Below, in pieces: positions 1-64,000 of a DNA stretch of 64,000 nt. Under the pieces are notes generated by a model. The model saw only the letters and a program-made list of their open reading frames with translations. It did not search any database and was not told the origin of the DNA. The position numbers were made by a program, and so were the translations under genes. Source of the stretch: Caulobacter sp. BK020 (lineage in GTDB: Bacteria > Pseudomonadota > Alphaproteobacteria > Caulobacterales > Caulobacteraceae); contig NZ_SLZL01000021.1 in assembly GCF_004342605.1 (NCBI RefSeq), forward strand, positions 1 to 64,000, given 5' to 3'. How positions within the stretch are numbered: position 1 is the first letter of the stretch; every line of letters begins with the position of its first letter.

Positions 1-165
1 CGTGGCGCTGGCCGCCAGCTTGCCCCGCGCGAACACCGCCGGGTTCTCCCAGTCCGGACGCGACGCGTCCACCTGCACCGGCTGCACGCGGGGCGTTTCA
101 TCCGCCCGGGCGGTGAAGCCGATCGCCAGGCCCGCCACGCCCGCCAGCACCATGCTTCGCTTCAT
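1..165 (-). CDS. GH2 beta-galactosidase-like protein, N-terminal fragment
   Basis: Only the first 55 codons lie in the window; the gene runs off the left edge. The start is ATG at 165-163, with AGGGAG about 8 nt upstream. The first ~22 residues (MKRSMVLAGVAGLAIGF...) look like a signal peptide. They are followed by RPDWENPAVFARGKL, which resembles the N-terminal signature of LacZ-type GH2 enzymes (DWENPxVxxxNRL). I infer an exported beta-galactosidase or related GH2 enzyme. The gene is divergent from the TonB-dependent receptor at 605 and shares a 439-nt intergenic region with it, which suits a common glycan-use locus. The catalytic domain is outside the window, so the substrate cannot be judged. 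Confidence 0.6.
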   Translation of the reverse strand, partial: MKRSMVLAGVAGLAIGFTARADETPRVQPVQVDASRPDWENPAVFARGKLAASAT

Positions 166-604
166 TCCAGTTTCTCCCTGACCCACGACGTCGCTGGGCT
201 CGGCTTGTTTTCCAACGCCTGATTCCGGCAGGGGCGGGCGCATATGTCGCTGAGACAGGCGCTCGGTCCAGTGGTCTTCTCAGGCCCTCGTGATCAACAC
301 TCTCAACGCCTGGATGAAGCGTCGTTCACCGTTGGTTGTAGCTTTCTATTTTGGCCTGACCAGTGTGGGAATATGAAAAAAAAATTCTAGATCTCGAACA
401 AAAAATAATATACAAACCAAATCGGCTACATGAAATAGATAAACGATATCAACATCATTGTGGCTGAACGCAGGGTGCGGCACGGGGGTGGGCGTTCCGG
501 AAATATTGTCCTGACCAGTCAATAATTTCGGTGTCGATCGATGTCGCGAAAAGGTCGGGCCAATAAGCCGCCAAGGCGATGGCCACAACGAGGAGGGAAA
601 CGAG
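166..604. other. Divergent intergenic region before the first TonB-dependent receptor
   Basis: This 439-nt stretch has no credible gene. It separates a GH2-like gene (minus) from a TonB-dependent receptor (plus) and must hold both promoters. Positions 343-470 are markedly AT-rich against the GC-rich surroundings. The 10-mer CCTGACCAGT occurs twice, at 355-364 and 510-519. The second copy sits inside a small inverted repeat (TATTG at 504-508, CAATA at 520-524). These are reasonable candidates for a regulator's binding sites. I could not identify a confident -35/-10 pair. Confidence 0.5.
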
Positions 605-3600
605 TTGCAAGCGAAATATAGCCCGAGGCGCGTCCTGAAGGTCGCGCTCCTGTCGGCCACGATCATCGGCGGATTGCCCGCGCTCGCGGCGGCGCAGGAA
701 GCCGCCGCGCCGCAGGCGGCTCCCCAGGACAACACGCTCGACGCGGTCGTCGTGACCGGCTTCAAGCAGAGTTACGCCAACGCCGTCCGCGCCAAGAAGA
801 ACGCCATCGAGATCACCGACGGCATCTCGTCGGACGGCCTGGGCCGCTTCCCCGATCTGAACGTCGGTGAAGCGCTGCAGCGCATCCCGGGCGTGCAGAT
901 CAACCGCGAGGCCGAGGGCCGCGACGCCACCATCAACCTGCGCGGCATGCCGGGCGAGTACGCCCGCACCACGTTGAACGGCCAGTCGTTCGCCTATCCG
1001 CCGCTGCTGCGCGACAACCAGGGCACGCCGCTGGGCGCGTTCAACTCCGACATCTTCTCGGCCTTCGTGATCCAGAAGTCGCCGATGGCCAACACCGTGT
1101 CCGGCGGCCTGTCGGGCAATGTCGACATGCAGATCGCGCCGGCCCTGTCGCGCAAGGACGGCGGCGTCGCCAAGCTCTCCTACGAGCACAACACCCTGGG
1201 CGACCTGAACGCCCCGGCCGCGACCCTGGGCTACAACAAGCACCTGACCGATGACCTCGCGGTGTTCGGGACGATCGCCTACAAGAAGGAAAACTTCCGC
1301 CGGGATACGGTCCGTCTCAATAGCTACGACTACCTGACCTCGGCGATGACGGGACTGAGCCCGACCCAGTTCAACGCCACCTACGGTCAGTACTTCTCGC
1401 CGACCGCCTGCCCCACCAGCGCGACCTCGTACTGCCGCTCGCTGGGCCAGGCCCTGGGCCTGTCGCAAGCGGCGGCCACGCCCTTCGTCACCAGCAACAC
1501 CGGTTCCAAGAGCACCAACGGCGTCTGGGCCAACAGCCAGATCCGTCAGTACACGCGCATGAACGTCGGCAAGGTGTGGTCGGGCTCGGGCGGCATCGAG
1601 TGGAGGCCGAACGACAACACCAAGATCGGCCTGATCGGCTTCAAGACCGATCGCAACCTGCCCGACACGACCCAGTACTTCCTGATCAACACCGTCCTGC
1701 CGTCCTCCACGGCCGGCGCGGGCACGGTGATCACCCCGACCGGCACGCCGATCCAGACCAACGACGGCCGCTATCTGTATGAGAGCTACTCGTTCGCCAA
1801 CATGAACGCGCTGTCGTCGACGCGCCTGTACTCGCAGCGCCAGAAGTCGGACGGCCTCATCGGCAATATCGACTGGAGCAACGACGACTGGCGTCTGGCC
1901 GGCGTCCTGACCGCGTCGTCCGGCTACAACGCCTCGGTCGAGACCGAGGTCGACGTCGCCAACTATACCCGCGCGGGCGGCAACGGCATCACGGGCTCGC
2001 TGACCACGGGCCTGGATGACATCGGCGCCTTCAAGTACTCAACCGCCCCGACGCCGCAGAACTCGCTCACGACCGGCCAGACCTGGACCTGGGGCGGGCC
2101 CAGCGACCCGACCGCGTTCTACAACAATGGAACCAAGGCCAACTCGACCAACCAACTCCAGATCCAAGGCACCGAGAGCTTCGCCAAGAGCGAGGTGAAG
2201 ACGGCCGCCTTCGATGTGGAGCGCTTCGTCAAGTTCGGACCGATCAAGAGCATCCAGGCTGGCGTGCGTCTCGAACGCGAGAAGTTCGTATCGACCGGAT
2301 ACCGGATCTACGCCTACGGCGCCCAGACGCAGAACATCACGTCCGGCATGATGGTCACCGCGCCGTTCGTCGATGACTTCATGGGCGGCTCAGCCGGTGA
2401 CTACAATCGTAACTGGCAGGTCCTGAACGTCCGCGACTTCATCAACGCGGTCACGCCGGTCACGCCTTATCAGGGCGGCGGCCTGTCGAGCAAAGGCTTC
2501 AACATCCAGTACGCCGACAGCAGCTATTACGACAAGAACTTCACCAACGAGAACGACGTCGATCAGTTCTATATTCAGGCGAAGTACGACACCGAGATCT
2601 TCGGTCACGGCGTGCGCGGCAACTTCGGCGGACGCTACGAAGACACCAAGAACACCATCACGACGCTGGACCGCACCACGCCGCCGACCGACTCGATCGG
2701 TTCGTCCACGGCGTTCAAGACCGACGAGTACAAGAACAAGTACCACTACTTCCTGCCGTCGGCGATCTTCGTGGCCGACGTCACCGACGACCTGGTCCTG
2801 CGCGGCGCCTACTACAAGACCTATGTGCGTCCGCACCCACGCCAGTATTCGCCGTCGACCAAGGTCAGTCCGGCCCAGATCCTCAACAGCAGCCTGAGCT
2901 CGGGGTCGGTCAGCGTCTATGACGTCTCGGTCGCGATCGGGAACAACAAGCTGCGGCCCTATCTGGCCGAGTCCTTCGATCTGTCGCTGGAGTGGTACAA
3001 CCGCCCCAACGGCCTGATCTCGCTGGCCTATTTCCACAAGAACATCACCGGCCGCGTCGCCTCGACCACCGACCCGTCGATCCTCTGCCCAGCGGACGGC
3101 TCGACCTGGGGCTTCGGCGCCCTGTCGTGGGACGGGACCTACTGCAACGCCACCAGCCTCTCCAGCGCCACCAAGCAGGTGCACGTCAACGCCAGCGGCG
3201 CCTACAACCTCGACAAGCCGACCACCGTCGAGGGCGTGGAGTTCAACGTCCAGCAGAACCTCGACTTCCTGCCGGGCTTCTGGGCCAACTTCGGCGGCAG
3301 CTTCAACTACGCCTACACCACCTCCAAGAGCCCGGCGATCGCCCCGTTCCCGGGCATCTCCAAGCACAACGTCAACCTGATCGGTTACTACGAGACGCCC
3401 AAGTACGGCATCCGCGCGGTCTACAACTACCGCTCGGACTACCCGCTGAACGCCAACGGCACCTATACCGGCGCCGCCCGTTCGGTCAGGGCCCGCGGCC
3501 AGCTGGACCTGTCGGCTTCCTACAACGTGACCGACACTTTCACGCTGTCGCTCGACGCCTACAACCTGACCAACGCCAAGCGGTTCGAATACGAGAACGA

Positions 3601-3670
3601 CACCAAGGTCTCGCGTTGGGTCGACTATGACGGCCGCACCTACACCCTGACGGCGCGAGCCACCTTCTAA
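605..3670 (+). CDS. TonB-dependent outer-membrane receptor
   Basis: A 1021-residue outer-membrane active transporter of the Caulobacter/Xanthomonas TonB-dependent receptor type. The start is TTG at 605, supported by GGAGGG about 9 nt upstream. A signal peptide is followed by the N-terminal segment LDAVVVTGFKQSYANAV and a plug domain (VGEALQRIPGVQI, INLRG). The rest has the aromatic-rich beta-barrel composition and ends in an aromatic residue (...TARATF), as expected for BAM-dependent insertion. It precedes a GH92-phosphatase-GH115 gene run, so it probably imports oligosaccharides released by those enzymes or their substrates. A UUCG-loop terminator follows directly, so the hydrolase genes downstream are either read through or use their own promoter. 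The ligand is unknown. Confidence 0.9.
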   Translation: MQAKYSPRRVLKVALLSATIIGGLPALAAAQEAAAPQAAPQDNTLDAVVVTGFKQSYANAVRAKKNAIEITDGISSDGLGRFPDLNVGEALQRIPGVQINREAEGRDATINLRGMPGEYARTTLNGQSFAYPPLLRDNQGTPLGAFNSDIFSAFVIQKSPMANTVSGGLSGNVDMQIAPALSRKDGGVAKLSYEHNTLGDLNAPAATLGYNKHLTDDLAVFGTIAYKKENFRRDTVRLNSYDYLTSAMTGLSPTQFNATYGQYFSPTACPTSATSYCRSLGQALGLSQAAATPFVTSNTGSKSTNGVWANSQIRQYTRMNVGKVWSGSGGIEWRPNDNTKIGLIGFKTDRNLPDTTQYFLINTVLPSSTAGAGTVITPTGTPIQTNDGRYLYESYSFANMNALSSTRLYSQRQKSDGLIGNIDWSNDDWRLAGVLTASSGYNASVETEVDVANYTRAGGNGITGSLTTGLDDIGAFKYSTAPTPQNSLTTGQTWTWGGPSDPTAFYNNGTKANSTNQLQIQGTESFAKSEVKTAAFDVERFVKFGPIKSIQAGVRLEREKFVSTGYRIYAYGAQTQNITSGMMVTAPFVDDFMGGSAGDYNRNWQVLNVRDFINAVTPVTPYQGGGLSSKGFNIQYADSSYYDKNFTNENDVDQFYIQAKYDTEIFGHGVRGNFGGRYEDTKNTITTLDRTTPPTDSIGSSTAFKTDEYKNKYHYFLPSAIFVADVTDDLVLRGAYYKTYVRPHPRQYSPSTKVSPAQILNSSLSSGSVSVYDVSVAIGNNKLRPYLAESFDLSLEWYNRPNGLISLAYFHKNITGRVASTTDPSILCPADGSTWGFGALSWDGTYCNATSLSSATKQVHVNASGAYNLDKPTTVEGVEFNVQQNLDFLPGFWANFGGSFNYAYTTSKSPAIAPFPGISKHNVNLIGYYETPKYGIRAVYNYRSDYPLNANGTYTGAARSVRARGQLDLSASYNVTDTFTLSLDAYNLTNAKRFEYENDTKVSRWVDYDGRTYTLTARATF

Positions 3671-3699
3671 TCTTCATGCTCCCCGTGTGAAGGCACTTG

Positions 3700-3733
3700 A
3701 TAGCCGGTCCATTCGTGGACCGGCTATATTTTC
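3700..3733 (+). terminator. Rho-independent terminator after the first TonB-dependent receptor
   Basis: A perfect 12-bp stem (ATAGCCGGTCCA at 3700-3711 with TGGACCGGCTAT at 3716-3727) closes a TTCG tetraloop and is followed by ATTTTC. It lies 30 nt after the receptor stop codon and before the GH92 gene. A second, weaker GC-rich hairpin-like stretch follows at about 3742-3777. Confidence 0.85.
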
Positions 3734-3801
3734 GATTTCAGGGAGGCTGCCGGCCGGACGTGCGTTCCGGCGGCCTTTCGTTCCGTAGCCGGAGGATCTT
3801 G

Positions 3802-6357
3802 ATGCCCGGACTTCGCGCGAGCCTGTCGCCCCTGTTGGTTCTGGCCCTCCTGACGGCGTCCTCAACGGCTTGGGCCCAGCCCGACCGGTCACTCTACAAG
3901 CTCCCCGCGCTGACTGTCGGCCTCGGCAACGACAATGAAGGCGACACCATCCCCGGGCCGACGCGGCCCAACGGCTCCATCCATCCCTCGCCAGAAACCC
4001 CCAACCCCAGCAACGCCGGCTATAACGCGGCCGAGCCGATCAGCGGTTTCGCCCAGCTGCATTCGCAAGGGTCGGGCGGGGTGACGACCTATGGCACGTT
4101 CCTGCTGTCGCCCCAGGTCGGAACGGCGCAGTTCGACGAAGCGGCCCACCTGTCGCCCAAGGCTGAAGAGATCCTGGCCGCCGACGCCTATTCCGTCCGC
4201 CTGGCGCGCTACGACACGCGCGTCGAGGTCACGCCAGCCCACTATGCGGCCATCTATCGCCTGACCTATCCGAACACGGACCAAGCCCAGCTGGTCTTCG
4301 ACGTGACCCGCAAGGTGGGGGGACTGGTCGCCTCGGACCAAGCCGACGTGAAGCTGTTTCCCGCCGAGGGCAAGATCGTCGGCCACGTCAAGGCCAAGGG
4401 CTATTGGAACCCGGCCCTGATCGACATCTGGTTCGTGGCCAGGTTCGACCAGAAGCCCACCGCCTGGGGTGTGTTCGACAAGCAGGACCGCAAGGCCGGC
4501 GCGACCGAGGGCAAGACGGGGGCGGACGAGCGCCTGGGCGCCTGGCAGACCTTCAAGACCTCTCCCGACAAGCCGTTGCTGGTCAAGGTCGCGGTGTCGT
4601 TCACCAGCGCCGAGACCGCCGAGGCTCTGCTGGACCGCGAAATCCCGGACTGGAACTTCGACCGCGTGCGCCGGGAGACCCAGGCCGCGTGGAACGACCG
4701 GCTGGGCGAAATCGAGGTCTCGGGGCTTTCCGAGGCCCAGACCCGGCGGTTCTACACGGCGTTCTACCACGCCTCGACCCATCCGCGGGATCGGTCGCTG
4801 GACCAGCCGGCCAAGGAACTGGGTCGGCCGAACTGGGATGATCATTACACCCTGTGGGACACCTATCGGACTCTGTTCCCGCTGATGTCGGTGCTGCGGC
4901 CCAGCGAATATGCAGCCAACCTCAACTCGCTGATCCACACCTTCGACAAGTTCGGCGCCGCCGACACGGCGATCATCGGCGGCCAGAACTACCATGTCGG
5001 GCAGGGGGGGGACGAGGTCGACAACGTGCTAGGCGAGGCGGCGCTGCGCGGCGCCCGGGGCGTCAACTGGAACGACGCTTGGCGCGTGACCCATTTCAAC
5101 GCCTTCGAGCGTCGTCGCCCGCGCTATCTGGAGAGCGGTTATTTCGGCGTCGGGGACCTCAGTCCCGAACCGAATAACCAGCGCGCCAAGTCGGGCTCGT
5201 CGACCCTGGGCTTTGCGCTGAACGATTACTTCGCCGCGCAGGTCGCCGCCAAGGCCGGCCACGCCGGCGAGGCCGAGGCGCTGACCAGGCGGTCGCAGAA
5301 CTGGCGCAGGATCTGGAACCCGAACACGCAGAGCGACGGCTTCAGGGGCTTCCTGATGCCGCGCTATCCGGATGGCAAGTTCCAGGAGATCGATCCCAAG
5401 CTCGGCTGGGACGGCAAGGTCCACAACAATGTCGGCTACTACGAAGGTACGGCCTGGATCTATTCCTATGGCGTGCTGCACGACCTGCCGGGCCTGGTCG
5501 AGGCGATGGGCGGACGGGTGCGCTTCAACGAGCGTCTCAACCACGCGCTGGACGCGGGGTTGATCGACATCACCAACGAGCCCTCGTTCGCCACGCCCTG
5601 GCTGTTCCACAACCTTGGCCGGGCCGACCTGTCGTCCTACTGGGCGGGACAGGTGTTCAAGCACTTCACCGACACCGCCTATCCGGGTGACGAGGACGCC
5701 GGGGCGATGAGTTCCAACTACGTGTTCAACCGCCTGGGCCTGTTCCCGAAGCTGGGAAGCGACCTGTTCTATCTGCACGGGCCGCGGCATCCCCGCAGCC
5801 TGGTCCACCTGGAGGGCGGCAAGACTCTTGAAATCCGCGCCGAGAACGCCGGCGCGGACCATCCGTACATCACCGCCGCCAGCCTGAACGGCAAGCCGTT
5901 GCTGGGCCCCTTCGTCTCCCAGGCGCAACTGCTGGCCGGCGGCGTGCTGAGCTTCACGATGAGCGGCGAGCCCGGCCAATGGGCCTATGACGGCGCGGTG
6001 CTGGTGGCGACGGGCGACGTTCCGGTTTTGAACGACGGCAAGACCTCGACGGTCTGGACCGCCTCAGCCGGCCAGGCGGCGGTGTTCACCCGCCCGACGG
6101 CGACCTGCCTGAAGGCCTATACGATCAGCGTCGGTCCGAACGAGGCCGATCCGAGCGGCTGGCGGTTCAGCGGCTTCGACGGCAAGCGCTGGGTGACGCT
6201 GGACGACCGTCGCGGCGAACGCTTCGATCATCGTCACGCCACCAGGACCTTCGCCCTGAAGGCCAAGGCCTTTTCCCGCTATCGGCTGGCGCTGACGGCC
6301 GGTAAGGACGTCCAGGTCGCCGAGGTCGAGCTGATCGCCGGAACCGGCTGCCACTAG
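3802..6357 (+). CDS. GH92 family alpha-mannosidase (exported), copy A
   Basis: An 851-residue member of glycoside hydrolase family 92, calcium-dependent exo-alpha-mannosidases. The start is ATG at 3802 with GGAGG 6 nt upstream. Residues 1-25 form a signal peptide ending AWAQ. Family hallmarks are the N-terminal GNDNEGDTIPGP segment, the HYTLWDTYRTLFPL segment, and GDEDAGAMSSNYVFNRLG, which corresponds to the usual GDEDxGxMSSWYVFxxxG (here Asn replaces Trp). After about residue 750 an extra C-terminal beta-rich region resembles a discoidin/F5-8-type carbohydrate module. It lies 16 nt before the phosphatase gene, probably in one transcription unit. Linkage specificity (alpha-1,2/1,3/1,4/1,6 or mannose-phosphate) cannot be read from the sequence. 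Confidence 0.9.
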   Translation: MPGLRASLSPLLVLALLTASSTAWAQPDRSLYKLPALTVGLGNDNEGDTIPGPTRPNGSIHPSPETPNPSNAGYNAAEPISGFAQLHSQGSGGVTTYGTFLLSPQVGTAQFDEAAHLSPKAEEILAADAYSVRLARYDTRVEVTPAHYAAIYRLTYPNTDQAQLVFDVTRKVGGLVASDQADVKLFPAEGKIVGHVKAKGYWNPALIDIWFVARFDQKPTAWGVFDKQDRKAGATEGKTGADERLGAWQTFKTSPDKPLLVKVAVSFTSAETAEALLDREIPDWNFDRVRRETQAAWNDRLGEIEVSGLSEAQTRRFYTAFYHASTHPRDRSLDQPAKELGRPNWDDHYTLWDTYRTLFPLMSVLRPSEYAANLNSLIHTFDKFGAADTAIIGGQNYHVGQGGDEVDNVLGEAALRGARGVNWNDAWRVTHFNAFERRRPRYLESGYFGVGDLSPEPNNQRAKSGSSTLGFALNDYFAAQVAAKAGHAGEAEALTRRSQNWRRIWNPNTQSDGFRGFLMPRYPDGKFQEIDPKLGWDGKVHNNVGYYEGTAWIYSYGVLHDLPGLVEAMGGRVRFNERLNHALDAGLIDITNEPSFATPWLFHNLGRADLSSYWAGQVFKHFTDTAYPGDEDAGAMSSNYVFNRLGLFPKLGSDLFYLHGPRHPRSLVHLEGGKTLEIRAENAGADHPYITAASLNGKPLLGPFVSQAQLLAGGVLSFTMSGEPGQWAYDGAVLVATGDVPVLNDGKTSTVWTASAGQAAVFTRPTATCLKAYTISVGPNEADPSGWRFSGFDGKRWVTLDDRRGERFDHRHATRTFALKAKAFSRYRLALTAGKDVQVAEVELIAGTGCH

Positions 6358-6373
6358 GATCCGGAACCGCACG

Positions 6374-7630
6374 ATGATCCCGTTTCTTCGAGCCGCCCTG
6401 GCCGCGTTCGTTCTCCTGTCGACGGGCTCCGCCTGGGCCGCGCCGGGCGAGCGACTCGAGAAGGTGGTGATCCTCAGCCGCCACGGGGTGCGGGCGGCGA
6501 TGTCGAGCCCCGAACGGCTGGAAGAGGCCTCGGCCTGGCCCTGGCCGCGGTTCTCGGTCCCGCCGGGCCATCTGACCGCCAGGGGGGAAGCCCTGGCGTC
6601 GCTGATGGGCGGCTATTTCCATAGCCACTACGTCGGCGAGGGCTTGTTGGAGCAAAGGGGCGACTGCGGCGCGGCCTATTACTGGGCCAACGTCACTCAG
6701 AGGACGATCGCCACGGCCCAGGCGGTTGGGCGAACCCTGTCCCCGGGCTGCGCCGTCGCGGTCGGTACGGTGGGCGAGGGGCGCGTCGATCCGATGTTCG
6801 AACCGGTCAAGGCCGGCGTTGTGGTCGCCGACCCGGCTCTGGCGCGGGCGGCCGTCGCCGGCCGGGCCGGCGGTGATCTTGCTGCCTGGAGCGCCAGCCA
6901 TCGCGACGCGATCGAGCGCCTGGACGCGCTGCTGATGCAATGCCCGGTCGGTCCATGCCCGCCGTCGCCCGGCAAGCGGCGGATCCTCGACGCCAAGCCC
7001 GGCTTCGTCGAGGGCGAGGACCTGGTGTCGCTGTCGGGGCCTGAGGCCTTCGCGTCCGGCGTCACCGAGAGCCTGCTGATGGCCTGGGCCGACGGCCAGG
7101 ACTTCGCGGGGCAGGGGTGGCGGGGCCTCGACGGGGACGCCCTGACCCGTGTTTTCGCCCTGCACCAGGCGGAATTCGACCTGCGGCTTCGCACGCCCTA
7201 TGTCGCAAAGACGCTTGGCGGTCCGCTGGCGCGACGGATTCTGGCCACGCTGGAGGGAGAGAACTCCGACGCGGCGATTGGTCCGGCGGACGCCCGGATC
7301 GTCTTCGTGGCCGGCCATGACGGCACCTTGGCGGTGCTGGGCGGCCTGCTGCGCCTCGAATGGGCCCTGCCGGGCTACCAGCCCAACCAGATCGGTCCGG
7401 GCGGCGCCCTGGTTTTCGAGCGCTGGCGTCGGGCCGACGGCGTGCGCGTGATCCGCGCCCGTTTCACCGGCCAGAGCCTACGGCAACTGCGCGAGGCCAC
7501 GCCGCTGACCGAGGCCGCGCCGCCGCTGGCGGCGCCCGTGTTCATCCCGGCCTGCAGCACGGCCACGCCGGCGTTCGACTGTCCCCTGGACAGGTTCGAG
7601 GCCGTGGTCTCGCAAGCCTTGGCGTCGTGA
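6374..7630 (+). CDS. Histidine acid phosphatase, phytase / glucose-1-phosphatase (AppA/Agp) type
   Basis: A 418-residue periplasmic phosphatase of the two-domain histidine acid phosphatase family. A signal peptide (about residues 1-23) is followed by the nucleophile motif SRHGVRA with His37. Late in the protein, GHDGTL carries the His315-Asp316 proton-donor pair. The C-terminal PGGALVFERWRR segment closely matches E. coli AppA (PGGELVFERWRR), and Cys residues are placed like those that form disulfides in AppA. The canonical RHGxRxP proline is alanine here (RHGVRAA). Such enzymes remove phosphate from phytate (inositol hexakisphosphate) or sugar phosphates. Lying between two glycosidase genes and about 5 kb from the inositol importer genes, a role in freeing inositol from phosphorylated forms is an attractive inference. 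Glucose-1-phosphatase activity is the alternative. Confidence 0.85.
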   Translation: MIPFLRAALAAFVLLSTGSAWAAPGERLEKVVILSRHGVRAAMSSPERLEEASAWPWPRFSVPPGHLTARGEALASLMGGYFHSHYVGEGLLEQRGDCGAAYYWANVTQRTIATAQAVGRTLSPGCAVAVGTVGEGRVDPMFEPVKAGVVVADPALARAAVAGRAGGDLAAWSASHRDAIERLDALLMQCPVGPCPPSPGKRRILDAKPGFVEGEDLVSLSGPEAFASGVTESLLMAWADGQDFAGQGWRGLDGDALTRVFALHQAEFDLRLRTPYVAKTLGGPLARRILATLEGENSDAAIGPADARIVFVAGHDGTLAVLGGLLRLEWALPGYQPNQIGPGGALVFERWRRADGVRVIRARFTGQSLRQLREATPLTEAAPPLAAPVFIPACSTATPAFDCPLDRFEAVVSQALAS

Positions 7631-7682
7631 TCGGACGTCATCCAAAGTAGAAGAATTGTCACGCGTAGGGAGGCCCGGGCCA

Positions 7683-10205
7683 ATGAACAGGTTGAAGTCT
7701 ATCTGGCGGGGCGCCTTGGCGTTGGTTCTTTGTCTCGGCGCCGCCCACGCCGTGCAGGCGCAGGGCCGCCGCGAAAACGGTCCTCTCTTCACCGACAGTC
7801 TGGCGCGCGGCGGCTTCGTGCTGCTCGAGGCGGGCCGTGCGCCGACGATCGTGGTCGATCCGGCCGACGCGGCCGTCGTGCGTCACGCCGCCGACGATCT
7901 GGCGGACGACATCAAGACGGTCACCGCCCAGCCGGCGACCGTGGCGGCCGCACCTTCCAACAAGACGGCGATCCTGGTCGGCACCCTTGGCCACAGCAAG
8001 CTGATCGACCAGTTGGTCGCGGCCAGGAAGGTCGACGTCTCGCGCCTGTCCGGGGCCTGGGAGAGCTTCGTCATCGCCTCGGTCGATCGGCCGACGGCCG
8101 GCGTCGACAAGGCCCTGGTGGTGATCGGCAGCGACCGGCGGGGGACCGCCTTCGGGGTCTATGAGGTGGCGCAGGGGATGGGCGTGTCGCCCTGGGCCTG
8201 GTGGGCCGACGTGACGCCCAAGCATCGCGACACGCTGTTCGTCGCCCCCGGCGTCCACCGTTTCGGCCCGCCCTCGGTCCGCTACCGGGGCGTCTTCGTC
8301 AACGACGAGGACTGGGGGCTCTACCCCTGGGCGGTCAAGACCTTCGACCCCGAACGCGGCGACATCGGACCCAAGACCTACCGCCGGATCTTCACTCTGC
8401 TGCTGCGCCTGAAGGCCAACACCCTGTGGCCGGCCATGCACCACACGACCGCGCCGTTCAATTCCGATCCGGCCAACGCCAAGCTGGCCGAGGAGTACGG
8501 CATCGTCATGGGCTCGTCCCACGCCGAGGCCATGCTGCGCAACAATGTCGGCGAGTGGAAGGCCCCGCCCGAGACGTTCAACTACGCGACCAATCCCGAC
8601 GGTGTGAAGACCTATTGGGAACAGCGCGCCAAGCTGAACGGTCAATACGAAAGCCTGTGGACGCTGGGCATGCGCGGCATCCACGACACCGGCATGGTCG
8701 GTCCCAAGACCATGCAGGACAAGGTGGCCCTGCTGGACAAGATCATCGCCGACCAGCGCGAGATCCTGGCCAGGAACGTCTCGTCGGACGTCACTAAGGT
8801 CCCGCAGATCTTCGTGCCCTACAAGGAGGTGCTTGAGATCTACCGGGCGGGGGTGAAGGTCCCGGACGACGTCACCATCGTCTGGCCCGACGACAATTTC
8901 GGCTACATCCGCCAGTTCCCGAGCACGCAGGAGGCCGGGCGCAAGGGCGGGGCGGGGGTCTACTACCACCTGTCCTATCTGGGCTATCCGCTGGCCTATC
9001 TGTGGCTGGGCACCACGCCGCCGGCCCTGGTGCAGGAGGAGATGATCCACGCCTGGGACAAGGGAGCGCGCAATGTCTGGATCGCCAATGTCGGCGACAT
9101 CAAGCCGGCCGAGATCGGCGCCAGCCACTTCCTGGAAATGGCCTGGGACATCGATCGCTGGCGCGGCAAGACCCAGCGCCAGTTCCTGGAGGACTGGAGC
9201 GGGCGCGCCTTCGGTCCCGCCCTGGCCGGCAAGACCGCCGATCTGATGGACGCCTACTACCGCCTCAACTTCGAGCGGCGGCCCGAGCACCTGGAGTGGC
9301 AGCCCCAGGCCGAGACCCGGCACATGTCCAGCTATACGCCCGACGAGGTCAACGACCGACTGCGGGCCTTCCGCAAGCTGGTGGCCGAAACCAAGGCGAC
9401 CAGCGCCTCCGTGCCGCCGGAATTGGCCGACGCCTGGTTCGAGCTGGTCGAGTTTCCGATCCGCATCTCGGCTGCGGCCAACATGCGGTTCTTCGCGGCC
9501 GAGCGGTACAACGAGCTGGTCGACAGCGACCAGGCGATGGCGCGCTCGGCCGGCGGGGCCGCCGTCGACGCCCAGGCTGAGATTACCGCCCTGACCGATC
9601 GCTTCAACAACCAGGTCGCCGGCGGCAAGTGGCGCTGGCTGATGCCCGAGGAGCCGGCTGACAGCCAGTGGCGGATCTATCGCGCCCGTCCGATCCCGAT
9701 GCCGGGCGCCGGCCTCACCGCGGATCCGGCCAGGTTCCTGGCCGTGGTCGACGGCAATGCGCCCGCCGCCTCGCCGGTGTTCGAGGCCGAGGCCTTCACG
9801 GCCAACAAAGGGTGGCGCCTGGTGGACGGCGTCGGTCGCGGCCGCGGCGTGATGATCGCCGACGCGCCGGGCGCCGCCCTGACCCTGGCCGTCGATATCG
9901 CCAGTTCCGACGGTCGCCGCGCGCAGCTGGGCGTGCTGCCGATCTTCCCGGACGGTCAGGCTCAGGACATCGAGCTCGACGTCAGCATCGATGGCGGCGC
10001 GGTTGAGCCCGTGCGTCTGCCGCGCAAGGTCGGGTCCCCGGCCTGGGCCGAGGGCGTGCTGGACAACCTGCTGAAGGTCACGGTCGGCCCGTCGCTGTCA
10101 CCGGGACGCCATACGATCACCGTGACCTCGCGCACAGGCCGCGTCGGCCTGGATCGCGTGAGGCTGGTCCTACCTGAGCAGGTGGCGGTGCACGAGAACC
10201 ATTAG
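7683..10205 (+). CDS. GH115 family alpha-glucuronidase (exported)
   Basis: An 840-residue protein of glycoside hydrolase family 115, whose characterised members remove alpha-1,2-linked (4-O-methyl)glucuronic acid, chiefly from xylan. The start is ATG at 7683 with AGGGAGG about 7-10 nt upstream. Residues 1-27 are a signal peptide. An N-terminal alpha/beta domain (about 35-190) precedes the catalytic barrel. The barrel has the family signatures YRGVFVNDEDWGLYPWA, LLRLKANTLWPAMH and GSSHAEAMLRNNVGEW, plus DDNFGYIRQFP. The C-terminal third includes a beta-sandwich resembling those reported for GH115 enzymes. It is the last gene of the plus-strand run and converges on the second GH92 gene with a 10-nt gap. 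No xylanase or xylosidase gene is visible nearby, which leaves the natural aglycone open. Confidence 0.9.
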   Translation: MNRLKSIWRGALALVLCLGAAHAVQAQGRRENGPLFTDSLARGGFVLLEAGRAPTIVVDPADAAVVRHAADDLADDIKTVTAQPATVAAAPSNKTAILVGTLGHSKLIDQLVAARKVDVSRLSGAWESFVIASVDRPTAGVDKALVVIGSDRRGTAFGVYEVAQGMGVSPWAWWADVTPKHRDTLFVAPGVHRFGPPSVRYRGVFVNDEDWGLYPWAVKTFDPERGDIGPKTYRRIFTLLLRLKANTLWPAMHHTTAPFNSDPANAKLAEEYGIVMGSSHAEAMLRNNVGEWKAPPETFNYATNPDGVKTYWEQRAKLNGQYESLWTLGMRGIHDTGMVGPKTMQDKVALLDKIIADQREILARNVSSDVTKVPQIFVPYKEVLEIYRAGVKVPDDVTIVWPDDNFGYIRQFPSTQEAGRKGGAGVYYHLSYLGYPLAYLWLGTTPPALVQEEMIHAWDKGARNVWIANVGDIKPAEIGASHFLEMAWDIDRWRGKTQRQFLEDWSGRAFGPALAGKTADLMDAYYRLNFERRPEHLEWQPQAETRHMSSYTPDEVNDRLRAFRKLVAETKATSASVPPELADAWFELVEFPIRISAAANMRFFAAERYNELVDSDQAMARSAGGAAVDAQAEITALTDRFNNQVAGGKWRWLMPEEPADSQWRIYRARPIPMPGAGLTADPARFLAVVDGNAPAASPVFEAEAFTANKGWRLVDGVGRGRGVMIADAPGAALTLAVDIASSDGRRAQLGVLPIFPDGQAQDIELDVSIDGGAVEPVRLPRKVGSPAWAEGVLDNLLKVTVGPSLSPGRHTITVTSRTGRVGLDRVRLVLPEQVAVHENH

Positions 10206-10215
10206 GGGCAGGGGC

Positions 10216-12510
10216 TCAAAGCCCGTTGGGCGGCGGCGTGAAGGTCGTCGCCCAGCCCGACGGCGCCGGGCCCATGGTCAGGTCCAGTACGCCGCCCTGG
10301 GCCAGCTCGGCGTGGGTGATCCAGGCGCGATCCAGCGGTTTGCCGTTCAGTTTCGCGGCCGTGACGTAGCGGTTCGCCTCCGAAGTCGCCAAAGCCTGAA
10401 CCGTAAAGGTCTTGCCGCCCTCCAGCGCGATGAGGCTGCGCGCGAACACCGGCGAGGCGATGTAGTAGTAGGGCTGGCCGGCGTTCGGATAGAGCCCGAT
10501 GGCGTTCCAGACATACCAGCTGGACATCGCGCCGGCGTCGTCATTGCCTGGCAGGCCCGTGCGGGTGGGCCGATAATGCTTGACCATCAGCTGGCGCGCG
10601 ATCTCGGCCGTACGGTCCGGACGTCCGGCGTGAATGTAGAGATACGGCGCCAGGATGTCGGGCTCGTTGCCCTGCGAGTAGTGGCCGTCGAACAGTCGGT
10701 CCAGCCAGGCGACGAAACCTTCGCGCCCGCCGGTCTTGGCCATCAATCCGGCCACGTCCTGGGGCACATAGGTGGAGTATTGCAGCGAATTGCCTTCGTA
10801 GAACGGAGCGTCCCACCACGGGCCCGAGCGGTCGGGGTATTCGTAGGTGCAGCTGTAATTCTCGACCCACTCGCCGTTCGGGTAGCGGGGGCGGACGCAG
10901 CCCAGCGCATCGTCCCAGAGGTTCTTCCAGTTGCCGGACCGGGTCAGGTAGCGCTTGGCGTCGTCGGTCTTTCCCAAGGCCTTGGCCACCACGCCGATCG
11001 CGTAGTCGTCATAGGCGTATTCCAGGGTGCGCGAGGCCGAGCGGGTCTGAGTGAACGGCACATAGCCCAGCTTCAGATAGTCCTTCAGCACGCGGCCTTG
11101 CAGGAAGGGCTGATCGGAGTCGACCTCGCCGTTCTTTCGGATCGCCTCATAGGCCAGGGCCTGGTCGAAGCCGCCCAGACGCTTGACCACTGCGTCGGCG
11201 ACCAAGATGTCGCCGTTGGAGCCGCCCTGGGTCATGCCGTTGGCGCCGGCGATGCGCGAATCCGGCATCCAGCCGGTGTGGCTGTAGGTGTCGATCAGGG
11301 AACGGATCATGTCCCGCTGCCGCTGCGGCTGGATCACGGTGAGCAGCGGATGCAGCGTCCGGAACGTGTCCCACAGGGTGTAGAAGTCCTCGTAGTGAGG
11401 CTCGTCGGATTTCCACCAGACGTTCTCGCCGGAGAGGTCGTGCGGCATGGTGTGGGCGCGGTAGAGGGCGGAATAGAAGATGCGTTGCTGCTCGTCGCCG
11501 CCGCCCTCGACCCGGATCCTGGCCAGGGCGTCGTTCCATTGCGCTCGCGCGGCCAGGCGATAGGCGTCGAAGTCCCAGCCGGGCATCTCCTCGGCCAGGT
11601 TGGCTCGCGCCTTGTCGGCGCTGATGAACGACACCGCCAGCTTCATCCGCACCTGGCGATCTGCGGTGGTGTCGAAGGTGAGATAGGCGCCCAGGCGGTT
11701 GGAGAACTCCCGTTCGGTGTCGTACTCGATCATCAGGCCCTGGCGGTTGGCCGGACTCTTGACCTGCGAACCGCCTTCCGAGCGACCGGGGCCAGGCGTG
11801 GTCTCGAACCAGCCCTGGCCTGCCTTCCAGGCCCCGAAGGTCTTGGCCGGGCGGTCGACCACCGCGTGGAAGTAGAGCGTGTAAGCGGCGGGGTTCCAGC
11901 CGCCTTCGACCGTGACCTCACCGGCCAGGGTGTGGTCGTCGATCAGCTCGACCTTGGCCAGCCTCACCCGCTGGCCGCGTCCGCGCATGGCCACCACCGA
12001 GCTAACGTCGAAGATCAGCTGGCTCTCGGCGGCGGCGGGGTAGGTCAGGCGCTGGAACCCGACGCGGCGCGAGGCCGTCAGCTCGACCTTGATCCGCTCG
12101 GCGTCGCTGTTGCCCAGGCCGACGCTGTAATAGCCCGGCGAGGCCTGCTCGTCGGTCTTGCCGAAGTGCAGGTGGTTGATCCGTAGCGGGCCGACGGCGG
12201 GCGTGACCCGGAAGTTGCCGTACTTGCCCGAACCGCCCGTGCCGCTGACATGGGTGTAGCTGAAGCCCATGATCGGGCTTCTGGAGTCGTAGCCGTTGGT
12301 GTCGGCGTTGGTGGTGTCGGGACTCAACGACACGAACCCGAACGGCACGCCCGCGCCGGGCACGGTGTTGCCGCCGGTGACCCCGCCGCCGTCCACCCCG
12401 ACGAACGGATCGGCCTTGCTCGCCAGGTCGGGGGCGGGGCTCTGCGCCAGGGCCGCGAGCGGCAGCGTCGCGAGGGCGACGCCGAGGAAGAGGCCGCTCA
12501 GGGCGCGCAT
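10216..12510 (-). CDS. GH92 family alpha-mannosidase (exported), copy B
   Basis: A second GH92 enzyme, 764 residues. It has a signal peptide (MRALSGLFLGVALATLPLAA, cleaved near ALAQ), the FVGVDGGGVTGGNTVPGAG segment, HYEDFYTLWDTFRTLHPL and the full signature GNDDAGAMSSWYVWNAIG. It is shorter than copy A because it lacks the extra C-terminal module, and it diverges enough that the two are not a recent duplication. The ATG lies 6 nt after the stop of iatP, with no strong Shine-Dalgarno of its own. It is therefore probably cotranscribed and translationally coupled with the inositol ABC transporter. That arrangement is unusual and suggests inositol import follows release of mannose from an inositol-bearing glycan. 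Confidence 0.9.
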   Translation of the reverse strand: MRALSGLFLGVALATLPLAALAQSPAPDLASKADPFVGVDGGGVTGGNTVPGAGVPFGFVSLSPDTTNADTNGYDSRSPIMGFSYTHVSGTGGSGKYGNFRVTPAVGPLRINHLHFGKTDEQASPGYYSVGLGNSDAERIKVELTASRRVGFQRLTYPAAAESQLIFDVSSVVAMRGRGQRVRLAKVELIDDHTLAGEVTVEGGWNPAAYTLYFHAVVDRPAKTFGAWKAGQGWFETTPGPGRSEGGSQVKSPANRQGLMIEYDTEREFSNRLGAYLTFDTTADRQVRMKLAVSFISADKARANLAEEMPGWDFDAYRLAARAQWNDALARIRVEGGGDEQQRIFYSALYRAHTMPHDLSGENVWWKSDEPHYEDFYTLWDTFRTLHPLLTVIQPQRQRDMIRSLIDTYSHTGWMPDSRIAGANGMTQGGSNGDILVADAVVKRLGGFDQALAYEAIRKNGEVDSDQPFLQGRVLKDYLKLGYVPFTQTRSASRTLEYAYDDYAIGVVAKALGKTDDAKRYLTRSGNWKNLWDDALGCVRPRYPNGEWVENYSCTYEYPDRSGPWWDAPFYEGNSLQYSTYVPQDVAGLMAKTGGREGFVAWLDRLFDGHYSQGNEPDILAPYLYIHAGRPDRTAEIARQLMVKHYRPTRTGLPGNDDAGAMSSWYVWNAIGLYPNAGQPYYYIASPVFARSLIALEGGKTFTVQALATSEANRYVTAAKLNGKPLDRAWITHAELAQGGVLDLTMGPAPSGWATTFTPPPNGL

Positions 12511-12516
12511 CGGCGA

Positions 12517-13533
12517 TCAGGCCTTGTGGGTGCGGGCGTAGTGATCGAACGCCACCGCGGCGACGATGATCAGGCCGATCACCACCTGCTGGAAGTAGGA
12601 GCTGACATGCATGATCACCAGGCCGTTGGACAGCACGCCGATCAGCAGCGCGCCCAGGAGCGTGCCGCCCACGCCGCCCGAGCCGCCGGTCAGACTGGCC
12701 CCGCCGATCACCACCGAGGCGATGACCCGCAGCTCGTACCCGGCGCCGGCCACGGCCTCGGCCGAACCCAGGCGCGCCGACAACAGGAAGCCTGACAGGC
12801 CGGCCAGGGCGCCGATCACCGCGTAGACGCTGGTGACGATGAAGTCGACGTTCACGCCCGACAGGCGGGCGGCCTCGGCGTTGCCGCCGACCGCATAGAC
12901 CTGGCGACCGTAGCGCGTATAGCGCAGCACGACGTGGCCGAGGGCGGCGACCAGTATGAAGACGGCGATCGGCGCCGGCACGAACAGGATGTCGCCGGTG
13001 CCCCACCAGCGATAGGCGGCGTCGAAGCCCGAGATCGGCCCGCCGTCGTTGAGGATCAGTGTCGCGCCGCGCCAGACCGTCATGCCGCCCAGGGTGACGA
13101 TGAAGGCCGGCACGTGCAGCCAGGTCACCGCCTTGCCGTGGACGTAGCCGCCGGCCAGGCCGACCAGGGTGGAAATGCCCAGGGCGATCAGCCAGCTGAC
13201 CGGGGAGGGGCCAACGACGGTCGTCACCACATAGGCCGCCGCCAGCGAGGCGAAGGCCAGCAGCGAGCCGACAGCCACGTCGATGCCGCCGATCAGGATC
13301 ACATAGGTCATGCCCACGGCGATGATGCCGTAGATCGACACCTCGCTGAGGATGTTCAGCGCGTTGCGGATGGTCAGGAAGCGCTCATTGACCGCGCCGA
13401 ACACGGCGATCAGCAGCAGCAGGAACAGGATGGTCCGGTGCTTGCGCGCGAAGGCCAGCGGATCGAAGCGGCGCGGCGGGGCGGCCGCCTGGTCGGCCGC
13501 CGGATCGGGGGAAAGCGTCGGGGAGGAGGTCAT
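12517..13533 (-). CDS. iatP: Inositol ABC transporter, permease
   Basis: A 338-residue permease of the ribose/inositol type (RbsC family), probably about ten membrane segments. It has the family's GMTYVILIGGIDVAVGSLLAF segment and the GGASLTGGSGGVGGTLLGAL cytoplasmic loop that contacts the ATPase. I set the start at ATG 13533-13531, which overlaps the iatA stop by 4 nt (ATGA); the open frame extends further upstream, but only through the iatA coding region. Gene order ibpA-iatA-iatP and linkage to the iol genes identify it as the myo-inositol permease described in Caulobacter. The GH92 gene follows after 6 nt. Confidence 0.92.
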   Translation of the reverse strand: MTSSPTLSPDPAADQAAAPPRRFDPLAFARKHRTILFLLLLIAVFGAVNERFLTIRNALNILSEVSIYGIIAVGMTYVILIGGIDVAVGSLLAFASLAAAYVVTTVVGPSPVSWLIALGISTLVGLAGGYVHGKAVTWLHVPAFIVTLGGMTVWRGATLILNDGGPISGFDAAYRWWGTGDILFVPAPIAVFILVAALGHVVLRYTRYGRQVYAVGGNAEAARLSGVNVDFIVTSVYAVIGALAGLSGFLLSARLGSAEAVAGAGYELRVIASVVIGGASLTGGSGGVGGTLLGALLIGVLSNGLVIMHVSSYFQQVVIGLIIVAAVAFDHYARTHKA

Positions 13534-15080
13534 AGGGGGCGGTGTTCCATTCCTGGCGGCGAAGCCCGGCCGACGCCGGTCGCCATATAGGCCATCAGGC
13601 CCTCTTCGGTGGCGGTCTCGCCGTCGAGGTCGGCGACGACCACGCCCTCGCGGAACACGACGATCCGGTCGCTGACGGCCATGACTTCCGCCAGTTCCGA
13701 CGATATGACGAGGATCGCCACGCCCTGGGCGGCGAACTCGGACAGCACTTGATGGACCTCGGCCTTGGCGCCGATGTCGATGCCGCGGGTGGGCTCGTCG
13801 ACGATCAGGACGCGCGGGGCCAGGGCCATCGAGCGGCCCAGCAGCACCTTCTGCTGGTTGCCGCCGGACAGCTTGCCGATCGGCGTTTCCTGGCTGGCCA
13901 TCTTGACTCGCAGCTTCTGGCGATAGGTCTCGACCAGGTCGCGCTCGGCCCGTTCGTCGATCCACTGGCCCAGGCGGCTCAACGGCTTCAGGCTGGGCAG
14001 GCTCAGATTGCGGCGAATGGAGTGGTCGAGGAAGCAGCCCTGCTGCTTGCGGTCCTCGGGCACCATCATGACGCCCGCCCGGATCGCGTCGCGCGGCGAC
14101 TTCAATTTCAGGGGCTTGTCGTCCAGCCGGATTGATCCGGAGGCGATGGCGTCGGCGCCGAAGATCAGCCGGGCCAGGTCCGTGCGGCCGGCGCCGACCA
14201 GGCCCGCCAGGCCGACGATCTCACCGGCGCGCACCTCCAGGCACACGTCCTTCAGATAGCCTGGCGCGGCCAGCCGCGGGCGCTTGGGCGTCACGGTCTC
14301 GACCTTCAGGACGACGGGGCCGGGCGGACCCGAACGAGCCCGGCGAACGAACTCGACCGAGCGTCCCACCATCAGGCGGACCATGTCGTCGATCTCGACA
14401 TCGGCGACGTCGCCGCTGGCCACATAGCGACCGTCACGCATCACCGTATAGCGGTCGCACATGGCCTTCACCTCGGCCAAGCGGTGCGAGACGTAGATGA
14501 CGCTGACGCCCCGCGCCTTGAGGTCGGCGATGATCGCGTGCAGGCGGTCGACCTCGCGGCTGCTGAGGGCCGCGGTCGGCTCGTCCATGATGATCAGCCG
14601 GGCGTTCAGCGTCATGGCCTTGGCGATCTCGACCATCTGCTGCTCGGCCACCGTCAGGCGGCTGACCGGTGCGCCCGGGTCGAGCGGCAGGCCCAGCTCA
14701 CCCAGCAGGGCGGCCGCGTCGGCGCGCAGGCGTCGCCAGTCGACTAGCCCCAGGCGCTTCGGCTCGCGGCCCAGATACATGTTCTCGGCGACGCTGAGTT
14801 CGGGGAACAGGTTGAATTCCTGATAGATCGTCGCGATGCCCAGCCGCTGGCGACGCAGCGGCGTGTCGCGCGGATCCAGCGGCTGACCGTCGAAGGCCAC
14901 GACGCCCTCGTCGGGCGCATGGGCCGCCGACAGGATCTTGATCAGGGTCGACTTGCCCGCGCCGTTCTCGCCCAGAAGGGCGTGGACCTCGCCGCGCCCG
15001 ACCTCAAGCCGGACCCGGTCGAGAGCCCGCACGCCGGGAAAGCTCTTGCTGACCTGGCTGACGTTCAGAAGCGTCATCAC
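13530..15080 (-). CDS. iatA: Inositol ABC transporter, ATPase
   Basis: A 516-residue fused double ATPase of the RbsA/MglA class. The N-terminal half has an intact Walker A (GENGAGKST, about residues 38-46), the degenerate signature LTVAEQQ and Walker B LIIMDEP. The C-terminal half has a degenerate Walker A (GLVGAGRTDLAR), a canonical LSGGNQQKVLLGR signature and Walker B VLIVDEP. This asymmetry is normal for sugar ATPases of the class. GTG at 15080 or the ATG directly after it (15077) could be the start; neither has a strong Shine-Dalgarno. It begins 15 nt after the ibpA stop and overlaps iatP by 4 nt. It powers myo-inositol uptake with IatP and IbpA. Confidence 0.93.
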   Translation of the reverse strand: MMTLLNVSQVSKSFPGVRALDRVRLEVGRGEVHALLGENGAGKSTLIKILSAAHAPDEGVVAFDGQPLDPRDTPLRRQRLGIATIYQEFNLFPELSVAENMYLGREPKRLGLVDWRRLRADAAALLGELGLPLDPGAPVSRLTVAEQQMVEIAKAMTLNARLIIMDEPTAALSSREVDRLHAIIADLKARGVSVIYVSHRLAEVKAMCDRYTVMRDGRYVASGDVADVEIDDMVRLMVGRSVEFVRRARSGPPGPVVLKVETVTPKRPRLAAPGYLKDVCLEVRAGEIVGLAGLVGAGRTDLARLIFGADAIASGSIRLDDKPLKLKSPRDAIRAGVMMVPEDRKQQGCFLDHSIRRNLSLPSLKPLSRLGQWIDERAERDLVETYRQKLRVKMASQETPIGKLSGGNQQKVLLGRSMALAPRVLIVDEPTRGIDIGAKAEVHQVLSEFAAQGVAILVISSELAEVMAVSDRIVVFREGVVVADLDGETATEEGLMAYMATGVGRASPPGMEHRPL

Positions 15081-15095
15081 ATCATCTGCCGCGGA

Positions 15096-16079
15096 CTATT
15101 TCACTTCCGAGATGCGCGAGGCCTCGGCAAGGTTGGCGCTGGTGATCAGCACGGGCGTGAGGCTGACGCTCTTGGGCGCCGCGCCGGTCTTGATCTTGTC
15201 CACGGCCTCGCGAAGCGCGGTGCGGATCTGCTTGCCTGGGTTCTGCTCGACCGAGGCGACCATTTCGCCGGACTTGATCCGGGCCAGGGCCTCGGGAATT
15301 GCGTCGAAGCCCAGCACCTTGATCTTGTCCGGGCCGAACCCGGCCGCGCGCACCGCCTCCAGGGCCCCCATGGCCATGTCGTCATTCAGGCACAGGATCA
15401 CGTCGGGCGGCGTGTCGTGCATCGAGGTCAGCACGTTCTGGGTGACGGTCAGGGCCTGGTCGCGTTTGGAATTGGCGGTCTGTTCGGCGACGATCTTGAA
15501 CGCCGGGCCGCCGGCCGCGAGGCCTTCGTGCACCCCCTTGACCCGCTCGATCGAGCTGGAACTGCCCGGGTCGTTGGTGATCACCACCACGCGCGCGCCC
15601 GCTGGATAGGTCTTGACCACCCAGTCGGCCATGGCGCGACCGCCGGCAACGTTGTCGGCCCCGACGTGCGGTACAGGCGACTTGGCGCCGACGATGTTGC
15701 GGTCGACCGAGATCACCGCCACGCCCTGTTCGGCCAGCTCGTCGGCCGCCGTCGCCAGCGCCTTGGAGTCGGTCGGGGCGACGATCACCACCTTGGCCCC
15801 CTGCACGGCGGCGGCCTCCAGGTCGGCGATCTGCTTGGAGGAGTTGTTTTGGGCGTCCAGCACCTGAACCTTCACGCCCAGCTTGCCGGCTTCGTCTTCG
15901 AGTTCGCGGCGCATGGCTACGAAGAACGGCTGGGAAAGATCGTTGAAGCTGACCACGACTTCGGAGGCGTTCTGGCCGCCGCGCGCGCAACCGCCCAGCA
16001 GCCCGCCCGCCGCCGCCGTCAGCCCCAGTCCGGACACCAAGCCCAGGAAGCGCCGGCGCGATGTCGGGGTGCGGTTCAT
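15096..16079 (-). CDS. ibpA: Periplasmic inositol-binding protein
   Basis: A 327-residue substrate-binding protein of the ribose/inositol cluster (Peripla_BP_4). The N-terminus MNRTPTSRRRFLGL is a twin-arginine-like signal, and the lipobox-like LLGGC lies at about residues 29-33, so it may be a Tat-exported lipoprotein. The mature part has VVVSFNDLSQPFFVAMRRELE, typical of sugar-binding proteins. I chose the ATG at 16079; an upstream in-frame extension to 16148 runs into the operator/promoter region and is unlikely. It is the first gene of ibpA-iatA-iatP-GH92. Just upstream lie a TTGACA box and a GGAA-N6-TTCC dyad, consistent with IolR repression. Confidence 0.92.
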   Translation of the reverse strand: MNRTPTSRRRFLGLVSGLGLTAAAGGLLGGCARGGQNASEVVVSFNDLSQPFFVAMRRELEDEAGKLGVKVQVLDAQNNSSKQIADLEAAAVQGAKVVIVAPTDSKALATAADELAEQGVAVISVDRNIVGAKSPVPHVGADNVAGGRAMADWVVKTYPAGARVVVITNDPGSSSSIERVKGVHEGLAAGGPAFKIVAEQTANSKRDQALTVTQNVLTSMHDTPPDVILCLNDDMAMGALEAVRAAGFGPDKIKVLGFDAIPEALARIKSGEMVASVEQNPGKQIRTALREAVDKIKTGAAPKSVSLTPVLITSANLAEASRISEVK

Positions 16080-16150
16080 GGCGTTTCTCGACTCTCTAAT
16101 CACATGTTTATCGAGCGTGGAGCATCGCCCGGTTTTTCTTTGACACAAGA

Positions 16151-16173
16151 ATGGAATATAAATTCCATGTCAA
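16151..16173 (-). promoter_or_regulatory. ibpA promoter with overlapping IolR-type operator
   Basis: On the plus strand the dyad ATGGAAT-ataa-ATTCCAT occupies 16151-16168 and contains GGAA-N6-TTCC (16153-16166), the pattern associated with IolR in Caulobacter. On the minus strand a TTGACA (-35-like) box at 16173-16168 abuts the dyad. The operator would therefore sit between the -35 and -10 regions of the ibpA promoter, and a bound repressor would block RNA polymerase. The site is about 72-94 nt upstream of the ibpA start. The promoter call is inference; the dyad is seen directly. Confidence 0.75.
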
Positions 16174-16182
16174 GAATGTCTG

Positions 16183-16196
16183 GGAAGCCGTGTTTC
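16183..16196. promoter_or_regulatory. Second, imperfect IolR-type site upstream of ibpA
   Basis: GGAAGCCGTGTTTC has the GGAA-N6-TTTC form, one base off the GGAA-N6-TTCC dyad and the same variant seen upstream of iolC. Its centre is 30 nt (about three helical turns) from the centre of the perfect dyad at 16153-16166, so cooperative binding is plausible. Confidence 0.5.
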
Positions 16197-16279
16197 ATTT
16201 CGCTGTAGGGAGGCCGTCGCGCCATGCGATCAGCCTCCCCGATCACGCCATCCCAAAGCGCCTCATCCTCCGGCCGAGG

Positions 16280-17266
16280 CTACAGCCTTACGACCTGACC
16301 CGCCTTTGCCGACTGGCCGGCCGCCTCGGCGAGGGCAAGGGCTTCGACGCCGTCGACATAGCCGACCGACGGGAGGGCTTCGCCGCGGATGATCTGCGCG
16401 AAGTGGGTCATCTCGCGGCGGTAAGCTTCTGCGTAGCGATCCAGGAAGAAGTTCTGGAAGGCGTCGGCAGCCGCGCCAGCCTCGCCCCAGACCGAGACGG
16501 TGCTTTCCATGACGTTGTCGGCGCGGACCAGGCCCTTGGAGCCGAACGCCTCGATCCGCTGGTCGTAGCCGTAGCCGCTGCGGCGGCTGTTACTGATCAC
16601 GCAGATCTTGCCGGAGGCGGTGCGCAGGATGATCTTGGCGGTGTCGACGTCGCCGGCCTCGCCGATCGCCGGGTCGACCAGGCAGCTGGCGGCGGCGAAG
16701 ACCTCGGCCACGGGCTCCTCCAGCAGCCAGCGGGCCATGTCGAAGTCGTGGATGGCCATGTCCTTGAACAGGCCGCCCGACACCTTGACATAGGCGACCG
16801 GCGGCGGGGCCGGGTCGTGGCTGGTGATGTGCACGGTTTCCAGGGCGCCAACCACGCCGGCCGACAGGCGCGCCTTCAGGCCTTGGAAGTTCGGGTCGAA
16901 GCGGCGGTTGAAACCCAGGAACAGTTTCACGTCCTGACCGCCCAGCTCGCCGGCGGCCGAGCGGGCGCGGGTCAGGTCCTGGTCGATCGGTTTCTCGCAG
17001 AATACCGCCTTGCCGGCCGCGACGGCCTTCAGGGAGTAGTCCAGGTGCGTATCGGTCGAACTGGCGACGATGACGCCGGCCACCGACGGGTCGTTGAGGA
17101 CGGCGTCCAGGTCGGCGACGGTGGCGCCGGTCTCGGCGGCCAGGCCGTCGGCGGCCGCGGCGATCGGGTCGACCACATATTTCAGCCGCAGGCCCGGCTG
17201 GCCGGCGACGTTCTTGGCGTGGATGCGGCCGATGCGGCCTGCGCCCAGGATCGCGATATCGTGCAT
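16280..17266 (-). CDS. idhA: myo-Inositol 2-dehydrogenase
   Basis: A 328-residue oxidoreductase of the Gfo/Idh/MocA family that oxidises myo-inositol to 2-keto-myo-inositol (scyllo-inosose) with NAD. The Rossmann glycine motif ILGAGRIGRIH is at residues 6-16, the catalytic lysine motif CEKPID has Lys92, and FNRRFDPNF and DMAIHDFDMARW match inositol dehydrogenases. I start at the ATG at 17266 because GAAGG lies 6 nt upstream; an in-frame ATG at 17278 (adding MKVP) is the alternative. It is divergent from iolR, with an IolR-type operator between them, and reads toward ibpA with a 200-nt gap. Confidence 0.93.
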   Translation of the reverse strand: MHDIAILGAGRIGRIHAKNVAGQPGLRLKYVVDPIAAAADGLAAETGATVADLDAVLNDPSVAGVIVASSTDTHLDYSLKAVAAGKAVFCEKPIDQDLTRARSAAGELGGQDVKLFLGFNRRFDPNFQGLKARLSAGVVGALETVHITSHDPAPPPVAYVKVSGGLFKDMAIHDFDMARWLLEEPVAEVFAAASCLVDPAIGEAGDVDTAKIILRTASGKICVISNSRRSGYGYDQRIEAFGSKGLVRADNVMESTVSVWGEAGAAADAFQNFFLDRYAEAYRREMTHFAQIIRGEALPSVGYVDGVEALALAEAAGQSAKAGQVVRL

Positions 17267-17448
17267 GGGAACCTTCATGGTCTCAGGAAAGCGGGCAGGG
17301 GAGGGAGCGTGGCGTCGGCGTCTCGCGGCCAAGCTGGCGCAAGCGCGGACGGAACGATCCGCCTTGGACTACCGTTCAAAAGCGCCTCGATCATCACCGC
17401 TCCCTCGTCCGGCTCTGATGTGGCCGGGTTTTCGACTTCCTGTAACTT

Positions 17449-17462
17449 GGAACGAAAATTCC
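17449..17462. promoter_or_regulatory. IolR-type operator between idhA and iolR
   Basis: GGAACGAAAATTCC is a perfect GGAA-N6-TTCC dyad in the 294-nt region between the divergent idhA and iolR genes. It lies about 183 nt before the idhA start and 100 nt before the iolR start, so it could control idhA and also autoregulate iolR. A nearby GTGGAATTTTGC (17477-17488) has only the left half-site. Confidence 0.75.
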
Positions 17463-17560
17463 CTCTACGGGTAAAGTGGAATTTTGCGACATGAGCAAGG
17501 CTCTGGTGTTTGTGAGGGGAACGGATATTCTAAATTTGGACGAATTGTATCGGGGGTCGG

Positions 17561-18433
17561 ATGACCGAAGAGATCATGGCCGCGAATGCGCCGGCAAGCG
17601 CTGATGAGCTGAGGGCGGCGATTCTCGAACGCTACGACTCGCTGAGCAAGCGGCTGCAGCAGATTGCGCGCTACGTTCTGGACGAACCCAACGAGATGGC
17701 GCTGGAAACCCTGGCGGTGATCTCCGAGCGTTGCGGGGTGCAGCCCTCGGCGATCGTCCGGTTCGCCAAGAGCTTCGGCTATCCCGGCGCCAGCCAAATG
17801 CAGCGACTGTTCCGCGACGGCCTGCTGTCGGGCCATGCGGGTCTGGGCTATGGCGAGCGGGTGCGCCACTTCAACGAGGCGGTCGCCAAGAAGCCCGAGG
17901 GCGGGGCCGATGTGCTGTCCGAATTCGTCGAGGGCAACACCTTGGCCCTGCAGAATCTCAACCAGACGGTCAGCGAGGCGGACATGGCCCGGGCCGTGTC
18001 CCTGATCGACAAGGCCGAGACCGTCTATGTGGTCGGTTTCCGCCGGTCGTTCCCGGTCGCCTCGTACCTGGCCTATTCGCTGCAGCAATTGAACAAGCGC
18101 ACGCTCTTCATCGACGGAGTGGCCGGCCTGACCAAGCAGCAGGTCCAGACGATCGGTCCCAAGGATCTGCTGATCGCGGTCAGCTACCACCCCTATGCGG
18201 AAGAGACCGTGCAGGCCGTCGAGACGGCCAGCCAGCGCGGCTCCCGAATCCTGTCGATCAGCGACAGCCTGGTCAGTCCGATCGCCAAGCTGGCCAGCCT
18301 GGTCCTGCACGTGCGCGAGTCGGAGGTCAGGACGTTCCGATCGCTCGCCGCCTCGATCTGCTTGGCCCAGGCCTTGGTGATCGGTTTCGCCTTCACAGCC
18401 AGCAAGAAGAAGCCCAAGGCCGGTGCCGGCTGA
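17561..18433 (+). CDS. iolR: RpiR-family repressor of inositol catabolism
   Basis: A 290-residue regulator with an N-terminal HTH_6 domain (about 15-90, including LSKRLQQIARYVLDEPNEMALET and QPSAIVRFAKSFGYPGASQMQ). A C-terminal SIS sugar-phosphate-binding domain follows (about 125-265, YVVGFRRSFPVASYLAYS). This is the RpiR architecture of Caulobacter and rhizobial IolR. It is thought to bind GGAA-N6-TTCC dyads and to be released by an inositol-pathway intermediate. It is divergent from idhA, with iolC following on the same strand. The start is ATG at 17561, preceded by a G-rich stretch. Identification rests on family, context and four matching operators in the window. Confidence 0.92.
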   Translation: MTEEIMAANAPASADELRAAILERYDSLSKRLQQIARYVLDEPNEMALETLAVISERCGVQPSAIVRFAKSFGYPGASQMQRLFRDGLLSGHAGLGYGERVRHFNEAVAKKPEGGADVLSEFVEGNTLALQNLNQTVSEADMARAVSLIDKAETVYVVGFRRSFPVASYLAYSLQQLNKRTLFIDGVAGLTKQQVQTIGPKDLLIAVSYHPYAEETVQAVETASQRGSRILSISDSLVSPIAKLASLVLHVRESEVRTFRSLAASICLAQALVIGFAFTASKKKPKAGAG

Positions 18434-18442
18434 ACCGTCCGT

Positions 18443-18468
18443 TCCATTTCGCGCGAGAATGAAATGGA
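18443..18468 (+). terminator. Inverted repeat between iolR and iolC
   Basis: TCCATTTC (18443-18450) and GAAATGGA (18461-18468) form an 8-bp hairpin with a 10-nt loop, starting 10 nt after the iolR stop. No T-tract follows, so termination is uncertain; it may instead be a dyad operator or mRNA-stabilising hairpin ahead of the iolC promoter. Confidence 0.4.
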
Positions 18469-18489
18469 TATTGCGAGTATTCTGATGTT

Positions 18490-18503
18490 GGAATATGCGT
18501 TTC
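18490..18503. promoter_or_regulatory. IolR-type operator upstream of iolC
   Basis: GGAATATGCGTTTC is a GGAA-N6-TTTC variant of the inositol dyad, 28 nt before the iolC start. It is placed to control the iolCDEBA operon separately from iolR. Confidence 0.65.
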
Positions 18504-18531
18504 ATATCGCCGGTAGGGAGCCGGCCCGTGA

Positions 18532-20478
18532 GTGACGTGGAACCGCATGGCCCAGGACGGAAAGACCCTTGACCTGATCGCCGTGGGCCGATCCAGCGTC
18601 GACCTCTACGGGCAGCAGGTCGGCGGGCGGCTGGAGGACATGGCGTCCTTCGCCAAGTACCTGGGCGGCAGCCCGACCAACACCGCCGCGGGCGGGGCGC
18701 GCCTGGGGTTGAAGACGGGCCTGCTGACCCGGGTCGGCGCCGATCACATGGGCCGCTTCATCCGCGAGCAGTTGCAGCGCGAGGGCGTCGACGTCGCTGG
18801 CGTGCTGTCCGACCCGGACCGCCTGACGGCCCTGGTGATCCTGGGCATCCGCGACCGGGTGAACTTTCCGCTGATCTTCTATCGCGAGAACTGCGCCGAC
18901 ATGGCGCTGGAGCCTTCGGACGTCGACGAGGCCTGGTTCGCCAGCGCCGGGGCGGTGCTGATCAACGGCACCCACCTGTCGCAGCCGAACGTCTATGAGA
19001 CCAGTCTGAAGGCCGTGCGCGCCGTCAAGGCCGCCGGCGGCCGGGTGGCTTTCGACATCGACTACCGCCCCGTGCTGTGGGGCCTGACCGGCAAGGACGC
19101 CGGCGAGAATCGTTTCGTCGAGAACCAGCAGGTGACCGCCAAGCTGCAGGAGGTCGTGGCCCTGTGCGACCTCATCGTTGGCACGGAAGAAGAGATCCAT
19201 ATCCTGGGCGGCTCGACCGACACCATCGCGGCCCTGCGCGCGATCCGGAAAGGCGCTCCTGGCGCCCTGCTGGTCTGCAAGCGCGGCCCTGACGGATGCG
19301 TGGCTTTCCCCGGCTCCATCCCTGACAGTCTGGACCAGGGCGTCAGCGCCCGCGGCTTCAAGGTCGAGGTGTTCAACGTGCTGGGGGCGGGCGACGCCTT
19401 CATGGCCGGTTTCCTGCGCGGATGGCTGCGCCGTGAAAGCGTCGAGACCTGCTGCGAGTGGGGCAACGCCTGCGGAGCCATCGTCGTCTCGCGCCACGGC
19501 TGTACGCCGGCCATGCCGACCTGGGTCGAGCTGCAGGCCTTCCTGAGCGACCGGCAGCGGCCGTTCCGGCTGCGTGAGGACGTCGAGCTGGAGCATATCC
19601 ACTGGGCCACGACCCGCGAGCGCGTCTATGACGAGCTGACCGTCCTGGCCGTCGATCACCGCAGCCAGTTCCTGGATCTGATCGCCGAGACAGGCGGCGA
19701 TCCCGCGCGCATCCCGCACTTCAAGACCCTGGCCCTACGAGCAGTGCAGCAGGTGGCGGGCCGCGACGAGGCGCGCTTCGGCATGCTGCTGGACGGCCGT
19801 TTCGGCTTCGACGCCCTGGCCCAGGCCGCCGACCACGACTACTGGATCGCCAGGCCCATTGAGCTGCCCAAGTCGCGGCCGCTGGAGTTCGAAAGCTCGG
19901 CCGACGTCGCCACCGAACTGACCGAATGGCCCGCCGGCCAGGTGGTCAAGTGCCTGGTCTTCTACCACCCCGACGACGAGATCGAGCTGCGCGAGCGCCA
20001 GGAGCGCCAGTTGCTTCGCCTGTTCGACGCCTGCCGCAAGACGCGCCACGAACTGCTGGTGGAGCTGATCCTTCCCGGCGGCATGCCTAGCGACAGCCAT
20101 ACCGTGGCGCGCGGCGTCCGCCGGCTCTACGGTCTGGGCATCCGGCCCGACTGGTGGAAGCTGGAGCCGCTGACCGACCCCGCCGCCTGGCGCGAGATCG
20201 AGGCCGCCATCGCCGAGAACGATCCCCTTTGCCGGGGCGTGGTGTTGTTGGGTCTCTCGGCGCCGGAAAACGAGCTTCTGGCGTCGTTCGAAGTCGTCGC
20301 CCCGATCCCGATCGTCAAAGGCTTCGCCGTCGGCCGGACCATCTTCTACGATATCGCCCGCGAGTGGCTGGCCAACCGGATCGACGACGAGGCGGCCGTG
20401 ACGGCGCTGGCCGGCAAGTTCAAGGTGCTGGTCGATGCGTGGAAGCGCCTGCGCGGCGCTGCGGAGAAGGCGGCCTGA
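18532..20478 (+). CDS. iolC: 5-dehydro-2-deoxygluconokinase fused to a DUF2090 domain
   Basis: A 648-residue two-domain protein. Residues about 12-325 are a PfkB sugar kinase (LDLIAVGRSSVDLYG, LGGSPTNTAAGGARLG, and the catalytic VLGAGDAFMAGFLRG), phosphorylating 5-dehydro-2-deoxy-D-gluconate. Residues about 355-640 are a DUF2090 domain with a predicted TIM-barrel, aldolase-like fold. No separate iolJ aldolase gene is present, so the DUF2090 half may cleave the phosphorylated product into malonate semialdehyde and DHAP; that is inference. The start is GTG at 18532 (AGGGAG about 11 nt upstream) or the in-frame ATG at 18547. iolD follows after 2 nt. Confidence 0.93.
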   Translation: MTWNRMAQDGKTLDLIAVGRSSVDLYGQQVGGRLEDMASFAKYLGGSPTNTAAGGARLGLKTGLLTRVGADHMGRFIREQLQREGVDVAGVLSDPDRLTALVILGIRDRVNFPLIFYRENCADMALEPSDVDEAWFASAGAVLINGTHLSQPNVYETSLKAVRAVKAAGGRVAFDIDYRPVLWGLTGKDAGENRFVENQQVTAKLQEVVALCDLIVGTEEEIHILGGSTDTIAALRAIRKGAPGALLVCKRGPDGCVAFPGSIPDSLDQGVSARGFKVEVFNVLGAGDAFMAGFLRGWLRRESVETCCEWGNACGAIVVSRHGCTPAMPTWVELQAFLSDRQRPFRLREDVELEHIHWATTRERVYDELTVLAVDHRSQFLDLIAETGGDPARIPHFKTLALRAVQQVAGRDEARFGMLLDGRFGFDALAQAADHDYWIARPIELPKSRPLEFESSADVATELTEWPAGQVVKCLVFYHPDDEIELRERQERQLLRLFDACRKTRHELLVELILPGGMPSDSHTVARGVRRLYGLGIRPDWWKLEPLTDPAAWREIEAAIAENDPLCRGVVLLGLSAPENELLASFEVVAPIPIVKGFAVGRTIFYDIAREWLANRIDDEAAVTALAGKFKVLVDAWKRLRGAAEKAA

Positions 20479-20480
20479 AC

Positions 20481-22325
20481 ATGGCTACAGTTCGTCTCAC
20501 CGCCGCTCAGGCGACCGTCCGCTGGCTCTGCGCGCAGCATGTCCAGACCGGGCAGGGCGAGATCCCGTATTTTGCCGGCGTCTGGGCGATCTTCGGCCAC
20601 GGCAACGTCGCGGGCCTGGGCGAGGCGCTGCATGGCGCGCGCGACGTCTTGCCGACCTGGCGCGCGCACAATGAGCAGGGCATGGCCCATGCCGCCATCG
20701 CCTTCGCCAAGCAGTCGCGTCGCCAGCGGGCCATGGTCTGCACCACCTCGATTGGCCCCGGCGCGACCAACATGGTCACCGCGGCCGCCTTGGCGCACGT
20801 CAATCGCCTGCCTGTGCTGTTCCTGCCCGGCGACGTCTACGCCAGCCGCCGTCCCGATCCGGTGCTGCAGCAGATCGAGGATTTCGGCGACGGCACGGTC
20901 AGCGCCAACGACTGTTTCAAGCCGGTGTCGCGCTATTTCGACCGCATCACCCGGCCCGAGCAGATCCTCGACGCCCTGCCGCGCGCCCTGGCCGTCATGT
21001 TGGACCCGGCGACCAGCGGCCCCGTGACCCTGGCCTTCTGCCAGGACGTCCAGGCCGAGGCGTTCGATTATCCGGAGGCCTTTTTCGCCAAGCGGGTCTG
21101 GCGCATCCGCGCGCCGCGGCCGGATCTGCGCGAGCTGTCCGACCTCGTCTCGCTGATCAAGGCGGCCCAGCGGCCGCTGGTCGTGGCCGGGGGCGGGGTG
21201 CTCTACGCCCGGGCCGAGGCGGCCCTGGCCGATCTTGCTTCCCGCGCCGGACTGCCGGTCACTGAGACGCAAGGCGGGAAGGGGGGCCTGGCCTGGGACC
21301 ACCCGCTGAACCTGGGCGCCATCGGCGTCACCGGCACAACAGCGGCGGTGGCGGCGGCCGAGGAGGCGGACCTCGTCATCGGCGTCGGCACGCGCCTGCA
21401 GGACTTCACCACCGGCTCGCGCGCGCTGTTCGGCGCGCAGGGCCGCAAGCTGGTCCAGATCAATGTGGCGCCGCACGACGCCCACAAGCATGGAGCCGCC
21501 ACCGTGGTCGGCGACGCCCTTGCGGTGGTCGAGGCCCTGTCCGAGGCGCTGGACGGTTGGCGAGCGCCCGCTGCTTGGACCGAAAAGGCGACGGGCGGCG
21601 TGGCCGGCTGGAACGCCGTCTTCGACGCGGCGACCAGGGCCGACCACCGGTCGCTGCCGACCGACGCCCAGGTGCTGGGCGCGGTCTGGCGGGCCTCGTC
21701 GGACGACGCCGTGGTGGTCTGCGCCGCCGGCGGCCTGCCGGGCGAGCTGCACAAGCTGTGGCGCACCCGCCGGCCGGGCGGCTACCACGTCGAGTACGGC
21801 TTTTCATGCATGGGCTACGAGATCGCCGGCGCCGTCGGCGTGAAGATGGCTGCGCCGGACCGCGAGGTCCACGTGATGGTCGGCGACGGCAGCTATCTGA
21901 TGCTGAATTCCGAACTGGCCACCTCGGTGATGCTGGGAGCCAAGCTGATCGTCACCGTGCTCGACAATCGCGGCTTCGGCTGCATCAACCGCCTGCAGGC
22001 CGCGACCGGCGGCGCGGCGTTCAACAACCTGCTGGCCGACACCGTCCACGAGACCCTGCCGGACATCGACTTCGCCGCCCATGCCAGGAGCCTGGGGGCG
22101 TGGTCGGAGAAGGTGGCCAACCTTGCCGAGCTGGAGGCCGCCCTGCAACGCGCCAAGGCCAGCGACCGGACCTATGTGGTGGTCATCGACACCGACCCGA
22201 TGCCGACCACGCAGGGCGGCGCCTGGTGGGACGTGGCGGTGCCGGAGGTTTCGGTGCGTCCGGCGGTGAACGCCGCCCGGGTCGACTACGAAGACAAGAT
22301 CAAGCAGCAGCGTACGGGAGACTAG
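20481..22325 (+). CDS. iolD: 3D-(3,5/4)-trihydroxycyclohexane-1,2-dione hydrolase
   Basis: A 614-residue thiamine-diphosphate enzyme that opens the cyclohexane-dione ring. The N-terminal pyrimidine-binding domain contains WRAHNEQGMAHAA with the catalytic Glu. The central domain contains VVAGGGVLYA. The C-terminal PP domain has GDGSYLMLNSELATSV leading to VLDNRGFGCIN, the ThDP metal-binding motif. The start ATG at 20481 is 2 nt after the iolC stop, with GGAGAAGG inside the iolC end as the ribosome binding site. The open frame extends upstream, but only into iolC. Confidence 0.95.
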   Translation: MATVRLTAAQATVRWLCAQHVQTGQGEIPYFAGVWAIFGHGNVAGLGEALHGARDVLPTWRAHNEQGMAHAAIAFAKQSRRQRAMVCTTSIGPGATNMVTAAALAHVNRLPVLFLPGDVYASRRPDPVLQQIEDFGDGTVSANDCFKPVSRYFDRITRPEQILDALPRALAVMLDPATSGPVTLAFCQDVQAEAFDYPEAFFAKRVWRIRAPRPDLRELSDLVSLIKAAQRPLVVAGGGVLYARAEAALADLASRAGLPVTETQGGKGGLAWDHPLNLGAIGVTGTTAAVAAAEEADLVIGVGTRLQDFTTGSRALFGAQGRKLVQINVAPHDAHKHGAATVVGDALAVVEALSEALDGWRAPAAWTEKATGGVAGWNAVFDAATRADHRSLPTDAQVLGAVWRASSDDAVVVCAAGGLPGELHKLWRTRRPGGYHVEYGFSCMGYEIAGAVGVKMAAPDREVHVMVGDGSYLMLNSELATSVMLGAKLIVTVLDNRGFGCINRLQAATGGAAFNNLLADTVHETLPDIDFAAHARSLGAWSEKVANLAELEAALQRAKASDRTYVVVIDTDPMPTTQGGAWWDVAVPEVSVRPAVNAARVDYEDKIKQQRTGD

Positions 22326-22331
22326 ACGCCC

Positions 22332-23231
22332 ATGACCATCCGTTTCGGCGTGAGCCCCATCGCCTGGATCAATGACGACATGCCCGAGCTGGGCGGCGAC
22401 ACCCCGCTGGAAAGCGTGCTGGCCGACTGCCAGGCGATCGGCTTCGCCGGCGTCGAGCTGGGCGGCGTCTTCCCGCGCGATCCGGCGGTGCTGAAGCCGC
22501 TGCTGGAGCGCTACGGCCTCGACCTGGTGGGCGGCTGGTACAGCGGCAACCTGCTGGTCCAGTCGGCCGAGGAAGAGATCGCGGCGCTGCAGCCGCACCT
22601 GGCCCTGCTGAAGGCGATGGGCTGCACCGTCTTCGTCCACGCCGAGACCAGCAACGCCATCCATGGCGACAAGAGCAAGGCCCTGTCGGCCACGCCGCGT
22701 CTCGACGCCGAGGGGTGGAAGGAATTCGGCGCCCGCCTGACGGCGGTGGCTGACTACATCGTTTCCCAGGGCCTGAAGTTCGCCTATCACCACCATCTCG
22801 GCACTGTCGTCGAGCGCCCCGAGGATCTGGACGCCTTCCTAGCCAACACCGGCCCGTCGGTCGGCCTGACCATCGACACCGGCCACGCGGCGCTTGGCGG
22901 CCTGGACCCGGTCTCGGTGATCCGCGCGCATCCGGAGCGCGTCGCCCATGTGCATTGCAAAGACATCCGGGGCGAGGTGTTCCGCAAGGTGGTCTCGGAC
23001 GGCGGCGGCAGCTTCCTGGAAGGCGTTCTGGCCGGCATGTTCACCGTGCCCGGCGACGGTTCGTTGGATTACGCCGCCGTGATGCAGGCCCTGGCCGAGA
23101 TCGGCTATTCCGGCTGGATCATCGTCGAGGCCGAGCAGGATCCGGCCATCGCCAACCCGCGCCAGTACGGCGAGATCGGCTTGGCGACGCTGAAGAAGGA
23201 AGCGGCCGCGGCGGGGCTGAGGGCGGCGTGA
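22332..23231 (+). CDS. iolE: Inosose (2-keto-myo-inositol) dehydratase
   Basis: A 299-residue xylose-isomerase-like TIM-barrel protein that dehydrates 2-keto-myo-inositol to the trihydroxycyclohexane-dione. Metal-site motifs are visible: HAET, YHHHLGTVVE, IDTGHAALGG and HVHCKDIRGEV, with a C-terminal IVEAEQDP. The N-terminus SPIAWINDDMPELGG is typical of IolE. It overlaps the next gene by 1 nt (TGATG). Confidence 0.95.
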   Translation: MTIRFGVSPIAWINDDMPELGGDTPLESVLADCQAIGFAGVELGGVFPRDPAVLKPLLERYGLDLVGGWYSGNLLVQSAEEEIAALQPHLALLKAMGCTVFVHAETSNAIHGDKSKALSATPRLDAEGWKEFGARLTAVADYIVSQGLKFAYHHHLGTVVERPEDLDAFLANTGPSVGLTIDTGHAALGGLDPVSVIRAHPERVAHVHCKDIRGEVFRKVVSDGGGSFLEGVLAGMFTVPGDGSLDYAAVMQALAEIGYSGWIIVEAEQDPAIANPRQYGEIGLATLKKEAAAAGLRAA

Positions 23232-24037
23232 TGAGCAAGCTCCTCGTCCGTCCCCACGCTCCGGATGCGTCGGGCTCCGTCCTTGAAATCACCCCCGAGA
23301 GCGCCGGCTGGACCCACGTCGGTTTCCAGGTGGTCAAGCTGGCGGTTGGTGAAACCTTCGAGGGCTCCGACCCCGATCGCGAGACCTGCGTCGTCGTGAT
23401 GAGCGGGACCGCCGAGGTTTCGACCGAAGGCGTGTCCCTCGGTCACGTCGGCGGCCGGACGAGCGTGTTCGAGGACCGGGCGCCGGGCGCGGTCTACGTC
23501 CCGGCCGCGTCGTCCTACGGGGTGACCGCCGTCACCGCCGTCGAGCTGGCTCTCTGCACCGCGCCGGGCCAGCCGGGCGGCGAGGCGCGTCTGATCGCCG
23601 AGGCCGACATGCCGCGCGAGACCCGGGGCAAGGGGACCAATACCCGTCTGGTCCGCAACATCCTACCTGAAACGGCGCCGGCCGACGGCCTGCTGGTGGT
23701 CGAGGTGATCACGCCCGGCGGTCACTGGTCCAGCTATCCGCCGCACAAGCACGACACCGCCGCCGAGGGCGAGGAGACGGCGCTGGAGGAGACCTATTAT
23801 CATCGCCTGAACCCGCCGCAGGGCTTCGCCTTCCAGCGAGTCTACACCGACGACCGCAGCCTGGACGAGACCGTCTGCGTCCAGGACGGCGACGTGGTGA
23901 TGGTGCCGCGCGGCTACCATCCCGTCGGCGCCCCGCACGGCTACGACCTCTACTACCTCAACGTCATGGCCGGACCGCACCGGAAGTGGATCTTCCGCAA
24001 CGACCCCGCCCACGACTGGATCATGCGGCAAGCGTGA
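23231..24037 (+). CDS. iolB: 5-deoxy-glucuronate isomerase
   Basis: A 268-residue bicupin that isomerises 5-deoxy-D-glucuronate to 5-dehydro-2-deoxygluconate. Cupin metal ligands are in SYPPHKHDT and LEETYYHRLNP, with GYHPVGAPHGYDLYYLNVMAGP near the C-terminus, all characteristic of IolB. The ATG at 23231 overlaps the iolE stop. Confidence 0.95.
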   Translation: MSKLLVRPHAPDASGSVLEITPESAGWTHVGFQVVKLAVGETFEGSDPDRETCVVVMSGTAEVSTEGVSLGHVGGRTSVFEDRAPGAVYVPAASSYGVTAVTAVELALCTAPGQPGGEARLIAEADMPRETRGKGTNTRLVRNILPETAPADGLLVVEVITPGGHWSSYPPHKHDTAAEGEETALEETYYHRLNPPQGFAFQRVYTDDRSLDETVCVQDGDVVMVPRGYHPVGAPHGYDLYYLNVMAGPHRKWIFRNDPAHDWIMRQA

Positions 24038-24066
24038 TCCCCGACCCATTCGAGAAGGAGCGCGGC

Positions 24067-25566
<1,500 letters not shown>

Positions 25567-25571
25567 CGGGG

Positions 25572-25594
25572 CGACGGGCGACCGTCGGATTTTC
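25572..25594 (+). terminator. Possible terminator after iolA
   Basis: CGACGG (25572-25577) and CCGTCG (25582-25587) form a 6-bp stem with a GCGA loop, followed by GATTTTC. It starts 6 nt after the iolA stop and precedes the GH89 gene. The short stem makes read-through into GH89 plausible. Confidence 0.45.
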
Positions 25595-25625
25595 GTTCAC
25601 TTGACGTCCTCACGAGCAGGTTCCG

Positions 25626-27950
25626 ATGTCGTCCAGGCCTTCGCGTCGCCAAACTCTCAAGCAGGCCCTGGCCGCCGTGGCCTTGACCGCGGCGCCGTCA
25701 TTCGCCTCGGCGGCCAAGGGCGGGGGCGGCGGGACCGCCGCGGCGCGCGCCAGCCTCGATCGCCTGTTCGGCAAGCGTCTGGGCGGCGTCGCCCTCAGTC
25801 TCGCGCCGCGCGGCGCTCATCCGTGGTACGCGGTCAGCGGCAAGGCTGGAAAGGTCTCGATCACCGGCGACAGCCCGGTCGCCCTGGTTCGCGGGGCCTA
25901 TGCCTATCTTCGCCAGGCCGGGCTGGCCCATGTCAGCTGGGAAGGCGACCGCGTCGACCTGCCGGCGCGACTGCCGGACGTCGGCGCCGGCAAGGTCGCC
26001 AGCCCCTTCGGCCATCGCGCCTACCTCAACACCTGCACCTACGGCTACACGACCCCCTGGTGGGGTTGGGCGCGCTGGACGCGCGAGATCGACTGGATGG
26101 CGGCCCACGGCGTCGACATGCCGCTGGCGATGGAGGGCCAGGAACATGTCTGGCGGGCGCTGTGGCGGGAGTTTGGCCTGACCGAAGCCGAGCTGGCCGA
26201 CTACTTCTCCGGACCGGCTTTCACGCCCTGGCAGCGCATGGGCAATATCGAGGGCTATCGCGCGCCGCTGCCGAGTCGGTGGATCGACAAAAAGAAAGAC
26301 TTGCAGGTCCGTATCCTGGGCCGGATGCGGTCGCTGGGCATGACGCCGATCCTACCGGCCTTCGGTGGCTACGTGCCCAAGGCCTTCGCCCAGAAGCATC
26401 CGAAGGCCCGTATCTATCGGATGCGGCCCTGGGAAGGCTTCCACGAGACCTATTGGCTGGACCCCGCCGACCCGCTGTTCGCCAAGATCGCAGGCCGCTT
26501 CCTGGCGCTCTACACCCAGACCTACGGCGCGGGGACCTACTATCTGGCCGACTCATTCAACGAGATGCTGCCGCCGATCAACGCCGACGGCGCGGACGCG
26601 CGCGACGCGGCCTATGGCGACGGGATCGCCAACGCCGCCGCGACCAAGACCAAGGTCGAGATCGATCCAGCCCTGAAAGCCAAGCGCCTGGCCGCCTACG
26701 GCAAGGCGATCTACGACTCGATCCGCCAGACCCGTCCGGATGCGGTGTGGGTGATGCAGGGCTGGCTGTTCGGCGCTGACAGCCACTTCTGGGATCCGCC
26801 GGCGATCTCGGCCTATCTGAGCCTGGTTCCGGACGACAGGCTGATGGTCCTGGACATCGGCAACGACCGCTATCCGGACGTCTGGAAGAACGCCAAGGCC
26901 TTCGGCGGCAAGCCCTGGATCTATGGCTACGTACACAATTACGGCGGCAGCAACCCGGTCTATGGCGACCTCGGCTACTATCGCCGCGACATGACGGCGA
27001 TCGCCGGTAATCCCGATACGGGCAAGCTGGCCGGCTTCGGGATGTTTCCCGAAGGCCTGCACAACAACTCGATCGTCTATGAAGCCGCCTACGATCTGGC
27101 CTGGGGCGCGGGCCAGGTGTCGCAGTCGGCCTGGCTGTCGACCTACGCGCGTTCGCGCTACGGCCGCACCACGCCGGCGCTCGATTCGGCCATGGGCCAG
27201 CTGGTCCAGGCCGCCTATTCGACCCGCTACTGGTCCCCGCGTTGGTGGAAGAGCAAGGCCGGCGCCTATCTGTTCTTCAAGCGGCCGACGGCGACGATCG
27301 GCGAGTTCCCGGGCCCTCCCGGCGACCGCGTCCAACTGGACGCGGCGGTCCGCGCCCTGGCCGACCAGGCGCCCGCCTTCGCTGGCGAGCCGTTGTTCGT
27401 ACTCGACCTCGTCGATGCGACCCGGCACTTGGCCAGCCTGGAGATCGACGATCATCTGCAAGCCGCCGTGGCGGCCTATCGTCGTGGCGACGCGGCGGCG
27501 GGCGATCGGGCGCGCCGCGAGATCGAGGCGCTGGCGCTTTCGATCGACGCCTTGCTGGGCGTCCAGCCCGAGACCCTGGCCACCTGGATCGACGACGCCC
27601 GCGCCTATGGCGACACGCCCGCCGACGCCGCGGCCTATGTCGCCAACGCCAAGGCCCAGGTCACGATCTGGGGCGGCGAAGGCAATCTCAACGACTACGC
27701 GTCCAAGGCCTGGCAGGGCCTCTATCGCGACTTCTACCTGCCGCGGTGGTCACGGTTCCTGGACGCCCTGAAAGCGGCGGGGACCGGCGCCTTCGACGAG
27801 CCCGCCGTCACCCGCGAGGGAATCGCCTGGGAGCGCGCCTGGGTCGTCGCCGACGCCGTCTACCGCCGTGAGCGGCCGGCCGATCCGGTCGGCGGCGTGA
27901 AGGCCCTGATCGCCCGCATCGACGAAGCCAGAAAGAACCGGAACGGATGA
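25626..27950 (+). CDS. GH89 alpha-N-acetylglucosaminidase (NAGLU-like, exported)
   Basis: A 774-residue enzyme of glycoside hydrolase family 89, which removes terminal alpha-linked GlcNAc. The N-terminus SSRPSRRQTLKQAL is a Tat-like signal. Domain order follows human NAGLU: a small N-terminal domain (about 40-125), the catalytic barrel (about 130-480) and an all-alpha C-terminal domain. Family motifs include YLNTCTYGYTTPWWGW, WTREIDWMAAHGVDMPLAMEGQE and PAFGGYVPKAF. The two acidic residues match the human catalytic pair: Glu313 in ADSFNEM and Glu476 in MFPEG. It begins 59 nt after iolA and overlaps the next gene by 4 nt. Position suggests the alpha-GlcNAc substrate is connected with inositol use. 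Confidence 0.93.
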   Translation: MSSRPSRRQTLKQALAAVALTAAPSFASAAKGGGGGTAAARASLDRLFGKRLGGVALSLAPRGAHPWYAVSGKAGKVSITGDSPVALVRGAYAYLRQAGLAHVSWEGDRVDLPARLPDVGAGKVASPFGHRAYLNTCTYGYTTPWWGWARWTREIDWMAAHGVDMPLAMEGQEHVWRALWREFGLTEAELADYFSGPAFTPWQRMGNIEGYRAPLPSRWIDKKKDLQVRILGRMRSLGMTPILPAFGGYVPKAFAQKHPKARIYRMRPWEGFHETYWLDPADPLFAKIAGRFLALYTQTYGAGTYYLADSFNEMLPPINADGADARDAAYGDGIANAAATKTKVEIDPALKAKRLAAYGKAIYDSIRQTRPDAVWVMQGWLFGADSHFWDPPAISAYLSLVPDDRLMVLDIGNDRYPDVWKNAKAFGGKPWIYGYVHNYGGSNPVYGDLGYYRRDMTAIAGNPDTGKLAGFGMFPEGLHNNSIVYEAAYDLAWGAGQVSQSAWLSTYARSRYGRTTPALDSAMGQLVQAAYSTRYWSPRWWKSKAGAYLFFKRPTATIGEFPGPPGDRVQLDAAVRALADQAPAFAGEPLFVLDLVDATRHLASLEIDDHLQAAVAAYRRGDAAAGDRARREIEALALSIDALLGVQPETLATWIDDARAYGDTPADAAAYVANAKAQVTIWGGEGNLNDYASKAWQGLYRDFYLPRWSRFLDALKAAGTGAFDEPAVTREGIAWERAWVVADAVYRRERPADPVGGVKALIARIDEARKNRNG

Positions 27951-29062
27951 CCAAGCCCGCACGCTTCCTGTCCCTTGACGTCTTTCGGGGGCTGACGGTC
28001 TGCCTGATGATCGTCGTCAACACCGCGGGTCCTGGCGCCGACGCCTACACCCAGCTGGTCCACGCGCCCTGGTTCGGCTTCACGGCGGCGGACGCGGTGT
28101 TTCCGTCGTTCCTGTTCGCGGTCGGCTGCTCGATGGCCTTCGCCTTTTCGCGGCCGATCCCGACGGCGGAGTTCATGGCCAAGGTGCTGAGGCGCGGCGC
28201 CCTGATCTTCCTGCTGGGCTTCCTAATGTATTGGTTCCCGTTCGTCCGGAACGTGGACGGCCACTGGACGCTGATCCCGTTCTCGGAAACGCGGGTGATG
28301 GGCGTCCTGCAGCGGATCGCGCTCTGCTACGTGCTGGCCGCCTTCGCCGTGCGCTGGCTGTCGCCGCGCCTGATCGTCGCCCTGTCGGTCGTGCTGCTGC
28401 TGGGCTACTGGGCGATCCTGCTGACCCTCGGCGATCCGGCCGACCCGCTGTCGAAACTGGGCAACGCGGGCACGCACCTGGACCTCTGGCTCGTCGGCCA
28501 GAACCATCTCTATCGCAAGGATGGCGGGTTCGATCCCGAAGGCCTGCTAGGGACCCTTCCGTCGACGGTCAACGTGCTGGCCGGCTATCTGGCGGCTCGC
28601 CTGCTAAAGGAAGCGACCGACGCCCGCCGCGCCACGATCCGCATGGCCCTGGCCGGCGCGGCGCTGATCGCCGGCGGCCTGGCCTGGGGGCTGGCCTTCC
28701 CGATCGCCAAGAAACTGTGGACCAGCAGCTTCGTCCTGCTGACCGTCGGCATCGACCTTGTGCTGCTAGCGGCCCTGACCGTCGTGCTTGAGGGGCGCAA
28801 GCCGAACGCGGCGACCCGCTTCTTCCAGGTGTTCGGCCTCAATCCGCTGGTGATCTACTTGTTCTCGGAGCTGTTCATCGTCTCGCTGAACATGATCGAG
28901 GTCGCGCCGGGAGTCGGGCCGTACGAGTGGGTCGGGATTCACGTGTTCCAGGCGATGACGCCGGGCGCGCTGGGCTCCCTGCTGTGCGCGATCGCCTACA
29001 TGCTGGTCTGCTGGCTGCTGGGCTACGTGATGGATCGCCGAGGGATCGTCGTGAAGCTCTAG
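27947..29062 (+). CDS. Transmembrane acetyltransferase, HGSNAT/NagX type (DUF5009)
   Basis: A 371-residue polytopic inner-membrane protein with about ten hydrophobic segments. The N-terminus LSLDVFRGLTVCLMIVVN and VHAPWFGFTAADAVFPSFLF match the heparan-alpha-glucosaminide N-acetyltransferase family; His39 in HAPW aligns with the active-site histidine of human HGSNAT (HASW). The human enzyme moves acetyl from cytosolic acetyl-CoA across the membrane onto terminal alpha-glucosamine, which NAGLU then cleaves. Here both partners overlap by 4 nt (ATGA), pointing to a matched periplasmic acetylate-then-hydrolyse step. Bacterial NagX proteins linked to chitin or GlcNAc use belong to the same family, so the acceptor is not certain. 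The stop codon lies within a CTAG shared with the convergent gene. Confidence 0.85.
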   Translation: MTKPARFLSLDVFRGLTVCLMIVVNTAGPGADAYTQLVHAPWFGFTAADAVFPSFLFAVGCSMAFAFSRPIPTAEFMAKVLRRGALIFLLGFLMYWFPFVRNVDGHWTLIPFSETRVMGVLQRIALCYVLAAFAVRWLSPRLIVALSVVLLLGYWAILLTLGDPADPLSKLGNAGTHLDLWLVGQNHLYRKDGGFDPEGLLGTLPSTVNVLAGYLAARLLKEATDARRATIRMALAGAALIAGGLAWGLAFPIAKKLWTSSFVLLTVGIDLVLLAALTVVLEGRKPNAATRFFQVFGLNPLVIYLFSELFIVSLNMIEVAPGVGPYEWVGIHVFQAMTPGALGSLLCAIAYMLVCWLLGYVMDRRGIVVKL

Positions 29063-30222
29063 GCCAGCGCGGAGCAGGCTGCGCAGAACGACTCCAGATC
29101 GTCCTCGTCATGATAGATCGAAAGGCCGATCCGCAGCACGTCGTCGCGCACATCTACCACGACGCCGCGGGCCGCCAGGGCCTGCTTCCAGGCCAGGGCG
29201 TCGGGATGGCGCAGGGCCAGGAAGCGGGCTCGCGGGCCCTGGCCCGGCGGGTTCAGCACCACGGCCTGCTTCAGCGGCCCCGCCGCGCCGGCGGCGATCC
29301 GGGTCAGCAGGTTCCGTTGCAGGCCCGCCACGTGACCGGCGATCGCCGTCGTGCTCAGGCCTTCGGCCTCCAGCATCCGCCCCGCCGCCATGAAACGGTA
29401 GAGGCCCGACGGATCGAAGGTCGCGCCCAGGAAGCGGGCGGCGTCGCGCGCGTAGCCGACGCCGCCCGGCGGGCCTTCCAGGTCGCTGAATTCCGCGTAC
29501 CAGCCGGTCAGGACGGGACGAGGTCCGAAACCCTCCGGCGCATGCAGGAACGCCGCGCCTTCGCCCGCCATGGCGTACTTGTAGCCGCCAGCCAGATAGA
29601 AGATCCGGTCGGCCACGGCCGAGAGGTCGGTCGGAACGGCCCGGAAGCCGTGATAGCCATCGACCACCACCCAGGAGCCTTCCGGCCGCGCGAGATCGGC
29701 AAGCTCCCAGACGCGGTCGAAGACGAGACCCGTCTTGAAGAACACGTGGCTGACGAAGACCAGGTCGAAAGTCCCGAGGCGCGCGGCGGCCAGGAACCGT
29801 TCGGCGAAGCCGGGCGCGTCGCTCTCGACCAGGGTCAGCTCGATCTCGCCGGCTTCGGCCCAGCGCTGGGCCTGGCGGCGGAAGGTATGGAATTCGCCGT
29901 CGGTCGACAGGATCCTGGCGGGGCGGCGAGGGACCGCCGACACCAGCGTCGTTAGCAAGCTATGGGTGTTGGGCGCGAAGACCACTGTGTCGGGCGAGGG
30001 CAGGGCCAGCTCGCGGGCCACCAGGCCCTGGGCGGCCGGGTAGACCTGACCCAGCGCCTTGTCCCACTTGTGGTCGGCCAGGCGGGCGGCGTCCTCCCAG
30101 GCCTCGACCTGGGCGGCCAGGGTGGCGTCGGGCCAGAGATGGTGGCTGTGGGCCGCCATGTGCATCCGGCCCGGCGCGGCGACCAGGGCCCGCGAGAACA
30201 GATCCTTGCGCGCGGCGCTCAC
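29059..30222 (-). CDS. PLP-dependent class V aminotransferase fold protein, kynureninase-like
   Basis: A 387-residue fold-type I PLP enzyme. The start is GTG at 30222, overlapping the TDO stop (GTGA); the open frame upstream lies inside the TDO gene. The PLP-binding lysine is in LAGGYKYAMAGEG, and TFDPSGLYRF, VFAPNTH and VVVDGYHGF match a class V subgroup annotated as kynureninase-like. Cotranscription with tryptophan 2,3-dioxygenase supports cleavage of kynurenine to anthranilate and alanine. However, the lysine region differs from classical KynU (SYKYLNGGPG), and kynurenine formamidase is not adjacent. Another PLP reaction is possible. Confidence 0.65.
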   Translation of the reverse strand: MSAARKDLFSRALVAAPGRMHMAAHSHHLWPDATLAAQVEAWEDAARLADHKWDKALGQVYPAAQGLVARELALPSPDTVVFAPNTHSLLTTLVSAVPRRPARILSTDGEFHTFRRQAQRWAEAGEIELTLVESDAPGFAERFLAAARLGTFDLVFVSHVFFKTGLVFDRVWELADLARPEGSWVVVDGYHGFRAVPTDLSAVADRIFYLAGGYKYAMAGEGAAFLHAPEGFGPRPVLTGWYAEFSDLEGPPGGVGYARDAARFLGATFDPSGLYRFMAAGRMLEAEGLSTTAIAGHVAGLQRNLLTRIAAGAAGPLKQAVVLNPPGQGPRARFLALRHPDALAWKQALAARGVVVDVRDDVLRIGLSIYHDEDDLESFCAACSALA

Positions 30223-31010
30223 AGCTTGGTCCTGAGCGACCACAGTTCGGGAAAGGCGCGCCGGCGCAGGGTCGAGGCCAGGTAGCCCACGCCATCGGTG
30301 CCGCCGGTGCCCGGCCGGCCGCCAATGATCCGCTCGACGGTCAGCACGTGCTTGTGGCGCCAGGTGACCAGGGCGTCGTCCAGGTCGACCAGCTTCTCGG
30401 CCAGCTGGTACAGCTCCCAATAGCGCTGGGTGTCGCGATAGACCTCCAGCCAGGCGGCCTCCACCTCGGGCGAGGGCGCGTAGGTCTGGGCGAAGTCGCG
30501 GTTCAGCACCGCGTCCGGCACGGCCAGGCCCGCCTTGGACAGCTGGGCGATGGCGACGTCATAGAGGCTCGGCGCTTCCAGCGCCGCCTGCAGTTGGGCC
30601 AGGGCGTCCGAGCCCTCGGCGTGGAACTTCAGGAAGCTCTGGTCCTTCAGGCCCAGCAGATATTCCAGCGTCCGGAACTGGTGAGACTGGAACCCCGAGC
30701 TGGAGCCCAGCTCGCCGCGGAAGCTCAGATAGTCGGCCGGCGTCATCGTGGCCAGCACGTCCCAGGACAGGGTCATCACCGTCTGGATTCGCGACACCCG
30801 GGCCAGGGCCTTGTAGGCCGGCTCGACGTCGCCCTCGGCGATCAGCCGTCTGGCCAGGAGCACCTCGTGGATGATCTCCTTGAGCCACAGCTCCTTGGTC
30901 TGGTGGATGACGATGAACAGCAGTTCGTCGTGACGATCGCTCAGCGGCTGCTGGGCCGCGAGCAGTTGATCCAGGGCGAGATATCGCGCGTAGGTCATGT
31001 CTTGCGTCAT
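30219..31010 (-). CDS. kynA: Tryptophan 2,3-dioxygenase
   Basis: A 263-residue heme enzyme that converts L-tryptophan to N-formylkynurenine. Signatures are the N-terminal MTYARYLALDQLLAAQ, FIVIHQTKELWLKEI with the substrate-contacting histidine, FRTLEYLLGLKD, and WRHKHVLTVERIIGGRPGTGGTDG, which contains the proximal heme histidine and the substrate-binding GTGG segment. Length matches bacterial TDOs. It heads a two-gene unit with the PLP enzyme. Confidence 0.95.
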   Translation of the reverse strand: MTQDMTYARYLALDQLLAAQQPLSDRHDELLFIVIHQTKELWLKEIIHEVLLARRLIAEGDVEPAYKALARVSRIQTVMTLSWDVLATMTPADYLSFRGELGSSSGFQSHQFRTLEYLLGLKDQSFLKFHAEGSDALAQLQAALEAPSLYDVAIAQLSKAGLAVPDAVLNRDFAQTYAPSPEVEAAWLEVYRDTQRYWELYQLAEKLVDLDDALVTWRHKHVLTVERIIGGRPGTGGTDGVGYLASTLRRRAFPELWSLRTKL

Positions 31011-31149
31011 GGACCGACCCTAGGCGGTTCGCGGCGGCACGTTTGTTCTCGTTTGCGTGGCGACCCTGTTCAGGCGCGGAACGATGTTTCGCGGCATCGA
31101 CATAGAGCGGAACGAACGCCCGTCCTGGAGGGGATGGAGACCGGCGGCC

Positions 31150-31503
31150 CTACGAGGCTTGGCGGTACGACTCCCGGCCGGCGTTCCAGCCCAGATCGCC
31201 GGTGCAGGTCATGACCCGATAGCGGACGCCTTCTTCCAGGAAGCGAACCCCCGCCTCGATTTCGCTCCGCCAGACCACGGCCGCGCGGTGACTGAAGCCC
31301 GTCCTTGGATCGACCAGTATGACATGAGAGGCGAGGTCCGCGCCTCGGCCGAGGAGGATCCGCGCGCCGCCGCTGGACACGTCGATAAGGCGGCATCGTC
31401 GCGCAAGCGCCCCGTCACCGACATAGACCGGGCTGCGGTCGCTGTAGCGAGGGTGACTGCGACGGTCAGCCCCGTCCGAACTGGAATCGTTGATCGAGAT
31501 CAT
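31150..31503 (-). CDS. PilZ-domain protein
   Basis: A 117-residue single-domain protein. RRSHPRYSDRSPVYVGDG followed by LIDVSSGGARILLG matches the cyclic-di-GMP binding motifs RxxxR and (D/N)xSxxG of PilZ domains; the first is present as RSHPR. The ATG at 31503 is chosen over TTG at 31509. It is divergent from the sensor kinase gene with a 286-nt gap in which I see no other gene. Likely a small c-di-GMP effector; the target is unknown. Confidence 0.75.
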   Translation of the reverse strand: MISINDSSSDGADRRSHPRYSDRSPVYVGDGALARRCRLIDVSSGGARILLGRGADLASHVILVDPRTGFSHRAAVVWRSEIEAGVRFLEEGVRYRVMTCTGDLGWNAGRESYRQAS

Positions 31504-31789
31504 GACCAAAACGCTAGGCGCGGATGGTTAATCGGAATTAGCGCCCTGGTTGCGGCGTGTTGTCCCACTCGCCCAACGGGCTGGAGCGCCGCGCTTGCCA
31601 GCCTTTCTGGGCCAAGGCGGAAAGTCCGTGTCAGAGGGGCGGGCGGTTCGAGGTCGCCGGCGCGGCCAAATACCGCGCCTGGGGGCTTGACCGCGAGGCT
31701 CGCGCACATCTGCTATGGCAGATGGAGCGCCGCTAGTCTGCGCGCCTGGGGTGCGCGTTGAAGCTTCTCGTAGGGCTCAAGGGGCGAGG

Positions 31790-33535
31790 GTGCCGTTGAC
31801 CGCTGACGCCAAAAAGATCTCGCCGATCAGGCTGATGCTGGAGACCGCCCTCGACGCCACGGTCATCATGGGCGCCGACGGACGGGTGCGGGATTGGAAT
31901 CGGCAGGCCGAGATCACCTTCGGTTGGTCTCGCCAGGAAGCGCTCGGACGGCTCATGGCCGAACTGATCATTCCCGAGCCGGACCGGCTGTCTCATACCG
32001 ATGGATTGCGCAGGCATCTTGAGACCGGCGCTGCGGGCATTCTCAATCGCCGCATCGAGGTCGTGGCGACGGATCGCAAGGGACGCCTCTTTCCGGTCGA
32101 GCTTTCGGTCGCCCGGATCGACGATGGCGACGATCTCGGTTTCGTCGGCTTCATCCGCGATGTCAGCGACCGCCTGACCGCGCAACAGGCGCTACAGATC
32201 GAGCGTGATCGCAACCAGAGCGTCCTGGACAACATGCTGGACGCCCTGGTGCTGATGGATCGCGACCTGCGGGTGCTGCAGGTCAACCAGGCGGCGCTCC
32301 GCATGGGGGGACGATCGGCGGAGTCCATGCTGGGCAAGACGCATGAGGAGATCTGGCCGGGCCCAGCCGCCGAGAGGTTGCGGCAAAGGTACAGAGAGGT
32401 CCTGGTCTCCCAGACCGCCCTGGCGTTTGAGGAGCCGTGGAATGACGGGCGCGGGACGATGTGGCTGGAGATCCGCGCCCAGCCGACGCCTGAAGGGGTG
32501 GCCGTGTTCTATCGCGACGTGACCAAGCGCAAGACCGCCGAGGCGGTGCTGCGGGACAGCGAGGCGCGGCTGCGAACCCTGGCCAATGTCGTCCCCGCCA
32601 TGGTGTGGATGTCCTCCGATCGCGGCGAGGTCGAGTTCCTCAATGACCGGTGGTTCGCGTTCACGGGCGTCTCGCCGGATGCGGACGTCGATCCAGCGTC
32701 CCTATTGCATCCCGACGACGCTGTCCGGGCCGCCAGGATCTGGGAGGCCGCCCTGAAGAGAGGCGAGGGTTTCGAGGCCGAGCTGCGCGTACGCCGCGGC
32801 GACGGGCAGTTCCGCTGGTTCCTGTCGCGCTCTGAACCGGTCGTGGACCGCGAGGGCGGCCTGGCCGGGTGGATCGGCGCCAGCATCGACATCGATGATC
32901 GTCGCCGGGCCCAAGAACGGCTCGAGCTGATGGTCAACGAGCTGAACCATCGCGTGAAGAACAACCTCGCCGCCGTCCAGTCCCTGGCCGCCCAGACCTT
33001 CCGCGGGACCCTGTCGTTGCCCGAGGCCCGGGAGGCGTTCACCGCCCGCCTGATGGCCCTGAGCCGGGCGCACGACATCCTCACGCGCCAGCAATGGGAG
33101 GGCGCGCAACTGGCCAAGATCGCCACCGACGTTCTGGCGCCCAATCTGGCCAACCTCGAGGCGGTGACGCTGAAGGGGCCGCCGGTCTCGCTGGGACCCA
33201 ACGCCGCTCTGACGCTGTCGATGGCCTTTCACGAGCTTTGCACCAACGCCCTGAAATATGGCGCGCTTTCGAGACCCGAGGGGCGCGTGGCGTTGACCTG
33301 GGCCATGGAGGCCTCGGGCATGCTGCATCTGACCTGGACGGAGACCGGTGGACCGAAGGTTTCGCCGCCGGCCGCGACCGGGTTCGGATCGCGCCTGCTC
33401 ACCCGCAGCCTCGCCGCCGAACTGCGCGGGGTCGTGAACCTGGAGTTCGACCAGGCTGGCGTCGTCTGCACCATCGACGCGCCGCTGGACCATGGCCGCC
33501 TGGGTCCGGCCTCCGCCTTGCCGCAGATCCCCTGA
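31790..33535 (+). CDS. PAS-containing HWE-family sensor histidine kinase
   Basis: A soluble sensor kinase of about 581 residues. Three PAS domains are recognisable: about 15-125 (ETALDATVIMGADGRVRDWN), 140-260 (VLDNMLDALVLMDRDLRVLQVN) and 265-390 (VVPAMVWMSSDRGEVEFLND). They are followed by the kinase core: NELNHRVKNNLAAVQSLA with the phospho-acceptor His, AFHELCTNALKYGALS and LTWTETGGP. The last two are the HWE hallmarks. No transmembrane segment is seen. The start is uncertain: GTG at 31790 has AAGGGG 5 nt upstream; TTG at 31796 or the ATG at 31715 are alternatives. No response regulator is adjacent, so the partner is unknown; such kinases often act in general stress or light/redox sensing. 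Confidence 0.85.
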   Translation: MPLTADAKKISPIRLMLETALDATVIMGADGRVRDWNRQAEITFGWSRQEALGRLMAELIIPEPDRLSHTDGLRRHLETGAAGILNRRIEVVATDRKGRLFPVELSVARIDDGDDLGFVGFIRDVSDRLTAQQALQIERDRNQSVLDNMLDALVLMDRDLRVLQVNQAALRMGGRSAESMLGKTHEEIWPGPAAERLRQRYREVLVSQTALAFEEPWNDGRGTMWLEIRAQPTPEGVAVFYRDVTKRKTAEAVLRDSEARLRTLANVVPAMVWMSSDRGEVEFLNDRWFAFTGVSPDADVDPASLLHPDDAVRAARIWEAALKRGEGFEAELRVRRGDGQFRWFLSRSEPVVDREGGLAGWIGASIDIDDRRRAQERLELMVNELNHRVKNNLAAVQSLAAQTFRGTLSLPEAREAFTARLMALSRAHDILTRQQWEGAQLAKIATDVLAPNLANLEAVTLKGPPVSLGPNAALTLSMAFHELCTNALKYGALSRPEGRVALTWAMEASGMLHLTWTETGGPKVSPPAATGFGSRLLTRSLAAELRGVVNLEFDQAGVVCTIDAPLDHGRLGPASALPQIP

Positions 33536-33550
33536 CCTCCCGAAGGCGTT

Positions 33551-33656
33551 CTAGAGCAAGTCGCGCGATATAGGAATCGCACGACTTGCTCTAGATTTTT
33601 GTTTTCGCATCGCTTTTGCGGAAAACCGGCGTCCACTTTTCCGCGCGATGCTCTAG
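33551..33656. repeat. Composite intergenic palindromic repeat
   Basis: The first half is CTAGAGCAAGTCG (33551-33563) facing CGACTTGCTCTAG (33582-33594), a perfect 13-bp inverted repeat. The second half (33595-33656) contains GCATCGC/GCGATGC and GCGGAAAA/TTTTCCGC nested stems and ends in CTCTAG. The block is bounded by CTAG at both ends and in the middle. The wording CGCATCGCTTTTGCGGAAAA is one I recognise from dispersed intergenic elements in alphaproteobacteria. It sits between the convergent kinase and MFS genes. The last CTAG provides the MFS stop codon, so insertion of the element may have reset that gene's 3' end. Confidence 0.8.
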
Positions 33657-34954
33657 GAGGGCGACCCAAGCCGCGCCCGGTCCAATCGGCCCATGGCGTA
33701 AAAGATCAGGATGCTGGTCACCACCAGCACGCCGGCCAGGGCCAGCATGGGCGCCAGGTTGCTGCCCGTCGCGTCGCGCACCAGCGGCACCAGGTTCTGG
33801 GCGATGAAGCCGCCCAGATTGCCGATCGCGTTGATCGCCGCGATGCCTGCCGCCGCGCGCGGACCGCTGAGGAAGCTTGGCGGCAGGCTCCAGAACACCG
33901 GCTGGGCCGAGAAGATGGCTGGAGCCGCGACGCAGAGCATGGCGAACTTCAGCGCCGCGCCCGGCAAGATCACGCTCAGGGTCAGGGCGATCGCCGCCAC
34001 CAGGGTCGGTCCGGCGATGTGCCAGGCGCTGGCGCCGTGGCGCGCGGCGTGGCGCGGCACCAGCCACAGCGCGATGGCGACCAGCAGCCAGGGGATCACA
34101 TTGACCAGGCCGTTGACGGTGTTGGACACCCCGAACGACTTGACGATGGTGGGCAGCCAATAGCTGAGGCCGTAGGCCCCGAGGGGCATGCCGATATAGA
34201 GCCCCGCCAGCAGCAGGACGCGCGGATCGAACATGGCCTTCCAGGCTCCGCGATGGTCATCGACCGCGCCGCCGCGCTCCTGGTCCAGCACGCCAGCCAG
34301 CCAGGCCTTGCCCGCCTCGGGCAGCCACTTGGCCTGGGCCGGGCCGTCAGGGAGTTTCCACAGGACGTAGGGCGCCAGCAGGACGGCCGGGGCGCCGGTG
34401 GCGAGGAACACCCATTGCCAGCCGGCCAGGCCCAGCACCTGGTCCAGGTCCAGCAATAACCCGCCCACCGCCGACCCCACGGCGTTGGCCACCGCGCTGG
34501 CCACCATGAACAGGCCCACCATGCGCGCACGATGCGCCTGGGGATACCAAAGGGTCAGCACGTAGAGCACGCCGGGGAAGAACCCCGCCTCGGTGACGCC
34601 CAGCAGGAAGCGCAGGCCGTAGAACATCGCCGCGTTCTGGGTGAAGCCCAGGGCCAGGGTCACCAGGCCCCAGGTGAACATGATCCGGGTGAACCAGACC
34701 CGCGCGCCCACCCGGGCCAGGATCAGGTTCGACGGGGCCTCGAACAGGAAGTAGCCGATGAAGAACAGCGACGCGCCCAGGCCGTAGGCGGCCTCGCTCA
34801 GCCCCAACGCCTTCACCATCTCCAGCTTGGCGTAGGAGACGTTCTGCCGGTCGATATAGGCGATCAGGTACATCAGGCAGAACAGCGGCATCAGCCGCGC
34901 GGTGATCCGGCCGATCGTCGCCGTCTCCGTTCGGGCCTCGGCGGGGTCAGACAT
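33653..34954 (-). CDS. MFS transporter, anion:cation symporter (ACS) type
   Basis: A 433-residue major facilitator with twelve predicted segments. The N-terminal LMPLFCLMYLIAYIDRQNVSYAKL and FFIGYFLFEAPSNLILARVGAR are typical of the ACS subfamily (tartrate, hexuronate, galactonate and phthalate transporters). The substrate is therefore probably an organic or sugar acid. The ATG at 34954 overlaps the LacI-family gene by 8 nt, so the regulator and transporter form one unit. The C-terminal codons (LGSPS) run into the palindromic repeat, which supplies the TAG stop. Confidence 0.85.
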   Translation of the reverse strand: MSDPAEARTETATIGRITARLMPLFCLMYLIAYIDRQNVSYAKLEMVKALGLSEAAYGLGASLFFIGYFLFEAPSNLILARVGARVWFTRIMFTWGLVTLALGFTQNAAMFYGLRFLLGVTEAGFFPGVLYVLTLWYPQAHRARMVGLFMVASAVANAVGSAVGGLLLDLDQVLGLAGWQWVFLATGAPAVLLAPYVLWKLPDGPAQAKWLPEAGKAWLAGVLDQERGGAVDDHRGAWKAMFDPRVLLLAGLYIGMPLGAYGLSYWLPTIVKSFGVSNTVNGLVNVIPWLLVAIALWLVPRHAARHGASAWHIAGPTLVAAIALTLSVILPGAALKFAMLCVAAPAIFSAQPVFWSLPPSFLSGPRAAAGIAAINAIGNLGGFIAQNLVPLVRDATGSNLAPMLALAGVLVVTSILIFYAMGRLDRARLGSPS

Positions 34955-36029
34955 GGGGGCGGGCTCCGTGGGTTCCGGCGTCGGGCGAGAGGTCGATGGG
35001 GCGTGGCGGCGCCGTGGAGTCCCGTCGGATCAGGGCATGCTCCAGCACATGGTCGGTCGCCGTTCCGCCGACGGGCGCCGACGAGCGCAGCGCGCGGATC
35101 AGCCGGTCCAGCGCCACCGCCGCCATCTGCCGTACAGGTTGGCGCACGGTGGTTAGCGGCGGCCAGAGCGTGGTGGCCACGGTCGCGTCGTCGAAACCCA
35201 CCACGGTCAGGTCGCGCGGCACGTCGAGATGTCGGCGGTGGGCCACCGACACCGCCGCGGCGGCCATGTCGTCGTTGCTGGCGAAGATCGCCGTCGGCGC
35301 CGGATCGGTATCCAGCAGTTGCCCGGCGGCGCGCAGGCCCGAGTCGTAGGTGAAGGCGCCCTGGGCCAGGACCAGTTCGGCCCCCGCAACGGCCCCGACC
35401 GCGGCGCGGGCGCCTTCCAGGCGCTCGGCGCTGGCGGTCTGGTCGGGGTTTCCCGTGATGAAGCCGATCCGCCGGTGGCCCAGGTCCAGCAGGTGGCGGG
35501 TCATCGTCCAACTGGCCTGGCGATCGTCGATGCGGACATTGATCGCGTCGGTCGCCGGACGGCCGGCGGCGACCACGGCGACGGGCAGGCCGGCGGCCCG
35601 GAGGATGTCGCGGACGGCGGCGGATTCGCCCAGGGGCGGCGCCAGGACCACGCCTTGGACACCGGCCGCCAGCAACCTTTCCAGCTCCGCCTGCGCCGGA
35701 GGATGGCCGTTCTCGCCGCGGGCCAGGATCAGGCGCGCCCCCGCGTTGGTGGCCTCTTCGAACACCCCGACCAGGAAGTCGCTCATGAAGGCGGCGCTGG
35801 GATTGGAATAGACCACGCCGATCCGCAGCTCGCCGGCCATGACCAGGTTTCGGGCCGCCAGGTTGGGCGCGTAGCTGAGCTCCCGGATCGCGGCCTGAAC
35901 GGCCTTGCGCGTCGTCTCCCGGACGCTGGCTCCGTCGTTGATGACGCGAGACACGGTCATGCGGGAGACGCCCGCCCGTTGCGCGACATCGACGATGGTG
36001 GCGCCCCGGGGGCGGTCTGGCTTGCTCAA
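34947..36029 (-). CDS. LacI-family transcriptional regulator
   Basis: A 360-residue repressor-type protein. The N-terminal helix-turn-helix is GATIVDVAQRAGVSRMTVSRVIN (residues about 9-31), followed by the hinge and a periplasmic-binding-like sensor domain (about 65-340; RIGVVYSNPSAAFMSDF, GFITGNPDQTASAER). I set the start at TTG 36029, because GAAGGG lies 6 nt upstream and the HTH begins right after. The longer open frame adds an unlikely N-terminus. It overlaps the MFS gene and probably controls it in response to the transported compound; resemblance to GntR-type LacI proteins is only general. Confidence 0.85.
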   Translation of the reverse strand: MSKPDRPRGATIVDVAQRAGVSRMTVSRVINDGASVRETTRKAVQAAIRELSYAPNLAARNLVMAGELRIGVVYSNPSAAFMSDFLVGVFEEATNAGARLILARGENGHPPAQAELERLLAAGVQGVVLAPPLGESAAVRDILRAAGLPVAVVAAGRPATDAINVRIDDRQASWTMTRHLLDLGHRRIGFITGNPDQTASAERLEGARAAVGAVAGAELVLAQGAFTYDSGLRAAGQLLDTDPAPTAIFASNDDMAAAAVSVAHRRHLDVPRDLTVVGFDDATVATTLWPPLTTVRQPVRQMAAVALDRLIRALRSSAPVGGTATDHVLEHALIRRDSTAPPRPIDLSPDAGTHGARPHV

Positions 36030-36204
36030 TGGGTACCCTTCACGAGGTCCGCTGGCGACGCGGTAAGCCGCCTCGGCCGTTGTGCGCGCGCTTGCGGTGC
36101 AGCCCATAGGGACGGGCGAGCCGAGCAACGCAAGCTTTGGGCGGTTCGCGGCGACGGTCTCGCCGGAATGGCCCCCCGGTCGCATCCCGGCGCGCGGATG
36201 CGCG

Positions 36205-36471
36205 CTACTGAGCTTCCGCCCGCGACCCGAAGCTCATCATGCGAGCCGCAATCGCCGCCTGGGTGCGGTTGTGCACGTTGAGTTTGCGCATCACGGCCGT
36301 CATGTGCGCCTTGACCGTGGCCTCGGCGATTCCGAGGTCGAAGGCGATCTGCTTGTTGAGCCGCCCGGAATTGACCCCTTCCAGGACCTTCATCTGGGTC
36401 GGCGTGAGCTCGCAAAAGCCGACGTTCAGATCCCCTTCGGCGTCACGTTGTTTCATCGCGGTCATGGTCAT
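36205..36471 (-). CDS. Stand-alone LuxR-type HTH protein
   Basis: An 88-residue protein consisting almost only of a GerE/LuxR DNA-binding domain: LTPTQMKVLEGVNSGRLNKQIAFDLGIAEATVKAHMTAVMRKLNVHNRTQA. There is no receiver or autoinducer domain. AGGAGG about 11 nt upstream of the ATG at 36471, or AGGGG before the ATG at 36465, supports translation. It may be the remnant of a NarL-type response regulator or an independent small regulator of the GerE kind. It reads toward the LacI gene with a 175-nt gap. Confidence 0.8.
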   Translation of the reverse strand: MTMTAMKQRDAEGDLNVGFCELTPTQMKVLEGVNSGRLNKQIAFDLGIAEATVKAHMTAVMRKLNVHNRTQAAIAARMMSFGSRAEAQ

Positions 36472-36886
36472 CCCCTGCGTTTCCTCCTGTGACCGGCCGT
36501 CTCGTCACGGTCGGGCTGCCGCCTTGATCGGTGTGCCGGTCTTTGCCAGCGGCGGTTCGTGTTCGGCGAACTTAGCGATATTAGTTGGACAGATTCAAGC
36601 GGGTTGGTCAATGTTAGCGTGCACAAATCTGAATTTTTGGCTTCCGACAAAAAGCTGTCATACAGATTTTGACCTGGAGCGCCCGTCGGGATCGATGGAA
36701 ACGGCAGAGAAATGAGGAATTTGCGGGCCTCGGGGCGCGGCCTTGGGAATTTCGCGGTCCTGCCGTCGCTGAGTGAAGGAGCTGTCGCCTCGACCACCGG
36801 CGCGGCGCCGGTGCTGGCCCATGGACGTTTTTTGTGAAACTTGAAAGCGTGACCGCGCCGCGGCGACCGCGTTGGAGACCTGCCGA
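36472..36886. other. Divergent intergenic region between LuxR-type and GntR-type regulator genes
   Basis: A 415-nt region without a convincing gene. It is locally AT-rich at about 36570-36670 and contains repeated CAGATT/AATCTG elements: ACAGATT at 36589-36595, AAATCTG at 36626-36632 and ACAGATTTTG at 36664-36673. The last two form an inverted repeat (CAAATCTG/CAGATTTTG) around a 33-nt spacer. These may be regulator half-sites. Open frames crossing it have coding statistics unlike the neighbours and no good ribosome binding site, so I leave them out. Confidence 0.4.
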
Positions 36887-37564
36887 ATGAGCCAAGGCCG
36901 CCTAGCCGACCGGGCCTATACCGCCATCGTCGAGATGATCAACACCGACGGCCTGGCCGTCGGCGATCGCCTGCCGTCCGAAGCGCGCCTGGCCGAGACG
37001 CTGGGCATGTCGCGCACCATCGTGCGCGAAGCCCTGGTGCGCTTGGCCGCCGACAGCATCACCGAGGCCCGGCGCGGGGCGGGGTCCTTCGTCAAGAACC
37101 GGCCGTCCGACAAGCTGGGCGCCTACATGCCGCTCTCCGAGCTGCCCTCCACCCTCGGCAGTTACGAGGTGCGGTTCGTGCTTGAGGCCGAGGCGGCGCG
37201 GCTGGCGGCGGCGCGGCGCTCGGCCGAGGAGATGGCCGGCATCGAGGAGGCGCTGTCGAAGCTGCGCGAGGCCCTGCTGTCGAACGCGCCGGCCCATGCC
37301 GAGGACATGGAGCTTCATCGCCGCATCGTGCAGGCCACCGCCAATCCGGCCTTCCTGGTCACGTTCGAGGCGCTGCAGCCCGACGTCGACCGGATCATGC
37401 GGGCGGGGGTGGACATATCGCGATCGCGGCCGCCGGAAGCGATCGCGGAGATGATGCGCGAGCACGAGATGATCGTTGAAGCGATCCGCGCCCAGGATGG
37501 CGACAGCGCCGCCCTGGCCATGCGCTGGCACCTCTCGCGCGGACGAAAGCGTCTAATGCCCTGA
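36887..37564 (+). CDS. GntR-family regulator, FadR subfamily
   Basis: A 225-residue regulator with a winged HTH at residues about 8-72 (DRLPSEARLAETLGMSRTIVREALVRL) and an all-helical FCD domain (about 85-220; VRFVLEAEAARLAA, HRRIVQATANP, EHEMIVEAI). The start is ATG at 36887 with GGAG 9 nt upstream; a TTG five codons earlier is in frame but lacks a site. FadR-subfamily members usually respond to small carboxylates such as gluconate or hexuronates. The gluconokinase gene converges on it with a 12-bp 3' overlap. It is the best local candidate to bind the shared dyad at 38213 and 44411. Confidence 0.88.
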   Translation: MSQGRLADRAYTAIVEMINTDGLAVGDRLPSEARLAETLGMSRTIVREALVRLAADSITEARRGAGSFVKNRPSDKLGAYMPLSELPSTLGSYEVRFVLEAEAARLAAARRSAEEMAGIEEALSKLREALLSNAPAHAEDMELHRRIVQATANPAFLVTFEALQPDVDRIMRAGVDISRSRPPEAIAEMMREHEMIVEAIRAQDGDSAALAMRWHLSRGRKRLMP

Positions 37565-38119
37565 GGCGCGGACCACGGCGCCGGCATGATGCGCATCGCT
37601 TTCCAGCCAGGCGAGCGTGTGGTCGCAAAGCCGCTCGGGCGGCGCAGTGGTGTCGAGCGTGAAGATCGCCTCGTCAGGACCTGGACGTTCGAGCGTGGCC
37701 AACTGACTGTCCAGCAGGCTGGCGGGCATGTAGTGGCCGGAGCGCTGGGTGAGCCGTCGCAGCAGCTCGTCCTGGCCGGCGTCGAGCAGGACGAATCGGG
37801 TGTTAGCCCCGATGGCGGCGCGCAAGCGTTCGCGATAGCCGCGCTTCAGCGCCGAGCAGGCCGCCACGACCCGTCCGCCGCACGCAACAGCCTCACCCGC
37901 GGCCAAGCCCAGGCGGTCGAGCCAGGGCCATCGGTCGCTGTCGTCGAGGGGCTGGCCAGCGCTCATCTTGGCGACCGCCCGCGCATCGTGAAAATCGTCG
38001 CCCTCCAGGAACGGGCAGTCCAGCCTCCGGGCCAGCAAGGCGCCCAGCGTCGACTTGCCGCTGCCGCTCACGCCCATGGCGATGACGGCGAACGGGGCGA
38101 GGCGGGGTGGCGGCGGCAA
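37553..38119 (-). CDS. gntK: Gluconokinase
   Basis: A P-loop kinase of about 188 residues that phosphorylates D-gluconate to 6-phosphogluconate, feeding the Entner-Doudoroff pathway. Walker A is in MGVSGSGKSTLGALLA. FLEGDDFH, KMSAGQPLDDSDRWPWL and CSALKRGYRERLR are signatures of the family. The start is uncertain: TTG at 38119 has AAGGA 6 nt upstream. An upstream extension in the same frame runs through the operator dyad and is unlikely. It converges on the GntR gene (12-bp overlap) and is divergent from the beta-helix protein operon. Confidence 0.9.
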   Translation of the reverse strand: MPPPPRLAPFAVIAMGVSGSGKSTLGALLARRLDCPFLEGDDFHDARAVAKMSAGQPLDDSDRWPWLDRLGLAAGEAVACGGRVVAACSALKRGYRERLRAAIGANTRFVLLDAGQDELLRRLTQRSGHYMPASLLDSQLATLERPGPDEAIFTLDTTAPPERLCDHTLAWLESDAHHAGAVVRASGH

Positions 38120-38212
38120 GCGCGTTCCTTGATCTCCGGCCAGCCGTCGAATGATCGACAGACCGATCCCAGGTTGAGATGGGTTTCTACCGGCCGGCCG
38201 ACCGGACGTAAC

Positions 38213-38228
38213 TACGACCATGGTCGAG
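38213..38228. promoter_or_regulatory. Shared dyad, copy 1 (before the beta-helix operon)
   Basis: TACGACCATGGTCGAG matches the perfect 16-bp palindrome TACGACCATGGTCGTA at 44411 in 14 of 16 positions, with a perfect CGACCATGGTCG core (38215-38226). It lies between divergent gntK and the first beta-helix gene, about 57 nt before the latter's start. A FadR/GntR or LacI-type regulator site is likely. Confidence 0.6.
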
Positions 38229-38284
38229 GATGGCCGGCGGGGGCGGTTTCCTTATCGATAAGGGATTGCGACGAGGAGAGCGGC

Positions 38285-41200
38285 ATGAGAGCGGTCCTTT
38301 TGGCGGCGTTTCTGGCCATTTCGACGCCGGCTCTGGCCTCGACCGGCTCGGTTCTGCTCACCGCGCCGGACGATCCGCGCGCGATCACCGTCAAGGGCGT
38401 GGGCGACGGTCGCGCGGACGACACTCAAGCGGTGCAGCAGGCCATCGACGCGGCGCGGGACAAAACCGGTCATGGCCTGGTGTTCTTGCCGTCGGGCCGC
38501 TATCGGCTCAGCCGCAGCCTCCTGATCCCGCCGGGCGTGCGCCTCTTCGGCGTGGGCCCGACGCGGCCGGTCTTCGTGCTGGGGCCCAACACGCCGGGCT
38601 TCCAGAAGGGGGTCGGCACGCTGATCGTGTTCGCGGGCGGCGACCAGTACCAGGTCGGCGACATCCCCGTGCCCGTGCCAACCGTGGTCCCCGCGACGGA
38701 AAAGGTGCGCGACGCCAATTCCGGCACCTTCTATTCGGCGCTCAGCAATGTCGACGTGGAGATCGGAGAGGGCAATCCCGCCGCTGCGGGGGTGCGGTTC
38801 CGCATGGCCCAGCACGCCTTTCTCAGCCACATGGACTTTCGCCTGGGCTCGGCCTTCGCCGGCGTCTACCAGGCCGGCAACATCATGGAGGACGTCCACT
38901 TCCACGGCGGCCGCTACGGTATCGTCACCGAAAAGACCTCGCCCGCCTGGCAGTTCACTCTGATCGACTCCACCTTCGACGGGCAGCGCGACGCGGCGAT
39001 CCGCGAGCACGAGGTCGACCTGACCCTGGTCAATGTGGCCATCAGGAATACGCCGGTCGGCATCGAGATCGACCGCGGCTACAGCGACAGCCTGTGGGGC
39101 AAGAACGTCCGTTTCGAGAACGTCTCGAAGGCGGGCGTCGTCATCTCGGCCGAGAACAACGTCTTCACCCAGGTCGGGTTCGAGAACGCGGTGGCGGCCA
39201 ACACCCCGGTGTTCGCCCGCTTCCGCGACAGCGGCAAGACCGTGGCCGGCAAGGGCAAGGCCTACAAGGTGGCCTCGTTCACCTACGGCCTGACCCTGCC
39301 GGGCCTGGGCCAGATGGGCGAGTACAAGACCGATGTGGCCATGACCGCCCTTCCGGCCTTGCCGGCGGCCCCGGCCCCGGCGCTTCGCGACCTACCGCCC
39401 GTCGCCGACTGGACCAACGTCAGGACCCTGGGCGTCAAGGGCGACGGCCAGGCCGACGACACCGCCGCCCTGCAGAAGGCGATCGACACCCATAGCGTGC
39501 TCTACCTGCCGATCGGCTTCTACAAGGTCACCGACACACTGAAGCTGCGGCCCGACACGGTGCTGATCGGCCTGCACCCGGCCCTGACCCAGCTGGTCAT
39601 CCCCGACGACAATCCGCGCCACGCCGGGGTCGGGCCCGTGGCCCCAGTGCTGGAAACGCCCCGAGGTGGGAGCAATATTCTGTTCGGCCTGGGCGTCTTC
39701 ACCGGCCGGATCAACCCTCGGGCTTCGGCGCTGCTTTGGCGATCGGGCGCGAACTCCCAGGTGACCGACGTCAAGATCATGGGCGGCGGCGGCACGCCCA
39801 CCATGGACGGCAAGCCGCTGGGCGCGGCCCAGGCCCGCAGCGGCGATCCGGTGGCCGACGGCCGCTGGGACGCCCAGTACCCCAGCATCTGGGTGACGGA
39901 CGGCGGCGGCGGCACGTTCGCCAACGTCTGGAGCCCCAACACTTTCGCATCGGCGGGCTTCTACATCTCCGACACCAGCACCCCCGGCCACATCTACGAG
40001 GTCTCGGTCGAGCACCATGTGCGCAACGAGTTCGTGCTGGACAACGTCCAGAACTGGGAGTTCCTGGCGCCGCAAACCGAGCAGGAGGTCGGCGACGGTC
40101 CCGACGCTGTCTCGCTGGAGGTGCGCAACTCGCGCAACATCCTGTTCGCCAACTATCACGGCTATCGCGTGACGCGGTCGTATCACCCGGCCGAAACGGC
40201 GGTGAAGCTGTTCAACTCGTCGGACATCCGCTTCCGCAATGTCCACATCAACGCCGAGAGCGGCGTGGCGCTTTGCGACAAGATCGGCTGCGGCACTTAT
40301 CTGCGGGCCAGCAAGTTCCCGTTCGAGAACGCGATCCAGGACAAGACCAGCAAGCTGGAGGTACGCGAGCGTGAATTCGCGGTGCTCGACGTCACCAGCA
40401 GGTCTGAGCCGGTCGCTCCGGCCGAGGAGGGCAAGGTCCAGAAGCTGGGAAGCGGCTTCTGGTCGATTTCCGGCGCGGCCGTCGGGGCCGACGGTGCGCT
40501 CTATTTCGTCGAGAAGCGTTTCCAGCGGATCTATCGCTGGACCCAGGCCAGGGGCCTGGAAGTGGTGCGCGACCACTCGCTGGATCCGACCAACCTGGCC
40601 GTGGACCGCTCGGGAAACCTGCTGGTGGTGTCGTCTTACGGACCACAGGCTTCTGTCTATTCGATCGATCCCGATGGCCCCAAGCACCAGATGACGCTCA
40701 TCGCGCCCACGCCGACGGGGTCCCGGCCCGACGCCAAGACCCTGCTGCCGGTCAACTGGTGGAACAACGGCGAGTTCAAGGATCAGTACGATCCGGCCAG
40801 CGGCCAGTTCACCACCCTGGCCGAGATGTTCGCCCGCGACGTCGGCGCGCCCAAGGCGCAGGAATACGTCTCGCCCGATGGCAGTCTGTCGCTGCCGGCC
40901 TTCCGGGTGTGGCAGCAGGGACCGCCCGACCATGTCGGCTGGCGCTGGGCCGACAGCCTGCAAGCCCATGGCCTGATCGGCGGCGCGATCGGCGAGCGGG
41001 TCTTCGTCACCAACGAGTCCGAGGGCAAGACTTATAGCGGGCAGGTTGGGCCGGGCGGGACGCTGACCGACCTGAAGGTCTTCGCCAACCGGGGCGGCGA
41101 GAGCGTCGCCGTCGACGGCCAGGGACGGGTGTTCGTCGCCAACGGCCAGATCTTCCAGTACGAGCCCGATGGCCGGCTGGCGGGTCGCATCGACGTGCCC

Positions 41201-41290
41201 GAGCGTCCACTGCAGCTGATCTTCGGCGGGGAGGGCGGCAAGACCCTGTTTGTCCTCACCCATCATTCGCTCTACGCGGTGACGCCCTGA
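38285..41290 (+). CDS. Exported double beta-helix (Pectate_lyase_3/GH55-like) protein with C-terminal SMP-30-like propeller, copy A
   Basis: A 1001-residue exported protein. The start is ATG at 38285 with GAGGAGA 6 nt upstream; residues 1-18 are a signal peptide. Two right-handed beta-helix domains of the Pectate_lyase_3 kind begin at about residues 35 (VKGVGDGRADDTQAVQQAID) and 378 (TLGVKGDGQADDTAALQKAID). This is the paired arrangement of GH55 beta-1,3-glucanases. From about residue 719 a region with VGADGALYFVE, LAVDRSGNLLVVSS, SVAVDGQGRVFVANG and a C-terminal RPLQLIFGGEGGKTLFVLT resembles SMP-30/gluconolactonase propellers. Substrate is inferred only: a beta-glucan or related glycan, possibly with a lactone end. 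The paralogue follows after 28 nt. Confidence 0.75.
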   Translation: MRAVLLAAFLAISTPALASTGSVLLTAPDDPRAITVKGVGDGRADDTQAVQQAIDAARDKTGHGLVFLPSGRYRLSRSLLIPPGVRLFGVGPTRPVFVLGPNTPGFQKGVGTLIVFAGGDQYQVGDIPVPVPTVVPATEKVRDANSGTFYSALSNVDVEIGEGNPAAAGVRFRMAQHAFLSHMDFRLGSAFAGVYQAGNIMEDVHFHGGRYGIVTEKTSPAWQFTLIDSTFDGQRDAAIREHEVDLTLVNVAIRNTPVGIEIDRGYSDSLWGKNVRFENVSKAGVVISAENNVFTQVGFENAVAANTPVFARFRDSGKTVAGKGKAYKVASFTYGLTLPGLGQMGEYKTDVAMTALPALPAAPAPALRDLPPVADWTNVRTLGVKGDGQADDTAALQKAIDTHSVLYLPIGFYKVTDTLKLRPDTVLIGLHPALTQLVIPDDNPRHAGVGPVAPVLETPRGGSNILFGLGVFTGRINPRASALLWRSGANSQVTDVKIMGGGGTPTMDGKPLGAAQARSGDPVADGRWDAQYPSIWVTDGGGGTFANVWSPNTFASAGFYISDTSTPGHIYEVSVEHHVRNEFVLDNVQNWEFLAPQTEQEVGDGPDAVSLEVRNSRNILFANYHGYRVTRSYHPAETAVKLFNSSDIRFRNVHINAESGVALCDKIGCGTYLRASKFPFENAIQDKTSKLEVREREFAVLDVTSRSEPVAPAEEGKVQKLGSGFWSISGAAVGADGALYFVEKRFQRIYRWTQARGLEVVRDHSLDPTNLAVDRSGNLLVVSSYGPQASVYSIDPDGPKHQMTLIAPTPTGSRPDAKTLLPVNWWNNGEFKDQYDPASGQFTTLAEMFARDVGAPKAQEYVSPDGSLSLPAFRVWQQGPPDHVGWRWADSLQAHGLIGGAIGERVFVTNESEGKTYSGQVGPGGTLTDLKVFANRGGESVAVDGQGRVFVANGQIFQYEPDGRLAGRIDVPERPLQLIFGGEGGKTLFVLTHHSLYAVTP

Positions 41291-41318
41291 CCCGGATCTT
41301 GAAGACGAGAGGCTGCCC

Positions 41319-44300
41319 ATGAAGAGCTGGCTCGCCGCGCCTTGCGCGGCCCTGATCGCGCTGTTCGTGGCGGCGAGCGGACCAGCGGCGGCCTCGGTCT
41401 CGATGTTCGCGACCACGCCCGAGGATCCGGCCGCCGTCGTGGTGCGGGGCAAGGGCGACGGCCGCGCCGACGACAGCGCCGCCCTGCAGGATGCGATCGA
41501 CGCGGCCGCGGCCAAGCCGGGCGGCGGTCTGGTCTTCCTGCCTTCGGGCCGTTACCGCATCAGCCGGACGCTCTTCCTCTGGCCGGGGGTGCGGATGTTC
41601 GGGGTCGGCGCTGTCCGCCCGCGGATCCTGCTGGGCGATGCGACGCCGGGATTCCAGAAGGGCGTGGCCAATATGGTGATCTTCGCCGGCGCCAAGCCCG
41701 ACCCGACGCGCCGCGTGCCGTTCCCGCCGCCCGGCAGCGTGCCGTTCAACAAGGACGTCGCCGACGCCAATTCGGGCACCTTCTATTCGGCGATGAGCAA
41801 CATCGACTTCCAGATCGGCAAGGGTAATCCGGCGGCGACGGCGATCCGCTTCCACGCCGCCCAGCACGCCTATCTCAGCCACATGGAATTCGACATCGGC
41901 TCGGGCCTGGCGGGCCTGCACCAGGTGGGAAACACGGCCGAAGACCTGCACTTCAAGGGCGGGCGCTACGGTATCCTGGCCGAAAAGACCTCGCCGGCCT
42001 GGGGATTCGTGCTGCTTGACTCGACCTTCGAGGGCCAGCGCGAGGCGGCGATCCGCGAGCATGAAGCGGGCCTGACCCTGGTCAATGTGGCCATGCGCGA
42101 CACGCCGGTCGGGATCGACATCGATCGCGGCTACGGCGACTGGCTGTGGGGCAAGGACGTCCGCTTCGAGAACGTCTCGAAGGCCGCCGTCGTCATCTCC
42201 AACGAGAACAACGTCTACACCCAGGTCGGTTTCGAGAACGCGGTCGCGGCCAGCACCCCGGTATTCGCCCGTTTCCGCGACAGCGACCGGACCGAACCGG
42301 GACGGGGACGCGCCTATCGGGTCGCGGCGTTCAACTACGGCCTGGTCCTGCCGGGTCTTGGGCGGATGGGCGAATACCGAACCGCGATGCAGGCCGAGAC
42401 CATCTCGGCCTTGCCGGCGCGGCGCGCCCCCGCGATCCGGGCTTTGCCGGCCATGTCCGATTGGGTCAACGTGCGGACCTTGGGGGCCAAGGGCGACAAC
42501 GCCGCCGACGACACGGCCGCGATCCAGAAGGCTATCGACACCCACCGCGTGGTCTATTTCCCGACCGGCTTCTACCGGGTCACCGACACGTTGAGGCTTC
42601 GACCGGACACCGTGCTGGTCGGCCTGCATCCCAGCCTCACCCAGATCGTGCTGCCCGATGGAACCTCCGGCTATCAGGGCGTCGGCGCGCCCAAGGCCCT
42701 GGTCGCCTCCGCCGCCGGGGGCGATGGCGTCGTTTCGGGCCTGGGCCTCAACACTGGCGGCGTCAATCCGCGCGCCACGGCGCTGTTGTGGACGGCGGGC
42801 GCCGGTTCGCTGGTCGAGGACGTCAAGTTCCAGGGCGGCCACGGCACCAACCTGTATGACGGTACGCGGTTCAATCCCTACAACGCCAACGCCACGGCGG
42901 ACGCCGATCCGGCCAAGCGCTGGGCGGGTCAGTATCCCAGCCTGTGGGTCACCAACGGCGGCGGCGGGACCTTCTCCAACCTCTGGAGCCCCAGCACCTA
43001 CGCCTATTCCGGCATCTACGTGTCCGACACCCAGACCCCCGGCCACGTCTACCAGACCTCGGTCGAGCACCACATGCGCACCGAGATCAGCCTCAACCGG
43101 GTCGCCAACTGGGAGTTCCTGGCGCCGCAGACCGAGGAGGAGGCGGGGGAGGGCGAGGACACCGTCTCGCTGGAGATCCGCGACTCCCACGACATTCTGC
43201 TGGCCAACTATCATGCCTATCGCGTCACGCGGACGCGCAAGCCGGCGGCGGCCGCTGTCAAGGTCTACAATTCGCGGGACATCCGTTTCCGCAACGTGGC
43301 GGTGAACGGCGAAAGCGGCTTTTCGACCTGCGACGAAGACGGCTGCGCGACCTTCCTGCGGCTGACCAAGTATCCGTACGAGAACGCCATTCAGGACGTC
43401 ACAAGCGGGCTTGAGGCGCGGGAGCGGCAGTTCGCGGTGCTTGACCTGGTCGCAGATCCGGCGCCGGTCGCGCCCTCGACCTTTCCCGTCGGCGCGCGGG
43501 TGGAGAAGCTCGCCGACGGCTTCTATTCGCTGGGCGGCGGCGCCGTGGACGCGGCCGGGACGCTGTACTTCACCGACCGCCGCCACCAGCGCATCTATAG
43601 CTGGTCCGCCGAGCGCAAGCTGTCGATCGTCCGCGACAACACGCTGGATCCGATCAACCTGGCCGTCGACGGCTCGGGGAGCCTGCTGGTGTTGTCGTCG
43701 GACGGCCGCAACGGCACGGTCTACAGCTTCAAGCCGGGCGCTCCCGACACCGAGGTCACGGTGATCGCGCCGACACCGGCCGCCGACCATCCGGCGGCGG
43801 CTGCAGTGCTGCCGGTCAACTGGTGGAACAATGGCGAGTTCAAGGACCAGCTCGATCCGCGAACCTACCAGTTCACCACCCTGGCCGAGATGTTCGCCCG
43901 CGACATGGCGCTGCCCAAGCCCAAGGCGTACGTGTCGCCGGACGGCAGCCTGGCCCTGCCGGCCTATCGCGTCTTCCAGCAGGGACCGCCCGACTTCCGC
44001 GGGCTGCGCTTCTCCGACGCGCTCGACACCTACGGCTTCACCACCGCCAAGCCCGGCCAGCGGGTGTTCGTGACCAACAGCTCGGAGAACAGGACCTATA
44101 GCGGGCTGGTCGGTCCGAAGGGCGCGATCACCGAGCTGAAGGCCTTCGCCGATCGCGGCGGCGAGAGCGTCGCGACGGACGGGGAAGGGCGCGTCTATGT
44201 CGCCAATGGACAGGTGTTCGTCTATGCGCCCGACGGCGGGGAACTGGGCCGCGTGGACATCCCCGAACGCCCGCTGCAACTGGTCTTCGGCGGGCCGGAC

Positions 44301-44357
44301 AAGCGGACCCTGTTCGTACTGACCCATCACGCGCTGTACGCAGTTCGACGCGACTAG
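41319..44357 (+). CDS. Exported double beta-helix protein with SMP-30-like propeller, copy B
   Basis: A 1012-residue paralogue of the preceding gene with the same architecture: signal peptide (1-26, ending AAAS), first beta-helix from about residue 40 (VRGKGDGRADDSAALQDAID), second from about 385 (TLGAKGDNAADDTAAIQKAID), and propeller from about 730. Blocks such as PVNWWNNGEFKDQ, FTTLAEMFARD and the RPLQL-FGG-LFVLTHH end are shared with copy A. The intervening loops differ, so the duplication is old and the pair may have split specificity. The ATG at 41319 is 28 nt after copy A, so the two are cotranscribed. Neither catalytic residues nor substrate can be assigned from the sequence alone. Confidence 0.75.
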   Translation: MKSWLAAPCAALIALFVAASGPAAASVSMFATTPEDPAAVVVRGKGDGRADDSAALQDAIDAAAAKPGGGLVFLPSGRYRISRTLFLWPGVRMFGVGAVRPRILLGDATPGFQKGVANMVIFAGAKPDPTRRVPFPPPGSVPFNKDVADANSGTFYSAMSNIDFQIGKGNPAATAIRFHAAQHAYLSHMEFDIGSGLAGLHQVGNTAEDLHFKGGRYGILAEKTSPAWGFVLLDSTFEGQREAAIREHEAGLTLVNVAMRDTPVGIDIDRGYGDWLWGKDVRFENVSKAAVVISNENNVYTQVGFENAVAASTPVFARFRDSDRTEPGRGRAYRVAAFNYGLVLPGLGRMGEYRTAMQAETISALPARRAPAIRALPAMSDWVNVRTLGAKGDNAADDTAAIQKAIDTHRVVYFPTGFYRVTDTLRLRPDTVLVGLHPSLTQIVLPDGTSGYQGVGAPKALVASAAGGDGVVSGLGLNTGGVNPRATALLWTAGAGSLVEDVKFQGGHGTNLYDGTRFNPYNANATADADPAKRWAGQYPSLWVTNGGGGTFSNLWSPSTYAYSGIYVSDTQTPGHVYQTSVEHHMRTEISLNRVANWEFLAPQTEEEAGEGEDTVSLEIRDSHDILLANYHAYRVTRTRKPAAAAVKVYNSRDIRFRNVAVNGESGFSTCDEDGCATFLRLTKYPYENAIQDVTSGLEARERQFAVLDLVADPAPVAPSTFPVGARVEKLADGFYSLGGGAVDAAGTLYFTDRRHQRIYSWSAERKLSIVRDNTLDPINLAVDGSGSLLVLSSDGRNGTVYSFKPGAPDTEVTVIAPTPAADHPAAAAVLPVNWWNNGEFKDQLDPRTYQFTTLAEMFARDMALPKPKAYVSPDGSLALPAYRVFQQGPPDFRGLRFSDALDTYGFTTAKPGQRVFVTNSSENRTYSGLVGPKGAITELKAFADRGGESVATDGEGRVYVANGQVFVYAPDGGELGRVDIPERPLQLVFGGPDKRTLFVLTHHALYAVRRD

Positions 44358-44410
44358 GCTGGGCGACGCGACCGTCACGCGCCCTTTGCCCAGCGGCCGA
44401 TCGTTCGACG

Positions 44411-44426
44411 TACGACCATGGTCGTA
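44411..44426. promoter_or_regulatory. Shared dyad, copy 2 (before the second TonB-dependent receptor)
   Basis: TACGACCATGGTCGTA is a perfect 16-bp palindrome 80 nt before the receptor start. The near-identical copy at 38213 lies before the beta-helix operon, so one regulator probably controls both. No third copy was noticed in the window. Confidence 0.7.
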
Positions 44427-44505
44427 ATGGTTCACGCCTCTTTTGTCTGACAGTTTTCGGGCAGGCCATCGTCGATGGACTCAACGAAAAACGGGAGGCA
44501 GCAGG

Positions 44506-47505
44506 ATGCGTGGTGTCGGACCATCCTTTTTGAGCGCTTTGTTCGCGACCAGCGCGGTCGCGGTATTCCTGTCGGCGGGGACCGCCAGCGCGCAGACGGA
44601 GCCGGCCCCGGCGCCGGCCGATCCGGCCTCCGCGACCGCCCTGTCCGAGATCGTGGTCACGGGCACCCGCATCCGGTCGACCGGCTTTACCGCGCCGACG
44701 CCGACCCAGGTTCTGGGTCAGGCCGACCTGGAGCGCGCCGCCCAGCCGAACATCTTCACCGCCATCACTCAGCTGCCCTCGCTGCAGGGGTCAAGCGGCG
44801 CGACGACGGGCACGTTCAGCACCTCCAGTGGCCAGCAGGGTCTTTCCTCGTTCTCGCTGCGCGGCCTGGGCACCATCCGCACCCTGACCCTGCTGGACGG
44901 CCAAAGGGTCGTGCCAGCCAACGTCACGGGCGTGCCGGACATCAGCCTGTTCCCGCAGTTGCTGGTCGAGCGGGTGGACGTGGTGACCGGCGGCGCCTCG
45001 GCGTCCTACGGCTCGGACGCCGTCGGCGGCGTGGTCAACTTCATCACCAACAAGAAGTTTGTTGGCTTCAAGGCCAACGTCCAGACCGGCGTCACGACCT
45101 ATGGCGACAACCACCAGTGGCTGGCCCAGGTCGCCGCCGGCAAGAACTTCATGGACGACCGCTTGCACCTGCAGGTCAGTGGTGAATACGACTGGGAGGA
45201 GGGCGTTCCGGCGGGCGGCTTCGGCGAGGATGCGCCCGGCAGCCGCGACTGGTACACGACCGCCACCCTGGTCAACCGGGGGATCACCAATGACGGCTCG
45301 CCGCAGTATCTCTATCGCGAGCACGCCCAAGCCTATCAGTACACCAAGTACGGACTGATCAGCAGCGGCCCGCTGCAAGGCACGGCCTTCGACATCAGCG
45401 GCAATCCGTTCCAGTTCCAGTACGGCTCGAACGGCGTGCCGACCAAGGCCTCGACCGGTCCGACCGTCGGCCAAGTCGTCGGCTGCTACACGAACGGCGG
45501 CTTCTGCGTCGGCGGCGACCTGTCGGGCAATGTCGGCGTCGGCACCTCGTTGCAGTCGCGCATCAAGCGCATGAACACCTACACGCGCGTGGGCTTCGAT
45601 CTGGACGCCAACAACGAGATCTACGCGACCTTCAACGCCGCCCGCGTGGAGAGCTCCAACCAGCCCAATCCGGGCGCGGCCACGACCGGCCTGACGATGT
45701 CGTGCGCCAACCCGTACCTGCCGGCGTCGATCGTTGCGGCCTGCGCCGCCAACGGCGTCACGACCTTCGGTTTCGGCACCAGCAACGCGCTGCTGCCGCG
45801 CAACATCTCGGTCCATCCCACGCGGACCCAGTATCGTGGCGTCATCGGGGCGGACGGCAAGTTCAACGCCCTGGGCAAGGAATGGCGCTACGACGCCTAT
45901 TACGAGCACGGCGAGAACACGACGAACATCCACGTTCGCGACATCCTGCTGATGCCGCGCTATCGCGCGGCCGTTCAGGCCGTCTCGGTAAATGGCCAGA
46001 TCGTCTGCGCCGACCCGATCGCGCGCGCCAACGGCTGCGTGCCGATCAACATCTTCGGCGGCCAGCGCCCCAGCGACGCCGCCCTGGCCTACATCACGCC
46101 CGAGAACGGCCCGTACCAGCACTCGGTGCAGAAGCAGGACGTCGCCAGCATCAACTTCAGCGGCGAGCCCTTCTCGCTATGGGCCGGCCCGATGTCGCTG
46201 GCGTTCGGCGGAGAGTGGCGCAAGGAGCAGTACCACGTCCAAGGCGACCCCTACGGCGACGGCAATACGGACTCTCCGAACACCGCCGACTATCCGGCCG
46301 ACCCGGTTCTCAACCCGGCCGGCGCCAACTGGTTCGCGGGCAACTATCACTCCGGCGCCGGCAAGTACTCGGTGAAGGAAGCCTATGCGGAAGTGAACAT
46401 TCCGCTGGTCAATTCGGAGGCCGCCGGCAAGGCCAACCTCAACATGGCCGGCCGCTGGACCGACTACAGCACCTCGGGCACCGTCTACACCTGGAAGGTC
46501 GGCGCCACCTGGGACACGCCGATCGATGGCGTCCGCCTGCGGGCCGTCACCTCGCGTGACGTCCGCGCGCCGAACCTGTCGGAACTGTTCGCCGCGCCGG
46601 TGACGACGACCCTGCCCAACTTCACCATTCCGTCGCCCGGCACGCCCCCGCCTGGCCAGCCCGCCAGCGGCTCGCTGACGGCTTTGCAGAATGTGGTGGG
46701 CAACCCGAATCTGAAGCCGGAAATCGCCAAGAACGTGACCATCGGCGCGGTGCTCTCGAACCCCCAATGGCTGCCGGGCTTCAGCGTCTCGGTCGACTGG
46801 TACAACATCGTCCTCAATGGCGGCATCTCCAGCCTGGGCGCTCAGCAGATCGTCAATTTCTGCTATGCGGGCCTCACTCAGTTCTGCGGCGCCTTCAATC
46901 TCGCCCCTTCGGGCGGCGTGACGCCGTTCATCAACTCCCAGACGTTCAACCTGGCCTCGATCAAGACCAGCGGCTTCGACATCGAGAGCAGCTACCGCTT
47001 CGAGCTGCCCGGCGTGCCTGGCCGCTTCACCATCCGCGGCCTGGCGACGAACACGCACAAGTTCGTCACCAACCCCGGGATCCCTGGGGCCGTCGCCACC
47101 GATTCGGCTGGCCAGAACTCCGGCGCCACGCCGGACTGGAAGGTCCTCGCCATCCAGTCCTGGGACACCGACCGCTTCGCCTTGAGCGTACAGGAGCGCT
47201 GGTTCAGCGACGGCAGGTTCGGCGGAACGACCACCGAGTACGTCGAGTGCAAGCCCGGCAGCTGCCCCATCTCGACCGGTAGCCGGCCGACCATCGACTA
47301 CAACCACATGAAGGGCGCGACCTATGTCGACGTCAGCGCCTCGTACAAGTTCGGCAACGGCCTGCAGCTCTACGGCAAGGTCGACAACCTGCTGAACCGC
47401 GATCCGACGCCGTCGCCCCAGACCAACACCGGCCTGGACGCCAACCCGGCGCTCTACGACCTGCTGGGCCGCTTCTATCACCTGGGCCTGCGCTACAGCT
47501 TCTAA
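44506..47505 (+). CDS. TonB-dependent outer-membrane receptor
   Basis: A 999-residue receptor. The start is ATG at 44506 with GGGAGG 7 nt upstream; a signal peptide ends near ASAQ. The plug begins at LSEIVVTGTRI and has RTLTLLDGQRVV, VERVDVVTGGASASYGSDAVGGVVNFIT. The barrel ends in GLRYSF. It belongs to a different TonB-dependent receptor subgroup from the one at 605 (GTRI-type plug, RVDVVTGGASASYGSDAVGGV), commonly found in Caulobacterales and sphingomonads. It lies downstream of the two beta-helix proteins and shares their palindromic operator, so it probably imports the oligosaccharides those proteins make. Confidence 0.9.
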   Translation: MRGVGPSFLSALFATSAVAVFLSAGTASAQTEPAPAPADPASATALSEIVVTGTRIRSTGFTAPTPTQVLGQADLERAAQPNIFTAITQLPSLQGSSGATTGTFSTSSGQQGLSSFSLRGLGTIRTLTLLDGQRVVPANVTGVPDISLFPQLLVERVDVVTGGASASYGSDAVGGVVNFITNKKFVGFKANVQTGVTTYGDNHQWLAQVAAGKNFMDDRLHLQVSGEYDWEEGVPAGGFGEDAPGSRDWYTTATLVNRGITNDGSPQYLYREHAQAYQYTKYGLISSGPLQGTAFDISGNPFQFQYGSNGVPTKASTGPTVGQVVGCYTNGGFCVGGDLSGNVGVGTSLQSRIKRMNTYTRVGFDLDANNEIYATFNAARVESSNQPNPGAATTGLTMSCANPYLPASIVAACAANGVTTFGFGTSNALLPRNISVHPTRTQYRGVIGADGKFNALGKEWRYDAYYEHGENTTNIHVRDILLMPRYRAAVQAVSVNGQIVCADPIARANGCVPINIFGGQRPSDAALAYITPENGPYQHSVQKQDVASINFSGEPFSLWAGPMSLAFGGEWRKEQYHVQGDPYGDGNTDSPNTADYPADPVLNPAGANWFAGNYHSGAGKYSVKEAYAEVNIPLVNSEAAGKANLNMAGRWTDYSTSGTVYTWKVGATWDTPIDGVRLRAVTSRDVRAPNLSELFAAPVTTTLPNFTIPSPGTPPPGQPASGSLTALQNVVGNPNLKPEIAKNVTIGAVLSNPQWLPGFSVSVDWYNIVLNGGISSLGAQQIVNFCYAGLTQFCGAFNLAPSGGVTPFINSQTFNLASIKTSGFDIESSYRFELPGVPGRFTIRGLATNTHKFVTNPGIPGAVATDSAGQNSGATPDWKVLAIQSWDTDRFALSVQERWFSDGRFGGTTTEYVECKPGSCPISTGSRPTIDYNHMKGATYVDVSASYKFGNGLQLYGKVDNLLNRDPTPSPQTNTGLDANPALYDLLGRFYHLGLRYSF

Positions 47506-47539
47506 CTTTAAGTCGCCCATCACCTCCCCCCTGGGCGAC

Positions 47540-47588
47540 CGCCCGGGTCAGCACGGCTCCCCCGCCGGTCTGGCCCGGGCGTTTTCTC
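47540..47588 (+). terminator. Rho-independent terminator after the second TonB-dependent receptor
   Basis: CGCCCGGGTCAG (47540-47551) pairs with CTGGCCCGGGCG (47570-47581) with one mismatch, followed by TTTTCTCTT. It begins 35 nt after the receptor stop codon. Confidence 0.75.
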
Positions 47589-47642
47589 TTGTCGGCCATC
47601 GACTCTTGAGATGCGAGGCGCGTCGCGGCGCGTCGCGGCCGA

Positions 47643-48140
47643 TCATTCGGCGGGTGATCGGGGAACCACGCTGATCTTGCCGCCGGCTTCCAGCGTGGCC
47701 AGCTTGACGGTTTCGATCCGGTCGACCTGTTCCATCCGCAGGCCCTCGGCGAGGTCGGCGCGGCCGATGGCGTGACGGCGCATGGCGGCCTCGTCGGCGA
47801 CGCCGTCGCGCACCAGGGTCACCGGCGCGCCCTTCATCAGTCGCGCCAGGGGGCTCCAGTGCAGCGTCGCCATGGCCAGCAGGCGATGCAGGACGACGAC
47901 CACCAGGGTCGCGGCCAGGCCGGGAAAGAACGGCGCCTTGCCGGTCATGGCGCGGCTGATGTTCGAGCCGATGATCAGCGCCACGATGATGTCGAGCGGC
48001 GTGATGCTCGAAAAGGTCCGGCGCCCCGCGATGCGGATGCAGATCACGCCGAACAGGAACAGGATCACCGCCCGCGCGCAGAGCTGGCCGACGGTGGCGT
48101 CGCCGTTGTCCGGACCGATCAGGAGACGGAAGGTTTCCAT
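47643..48140 (-). CDS. DUF421 (YetF-type) membrane protein
   Basis: A 165-residue inner-membrane protein with about three N-terminal hydrophobic segments and a C-terminal soluble domain. VICIRIAGRRTFSSITPLDIIVALIIGSNISRAM is the DUF421 signature region, and the C-terminal LRMEQVDRIETVKLATLEAGGKISVVP matches the family's cytosolic tail. The biochemical role of the family is not established. It follows the SDR gene on the same strand after 45 nt. Confidence 0.85.
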   Translation of the reverse strand: METFRLLIGPDNGDATVGQLCARAVILFLFGVICIRIAGRRTFSSITPLDIIVALIIGSNISRAMTGKAPFFPGLAATLVVVVLHRLLAMATLHWSPLARLMKGAPVTLVRDGVADEAAMRRHAIGRADLAEGLRMEQVDRIETVKLATLEAGGKISVVPRSPAE

Positions 48141-48185
48141 GCAGTCCGAACGCCCGTGGACCGGTTGTGGTTCGGTTAGACGGAA

Positions 48186-48956
48186 TCAGGCGCCCTGGCC
48201 CCAATTGGTCTCCAGTCCGCCGTCGATGGTGAAGCTTTGGCCGGTGACGTAATCGGCGTCGGACGAGGCCAGGTAGACGGCCAGGCGTCCCACCTCGCGC
48301 GGTTCGCCGGCGCGGCGCAGAGGGATGTTCTTCCGGATCTTCTCCTGCCCCTCGGGGCTTTCGATGCGTTCCAGCGTCGGCGGCGCCCGTGTCAGGCCCG
48401 GCGCGATGGCGTTGACCGTGGTGTTCCTCGGCGCCAGCTCCAGAGCGAGGCCGCGCGTGAAGGTCAACAATCCGCCCTTGGCGGCGTTGTAAGCGGTGTA
48501 TTCCGGGCTGGGCGTGACTTCGTGCACCGAGGTGATGTTGATGATCTTGCCGCCCGCCTCGCGGCGTCGCACGAACTCGCGGCTGCAGAAGAAGGGGCCA
48601 TAGAGATCGACCTTGATCATCCGGTCGAAGTCGGCGGTGGGAGTCTGGGCGAACGGGGTCCGCTGGATGTCGGTGGCTCCGGCGTTGTTGACCAGAATGT
48701 CAGGCGTGCCCAGCGCCTCGGCGACTCCGTCGAATAGGGCGGTCACCGAGGTTTCGTCGGCCTGGTCCAGGCGAGTGACATAGGCTCGGCGACCGCAAGC
48801 CTCGACCTTGCGCCGGGTTTCGCCCGCGCCGGCCTCGTCGTGCAGATAGGTGATGGCGATATCCGCCCCTTCGCGAGCCAGTTCCTCGGCGATCCCTTGT
48901 CCGATCCCGGAATCTGAACCGGTGACGATCGCGATCCTGCCGTCCAGCTGTCCCAT
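48186..48956 (-). CDS. Short-chain dehydrogenase/reductase, glucose 1-dehydrogenase-like
   Basis: A 256-residue classical SDR. The coenzyme motif TGSDSGIGQGI, NNAG, and the catalytic Ser (ITSVHE), Tyr and Lys (YTAYNAAKGG) are all present; the C-terminal GQSFTIDGG is typical. The residues HEVTPSPEYTAYNAAKGGLL resemble bacterial glucose 1-dehydrogenases. The ATG at 48956 has a perfect AAGGAGG 8 nt upstream, so I prefer it to the longer frame. Substrate is not certain; if it makes gluconolactone it would feed the gluconate genes upstream, but no operon link exists. Confidence 0.8.
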   Translation of the reverse strand: MGQLDGRIAIVTGSDSGIGQGIAEELAREGADIAITYLHDEAGAGETRRKVEACGRRAYVTRLDQADETSVTALFDGVAEALGTPDILVNNAGATDIQRTPFAQTPTADFDRMIKVDLYGPFFCSREFVRRREAGGKIINITSVHEVTPSPEYTAYNAAKGGLLTFTRGLALELAPRNTTVNAIAPGLTRAPPTLERIESPEGQEKIRKNIPLRRAGEPREVGRLAVYLASSDADYVTGQSFTIDGGLETNWGQGA

Positions 48957-49077
48957 CGCCTTGACCTCCTTGGTGACCTGCCCTGTTCGCAACGCGTGAC
49001 CGGAGGAAGGGGTTCGCGAACCTTTCGGACGGCGCCGGAGTTTGGAGGTCAGGAAATGGGCTGAAAAGGATCCCGCA

Positions 49078-49494
49078 ATGAAGCGCTACGCCTATGCCTG
49101 GCTGACCGGGCTTTTCTTCCTGGTTTCGATCGTGGGGCACTGGATCTTCGGCTGGTTCGCCTTCGTCGATGAGCAGCAGGCCCTGCACCAGGCGCCGAGC
49201 CTGACGCCCTACCTGGTCGAGATGGGCCGGGACACCTTCGAGAACTGGCAGTCGGAATTCCTGCAACTGATCTGGCAGGTCGTGGGCCTGGCCTATTTCC
49301 TCTATGTCGGCTCGCCGGCCTCCAAGGAGAACGACGACCGCAGCGAGGCCAAGCTGGATGTCCTGATCCGGCTGCAGGCCGGTGAAAAGGCCGAGGACAT
49401 CATCGCCGACATTGATCGCCGCTACCTCCGCAGCGGCGGGCATTCCAAGCCCCATGGGCATGTTGACGCCAACCTCGTCGCCGGCCGGGAGTAA
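49078..49494 (+). CDS. Small membrane protein (DUF6766-like)
   Basis: A 138-residue protein with two hydrophobic segments (about 5-25 and 60-80; WLTGLFFLVSIVGHWIFGWF and LIWQVVGLAYFLYVGSPAS) and a charged C-terminal tail. It resembles small stress-associated membrane proteins annotated as DUF6766. The ATG at 49078 has AAAAGGA 8 nt upstream. It is divergent from the SDR gene and followed by a strong bidirectional terminator. Function unknown. Confidence 0.7.
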   Translation: MKRYAYAWLTGLFFLVSIVGHWIFGWFAFVDEQQALHQAPSLTPYLVEMGRDTFENWQSEFLQLIWQVVGLAYFLYVGSPASKENDDRSEAKLDVLIRLQAGEKAEDIIADIDRRYLRSGGHSKPHGHVDANLVAGRE

Positions 49495-49515
49495 GATCGC
49501 AGTTCGAAGGACAAG

Positions 49516-49548
49516 TCTGGGCGCCCGTCACGATGACGGGCGCCCAGA
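49516..49548. terminator. Bidirectional terminator between small membrane protein and katG
   Basis: TCTGGGCGCCCGTCA (49516-49530) and TGACGGGCGCCCAGA (49534-49548) form a perfect 15-bp stem with a 3-nt loop between the convergent genes. Flanking T-tracts are weak, but the position is between two gene ends. Confidence 0.75.
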
Positions 49549-49571
49549 TGTCCTGTCCCTTTCGGAAGGCG

Positions 49572-51868
<2,297 letters not shown>

Positions 51869-51971
51869 ACAGGCGGGAAGGGGGAAGCGGAGACTCCGCT
51901 AGATCACGACGACGCGCCTCGCGATCCTCCGTCAAGAGGACCGCAAGGCCGATTCCGATCGGGTCCGAACC

Positions 51972-53552
51972 CTAGGCGATCAGCTCGTAGGCCGGCAGGG
52001 TCAGGAACTCCTCCAGCGTGTCGGACAGCACCATCCGCGAGAACAGCAGAGCGGCGTCCTCCAGGCGGGGTGAGGAAAAGTCGCGGCGCAGGTCGGCCAG
52101 TTCCTCGGTCAGCAGGCTGACGAACAGCTGCGAACTCATCTGCCGGCCGTCGGCCAGGTCGGCGCCCAGGCGGATCCATTGCCACAGCTGGGTGCGGCAG
52201 ATCTCGGCCGTGGCGGCGTCCTCCATCAGGTTGTAGAGGGGCACGGCGCCCCGGCCCTCGATCCAGGCCTGGGTGTAGCGCACCCCGACCCGGATGTTCT
52301 CGCGCACGCCGGCCTCGGTGCGGTCGCCGTCATGCAGCTCCAGCATCTGAGCCTGGGTGATGTCGAGATCGGCCAGGCGCCTGTCCAGCTGGTTGGGCGT
52401 CGGCATCAGGCGATCGAAGACCTCCATGGCCACGGGCACGAGATCGGGGTGGGCGACCCAGGTGCCGTCATGGCCGGCTCCGGCTTCGCGCTCCTTGTCG
52501 GCCCGGACCTTGGCGAAGGCGGCCTGGTTGGCGGCGTCGTCGCCCTTGACCGGGATCTGGGCGGCCATGCCGCCCATGGCGAAGGCCCCGCGCCGGTGGC
52601 AGGTCTGGATCAGCTTCAGCGAATAGGCGCCCAGGAAGGCCTTGCCCATCACCATGGCCGAACGGTCCGGCGTCAGGAATTCCGACCGGCGGCCCAGGCG
52701 CTTGATGAACGAGAAGATGTAGTCCCAGCGGCCGCAATTGAGGCCCGCCATGTGGTCGCGCAACTCGTAGATGATCTCGTCCATCTCGAAGGCGGCGGGG
52801 ATGGTCTCGATCAGCACCGTGGCCTTGATCGTGCCGACCGGCAGACCCAGCGCCCCCTGGGCGTGGACGAACACCTCGTTCCAGAGGCGCGCCTCCAGGT
52901 GGCTCTCCAGCTTGGGCAGGTAGAAGTAGGGACCCGAGCCCCGCGCCAGCGTGGCCCTGGCGTTGTGGAAGAGGTACAGGCCAAAGTCGAACAAGGCCCC
53001 GCTCACGGGCTGGCCATCCACTTCCATGTGCTGTTCAGGCAGATGCCAGCCACGGGGGCGGATTTTCAGGACGGCCGGGTTGGGTCCCAGCGCATAGCTC
53101 TTGCCGGACTTGGGGTCGACATGGGTCAGGTCGCCGGACCAGCGGTCCTTCAGGTTGACCTGACCCTCCAGGACGTTGGCCCAGGTCGGCGAGGTGGCGT
53201 CCTCGAAGTCGGCCATGAACACCTTGGCCCCGCAGTTGAGGGCGTTGATGATCATCTTGCGGTCGACCGGCCCGGTGATCTCCACCCGGCGGTCCTGCAG
53301 GTCGGCGGGGATCGGCGCGACGGTCCAGTCGGCGGCTCGCACCTCGGCCGTCTCGGGCAGGAAGTCGGGAAGCTCGCCGGCGTCGAAGCGGGCCTGGCGG
53401 GCGACGCGCGCCGCCAGCAGGGCGCGTCTACGGGCGTCGAACCGCCGGTGCAGATCGGCCACGAAGGCCAAGGCCTCGGGCGTCAGGACCTCTACCGCGC
53501 GGCCCTCGACAGGACCGTTGATCTGGACGTTGGCGGCGATGTCGAGGGGCAT
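51972..53552 (-). CDS. aceB: Malate synthase A
   Basis: A 526-residue malate synthase of the A type, joining glyoxylate and acetyl-CoA to make malate. Motifs are FMADFEDATSPTW, YFYLPKLESHLEARLWN, IKATVLIETIPAAFEMDEI, LNCGRWDYIFSFIK and GTWVAHPDLVP. Length fits isoform A rather than the longer G form. It lies downstream of aceA on the same strand, separated by a small ORF and an inverted repeat, so it may have its own promoter. Confidence 0.96.
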   Translation of the reverse strand: MPLDIAANVQINGPVEGRAVEVLTPEALAFVADLHRRFDARRRALLAARVARQARFDAGELPDFLPETAEVRAADWTVAPIPADLQDRRVEITGPVDRKMIINALNCGAKVFMADFEDATSPTWANVLEGQVNLKDRWSGDLTHVDPKSGKSYALGPNPAVLKIRPRGWHLPEQHMEVDGQPVSGALFDFGLYLFHNARATLARGSGPYFYLPKLESHLEARLWNEVFVHAQGALGLPVGTIKATVLIETIPAAFEMDEIIYELRDHMAGLNCGRWDYIFSFIKRLGRRSEFLTPDRSAMVMGKAFLGAYSLKLIQTCHRRGAFAMGGMAAQIPVKGDDAANQAAFAKVRADKEREAGAGHDGTWVAHPDLVPVAMEVFDRLMPTPNQLDRRLADLDITQAQMLELHDGDRTEAGVRENIRVGVRYTQAWIEGRGAVPLYNLMEDAATAEICRTQLWQWIRLGADLADGRQMSSQLFVSLLTEELADLRRDFSSPRLEDAALLFSRMVLSDTLEEFLTLPAYELIA

Positions 53553-53594
53553 GGGAAATCCTGTTGGACGCGATATCTGGGACGACAGTTTGAT

Positions 53595-53720
53595 CCGCTC
53601 ATCCCGGCGAACGCCGGGACCCAGATCCTATGGCAAATGGGATGATGGGAGGAGCTCGGCGCTTTTGGCGTCAACCTCAAAGCTCTTCCATCTGGGTCCC
53701 GGCGTTCGCCGGATGAGCGG
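53595..53720. repeat. Long inverted repeat made of two REP-like hairpins
   Basis: The arm at 53595-53626 (CCGCTCATCCCGGCGAACG... ending CCCAGAT) is matched in inverted orientation by 53690-53720, differing by one deleted G. Each arm also has its own hairpin (CCCGGCG/CGCCGGG in the first). The 63-nt spacer is unrelated. CATCCCGGCGAACGCCGGGA is a sequence type I recognise as dispersed in several proteobacterial genomes. It separates aceB from the small upstream ORF and may affect mRNA stability or termination. Confidence 0.75.
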
Positions 53721-53728
53721 AGACGGGG

Positions 53729-53950
53729 TTATCTCGTTCCGGGGCGGACGGTCGGGACGATCTGGTCGCCCCAGTTTCCGGCGCCGTCGTGGTGGCGCGA
53801 GGTGCGCACCAGCTCGACCGAATAGCCGGCCTCGGTGGCGCGCCGCACCGCCTCGTTCAGGCGGTGCGAGGCCTCGGCCACCCGGTCGACCGCCCGCTGC
53901 TGGTCGGCGGGGTTCGGCATGGCGACGGGCGCAAATCGCGTGGTGGTCAT
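53729..53950 (-). CDS. Small hypothetical protein between aceA and aceB
   Basis: A 73-residue soluble protein: MTTTRFAPVAMPNPADQQ, a helical middle (RAVDRVAEASHRLNEAVRRATEAGYSVEL) and a C-terminus VRTSRHHDGAGNWGDQIVPTVRP. GAGGAG lies 8 nt before the ATG at 53950. It begins 41 nt after the aceA stop, so it is probably cotranscribed with isocitrate lyase. I do not recognise the family; its repeat-flanked 3' end could mean a recently altered tail. Confidence 0.6.
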   Translation of the reverse strand: MTTTRFAPVAMPNPADQQRAVDRVAEASHRLNEAVRRATEAGYSVELVRTSRHHDGAGNWGDQIVPTVRPGTR

Positions 53951-53991
53951 GGGATGACTCCTCGATCGGGTGGAGAGGGAAGGGGCGTCGG

Positions 53992-55611
53992 CTATTCGGC
54001 GGCGAACTGGTTCATGGTGTTGGCGTGGCCGCCGGCCTTCAGGGCGCGTTCGCCGGCGACCATTTCCTTGAAGCTGTCGCCGAGGTCCGAGCCGACCTCG
54101 TGCTGGTGCTTGACCGCCGAGACGCCGCGACGGATCTCCTCGCGCTGCACCGAATTGACGTAGGCCTTCATGCGGTCGTCGCCGAAATAGCCGCGCGACA
54201 GCTCGTCCATGCTCTTGGCCGTCAGGTGGAAGGTCGGCAGGGTGATCAGGTTGTGGAACACCCCGGCCCGGGCCGAGATGTCGACCTGGAAGCGGGCCAG
54301 GCGCTCGTCGGTCTCGCGGCCCAGGTCGCTGGCGTCGAACTCGGCCGACATCAGGGCCGCGCCGTCGGGATAGCTGTCCTTATGGATCTTGCCCTCGGCG
54401 ATCCACTGGTCGCGGACCTGGCGGCGCAGGTTCAGCGTCCAGTTGAACGACGGCGAGTTGTTGTAGGTTAGCTTGGCGTTCGGCACGACCTTGCGAATCT
54501 CGGCCACCATCGAGGCGATCTCGTCGACATTGGGCGTGTCGGTCTCGATCCACAGCAGGTCCGCGCCGCCCTGGGTCAGCGAGGCGATGCAGTCCTCGAT
54601 CACCCGCGCCCTGCCAGTGCCCTCCTGGAAGGCGAACAGGCCGTTGGGCATGCGTACGGGCTTTTCGAACCGGCCGTCACGATAGAGCGCCAGCTCGCCC
54701 GGCAGGATCGGGTTGTCGGGGGTGATGGGCTCGGTCTTCAGCCACTTGATGTAGTCGCTGGCCAGGTCGCCGGGCTCCTGGCTGACCGGAACCTTCTGGG
54801 TCAGGCCGGCGCCCAGGCTGTCGGTGCGGGCGACGATGACGCCCTCGTCGACGCCCAGCTCCTCGAAGGCCAGGCGGCAGGCGCGCAGCTTCTCGATGAA
54901 GTCCTCGCGCGGCACGGTGACCTTGCCGTCCTGGTGGCCGCACTGCTTGGCGTCCGAGACCTGGTTCTCGATCTGCAGGCAGCAGGCGCCGGCCTTGATC
55001 ATCTCCTTGGCCAGCAGGTAGGTGGCGTTCTCGTTGCCGAAGCCCGCGTCGATGTCGGCGATGATCGGCACGACATGGGTCTCGAAGCCGTCGATGGCCG
55101 CGATCGCCGCCGCCTCGGCCGTCTTGTCGCCGGCCTCGCGGGCTGCGCGCAGGGTCTTGAACAGGTCGTTGATCGCCACCTCGTCGGCCTGGCGCAGCGA
55201 GACGTAGATCTCCTCGATCAGGTCGACGACCGAGGTCTTCTCGTGCATCGACTGGTCGGGCAGGTGGCCGAAACGGTTGCGCAGGCCCGCCACCATCCAG
55301 CCGGACAAGTAGACATAGGCGCCCTTGGTCGTGCCGCGCAGGCGCTTGACCGACTTGATCATCTGCTGGGCGTGGAAGCCCGACCAGCAACCCAGCGACT
55401 GGGTGAACCGCCCGGCGTCAGCGTCGTAGGCGGCCATGTCGGCGCGCATGACGCCGGCCATCTCGCGGGCGATGTCCAGGTGGGTGGAGAAGGTGTTCTG
55501 CAGCTTCAGCTGGATGATGTCGTCGACCGCGACGCCGCCGGGGGTAACGCCCTGGGGATAGCGGGCCAGCAGCTCTTGGCGGTGTTGGGCGTAGGTCTTG
55601 CGCAGCGTCAT
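53992..55611 (-). CDS. aceA: Isocitrate lyase
   Basis: A 539-residue isocitrate lyase, the first enzyme of the glyoxylate shunt, splitting isocitrate to succinate and glyoxylate. The active-site motif is KQCGHQ with Cys224. VPIIADIDAGFGNENATYLLAKEMI and IENQVSDAKQCGHQDGKV are characteristic of the longer (~530-residue) isocitrate lyase subgroup rather than the ~430-residue E. coli type. The start is ATG at 55611. It is divergent from the ScfR/RamB-type regulator, with two inverted repeats in the 153-nt gap. Acetyl-CoA made from inositol or fatty acids would need this shunt. Confidence 0.95.
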   Translation of the reverse strand: MTLRKTYAQHRQELLARYPQGVTPGGVAVDDIIQLKLQNTFSTHLDIAREMAGVMRADMAAYDADAGRFTQSLGCWSGFHAQQMIKSVKRLRGTTKGAYVYLSGWMVAGLRNRFGHLPDQSMHEKTSVVDLIEEIYVSLRQADEVAINDLFKTLRAAREAGDKTAEAAAIAAIDGFETHVVPIIADIDAGFGNENATYLLAKEMIKAGACCLQIENQVSDAKQCGHQDGKVTVPREDFIEKLRACRLAFEELGVDEGVIVARTDSLGAGLTQKVPVSQEPGDLASDYIKWLKTEPITPDNPILPGELALYRDGRFEKPVRMPNGLFAFQEGTGRARVIEDCIASLTQGGADLLWIETDTPNVDEIASMVAEIRKVVPNAKLTYNNSPSFNWTLNLRRQVRDQWIAEGKIHKDSYPDGAALMSAEFDASDLGRETDERLARFQVDISARAGVFHNLITLPTFHLTAKSMDELSRGYFGDDRMKAYVNSVQREEIRRGVSAVKHQHEVGSDLGDSFKEMVAGERALKAGGHANTMNQFAAE

Positions 55612-55711
55612 GCTCTTTTCGTCCCATCGTCGGCTCGGCCGCTGAGGCCGGGGAAAGTTCGTGGGGAGAGCTTGGGTCGCGGTGCGGTCGGCGTCGAACC
55701 TATTGAAGGCA

Positions 55712-55745
55712 ATTTGTCACAAATCGACTTTGTAATTATTGTAAA
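55712..55745. promoter_or_regulatory. Two dyads in the aceA / ScfR-type regulator intergenic region
   Basis: ATTTGTCACAAAT (55712-55724) is a perfect 6-bp inverted repeat around one base. TTTGTAATTATTGTAAA (55729-55745) is a looser dyad of the same TTTGT/AC-AAA type. They lie between divergent aceA and the regulator gene, the second ending 19 nt before the regulator start. The TTTG/CAAA pattern recalls RamB-type sites. Binding by the adjacent regulator is inferred. Confidence 0.6.
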
Positions 55746-55764
55746 TACGTGACAACGTGACCGG

Positions 55765-57189
55765 ATGGCGAACCACGACAAGAAGCTGTTTCTCGGCGGC
55801 CGGCTTAAGCGGCTGCGGCGCGATCTGGGCGTCACCCAGAGCCGCATGGCCGAGAACCTGGGCGTCTCGGCCAGCTACCTGAACCTGCTGGAGCGCAACC
55901 AGCGGCCGGTCACCGCCCAGATCCTGCTGCGCCTGGCCGACGCCTACGATCTGGACCTGCGCAGCCTGTCGGCTGACGATCCGGGCGGCGGGGCGGGCCT
56001 CGACGAGGTGCTGGCCGACAAGATGTTCGCCGATCTGGGCGTCAGCCGACACGAGGCGGCCGAGGTGGCCGAGTTGTCGCCGGGAATCGCCGAGGCCATG
56101 GCGCGGCTCTATCGCGCCTATCTCGACCGGGGGCGGCTGATCGACCTGGGCGCGTTCGAGCGGCCGGACGGGGCGGCGCCGGTGTCGTCCCATTCGCCGA
56201 CGGACTGGGTGCGGGATCTGGTGGGCGCGCAGCGCAACCACTTCGCCGAGTTGGAGACCGCGGCCGAGCCGATCGTCGCGGCGATGAAGGCCGATCCCCA
56301 GGACCTTGGGCCCGCCGTCCGCGCCCGGCTACTGGAACGCTTCGGGATCCAGGCGCGGGTCATGCCGGTCGAGACCATGACCGGGTCGCTTCGGCGCTAC
56401 GACCATCACCGCAAGCGGCTGATGCTGTCGGAGACCCTGGCCCCGGCCAGCCGGATCTTCGCCATGTGCTACCAGCTGGGCCTGATGGAGGCCGGCGAGA
56501 CCTTGTCGGCCTTGACCGACCGCTTCCAGGCCCCCGACCGGGCCACGCGCCAGCTGCTCAAGGTGTTCCTCGACAACTACCTGGCCGCGGCGATCATGAC
56601 CCCCTACGAGCCGTTCCTGGCCGCCATGGAGGCCAGCGGCTACGACATCGAGCGGGTGCGCTCGCGGTTCGGGATCAGCTACGAACAGGCCGCCCAGCGG
56701 CTGACCACCCTCAGCCGGCCCGGGTCGCGCGGCGTGCCGTTCTTCATGATGCGGCTGGACGCGGCGGGCAACATCTCCAAGCGGTTCGCGGCCGGTCCGT
56801 TCCCGTTCTCGCGGTTCGGCGGCGCCTGTCCGCGCTGGAACGTCCACGACAGCTTCAAGACCCCGGGGCGGATCGTCACCCAGGTGATCGAGACCCCGGA
56901 CCGCGAGCGCTACTTCACCGTGTCGCGCACCGTGCGGCGGGTGTCGGGCCTGCAGGCGGGGCTGGAGGACGAACTGGTGGTGGGGCTGGGCTGCGAGCTC
57001 AAGCACGCCGGCAAGCTGGTCTATGCTCGGGGCCTGGACATCGCCGCGCCAGCAGCGGTCGAGATCGGCCCGTCGTGCCGCATCTGCGAGCGGCCGGCCT
57101 GCCCGCAACGGGCCGCCGCGCCGATCAACCGCACCCTGCTGGTCGAGGAGGCCAGCAAGGCCATCTCGCCGTTCCCGTTCGTGAGCTGA
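55765..57189 (+). CDS. Xre-family regulator of the ScfR/RamB type
   Basis: A 474-residue regulator. Residues about 8-65 are a Cro/CI HTH (LKRLRRDLGVTQSRMAENLGVSASYLNLLERNQRPVT). The middle region (about 180-300) holds an IrrE/M78-like domain (RVMPVETMTGSLRRYDHHRKRLMLSE). The C-terminal part is DUF2083 with PSCRICERPACPQRAAAP, a Cys-rich signature of short-chain fatty acyl regulators. RamB of Corynebacterium, in the same family, represses aceA and aceB. It is divergent from aceA, so control of the glyoxylate shunt by an acyl-CoA or acetate-related signal is likely. Confidence 0.85.
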   Translation: MANHDKKLFLGGRLKRLRRDLGVTQSRMAENLGVSASYLNLLERNQRPVTAQILLRLADAYDLDLRSLSADDPGGGAGLDEVLADKMFADLGVSRHEAAEVAELSPGIAEAMARLYRAYLDRGRLIDLGAFERPDGAAPVSSHSPTDWVRDLVGAQRNHFAELETAAEPIVAAMKADPQDLGPAVRARLLERFGIQARVMPVETMTGSLRRYDHHRKRLMLSETLAPASRIFAMCYQLGLMEAGETLSALTDRFQAPDRATRQLLKVFLDNYLAAAIMTPYEPFLAAMEASGYDIERVRSRFGISYEQAAQRLTTLSRPGSRGVPFFMMRLDAAGNISKRFAAGPFPFSRFGGACPRWNVHDSFKTPGRIVTQVIETPDRERYFTVSRTVRRVSGLQAGLEDELVVGLGCELKHAGKLVYARGLDIAAPAAVEIGPSCRICERPACPQRAAAPINRTLLVEEASKAISPFPFVS

Positions 57190-57195
57190 AGCGTC

Positions 57196-57546
57196 TCAGG
57201 GCTGCTCGGCCAGGCTGAAGATCTGCTCGGCCGGCGTCCATTTCTCGCCCGGCGCGGCCCAGGGCAGGGCCTTCTGCAGCTTGCCCATCAGCGCTTCCCA
57301 GACCTGGACGTCAGGATCGGCGGCGTCGGCGGCGGCCTTGGCCTCGGGGGAAAAGTCCGGCCCGGTCTCCATGATCATGAACAGCCGTGGGCCGGTCAGC
57401 CAGATCTGCATGTCGAGGATGCCGGCGCGGCGGATCGACTCGGTCACCGCGGCGGGCGGACCGCCGGGCGCATGCCAGCGCCGGTAGGCCGCGATGGTCT
57501 CGGGATCGTCGTGAAGGTCCAGCGCAAGACAGTGCCGCGTGGCCAT
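57196..57546 (-). CDS. L-rhamnose/L-fucose mutarotase (DUF718 family)
   Basis: A 116-residue dimeric alpha/beta-barrel type mutarotase that interconverts pyranose anomers. HCLALDLHDDPETIAAYRRWH and the C-terminal WTPAEQIFSL match the RhaM/DUF718 family; MQIWLTGPRLFMIMET is the central strand region. The ATG at 57546 has GGAGG 7 nt upstream. In this context (divergent from a fucose permease operon) it probably acts on L-fucose, as shown for related mutarotases in non-phosphorylating fucose pathways; L-rhamnose is the alternative. Confidence 0.8.
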   Translation of the reverse strand: MATRHCLALDLHDDPETIAAYRRWHAPGGPPAAVTESIRRAGILDMQIWLTGPRLFMIMETGPDFSPEAKAAADAADPDVQVWEALMGKLQKALPWAAPGEKWTPAEQIFSLAEQP

Positions 57547-57575
57547 GGCGTTTTCCTCCATTGAACCAGGCGCTC

Positions 57576-57602
57576 TTTCATATTTGACGCGCCATTTCAT
57601 AT
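57576..57602. promoter_or_regulatory. Direct repeats in the divergent mutarotase / permease promoter region
   Basis: TTTCATAT occurs at 57576-57583 and 57595-57602, spaced 19 nt start to start, within the longer similar words TTTCATATTTGA and TTTCATATGTGG. The 117-nt gap between the divergent genes must carry both promoters. The operon encodes an IclR-family regulator that could bind here. Confidence 0.5.
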
Positions 57603-57663
57603 GTGGTGATTTTCGTCCCAGATAAACGGGGCCGGGTCAATCGTCCCCCTGGAAGGAAGCCCC

Positions 57664-58968
57664 ATGGAACAACGCCCATCGGAGCGGACGGCCCTCGCCC
57701 CGCTCGTACTCATCGTCGCCCTGTTCTTTCTATGGGGCGTGGCCAACAACCTCAACGACGTGCTGATTCCCCACCTGAAGAAGGCCTTCTTCCTGACCGA
57801 CCTGCAGTCGGGCCTGGTGCAGATGGCGTTCTATCTGGGCTATTTCTTCCTGGCCCTGCCGGCCAGCGCGGTCATGCGCCGCTACGGCTACAAGGCCGCG
57901 GTGATCGTCGGCCTGCTGCTGTTCGGCCTGGGCGCCCTGCTGTTCTGGCCCGCCGCCGAGGCGCGGCAGTATTCCTTCTTCCTGGCCGCCCTGTTCGTCC
58001 TGGCCTCGGGCCTGGCCTTCTTGGAAACCTCGGCCAATCCGCTGATCACCGTGCTGGGCGACCCGGCCAAGGCCGAGCAGCGCCTGAACTTCGCCCAGGC
58101 CTTCAATCCGCTGGGCTCAATCACCGCCGTGGTGGTCGGTCGCCAGTTCATCCTGTCGGGCGTGGAGCCGACCAAGGCCGAGTTCGCGGCCATGACCCCG
58201 GCCCAGTTGCAGGCCTTCCAGACCGCCGAGGCCCATTCGACCCAGGTCCCATACCTGATCATCGCCGCCGTCGTGCTGGGCTGGGCCCTGCTGGTGGCCC
58301 TGACCAAGTTTCCCCACCAGGCAGGGCGGCCCGATCCCGGCGAGGACGAGGCCGGCCTGCCGGCCGCCCAGGCGATCCCGGCCCTGCTGGCCCGGCCCCG
58401 CTTCGTGTTCGGCGTGGCGGCGCAGTTCTTCTATGTCGGCGCCCAGGTCGGGGTGTGGAGCTACATGATCCGCTACGCCCAGCATGAGCTGCCGGGCCTG
58501 GGCGAGAAGGCGGCGGCGGCCTATCTGTCCTGGTCGCTGGTCGGCTTCATGGCCGGACGCTTCGTCGGCACGGCCGCCATGAGCCGCGTGCGCCCGTCGC
58601 TGCTGATGGGGCTTTTCGCGGCGATCAATGTCGGCCTGACCCTGGTGGCCGCCCTGGTCGGCGGCAAGGTCGGGCTCTACGCCCTGGCCTCGACCAGCTT
58701 CTTCATGTCGATCATGTTCCCGACCATCTTCGCCGGCTCGCTGAAGGGCCTCGGGCCGTTGACCAAGACCGGCTCGTCGTTCCTGGTGATGAGCATCATC
58801 GGCGGCGCGGTGCTGACCACCCTGATGGGCGCCGTCTCTGACGCCACGGCCATCGACCTGGCCATCCTGGTGCCCTGCGCCTGTTTTGCGGTGGTCGGGC
58901 TGTTCGGCTTCACGGCCGGCCGCGCCACTCGCGAAGACCTGAAGACCGCCCCAGCCGGAGCTCACTGA
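57664..58968 (+). CDS. fucP: L-fucose permease (FucP family MFS)
   Basis: A 434-residue major facilitator of the fucose:H+ symporter family, twelve predicted segments. FFLWGVANNLNDVLIPHLKKAF, SGLVQMAFYLGYFFLALPA and LETSANPLITVLGDPAKAEQRLNFAQAFNPLGS are strongly characteristic of FucP. The start is ATG at 57664 with AAGGAAG upstream. It heads an operon whose next ATG overlaps its stop. Substrate L-fucose is the best guess; other FucP-family members move galactose, glucose or GlcNAc. Confidence 0.85.
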   Translation: MEQRPSERTALAPLVLIVALFFLWGVANNLNDVLIPHLKKAFFLTDLQSGLVQMAFYLGYFFLALPASAVMRRYGYKAAVIVGLLLFGLGALLFWPAAEARQYSFFLAALFVLASGLAFLETSANPLITVLGDPAKAEQRLNFAQAFNPLGSITAVVVGRQFILSGVEPTKAEFAAMTPAQLQAFQTAEAHSTQVPYLIIAAVVLGWALLVALTKFPHQAGRPDPGEDEAGLPAAQAIPALLARPRFVFGVAAQFFYVGAQVGVWSYMIRYAQHELPGLGEKAAAAYLSWSLVGFMAGRFVGTAAMSRVRPSLLMGLFAAINVGLTLVAALVGGKVGLYALASTSFFMSIMFPTIFAGSLKGLGPLTKTGSSFLVMSIIGGAVLTTLMGAVSDATAIDLAILVPCACFAVVGLFGFTAGRATREDLKTAPAGAH

Positions 58969-59981
58969 TGATGGACGCCCTAGTCTGCGCGGCTCCGGGA
59001 CACCTGGTCCTGGAGCGGCGCCCCATCCCCGAGCCGGCTGATGGCGAGGTGCTGATCCGTGTGCGCCGCGTGGGGGTGTGCGGCACCGACATGCACATCT
59101 ATCGCGGGACCCAGCCCTTCCTGGCCTATCCGCGCGTGATGGGCCACGAACTGGCCGGCGAGGTGGTCGCGGCCCCCACGGGCGGCGGCCTGGTCTCGGG
59201 GGATCCGGTCTATGTGATGCCCTACATGTCGTGCGGGACCTGCGCGGCGTGCCGCAAGGCCAAGCCCAACTGCTGCATGAACATCCAGGTCCTGGGCGTA
59301 CACTGCGACGGCGGCATGGCCGAGTACCTGGCCGTGCCCGAGGGCTTTGTCCGCAAGGCCGAAGGGATCAGCCTGGACGAGGCGGCGATGGTCGAGTTCC
59401 TGGCCATCGGCGCGCACGCCGTACGCCGGGCCGCCATCACGCCGGGACAGTCGGTGCTGGTGGTCGGCGCCGGTCCTATCGGCATCGCCGCCGCCCTGTT
59501 CGCCAAGCTGCAGGGCGGGGTCGTCACGGCGCTGGACAGCCGCCAGGACCGCCTGGACTTCTGTCGCGACCACCTGGGCGCCGACCATGTGGTGAGCCTG
59601 GGCGACGAGACGCGGCAGGCCTTGTCCGACCTGACCGCCGGCGACTTCTTCGACGTGGTGTTCGACGCCACCGGCAACCCCAGGGCCATGGAGGCGGGCT
59701 TCGCCTATGTCGGTCATGGCGGCGCCTATGTGCTGATCTCGGTGGTCGGGGCCAACATCGCCTTCTCGGACCCCGAGTTCCACAAGCGTGAGACGACGCT
59801 GATGGGCAGCCGCAACGCCACCCCCGAGGACTTCGACGCGGTGGTGGCGGCAATGCGGGCGGGCAAGGTCCCCACCAAGGCGCTCAACACCCACGCCGCG
59901 ACCCTGGCGGAAGTCGCGGAAGCCCTGCCAGGCTGGATGGAGCCTCAGGCCGGGGTGATCAAGGCGATCGTCTCGTGCTGA
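58968..59981 (+). CDS. Zinc-dependent alcohol dehydrogenase, L-galactonate/L-gulonate dehydrogenase-like
   Basis: A 337-residue medium-chain dehydrogenase. Zinc ligands are visible: catalytic site CGTD and GHE, structural site CGTCAACRKAKPNCC (four Cys). The nucleotide motif is VVGAGPIGIAA. Segments SDPEFHKRETTLMGSRNATPEDF and GVHCDGGMAEYL closely resemble E. coli LgoD/YjjN (L-galactonate 5-dehydrogenase). Since 6-deoxy-L-galactonate is L-fuconate, an enzyme of this group acting on fuconate or 2-keto-3-deoxy-fuconate would fit the operon. It overlaps fucP by 1 nt and the lactonase gene by 7 nt. Confidence 0.8.
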   Translation: MMDALVCAAPGHLVLERRPIPEPADGEVLIRVRRVGVCGTDMHIYRGTQPFLAYPRVMGHELAGEVVAAPTGGGLVSGDPVYVMPYMSCGTCAACRKAKPNCCMNIQVLGVHCDGGMAEYLAVPEGFVRKAEGISLDEAAMVEFLAIGAHAVRRAAITPGQSVLVVGAGPIGIAAALFAKLQGGVVTALDSRQDRLDFCRDHLGADHVVSLGDETRQALSDLTAGDFFDVVFDATGNPRAMEAGFAYVGHGGAYVLISVVGANIAFSDPEFHKRETTLMGSRNATPEDFDAVVAAMRAGKVPTKALNTHAATLAEVAEALPGWMEPQAGVIKAIVSC

Positions 59982-60802
59982 TCGACGCCCACCAGCACTT
60001 CTGGCGCGTGGGCGAGAACGGCTTTTCCTGGCCTCCGCCGGACCTGGCGGCGATCCACCGCGATTTCGGCCCCGCCGATCTGGCGGCGGTCGGCGCGGCG
60101 GTCGGCCTGGCGGGCAGCGTGCTGGTGCAATCCCAGCCCGATGACCGCGACACCGACTGGTTGCTGGCGTTGGCGGCGGACGAGCCGTCGGTGCAGGGCG
60201 TGGTGGGATGGGCCGACCTGGCGTCGTCCGCCGCCCCGGACCGCATCGCGACGCTCAGCCGAAACCCCAAGCTGCGCGGCTTGAGGCCGATGCTGCAGAG
60301 CCTGGACGACGACGCGTGGATCGCCGCGCCAAGCCTGGACCCGGCGTTCGACGCCATGGTCGCCCACGGCTTGTCGCTGGACGCCCTGGTGCTGATGCGC
60401 CACCTGCCGCATCTGCTGGCCCTGGCGCGCCGCCGGCCCGACCTGGCCATCGTCATCGACCACGGCGCCAAGCCGCCGATCGCCGCCGGCGACCGCGACG
60501 GCGCGTGGGCGCGGGGCATCGAGGCCCTGGCGAGCCATCCGCAGGTGTTCTGCAAGCTGTCGGGTCTGTTGACCGAGGCCGCGCCGGGGCAGGGGGACGG
60601 GGCCTTGTCGCCCTATGTCGCCCATCTGGTCGCCGCCTTCGGCCCGGAACGCCTGATGTGGGGCAGCGACTGGCCGGTGCTGAACCTGGCGGGCGACTAT
60701 GCCGGCTGGCTGGCCCTGGCGCGGGACCTCAGCGGCTTGACCGATCCGACCCATCTGGAAGCCCTGTTCGGCGGGACATGTCGCCGCTTCTATCGGATAT
60801 AG
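59975..60802 (+). CDS. Amidohydrolase-fold lactonase (L-fuconolactonase-like)
   Basis: A 275-residue metal-dependent hydrolase of the Amidohydro_2/COG3618 group. The N-terminal HQHFWR, DHGAKPPI and the C-terminal WGSDWPVLNL carry the metal and catalytic residues. Members include L-fucono-1,5-lactonase and L-rhamnono-lactonase, which open the lactone made by sugar dehydrogenases. It starts with GTG at 59975, 7 nt inside the dehydrogenase gene. The role follows from its place beside a fucose permease and an aldose dehydrogenase. Confidence 0.82.
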   Translation: MLIDAHQHFWRVGENGFSWPPPDLAAIHRDFGPADLAAVGAAVGLAGSVLVQSQPDDRDTDWLLALAADEPSVQGVVGWADLASSAAPDRIATLSRNPKLRGLRPMLQSLDDDAWIAAPSLDPAFDAMVAHGLSLDALVLMRHLPHLLALARRRPDLAIVIDHGAKPPIAAGDRDGAWARGIEALASHPQVFCKLSGLLTEAAPGQGDGALSPYVAHLVAAFGPERLMWGSDWPVLNLAGDYAGWLALARDLSGLTDPTHLEALFGGTCRRFYRI

Positions 60803-60806
60803 GGCC

Positions 60807-61577
60807 ATGACCGAGTCCGAAGAGACCTCCGCCAAATATCGCGCCCCGGCCCTCGAGAAGGGCCTGGACGTGCTTGAGCTGCTGGCCGCCCGCGGCGAGC
60901 CCATGGGCATGGTCCAGATCGCGGCCGCGCTGAATCGCTCGGTCAGCGAGCTGTTCCGGATGGTCCAGGTGCTGGAGCAGCGCGGCTATGTCGCCAACAC
61001 CCCCGCGGGGGACGGCCTGGTCCTGACCAACAGGCTGTTTTCGCTGGGCATGACTCGGGCGCCGGCCAAGAGCGTGCTGGAGGCGGCCCTGCCGGTGATG
61101 CGGCGCCTCTCGGAGGTGATCGGCCAGTCGTGCCACCTGGCGGTGGCCAGCGCCGCCGAAATGGTGGTGGTGGCCAGGATCGAGGCCCCCGGCAACCAGG
61201 GCTTCTCGGTGCGCGTCGGCTATCACCGCCCCCTCGTCGAGGCGACGTCGGGTCTGGTGCTCTACGCCTTTCAGCCCGAGAGCGTGCGCGAGGAGTGGCG
61301 TGCGCGCCTTGAGCCCACCGTCAGCCGGAGCGTCTGGGCCAAGTTCGAAGCCAAGGCCGAGAAGGCCCGCGCCGACCGGCACGTCCAGGCTTCGAGCGAC
61401 GTGACCCGGCTGGTGGTCGACCTGTCGGCGCCGATCTTTGGACCCGAAGGCGTCGCCGCGGCCCTGACCTCGCCCTATGTCGAAACGCCCACGGCGATCC
61501 CCGCGCCCGACACCATTGCGGCGATCCAGGCGGCGGCCGACGAGATCTCTGTCGAACTTGGAGGCCAATTCCAGTGA
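60807..61577 (+). CDS. IclR-family transcriptional regulator
   Basis: A 256-residue regulator with a winged HTH (about 12-75; LEKGLDVLELLAARGEPMGMVQIAAALNRSVSELFRMVQVLEQRGYV) and an IclR effector domain (about 90-250; LPVMRRLSEVIGQSCHLAVAS). It lies inside the operon (4 nt after the lactonase, 4-nt overlap with the aldo/keto reductase), so it is probably autoregulatory for this pathway. The direct repeats at 57576 are the nearest candidate target. Confidence 0.88.
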   Translation: MTESEETSAKYRAPALEKGLDVLELLAARGEPMGMVQIAAALNRSVSELFRMVQVLEQRGYVANTPAGDGLVLTNRLFSLGMTRAPAKSVLEAALPVMRRLSEVIGQSCHLAVASAAEMVVVARIEAPGNQGFSVRVGYHRPLVEATSGLVLYAFQPESVREEWRARLEPTVSRSVWAKFEAKAEKARADRHVQASSDVTRLVVDLSAPIFGPEGVAAALTSPYVETPTAIPAPDTIAAIQAAADEISVELGGQFQ

Positions 61578-62614
61578 CCGTCGCCGACGCCGTGCAGGCC
61601 TCTATCCCTGGTCGGGCGGAGCGTCCCGGCCGATTGAACCTGCCGCCGCTGGGCTTCGGGGCCGCGGCGATCGGCAATCTCTACGCCGCCGTGAGCGACG
61701 CCGCCGCGCGCGAGACCGTCGACGCGGCCCTGGCCGTCGGCCTGGCCTATTTCGACACCGCGCCGCATTACGGCTTCGGCCTCAGCGAGACCCGCCTGGG
61801 CGCGGCGCTGCCGATGAACGTCAAGGTCTCCACCAAGGTGGGCCGGCTGTTGCGCCCGGCGCCGGAGGCCGATCCGGCGGCCGAGCGCCACGGCTTCGTC
61901 GGCGCCGCGCCGTTCGAGCCTGTGTTCGACTATTCGTACGACGGGGTCATGCGCTCGTTCGAGAGCAGTCTGCAGCGCCTGAAGCGCGACCACGTCGACG
62001 TGCTGCTGGCCCATGACCTGGGCGCGGTCACTCATGGTGAGGACGACGCCGCTCGGCGGCGCGAGTTCTTCGGCGGCGGCTACAAGGCGATGCGCGCCTT
62101 GCGCGACAGCGGCGTCGTCGGCGCCATCGGCCTGGGCGTCAACGAATGGGAGATCTGCGACGCGGCGCTGGACGAGGGCGAATTTGACGTCTTCCTGCTG
62201 GCCGGACGCTACACCCTGCTGGAACAGACGGCGCTGGACCGCTTCCTGCCGCGCTGCGCCGCCCGGGACGTGTCGATCATCGTCGGTGGGCCGTTCAACT
62301 CGGGCGTCCTGGTCGAGGGCGTCAAGCCGGGCGCCCACTACAACTACGGTCCGGCCTCGGCCGAGATTCTCGACCGCGTCCGGCGGCTGGAGGCCGTCTG
62401 CCTGGCCCACGCCACGCCGCTGGCCGCCGCGGCCCTGCAGTTCCCGCTGGCCCACCCGCAGGTCGTCAGCGTCATTCCCGGCATGTCGAACCCGGCGCAG
62501 GTGCGTCAGGCCCTGGCCTGGGCGGCGCACGCCATTCCCGACGCCCTGTGGGAGGATCTTCGCGCAGAGGGTCTGCTGCATCCGGACGCGCCGACGTCCA
62601 CGGAGTCCCGATGA
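61574..62614 (+). CDS. Aldo/keto reductase, L-fucose (D-threo-aldose) 1-dehydrogenase-like
   Basis: A 346-residue AKR. The catalytic tetrad is recognisable: Asp and Tyr in FDTAPHYGFGLSE, Lys in STKVGR, and His in LLAHDLG. LPPLGFGAAAIGNLY is the N-terminal strand of the D-threo-aldose 1-dehydrogenase/pyridoxal 4-dehydrogenase group, which oxidises L-fucose, L-galactose or D-arabinose to lactones. It starts with GTG at 61574 overlapping the iclR stop and is followed by ATGA overlap with the SAF gene. It would be step one of fucose oxidation. Confidence 0.82.
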   Translation: MTVADAVQASIPGRAERPGRLNLPPLGFGAAAIGNLYAAVSDAAARETVDAALAVGLAYFDTAPHYGFGLSETRLGAALPMNVKVSTKVGRLLRPAPEADPAAERHGFVGAAPFEPVFDYSYDGVMRSFESSLQRLKRDHVDVLLAHDLGAVTHGEDDAARRREFFGGGYKAMRALRDSGVVGAIGLGVNEWEICDAALDEGEFDVFLLAGRYTLLEQTALDRFLPRCAARDVSIIVGGPFNSGVLVEGVKPGAHYNYGPASAEILDRVRRLEAVCLAHATPLAAAALQFPLAHPQVVSVIPGMSNPAQVRQALAWAAHAIPDALWEDLRAEGLLHPDAPTSTESR

Positions 62615-62907
62615 GTCTGATCCTGCTGCATCCCGACGATAACGTGCTGGTGCTCAGCGCGCCGGTGCGCGCGGGTCAGGCCCTGATGATCGACGGCCAG
62701 GCCGTGACGGCCGCCGTCGATGTCGGCGTCGGCCACAAGCTGGCCCGCCGGGCCCTCGTGGTCGGCGACAAGGTGCTGAAGTACGGCGCGCCGATCGGGT
62801 CGATCACCGCGCCGGTCGCGGCCGGCGGCCACGTTCACCTGCACAACATGAAGAGCGACTACATCGCCAGCCACACCCGGCAGGCGACGGGCGCGAAAGG
62901 ATCATGA
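62611..62907 (+). CDS. UxaA-family dehydratase, small SAF-domain subunit
   Basis: A 98-residue SAF-domain protein (VDVGVGHKLARRALVVGDKVLKYGAPIG, GGHVHLHNMKSDY) matching the N-terminal part of altronate/galactarate dehydratases, here a separate gene. The HLHNMKS tail is the conserved HVHN motif region. It overlaps both neighbours by 4 nt. With the next gene it should make a split sugar-acid dehydratase, probably acting on L-fuconate in this operon. Confidence 0.85.
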   Translation: MSLILLHPDDNVLVLSAPVRAGQALMIDGQAVTAAVDVGVGHKLARRALVVGDKVLKYGAPIGSITAPVAAGGHVHLHNMKSDYIASHTRQATGAKGS

Positions 62908-64000
62908 CCATGTCGCACCCGTTGCGCGGCTATCTGCGCGCCGACGGCCGCAAGGGCATCCGCAACGTCGTGGCCGTCGCCTATCTGGTCGAATGCGCCC
63001 ACCACGTGGCCCGGGCGATCGTCACCAAGAGCGACGACACCGAGGTTCACCTGATCGGCTTCCCCGGCTGCTACCCCAACGCCTATGCGCTGAAGGTGAT
63101 GCAGGCGATCACAACCCACCCGAATGTCGGCGGGGTGCTGCTGGTGTCGCTGGGCTGCGAAAGCTTCAACCGCGAACAGCTGCGGGCGACGATCGAGGCC
63201 AGCGGGCGGCCGGTCGAGACCCTCGTGATCCAGGAGAACGGCGGCACCGCCAGCACCATCGCCAAGGGCCTGCAGGCCGTCGCTCGCTTGCGGGCGGTCG
63301 CCAGCCAGACGCCGCAGGCGCCGATGGCGGTCTCGGAACTGGTGATCGGCACCATCTGCGGCGGCTCGGACGGCACCAGCGGCATTACCGCCAACCCCGC
63401 CGTCGGCCGGGCCTTCGACCGGCTGGGCGCCGAGGGCGCGGCCTGCGTCTTCGAGGAGACCGGCGAGCTGGTCGGCTGCGAGACGATCATGGCCAGCCGG
63501 GCGATCACGCCCGAACTGGGCCTGGAGCTGGAGAAGAGCGTCCAGAAGGCCGAGGCCTACTACACCGTCATGGGGTACGGCAGTTTCGCGCCGGGCAACG
63601 CCGAGGGCGGGCTGACCACCCAGGAAGAAAAGTCGATGGGCGCCTATTCGAAGTCGGGCTCGGCGCCGATTGTCGGCATCCTCAAGCCCGGCGACCTGCC
63701 GCCCAGCGGCGGCCTCTATCTGCTGGACGTGGTGCCGGACGGAGAGGCGCGCTTTGGCTTTCCCAACATCTCGGACAATGCGGAGATCGTCGAGCTGATC
63801 GCCTGCGGGGCCCACATCACCCTGTTCACCACCGGGCGTGGCTCGGTGGTCGGTTCGGCGATCTCGCCGGTGATCAAGATCTGCGCCAATCCCGAGACCT
63901 ATCGCAAGCTGAGCGGCGACATGGACGTCGACGCCGGGCGGATCATGGAAGGGCGTGGGACCCTGGACGAGGTCGGGACCGAGATCTACGACCTGGTCCT
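62904..64000 (+). CDS. UxaA-family sugar-acid dehydratase, large subunit (partial)
   Basis: The first 365 codons are present and the gene is cut by the window edge. The start is ATG at 62904 (GAAAGGA 3 nt upstream; ATG at 62910 also possible). GYLRADGRKGIRNVV, HLIGFPGCYPNAYA, LGCE, IGTICGGSDGTSGITANPAVG and TTGRGSVVGSAISPVIKICANP are hallmarks of the altronate/galactarate dehydratase family, with iron-binding residues expected in the GC/CGG motifs. In a fucose operon the likely reaction is dehydration of L-fuconate to 2-keto-3-deoxy-L-fuconate; altronate is the textbook substrate of the family. Confidence 0.87.
   Translation, partial: MTMSHPLRGYLRADGRKGIRNVVAVAYLVECAHHVARAIVTKSDDTEVHLIGFPGCYPNAYALKVMQAITTHPNVGGVLLVSLGCESFNREQLRATIEASGRPVETLVIQENGGTASTIAKGLQAVARLRAVASQTPQAPMAVSELVIGTICGGSDGTSGITANPAVGRAFDRLGAEGAACVFEETGELVGCETIMASRAITPELGLELEKSVQKAEAYYTVMGYGSFAPGNAEGGLTTQEEKSMGAYSKSGSAPIVGILKPGDLPPSGGLYLLDVVPDGEARFGFPNISDNAEIVELIACGAHITLFTTGRGSVVGSAISPVIKICANPETYRKLSGDMDVDAGRIMEGRGTLDEVGTEIYDLV

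What the first reader, a model, noticed from the sequence alone, without database searches (positions are those of the whole stretch)
36887..47505. Possible aldonolactone/beta-glucan utilisation system with a shared operator
Two tandem ~1000-residue exported proteins combine GH55-like double beta-helices with an SMP-30/gluconolactonase-like propeller. They are flanked by gluconokinase, a FadR-type GntR regulator and a TonB receptor. One model is cleavage of a glycan, opening of a terminal lactone by the propeller, uptake and phosphorylation of gluconate. I do not know this fusion as a described system.
Basis: inference. Interest (0 to 1): 0.65.

Follow-up and report, generated by a model that had tools for sequence, protein, structure and literature searches.

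The report
Gluconate regulon with helix-propeller enzyme pair
A group of soil, water and plant bacteria carries a conserved gene set that appears to break down a sugar polymer outside the cell, turn sugar into gluconate and import it, built around a large, apparently undescribed two-part enzyme and possibly including a sugar-oxidising enzyme whose role in these bacteria was unclear.

Summary
36887-47505 carries a FadR-type regulator, a gluconokinase, two tandem exported ~1000-residue paralogues and a TonB receptor. An AlphaFold model (pLDDT 90.9) shows a GH55-type double beta-helix (Z 32.6 to Lam55A) followed by a propeller nearest gluconolactonases (Z 17.9). The fusion is a conserved family in Caulobacter, sphingomonads and Duganella (77 loci kept), linked with gluconokinase (56 of 78 loci, window included), FadR (54), and GntP symporter (48) or an MFS (9), never both.

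The shared operator TACGACCATGGTCGTA is real: 90 sites (3 mismatches allowed) in 57 of 78 loci, 87 intergenic; present in 50 of 54 loci with FadR and 5 of 24 without. In this genome it also precedes an exported esterase and aldose-aldose oxidoreductase (AAOR), a lactone-making enzyme whose physiological role was published as unclear. AAOR also lies in 11 of 78 helix-propeller loci.

Best reading: glycan cleavage outside the cytoplasm, AAOR oxidation to a lactone, gluconate uptake and phosphorylation. The GH55 general-acid Glu is invariant (98 of 98). The glycan is unknown. All activities are inferred.

The parts
33653..34954 (-). MFS transporter of the galactonate/HpaX type; probable gluconate importer in place of GntP
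   Evidence: TIGR00893 260 bits, under its 395 cut-off; such an MFS in 9 of 78 loci, never together with GntP; no GntP in this genome
34947..36185 (-). LacI-family regulator next to the MFS (start uncertain)
   Evidence: Pfam LacI and Peripla_BP_3; LacI cluster in 12 of 78 loci
36205..36471 (-). 88-residue LuxR-type HTH protein, conserved beside the system
   Evidence: Pfam GerE E 1.8e-19; in 40 of 78 loci
36887..37564 (+). FadR-type (FCD) GntR regulator, the likely operator-binding protein
   Evidence: Pfam FCD and GntR; in 54 of 78 loci; operator before system genes in 50 of those 54 and 5 of the other 24
37553..38221 (-). gluconokinase; the ATG at 38221 lies in the operator, so the start is probably further inside
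   Evidence: TIGR01313 170 bits over 113.75; only one in the genome; in 56 of 78 loci
38213..38228 (.). operator TACGACCATGGTCGAG between gluconokinase and helix-propeller 1
   Evidence: conserved at this place in relatives
38285..41290 (+). helix-propeller protein 1, exported; propeller about 40418-41287
   Evidence: start
41319..44357 (+). helix-propeller protein 2, exported
   Evidence: AlphaFold pLDDT 90.9; GH55 fold Z 32.6
41418..42413 (+). first beta-helix of protein 2 (residues about 34-365)
42450..43469 (+). second beta-helix of protein 2 (residues about 378-717)
43134..43136 (+). codon of Glu606, candidate general acid (aligned with MnLam55A Glu614)
   Evidence: alignment; invariant 98 of 98; Glu614 from PMC10637969, passages
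43473..44354 (+). propeller of protein 2 (residues 719-1012)
   Evidence: own model pLDDT 92.9; Z 17.9 to 3e5z
44411..44426 (.). perfect operator TACGACCATGGTCGTA before the TonB receptor
44506..47505 (+). TonB-dependent outer-membrane receptor
   Evidence: Pfam plug and barrel; in 66 of 78 loci

Best explanation
This is the main locus of a FadR-controlled regulon for oxidative use of a glucose-containing glycan. Oligosaccharides enter through the TonB receptor (inferred). The exported helix-propeller pair cleaves glycosidic bonds with the GH55-type site between the two helices, Glu606 as general acid, Glu583 and His584 kept (fold and residues shown, activity inferred). AAOR, exported and preceded by the same operator elsewhere in this genome, oxidises the released glucose or a reducing end to a lactone (enzyme class shown by homology, role inferred). 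The lactone opens by an SGL lactonase, by itself, or in the propeller (open question). Gluconate crosses the inner membrane by GntP, or by the MFS in Caulobacter, and gluconokinase makes 6-phosphogluconate for the Entner-Doudoroff route. FadR binds TACGAC-N4-GTCGTA and probably lets go on a gluconate-type ligand (inferred).
For: Conserved linkage in 78 loci of three orders with different gene orders: gluconokinase 56, FadR 54, GntP 48 or MFS 9 (never both), TonB receptor 66 (orders). GntP over its curated cut-off in the two members tested (353 and 464 vs 292.75 bits). Sole gluconokinase of the genome, no GntP, edd present. Operator: 90 sites with at most 3 mismatches, 87 intergenic, 82 within 400 bases upstream of helix-propeller, TonB receptor or gluconokinase genes. 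Twenty scrambled palindromes gave 0-8 hits at 2 mismatches against 49, and 0-37 at 3 mismatches against 90. One of the only two further sites with at most 2 mismatches in the genome lies between a cupin gene and an esterase-AAOR-oxidoreductase run. That AAOR matches C. crescentus AAOR, 5a02, at E 3e-140. Within the 78 loci an AAOR (at least 50% identical) lies in 11, the esterase in 23, a free SGL lactonase in 3 and the cupin in 3. GH55 general acid and Glu/His of subsite -1 invariant in 98 of 98. 21 of 29 relatives with helix-propeller genes have an AAOR of at least 59% identity against 8 of 72 without (relatedness not corrected).
Against: No activity, substrate or induction data. The MnLam55A Tyr617 position is Ala/Val, and the helper residues Trp554 and Asp557 cannot be placed with certainty, so the substrate may not be a beta-1,3-glucan. 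The propeller lacks the SMP-30 metal triad. AAOR is absent from 8 of 29 relatives with the helix-propeller genes. Of seven close AAOR orthologues (at least 83% identical) only two have a clean intergenic site with at most 2 mismatches (this genome and G034); two more have a 3-mismatch site that overlaps the last codons of the gene before, and three have none. FadR binding is inferred from co-occurrence, which is confounded with descent: most Duganella loci lack both, and one Duganella locus has FadR and no site.
Confidence: 0.52

Rival explanations
1. One reading: one polypeptide hydrolyses the glycan with its helices and opens a terminal aldonolactone with its propeller as a metal lactonase.
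For: The propeller is SGL-related (Pfam E 7.4e-12; hhalign 99% probability in global mode; Z 17.9 to 3e5z and 17.1 to xylonolactonase 7plb), about as conserved as the whole protein (66% vs 64% mean column identity), with invariant polar residues N838, E840, N920, E949, N963. AAOR could supply the lactone.
Against: The metal triad is not kept: Glu18 position I/L/A/V738 or G/S/A739, Asn154 position Y/H/N905, Asp204 position Glu949. Free-standing SGL genes occur in the same genome (four strong ones) and beside 3 of 78 loci.
Confidence: 0.2
2. The propeller is not catalytic: it binds substrate or holds the protein together, and the proteins are plain GH55-like hydrolases.
For: Loss of the SMP-30 metal ligands; NHL and designed propellers score close behind the lactonases (Z about 16).
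Against: Invariant polar residues in the propeller in both paralogue groups.
Confidence: 0.35
3. The helices are a lyase or epimerase rather than a hydrolase, as in part of the family PF12708.
For: PF12708 (rhamnogalacturonase/epimerase) is the Pfam match, and alginate epimerases are among the best single-helix matches.
Against: In the 50 entries listed only GH55 structures align over both helices at low rmsd; two others span both at rmsd above 20. General acid and Glu/His of subsite -1 kept.
Confidence: 0.15
4. AAOR serves osmoprotection (sorbitol) and shares the operator by chance; the locus is only gluconate scavenging beside an unrelated glycan enzyme.
For: GFOR is described so for Zymomonas (PMC4391529, passages); 8 of 29 relatives with helix-propeller genes lack AAOR; clean operators before AAOR in only 2 of 7 close orthologues.
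Against: AAOR in 11 of 78 helix-propeller loci; sorbitol was not detected in stressed C. crescentus (same paper, about another GFOR-like gene, CC_1630).
Confidence: 0.17

Closest known systems
GH55 beta-1,3-glucanases (Lam55A, MnLam55A, SacteLam55A)
   Same: Double right-handed beta-helix, Z 32.6 over 609 residues; general acid Glu and Glu/His pair kept; Gln of the water relay and a Trp and Phe of the aromatic block kept if the 5m5z and 3eqn alignments are right (hand-read)
   Different: Tyr617 position Ala/Val; relay Ser position Val/Ala; Trp554 and Asp557 uncertain; C-terminal propeller; activity unknown
SMP-30/gluconolactonase propellers (3e5z, 3dr2, XylC)
   Same: Propeller fold and sequence homology over the whole domain
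   Different: Metal triad not kept; an insertion of about 40 residues that holds the invariant residues of the motif W.N.EF
C. crescentus CC1224-CC1225-CC1226 putative operon (gluconolactonase, AAOR, unknown; PMC4628093)
   Same: Same AAOR family, an SGL lactonase and probably the same esterase family; in four of the five fetched relatives with that operon a palindrome with the same half-sites precedes it
   Different: The three genes named there hold no helix-propeller protein; in the window's genome an SGL gene stays alone at the syntenic place while esterase and AAOR sit elsewhere under the helix-propeller operator
gnt operons under FadR-subfamily GntR repressors (Streptomyces SCO1678, PMC5425828, passages)
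   Same: FadR-type regulator beside gntK and gntP
   Different: No TonB receptor or exported glycan enzyme mentioned in the passages seen; operators not compared

Membership tests
GH55 | double right-handed beta-helix | tested here: met
   AlphaFold model, Z 32.6 to 3eqn, 32.4 to 5m5z
GH55 | general acid Glu (MnLam55A Glu614) | tested here: met
   aligned Glu606, 98 of 98
GH55 | subsite -1 Glu591/His592 | tested here: met
   Glu583/His584, 98 of 98
GH55 | Tyr617, which orients the general acid | tested here: not met
   aligned position 609 is Ala 45, Val 44, Tyr 1 of 98
GH55 | Trp554 and Asp557 | tested here: inconclusive
   the alignment to 8jhh pairs them with Trp543 and Asp/Asn546, that to 5m5z, read by hand, with Pro558 and Phe/Tyr561
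GH55 | activity on beta-1,3-glucan | not testable with these tools
   needs enzyme assay
SMP-30/gluconolactonase | SGL propeller fold | tested here: met
   Pfam SGL over cut-off, Z 17.9
SMP-30/gluconolactonase | metal ligands Glu18, Asn154, Asp204 | tested here: not met
   I/L/A/V738 or G/S/A739, Y/H/N905, E949 (ligands from PMC3551927, passages); sequence alignment only, a remade site is not excluded
Gluconokinase GntK/IdnK type | TIGR01313 over cut-off | tested here: met
   170 vs 113.75 bits
GntP symporter in relatives' loci | TIGR00791 over cut-off | tested here: met
   353 and 464 vs 292.75 bits, two members tested of 48
FadR-subfamily GntR regulator | GntR plus FCD domains | tested here: met
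Aldose-aldose oxidoreductase (own genome C19) | full-length homology to CcAAOR and export signal | tested here: met
   E 3e-140 over 337 residues; twin-arginine leader read in the sequence by eye
Aldose-aldose oxidoreductase (own genome C19) | oxidation of an aldose to its lactone | not testable with these tools
   needs enzyme assay

The most novel reading that the evidence does not exclude
An oxidise-first glycan pathway: AAOR oxidises the reducing end of an imported oligosaccharide to a lactone, the remade propeller of the helix-propeller protein recognises or opens that end, and the GH55-like site of the same chain then frees gluconate, which alone crosses the inner membrane. The two paralogues would act on two linkages.
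Probability: 0.2. Interest if true: 0.75.

Novelty: new variant of a known kind. Interest (0 to 1): 0.57.

Why it matters
It ties a large exported enzyme family, which ten literature searches did not surface, to gluconate metabolism in Caulobacter, sphingomonads and Duganella. It also gives a testable physiological setting to AAOR, an enzyme with several solved structures whose function in Caulobacter was stated to be unclear. A single operator sequence makes the regulon directly testable.

Tried and rejected
Rejected as operators: TACGACCTTGGTCGCG 317-335 bases before AAOR in four relatives (G057, G031, G003, G047). In G057 it lies inside the lactonase frame; I read it by hand as encoding the protein motif VYDLGR and dropped all four from the counts. 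The C15:66291 site (2 mismatches) lies inside a 636-residue open frame and is taken as chance. With 3 mismatches the genome gives 8 sites against 5 for the reversed control, so the extra four were not used. The relaxed pattern TNCGACNNNNGTCGNA gives 6 sites in the genome, control 2, of which I could tie only the TonB receptor site to the system; the other five were not examined.

Weaker lead kept apart: TNCGACTTTAGTCGNA before the SGL-AAOR-esterase operon. Within 1500 bases of AAOR and with at most 1 mismatch it occurs in 9 of 21 AAOR-carrying genomes with helix-propeller genes and 1 of 8 without; with 2 mismatches 9 of 21 and 2 of 8 (one search had used the other orientation of the centre). 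Its centre differs, in three of four fetched loci it was called inside the edge of the neighbouring frame, and it survives in genomes without the system, so another regulator may bind it.

A second AAOR-like gene of the genome (C1:66179, 50% identical) has no neighbour matching my reference set. Papers: the ten searches listed no description of the fusion or of this locus that I recognised from titles and abstract starts; this covers open-licence PMC only. Of papers I saw passages (PMC10637969 with outline, PMC3551927, PMC8529709, PMC9795676, PMC4391529, PMC5425828) or passages and one section (PMC4628093); all others only as listings.
Full report
What is there. The window comes from a 5.13 Mb genome; the nearest named matches of its helix-propeller protein are Caulobacter. 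Between 36887 and 47505 lie a FadR-type regulator, a divergent gluconokinase, two tandem exported paralogues of about 1000 residues (63% identical) and a TonB receptor. Before them are a LuxR-type HTH protein, a LacI regulator and an MFS transporter of the galactonate type.

The fusion. AlphaFold with 98 sequences gives pLDDT 90.9 and pTM 0.91 for the second protein; the first was not modelled. Residues about 34-717 match GH55 enzymes over both helices (Z 32.6, 2.7 A, 609 residues to Lam55A). The propeller modelled alone (pLDDT 92.9) is nearest to gluconolactonases 3e5z and 3dr2 and to C. crescentus xylonolactonase (Z 17.9, 17.8, 17.1), with NHL domains close behind (16.7). The scan confirmed 166 stretches and kept the best 80, which give 77 loci, among them Caulobacter, Phenylobacterium, Sphingomonas, Sphingobium, Novosphingobium and Duganella. 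A midpoint-rooted tree of 98 copies sets 53 copies of the second kind apart with support 1.0 from 30 copies of the first kind and 15 others, the latter with Duganella; both kinds occur in Caulobacter and sphingomonads, and Duganella loci show one copy.

Active sites. In MnLam55A the general acid is Glu614, with Glu591/His592 in subsite -1 (PMC10637969, passages). These align with Glu606 and Glu583/His584, invariant in 98 of 98. By hand reading of the HMMER alignments to 5m5z and 3eqn, Gln172 falls on Gln182, Trp552 on Trp556 and Phe143 on Phe155, each 98 of 98, and the relay Ser on Val/Ala203. Tyr617 falls on Ala/Val609. For Trp554 and Asp557 two alignments disagree: 8jhh puts them on Trp543 (96 of 98) and Asp/Asn546, 5m5z on Pro558 and Phe/Tyr561. 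In the propeller the SMP-30 metal ligands Glu18, Asn154 and Asp204 (PMC3551927, passages) fall on 738 or 739 (no acid in 98), Y/H/N905 (Asn in 12 of 98) and Glu949 (98 of 98). So the helices look like a working hydrolase, while the propeller is conserved but not a canonical lactonase.

The gluconate module. With home-made gene calls, and the window counted as one locus, 78 loci hold gluconokinase in 56, FadR in 54, GntP in 48, TonB receptor in 66 and the LuxR-type protein in 40. An MFS like the window's is in 9, never with GntP. Gene order differs between Caulobacter (Caulobacterales), sphingomonads (Sphingomonadales) and Duganella (Burkholderiales) while content stays. Several loci are cut by contig ends; 7 of 78 show none of gluconokinase, GntP, MFS or FadR. 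The window's gluconokinase is the only one in its genome; GntP is absent and edd is present over its cut-off.

The operator. TACGACCATGGTCGTA has two sites in the window (0.06 expected) and two more in the genome with at most 2 mismatches (reversed control 0). In the 78 loci there are 90 sites with at most 3 mismatches in 57 loci; 87 are intergenic (20 bases of gene edge allowed) although 88% of the bases are coding by my calls, and 82 lie within 400 bases upstream of a helix-propeller, TonB receptor or gluconokinase gene. Such a site occurs in 50 of 54 loci with FadR and 5 of 24 without. Twenty scrambled palindromes gave 0-8 hits at 2 mismatches against 49, and 0-37 at 3 mismatches against 90; one control with 26 shares the operator's core. 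That FadR is the binder is inference.

The link to AAOR. One of the two further genome sites (C19:39121) lies between a cupin gene and an exported esterase, AAOR and a second exported Gfo/Idh/MocA protein. This AAOR matches C. crescentus AAOR (5a02) at E 3e-140. A relative (G034) has an esterase-AAOR pair with a 2-mismatch site 88 bases before the esterase. In two other close orthologues (G021, G044) a 3-mismatch site overlaps the last codons of the preceding gene, and three have none. Independently, AAOR (at least 50% identical) lies in 11, the esterase (at least 35%) in 23, a free SGL lactonase (at least 40%) in 3 and the cupin in 3 of the 78 loci; one locus, L032, of Sphingomonas sp. PAMC 26605, holds all four.

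AAOR oxidises aldoses to aldonolactones while reducing others, with tightly bound NADP, and has been solved with maltotriose (PMC9795676, passages). Its physiological function was called unclear, and CC1224-1226 (gluconolactonase, AAOR, unknown) were noted as a putative operon (PMC4628093, passages and one section). The unknown gene is probably our esterase family, judged by gene order in five fetched relatives. In the window's genome an SGL gene stays alone beside a 496-residue gene at that place. Among 101 genomes, 21 of 29 with helix-propeller genes have an AAOR of at least 59% identity, against 8 of 72 without; descent is not corrected for, and two of the 29 (G008, G055) carry a stop in the gene.

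Mechanism. The parts make a coherent route: receptor, GH55-like cleavage, AAOR oxidation, lactone opening, gluconate import, gluconokinase, Entner-Doudoroff. Shown: fold, residues, linkage, operator. Inferred: every activity, the order of oxidation and cleavage, and the effector. The substrate is open; GH55 relatedness favours a beta-glucan or glucoside, but changes near subsite -1 allow others.

Verdict. The lactonase role of the propeller is not supported by its residues. The regulon link to AAOR is the main advance, firm in this genome and in gene clusters of sphingomonads, patchy across other Caulobacter.

Noticed in passing
window 605-31010: Glycan and inositol region: TonB receptor, two GH92, histidine phosphatase, GH115, alpha-N-acetylglucosaminidase and a HGSNAT-like protein around a run of genes that reads like inositol transport and catabolism (the inositol names are recalled from sequence, not searched).
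   Followed up: partly
window 57664-63998: Second sugar-acid cluster: MFS (by eye), zinc dehydrogenase, Amidohydro_2 protein that may be a lactonase, and a galactarate/altronate dehydratase domain protein.
   Followed up: partly
L093:8322-9647 (own genome C19:41321): Exported Gfo/Idh/MocA protein next to AAOR, best NCBIfam match the glycoside 3-dehydrogenase BT_2158 (165 bits, under its cut-off of 750): a possible 3-keto-glycoside step.
   Followed up: no
L136-L139, before the SGL-AAOR-esterase operon: Conserved palindrome TNCGACTTTAGTCGNA with the same half-sites as the window operator but another centre.
   Followed up: partly
window 36205-36471: 88-residue stand-alone LuxR-type HTH protein conserved beside the system in 40 of 78 loci, role unknown.
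   Followed up: no
G008:C20:22750-25755 and G055:C3:3192894-3195899: Their only helix-propeller match (62% identical) carries one in-frame TAG in each; both genomes have an AAOR.
   Followed up: no
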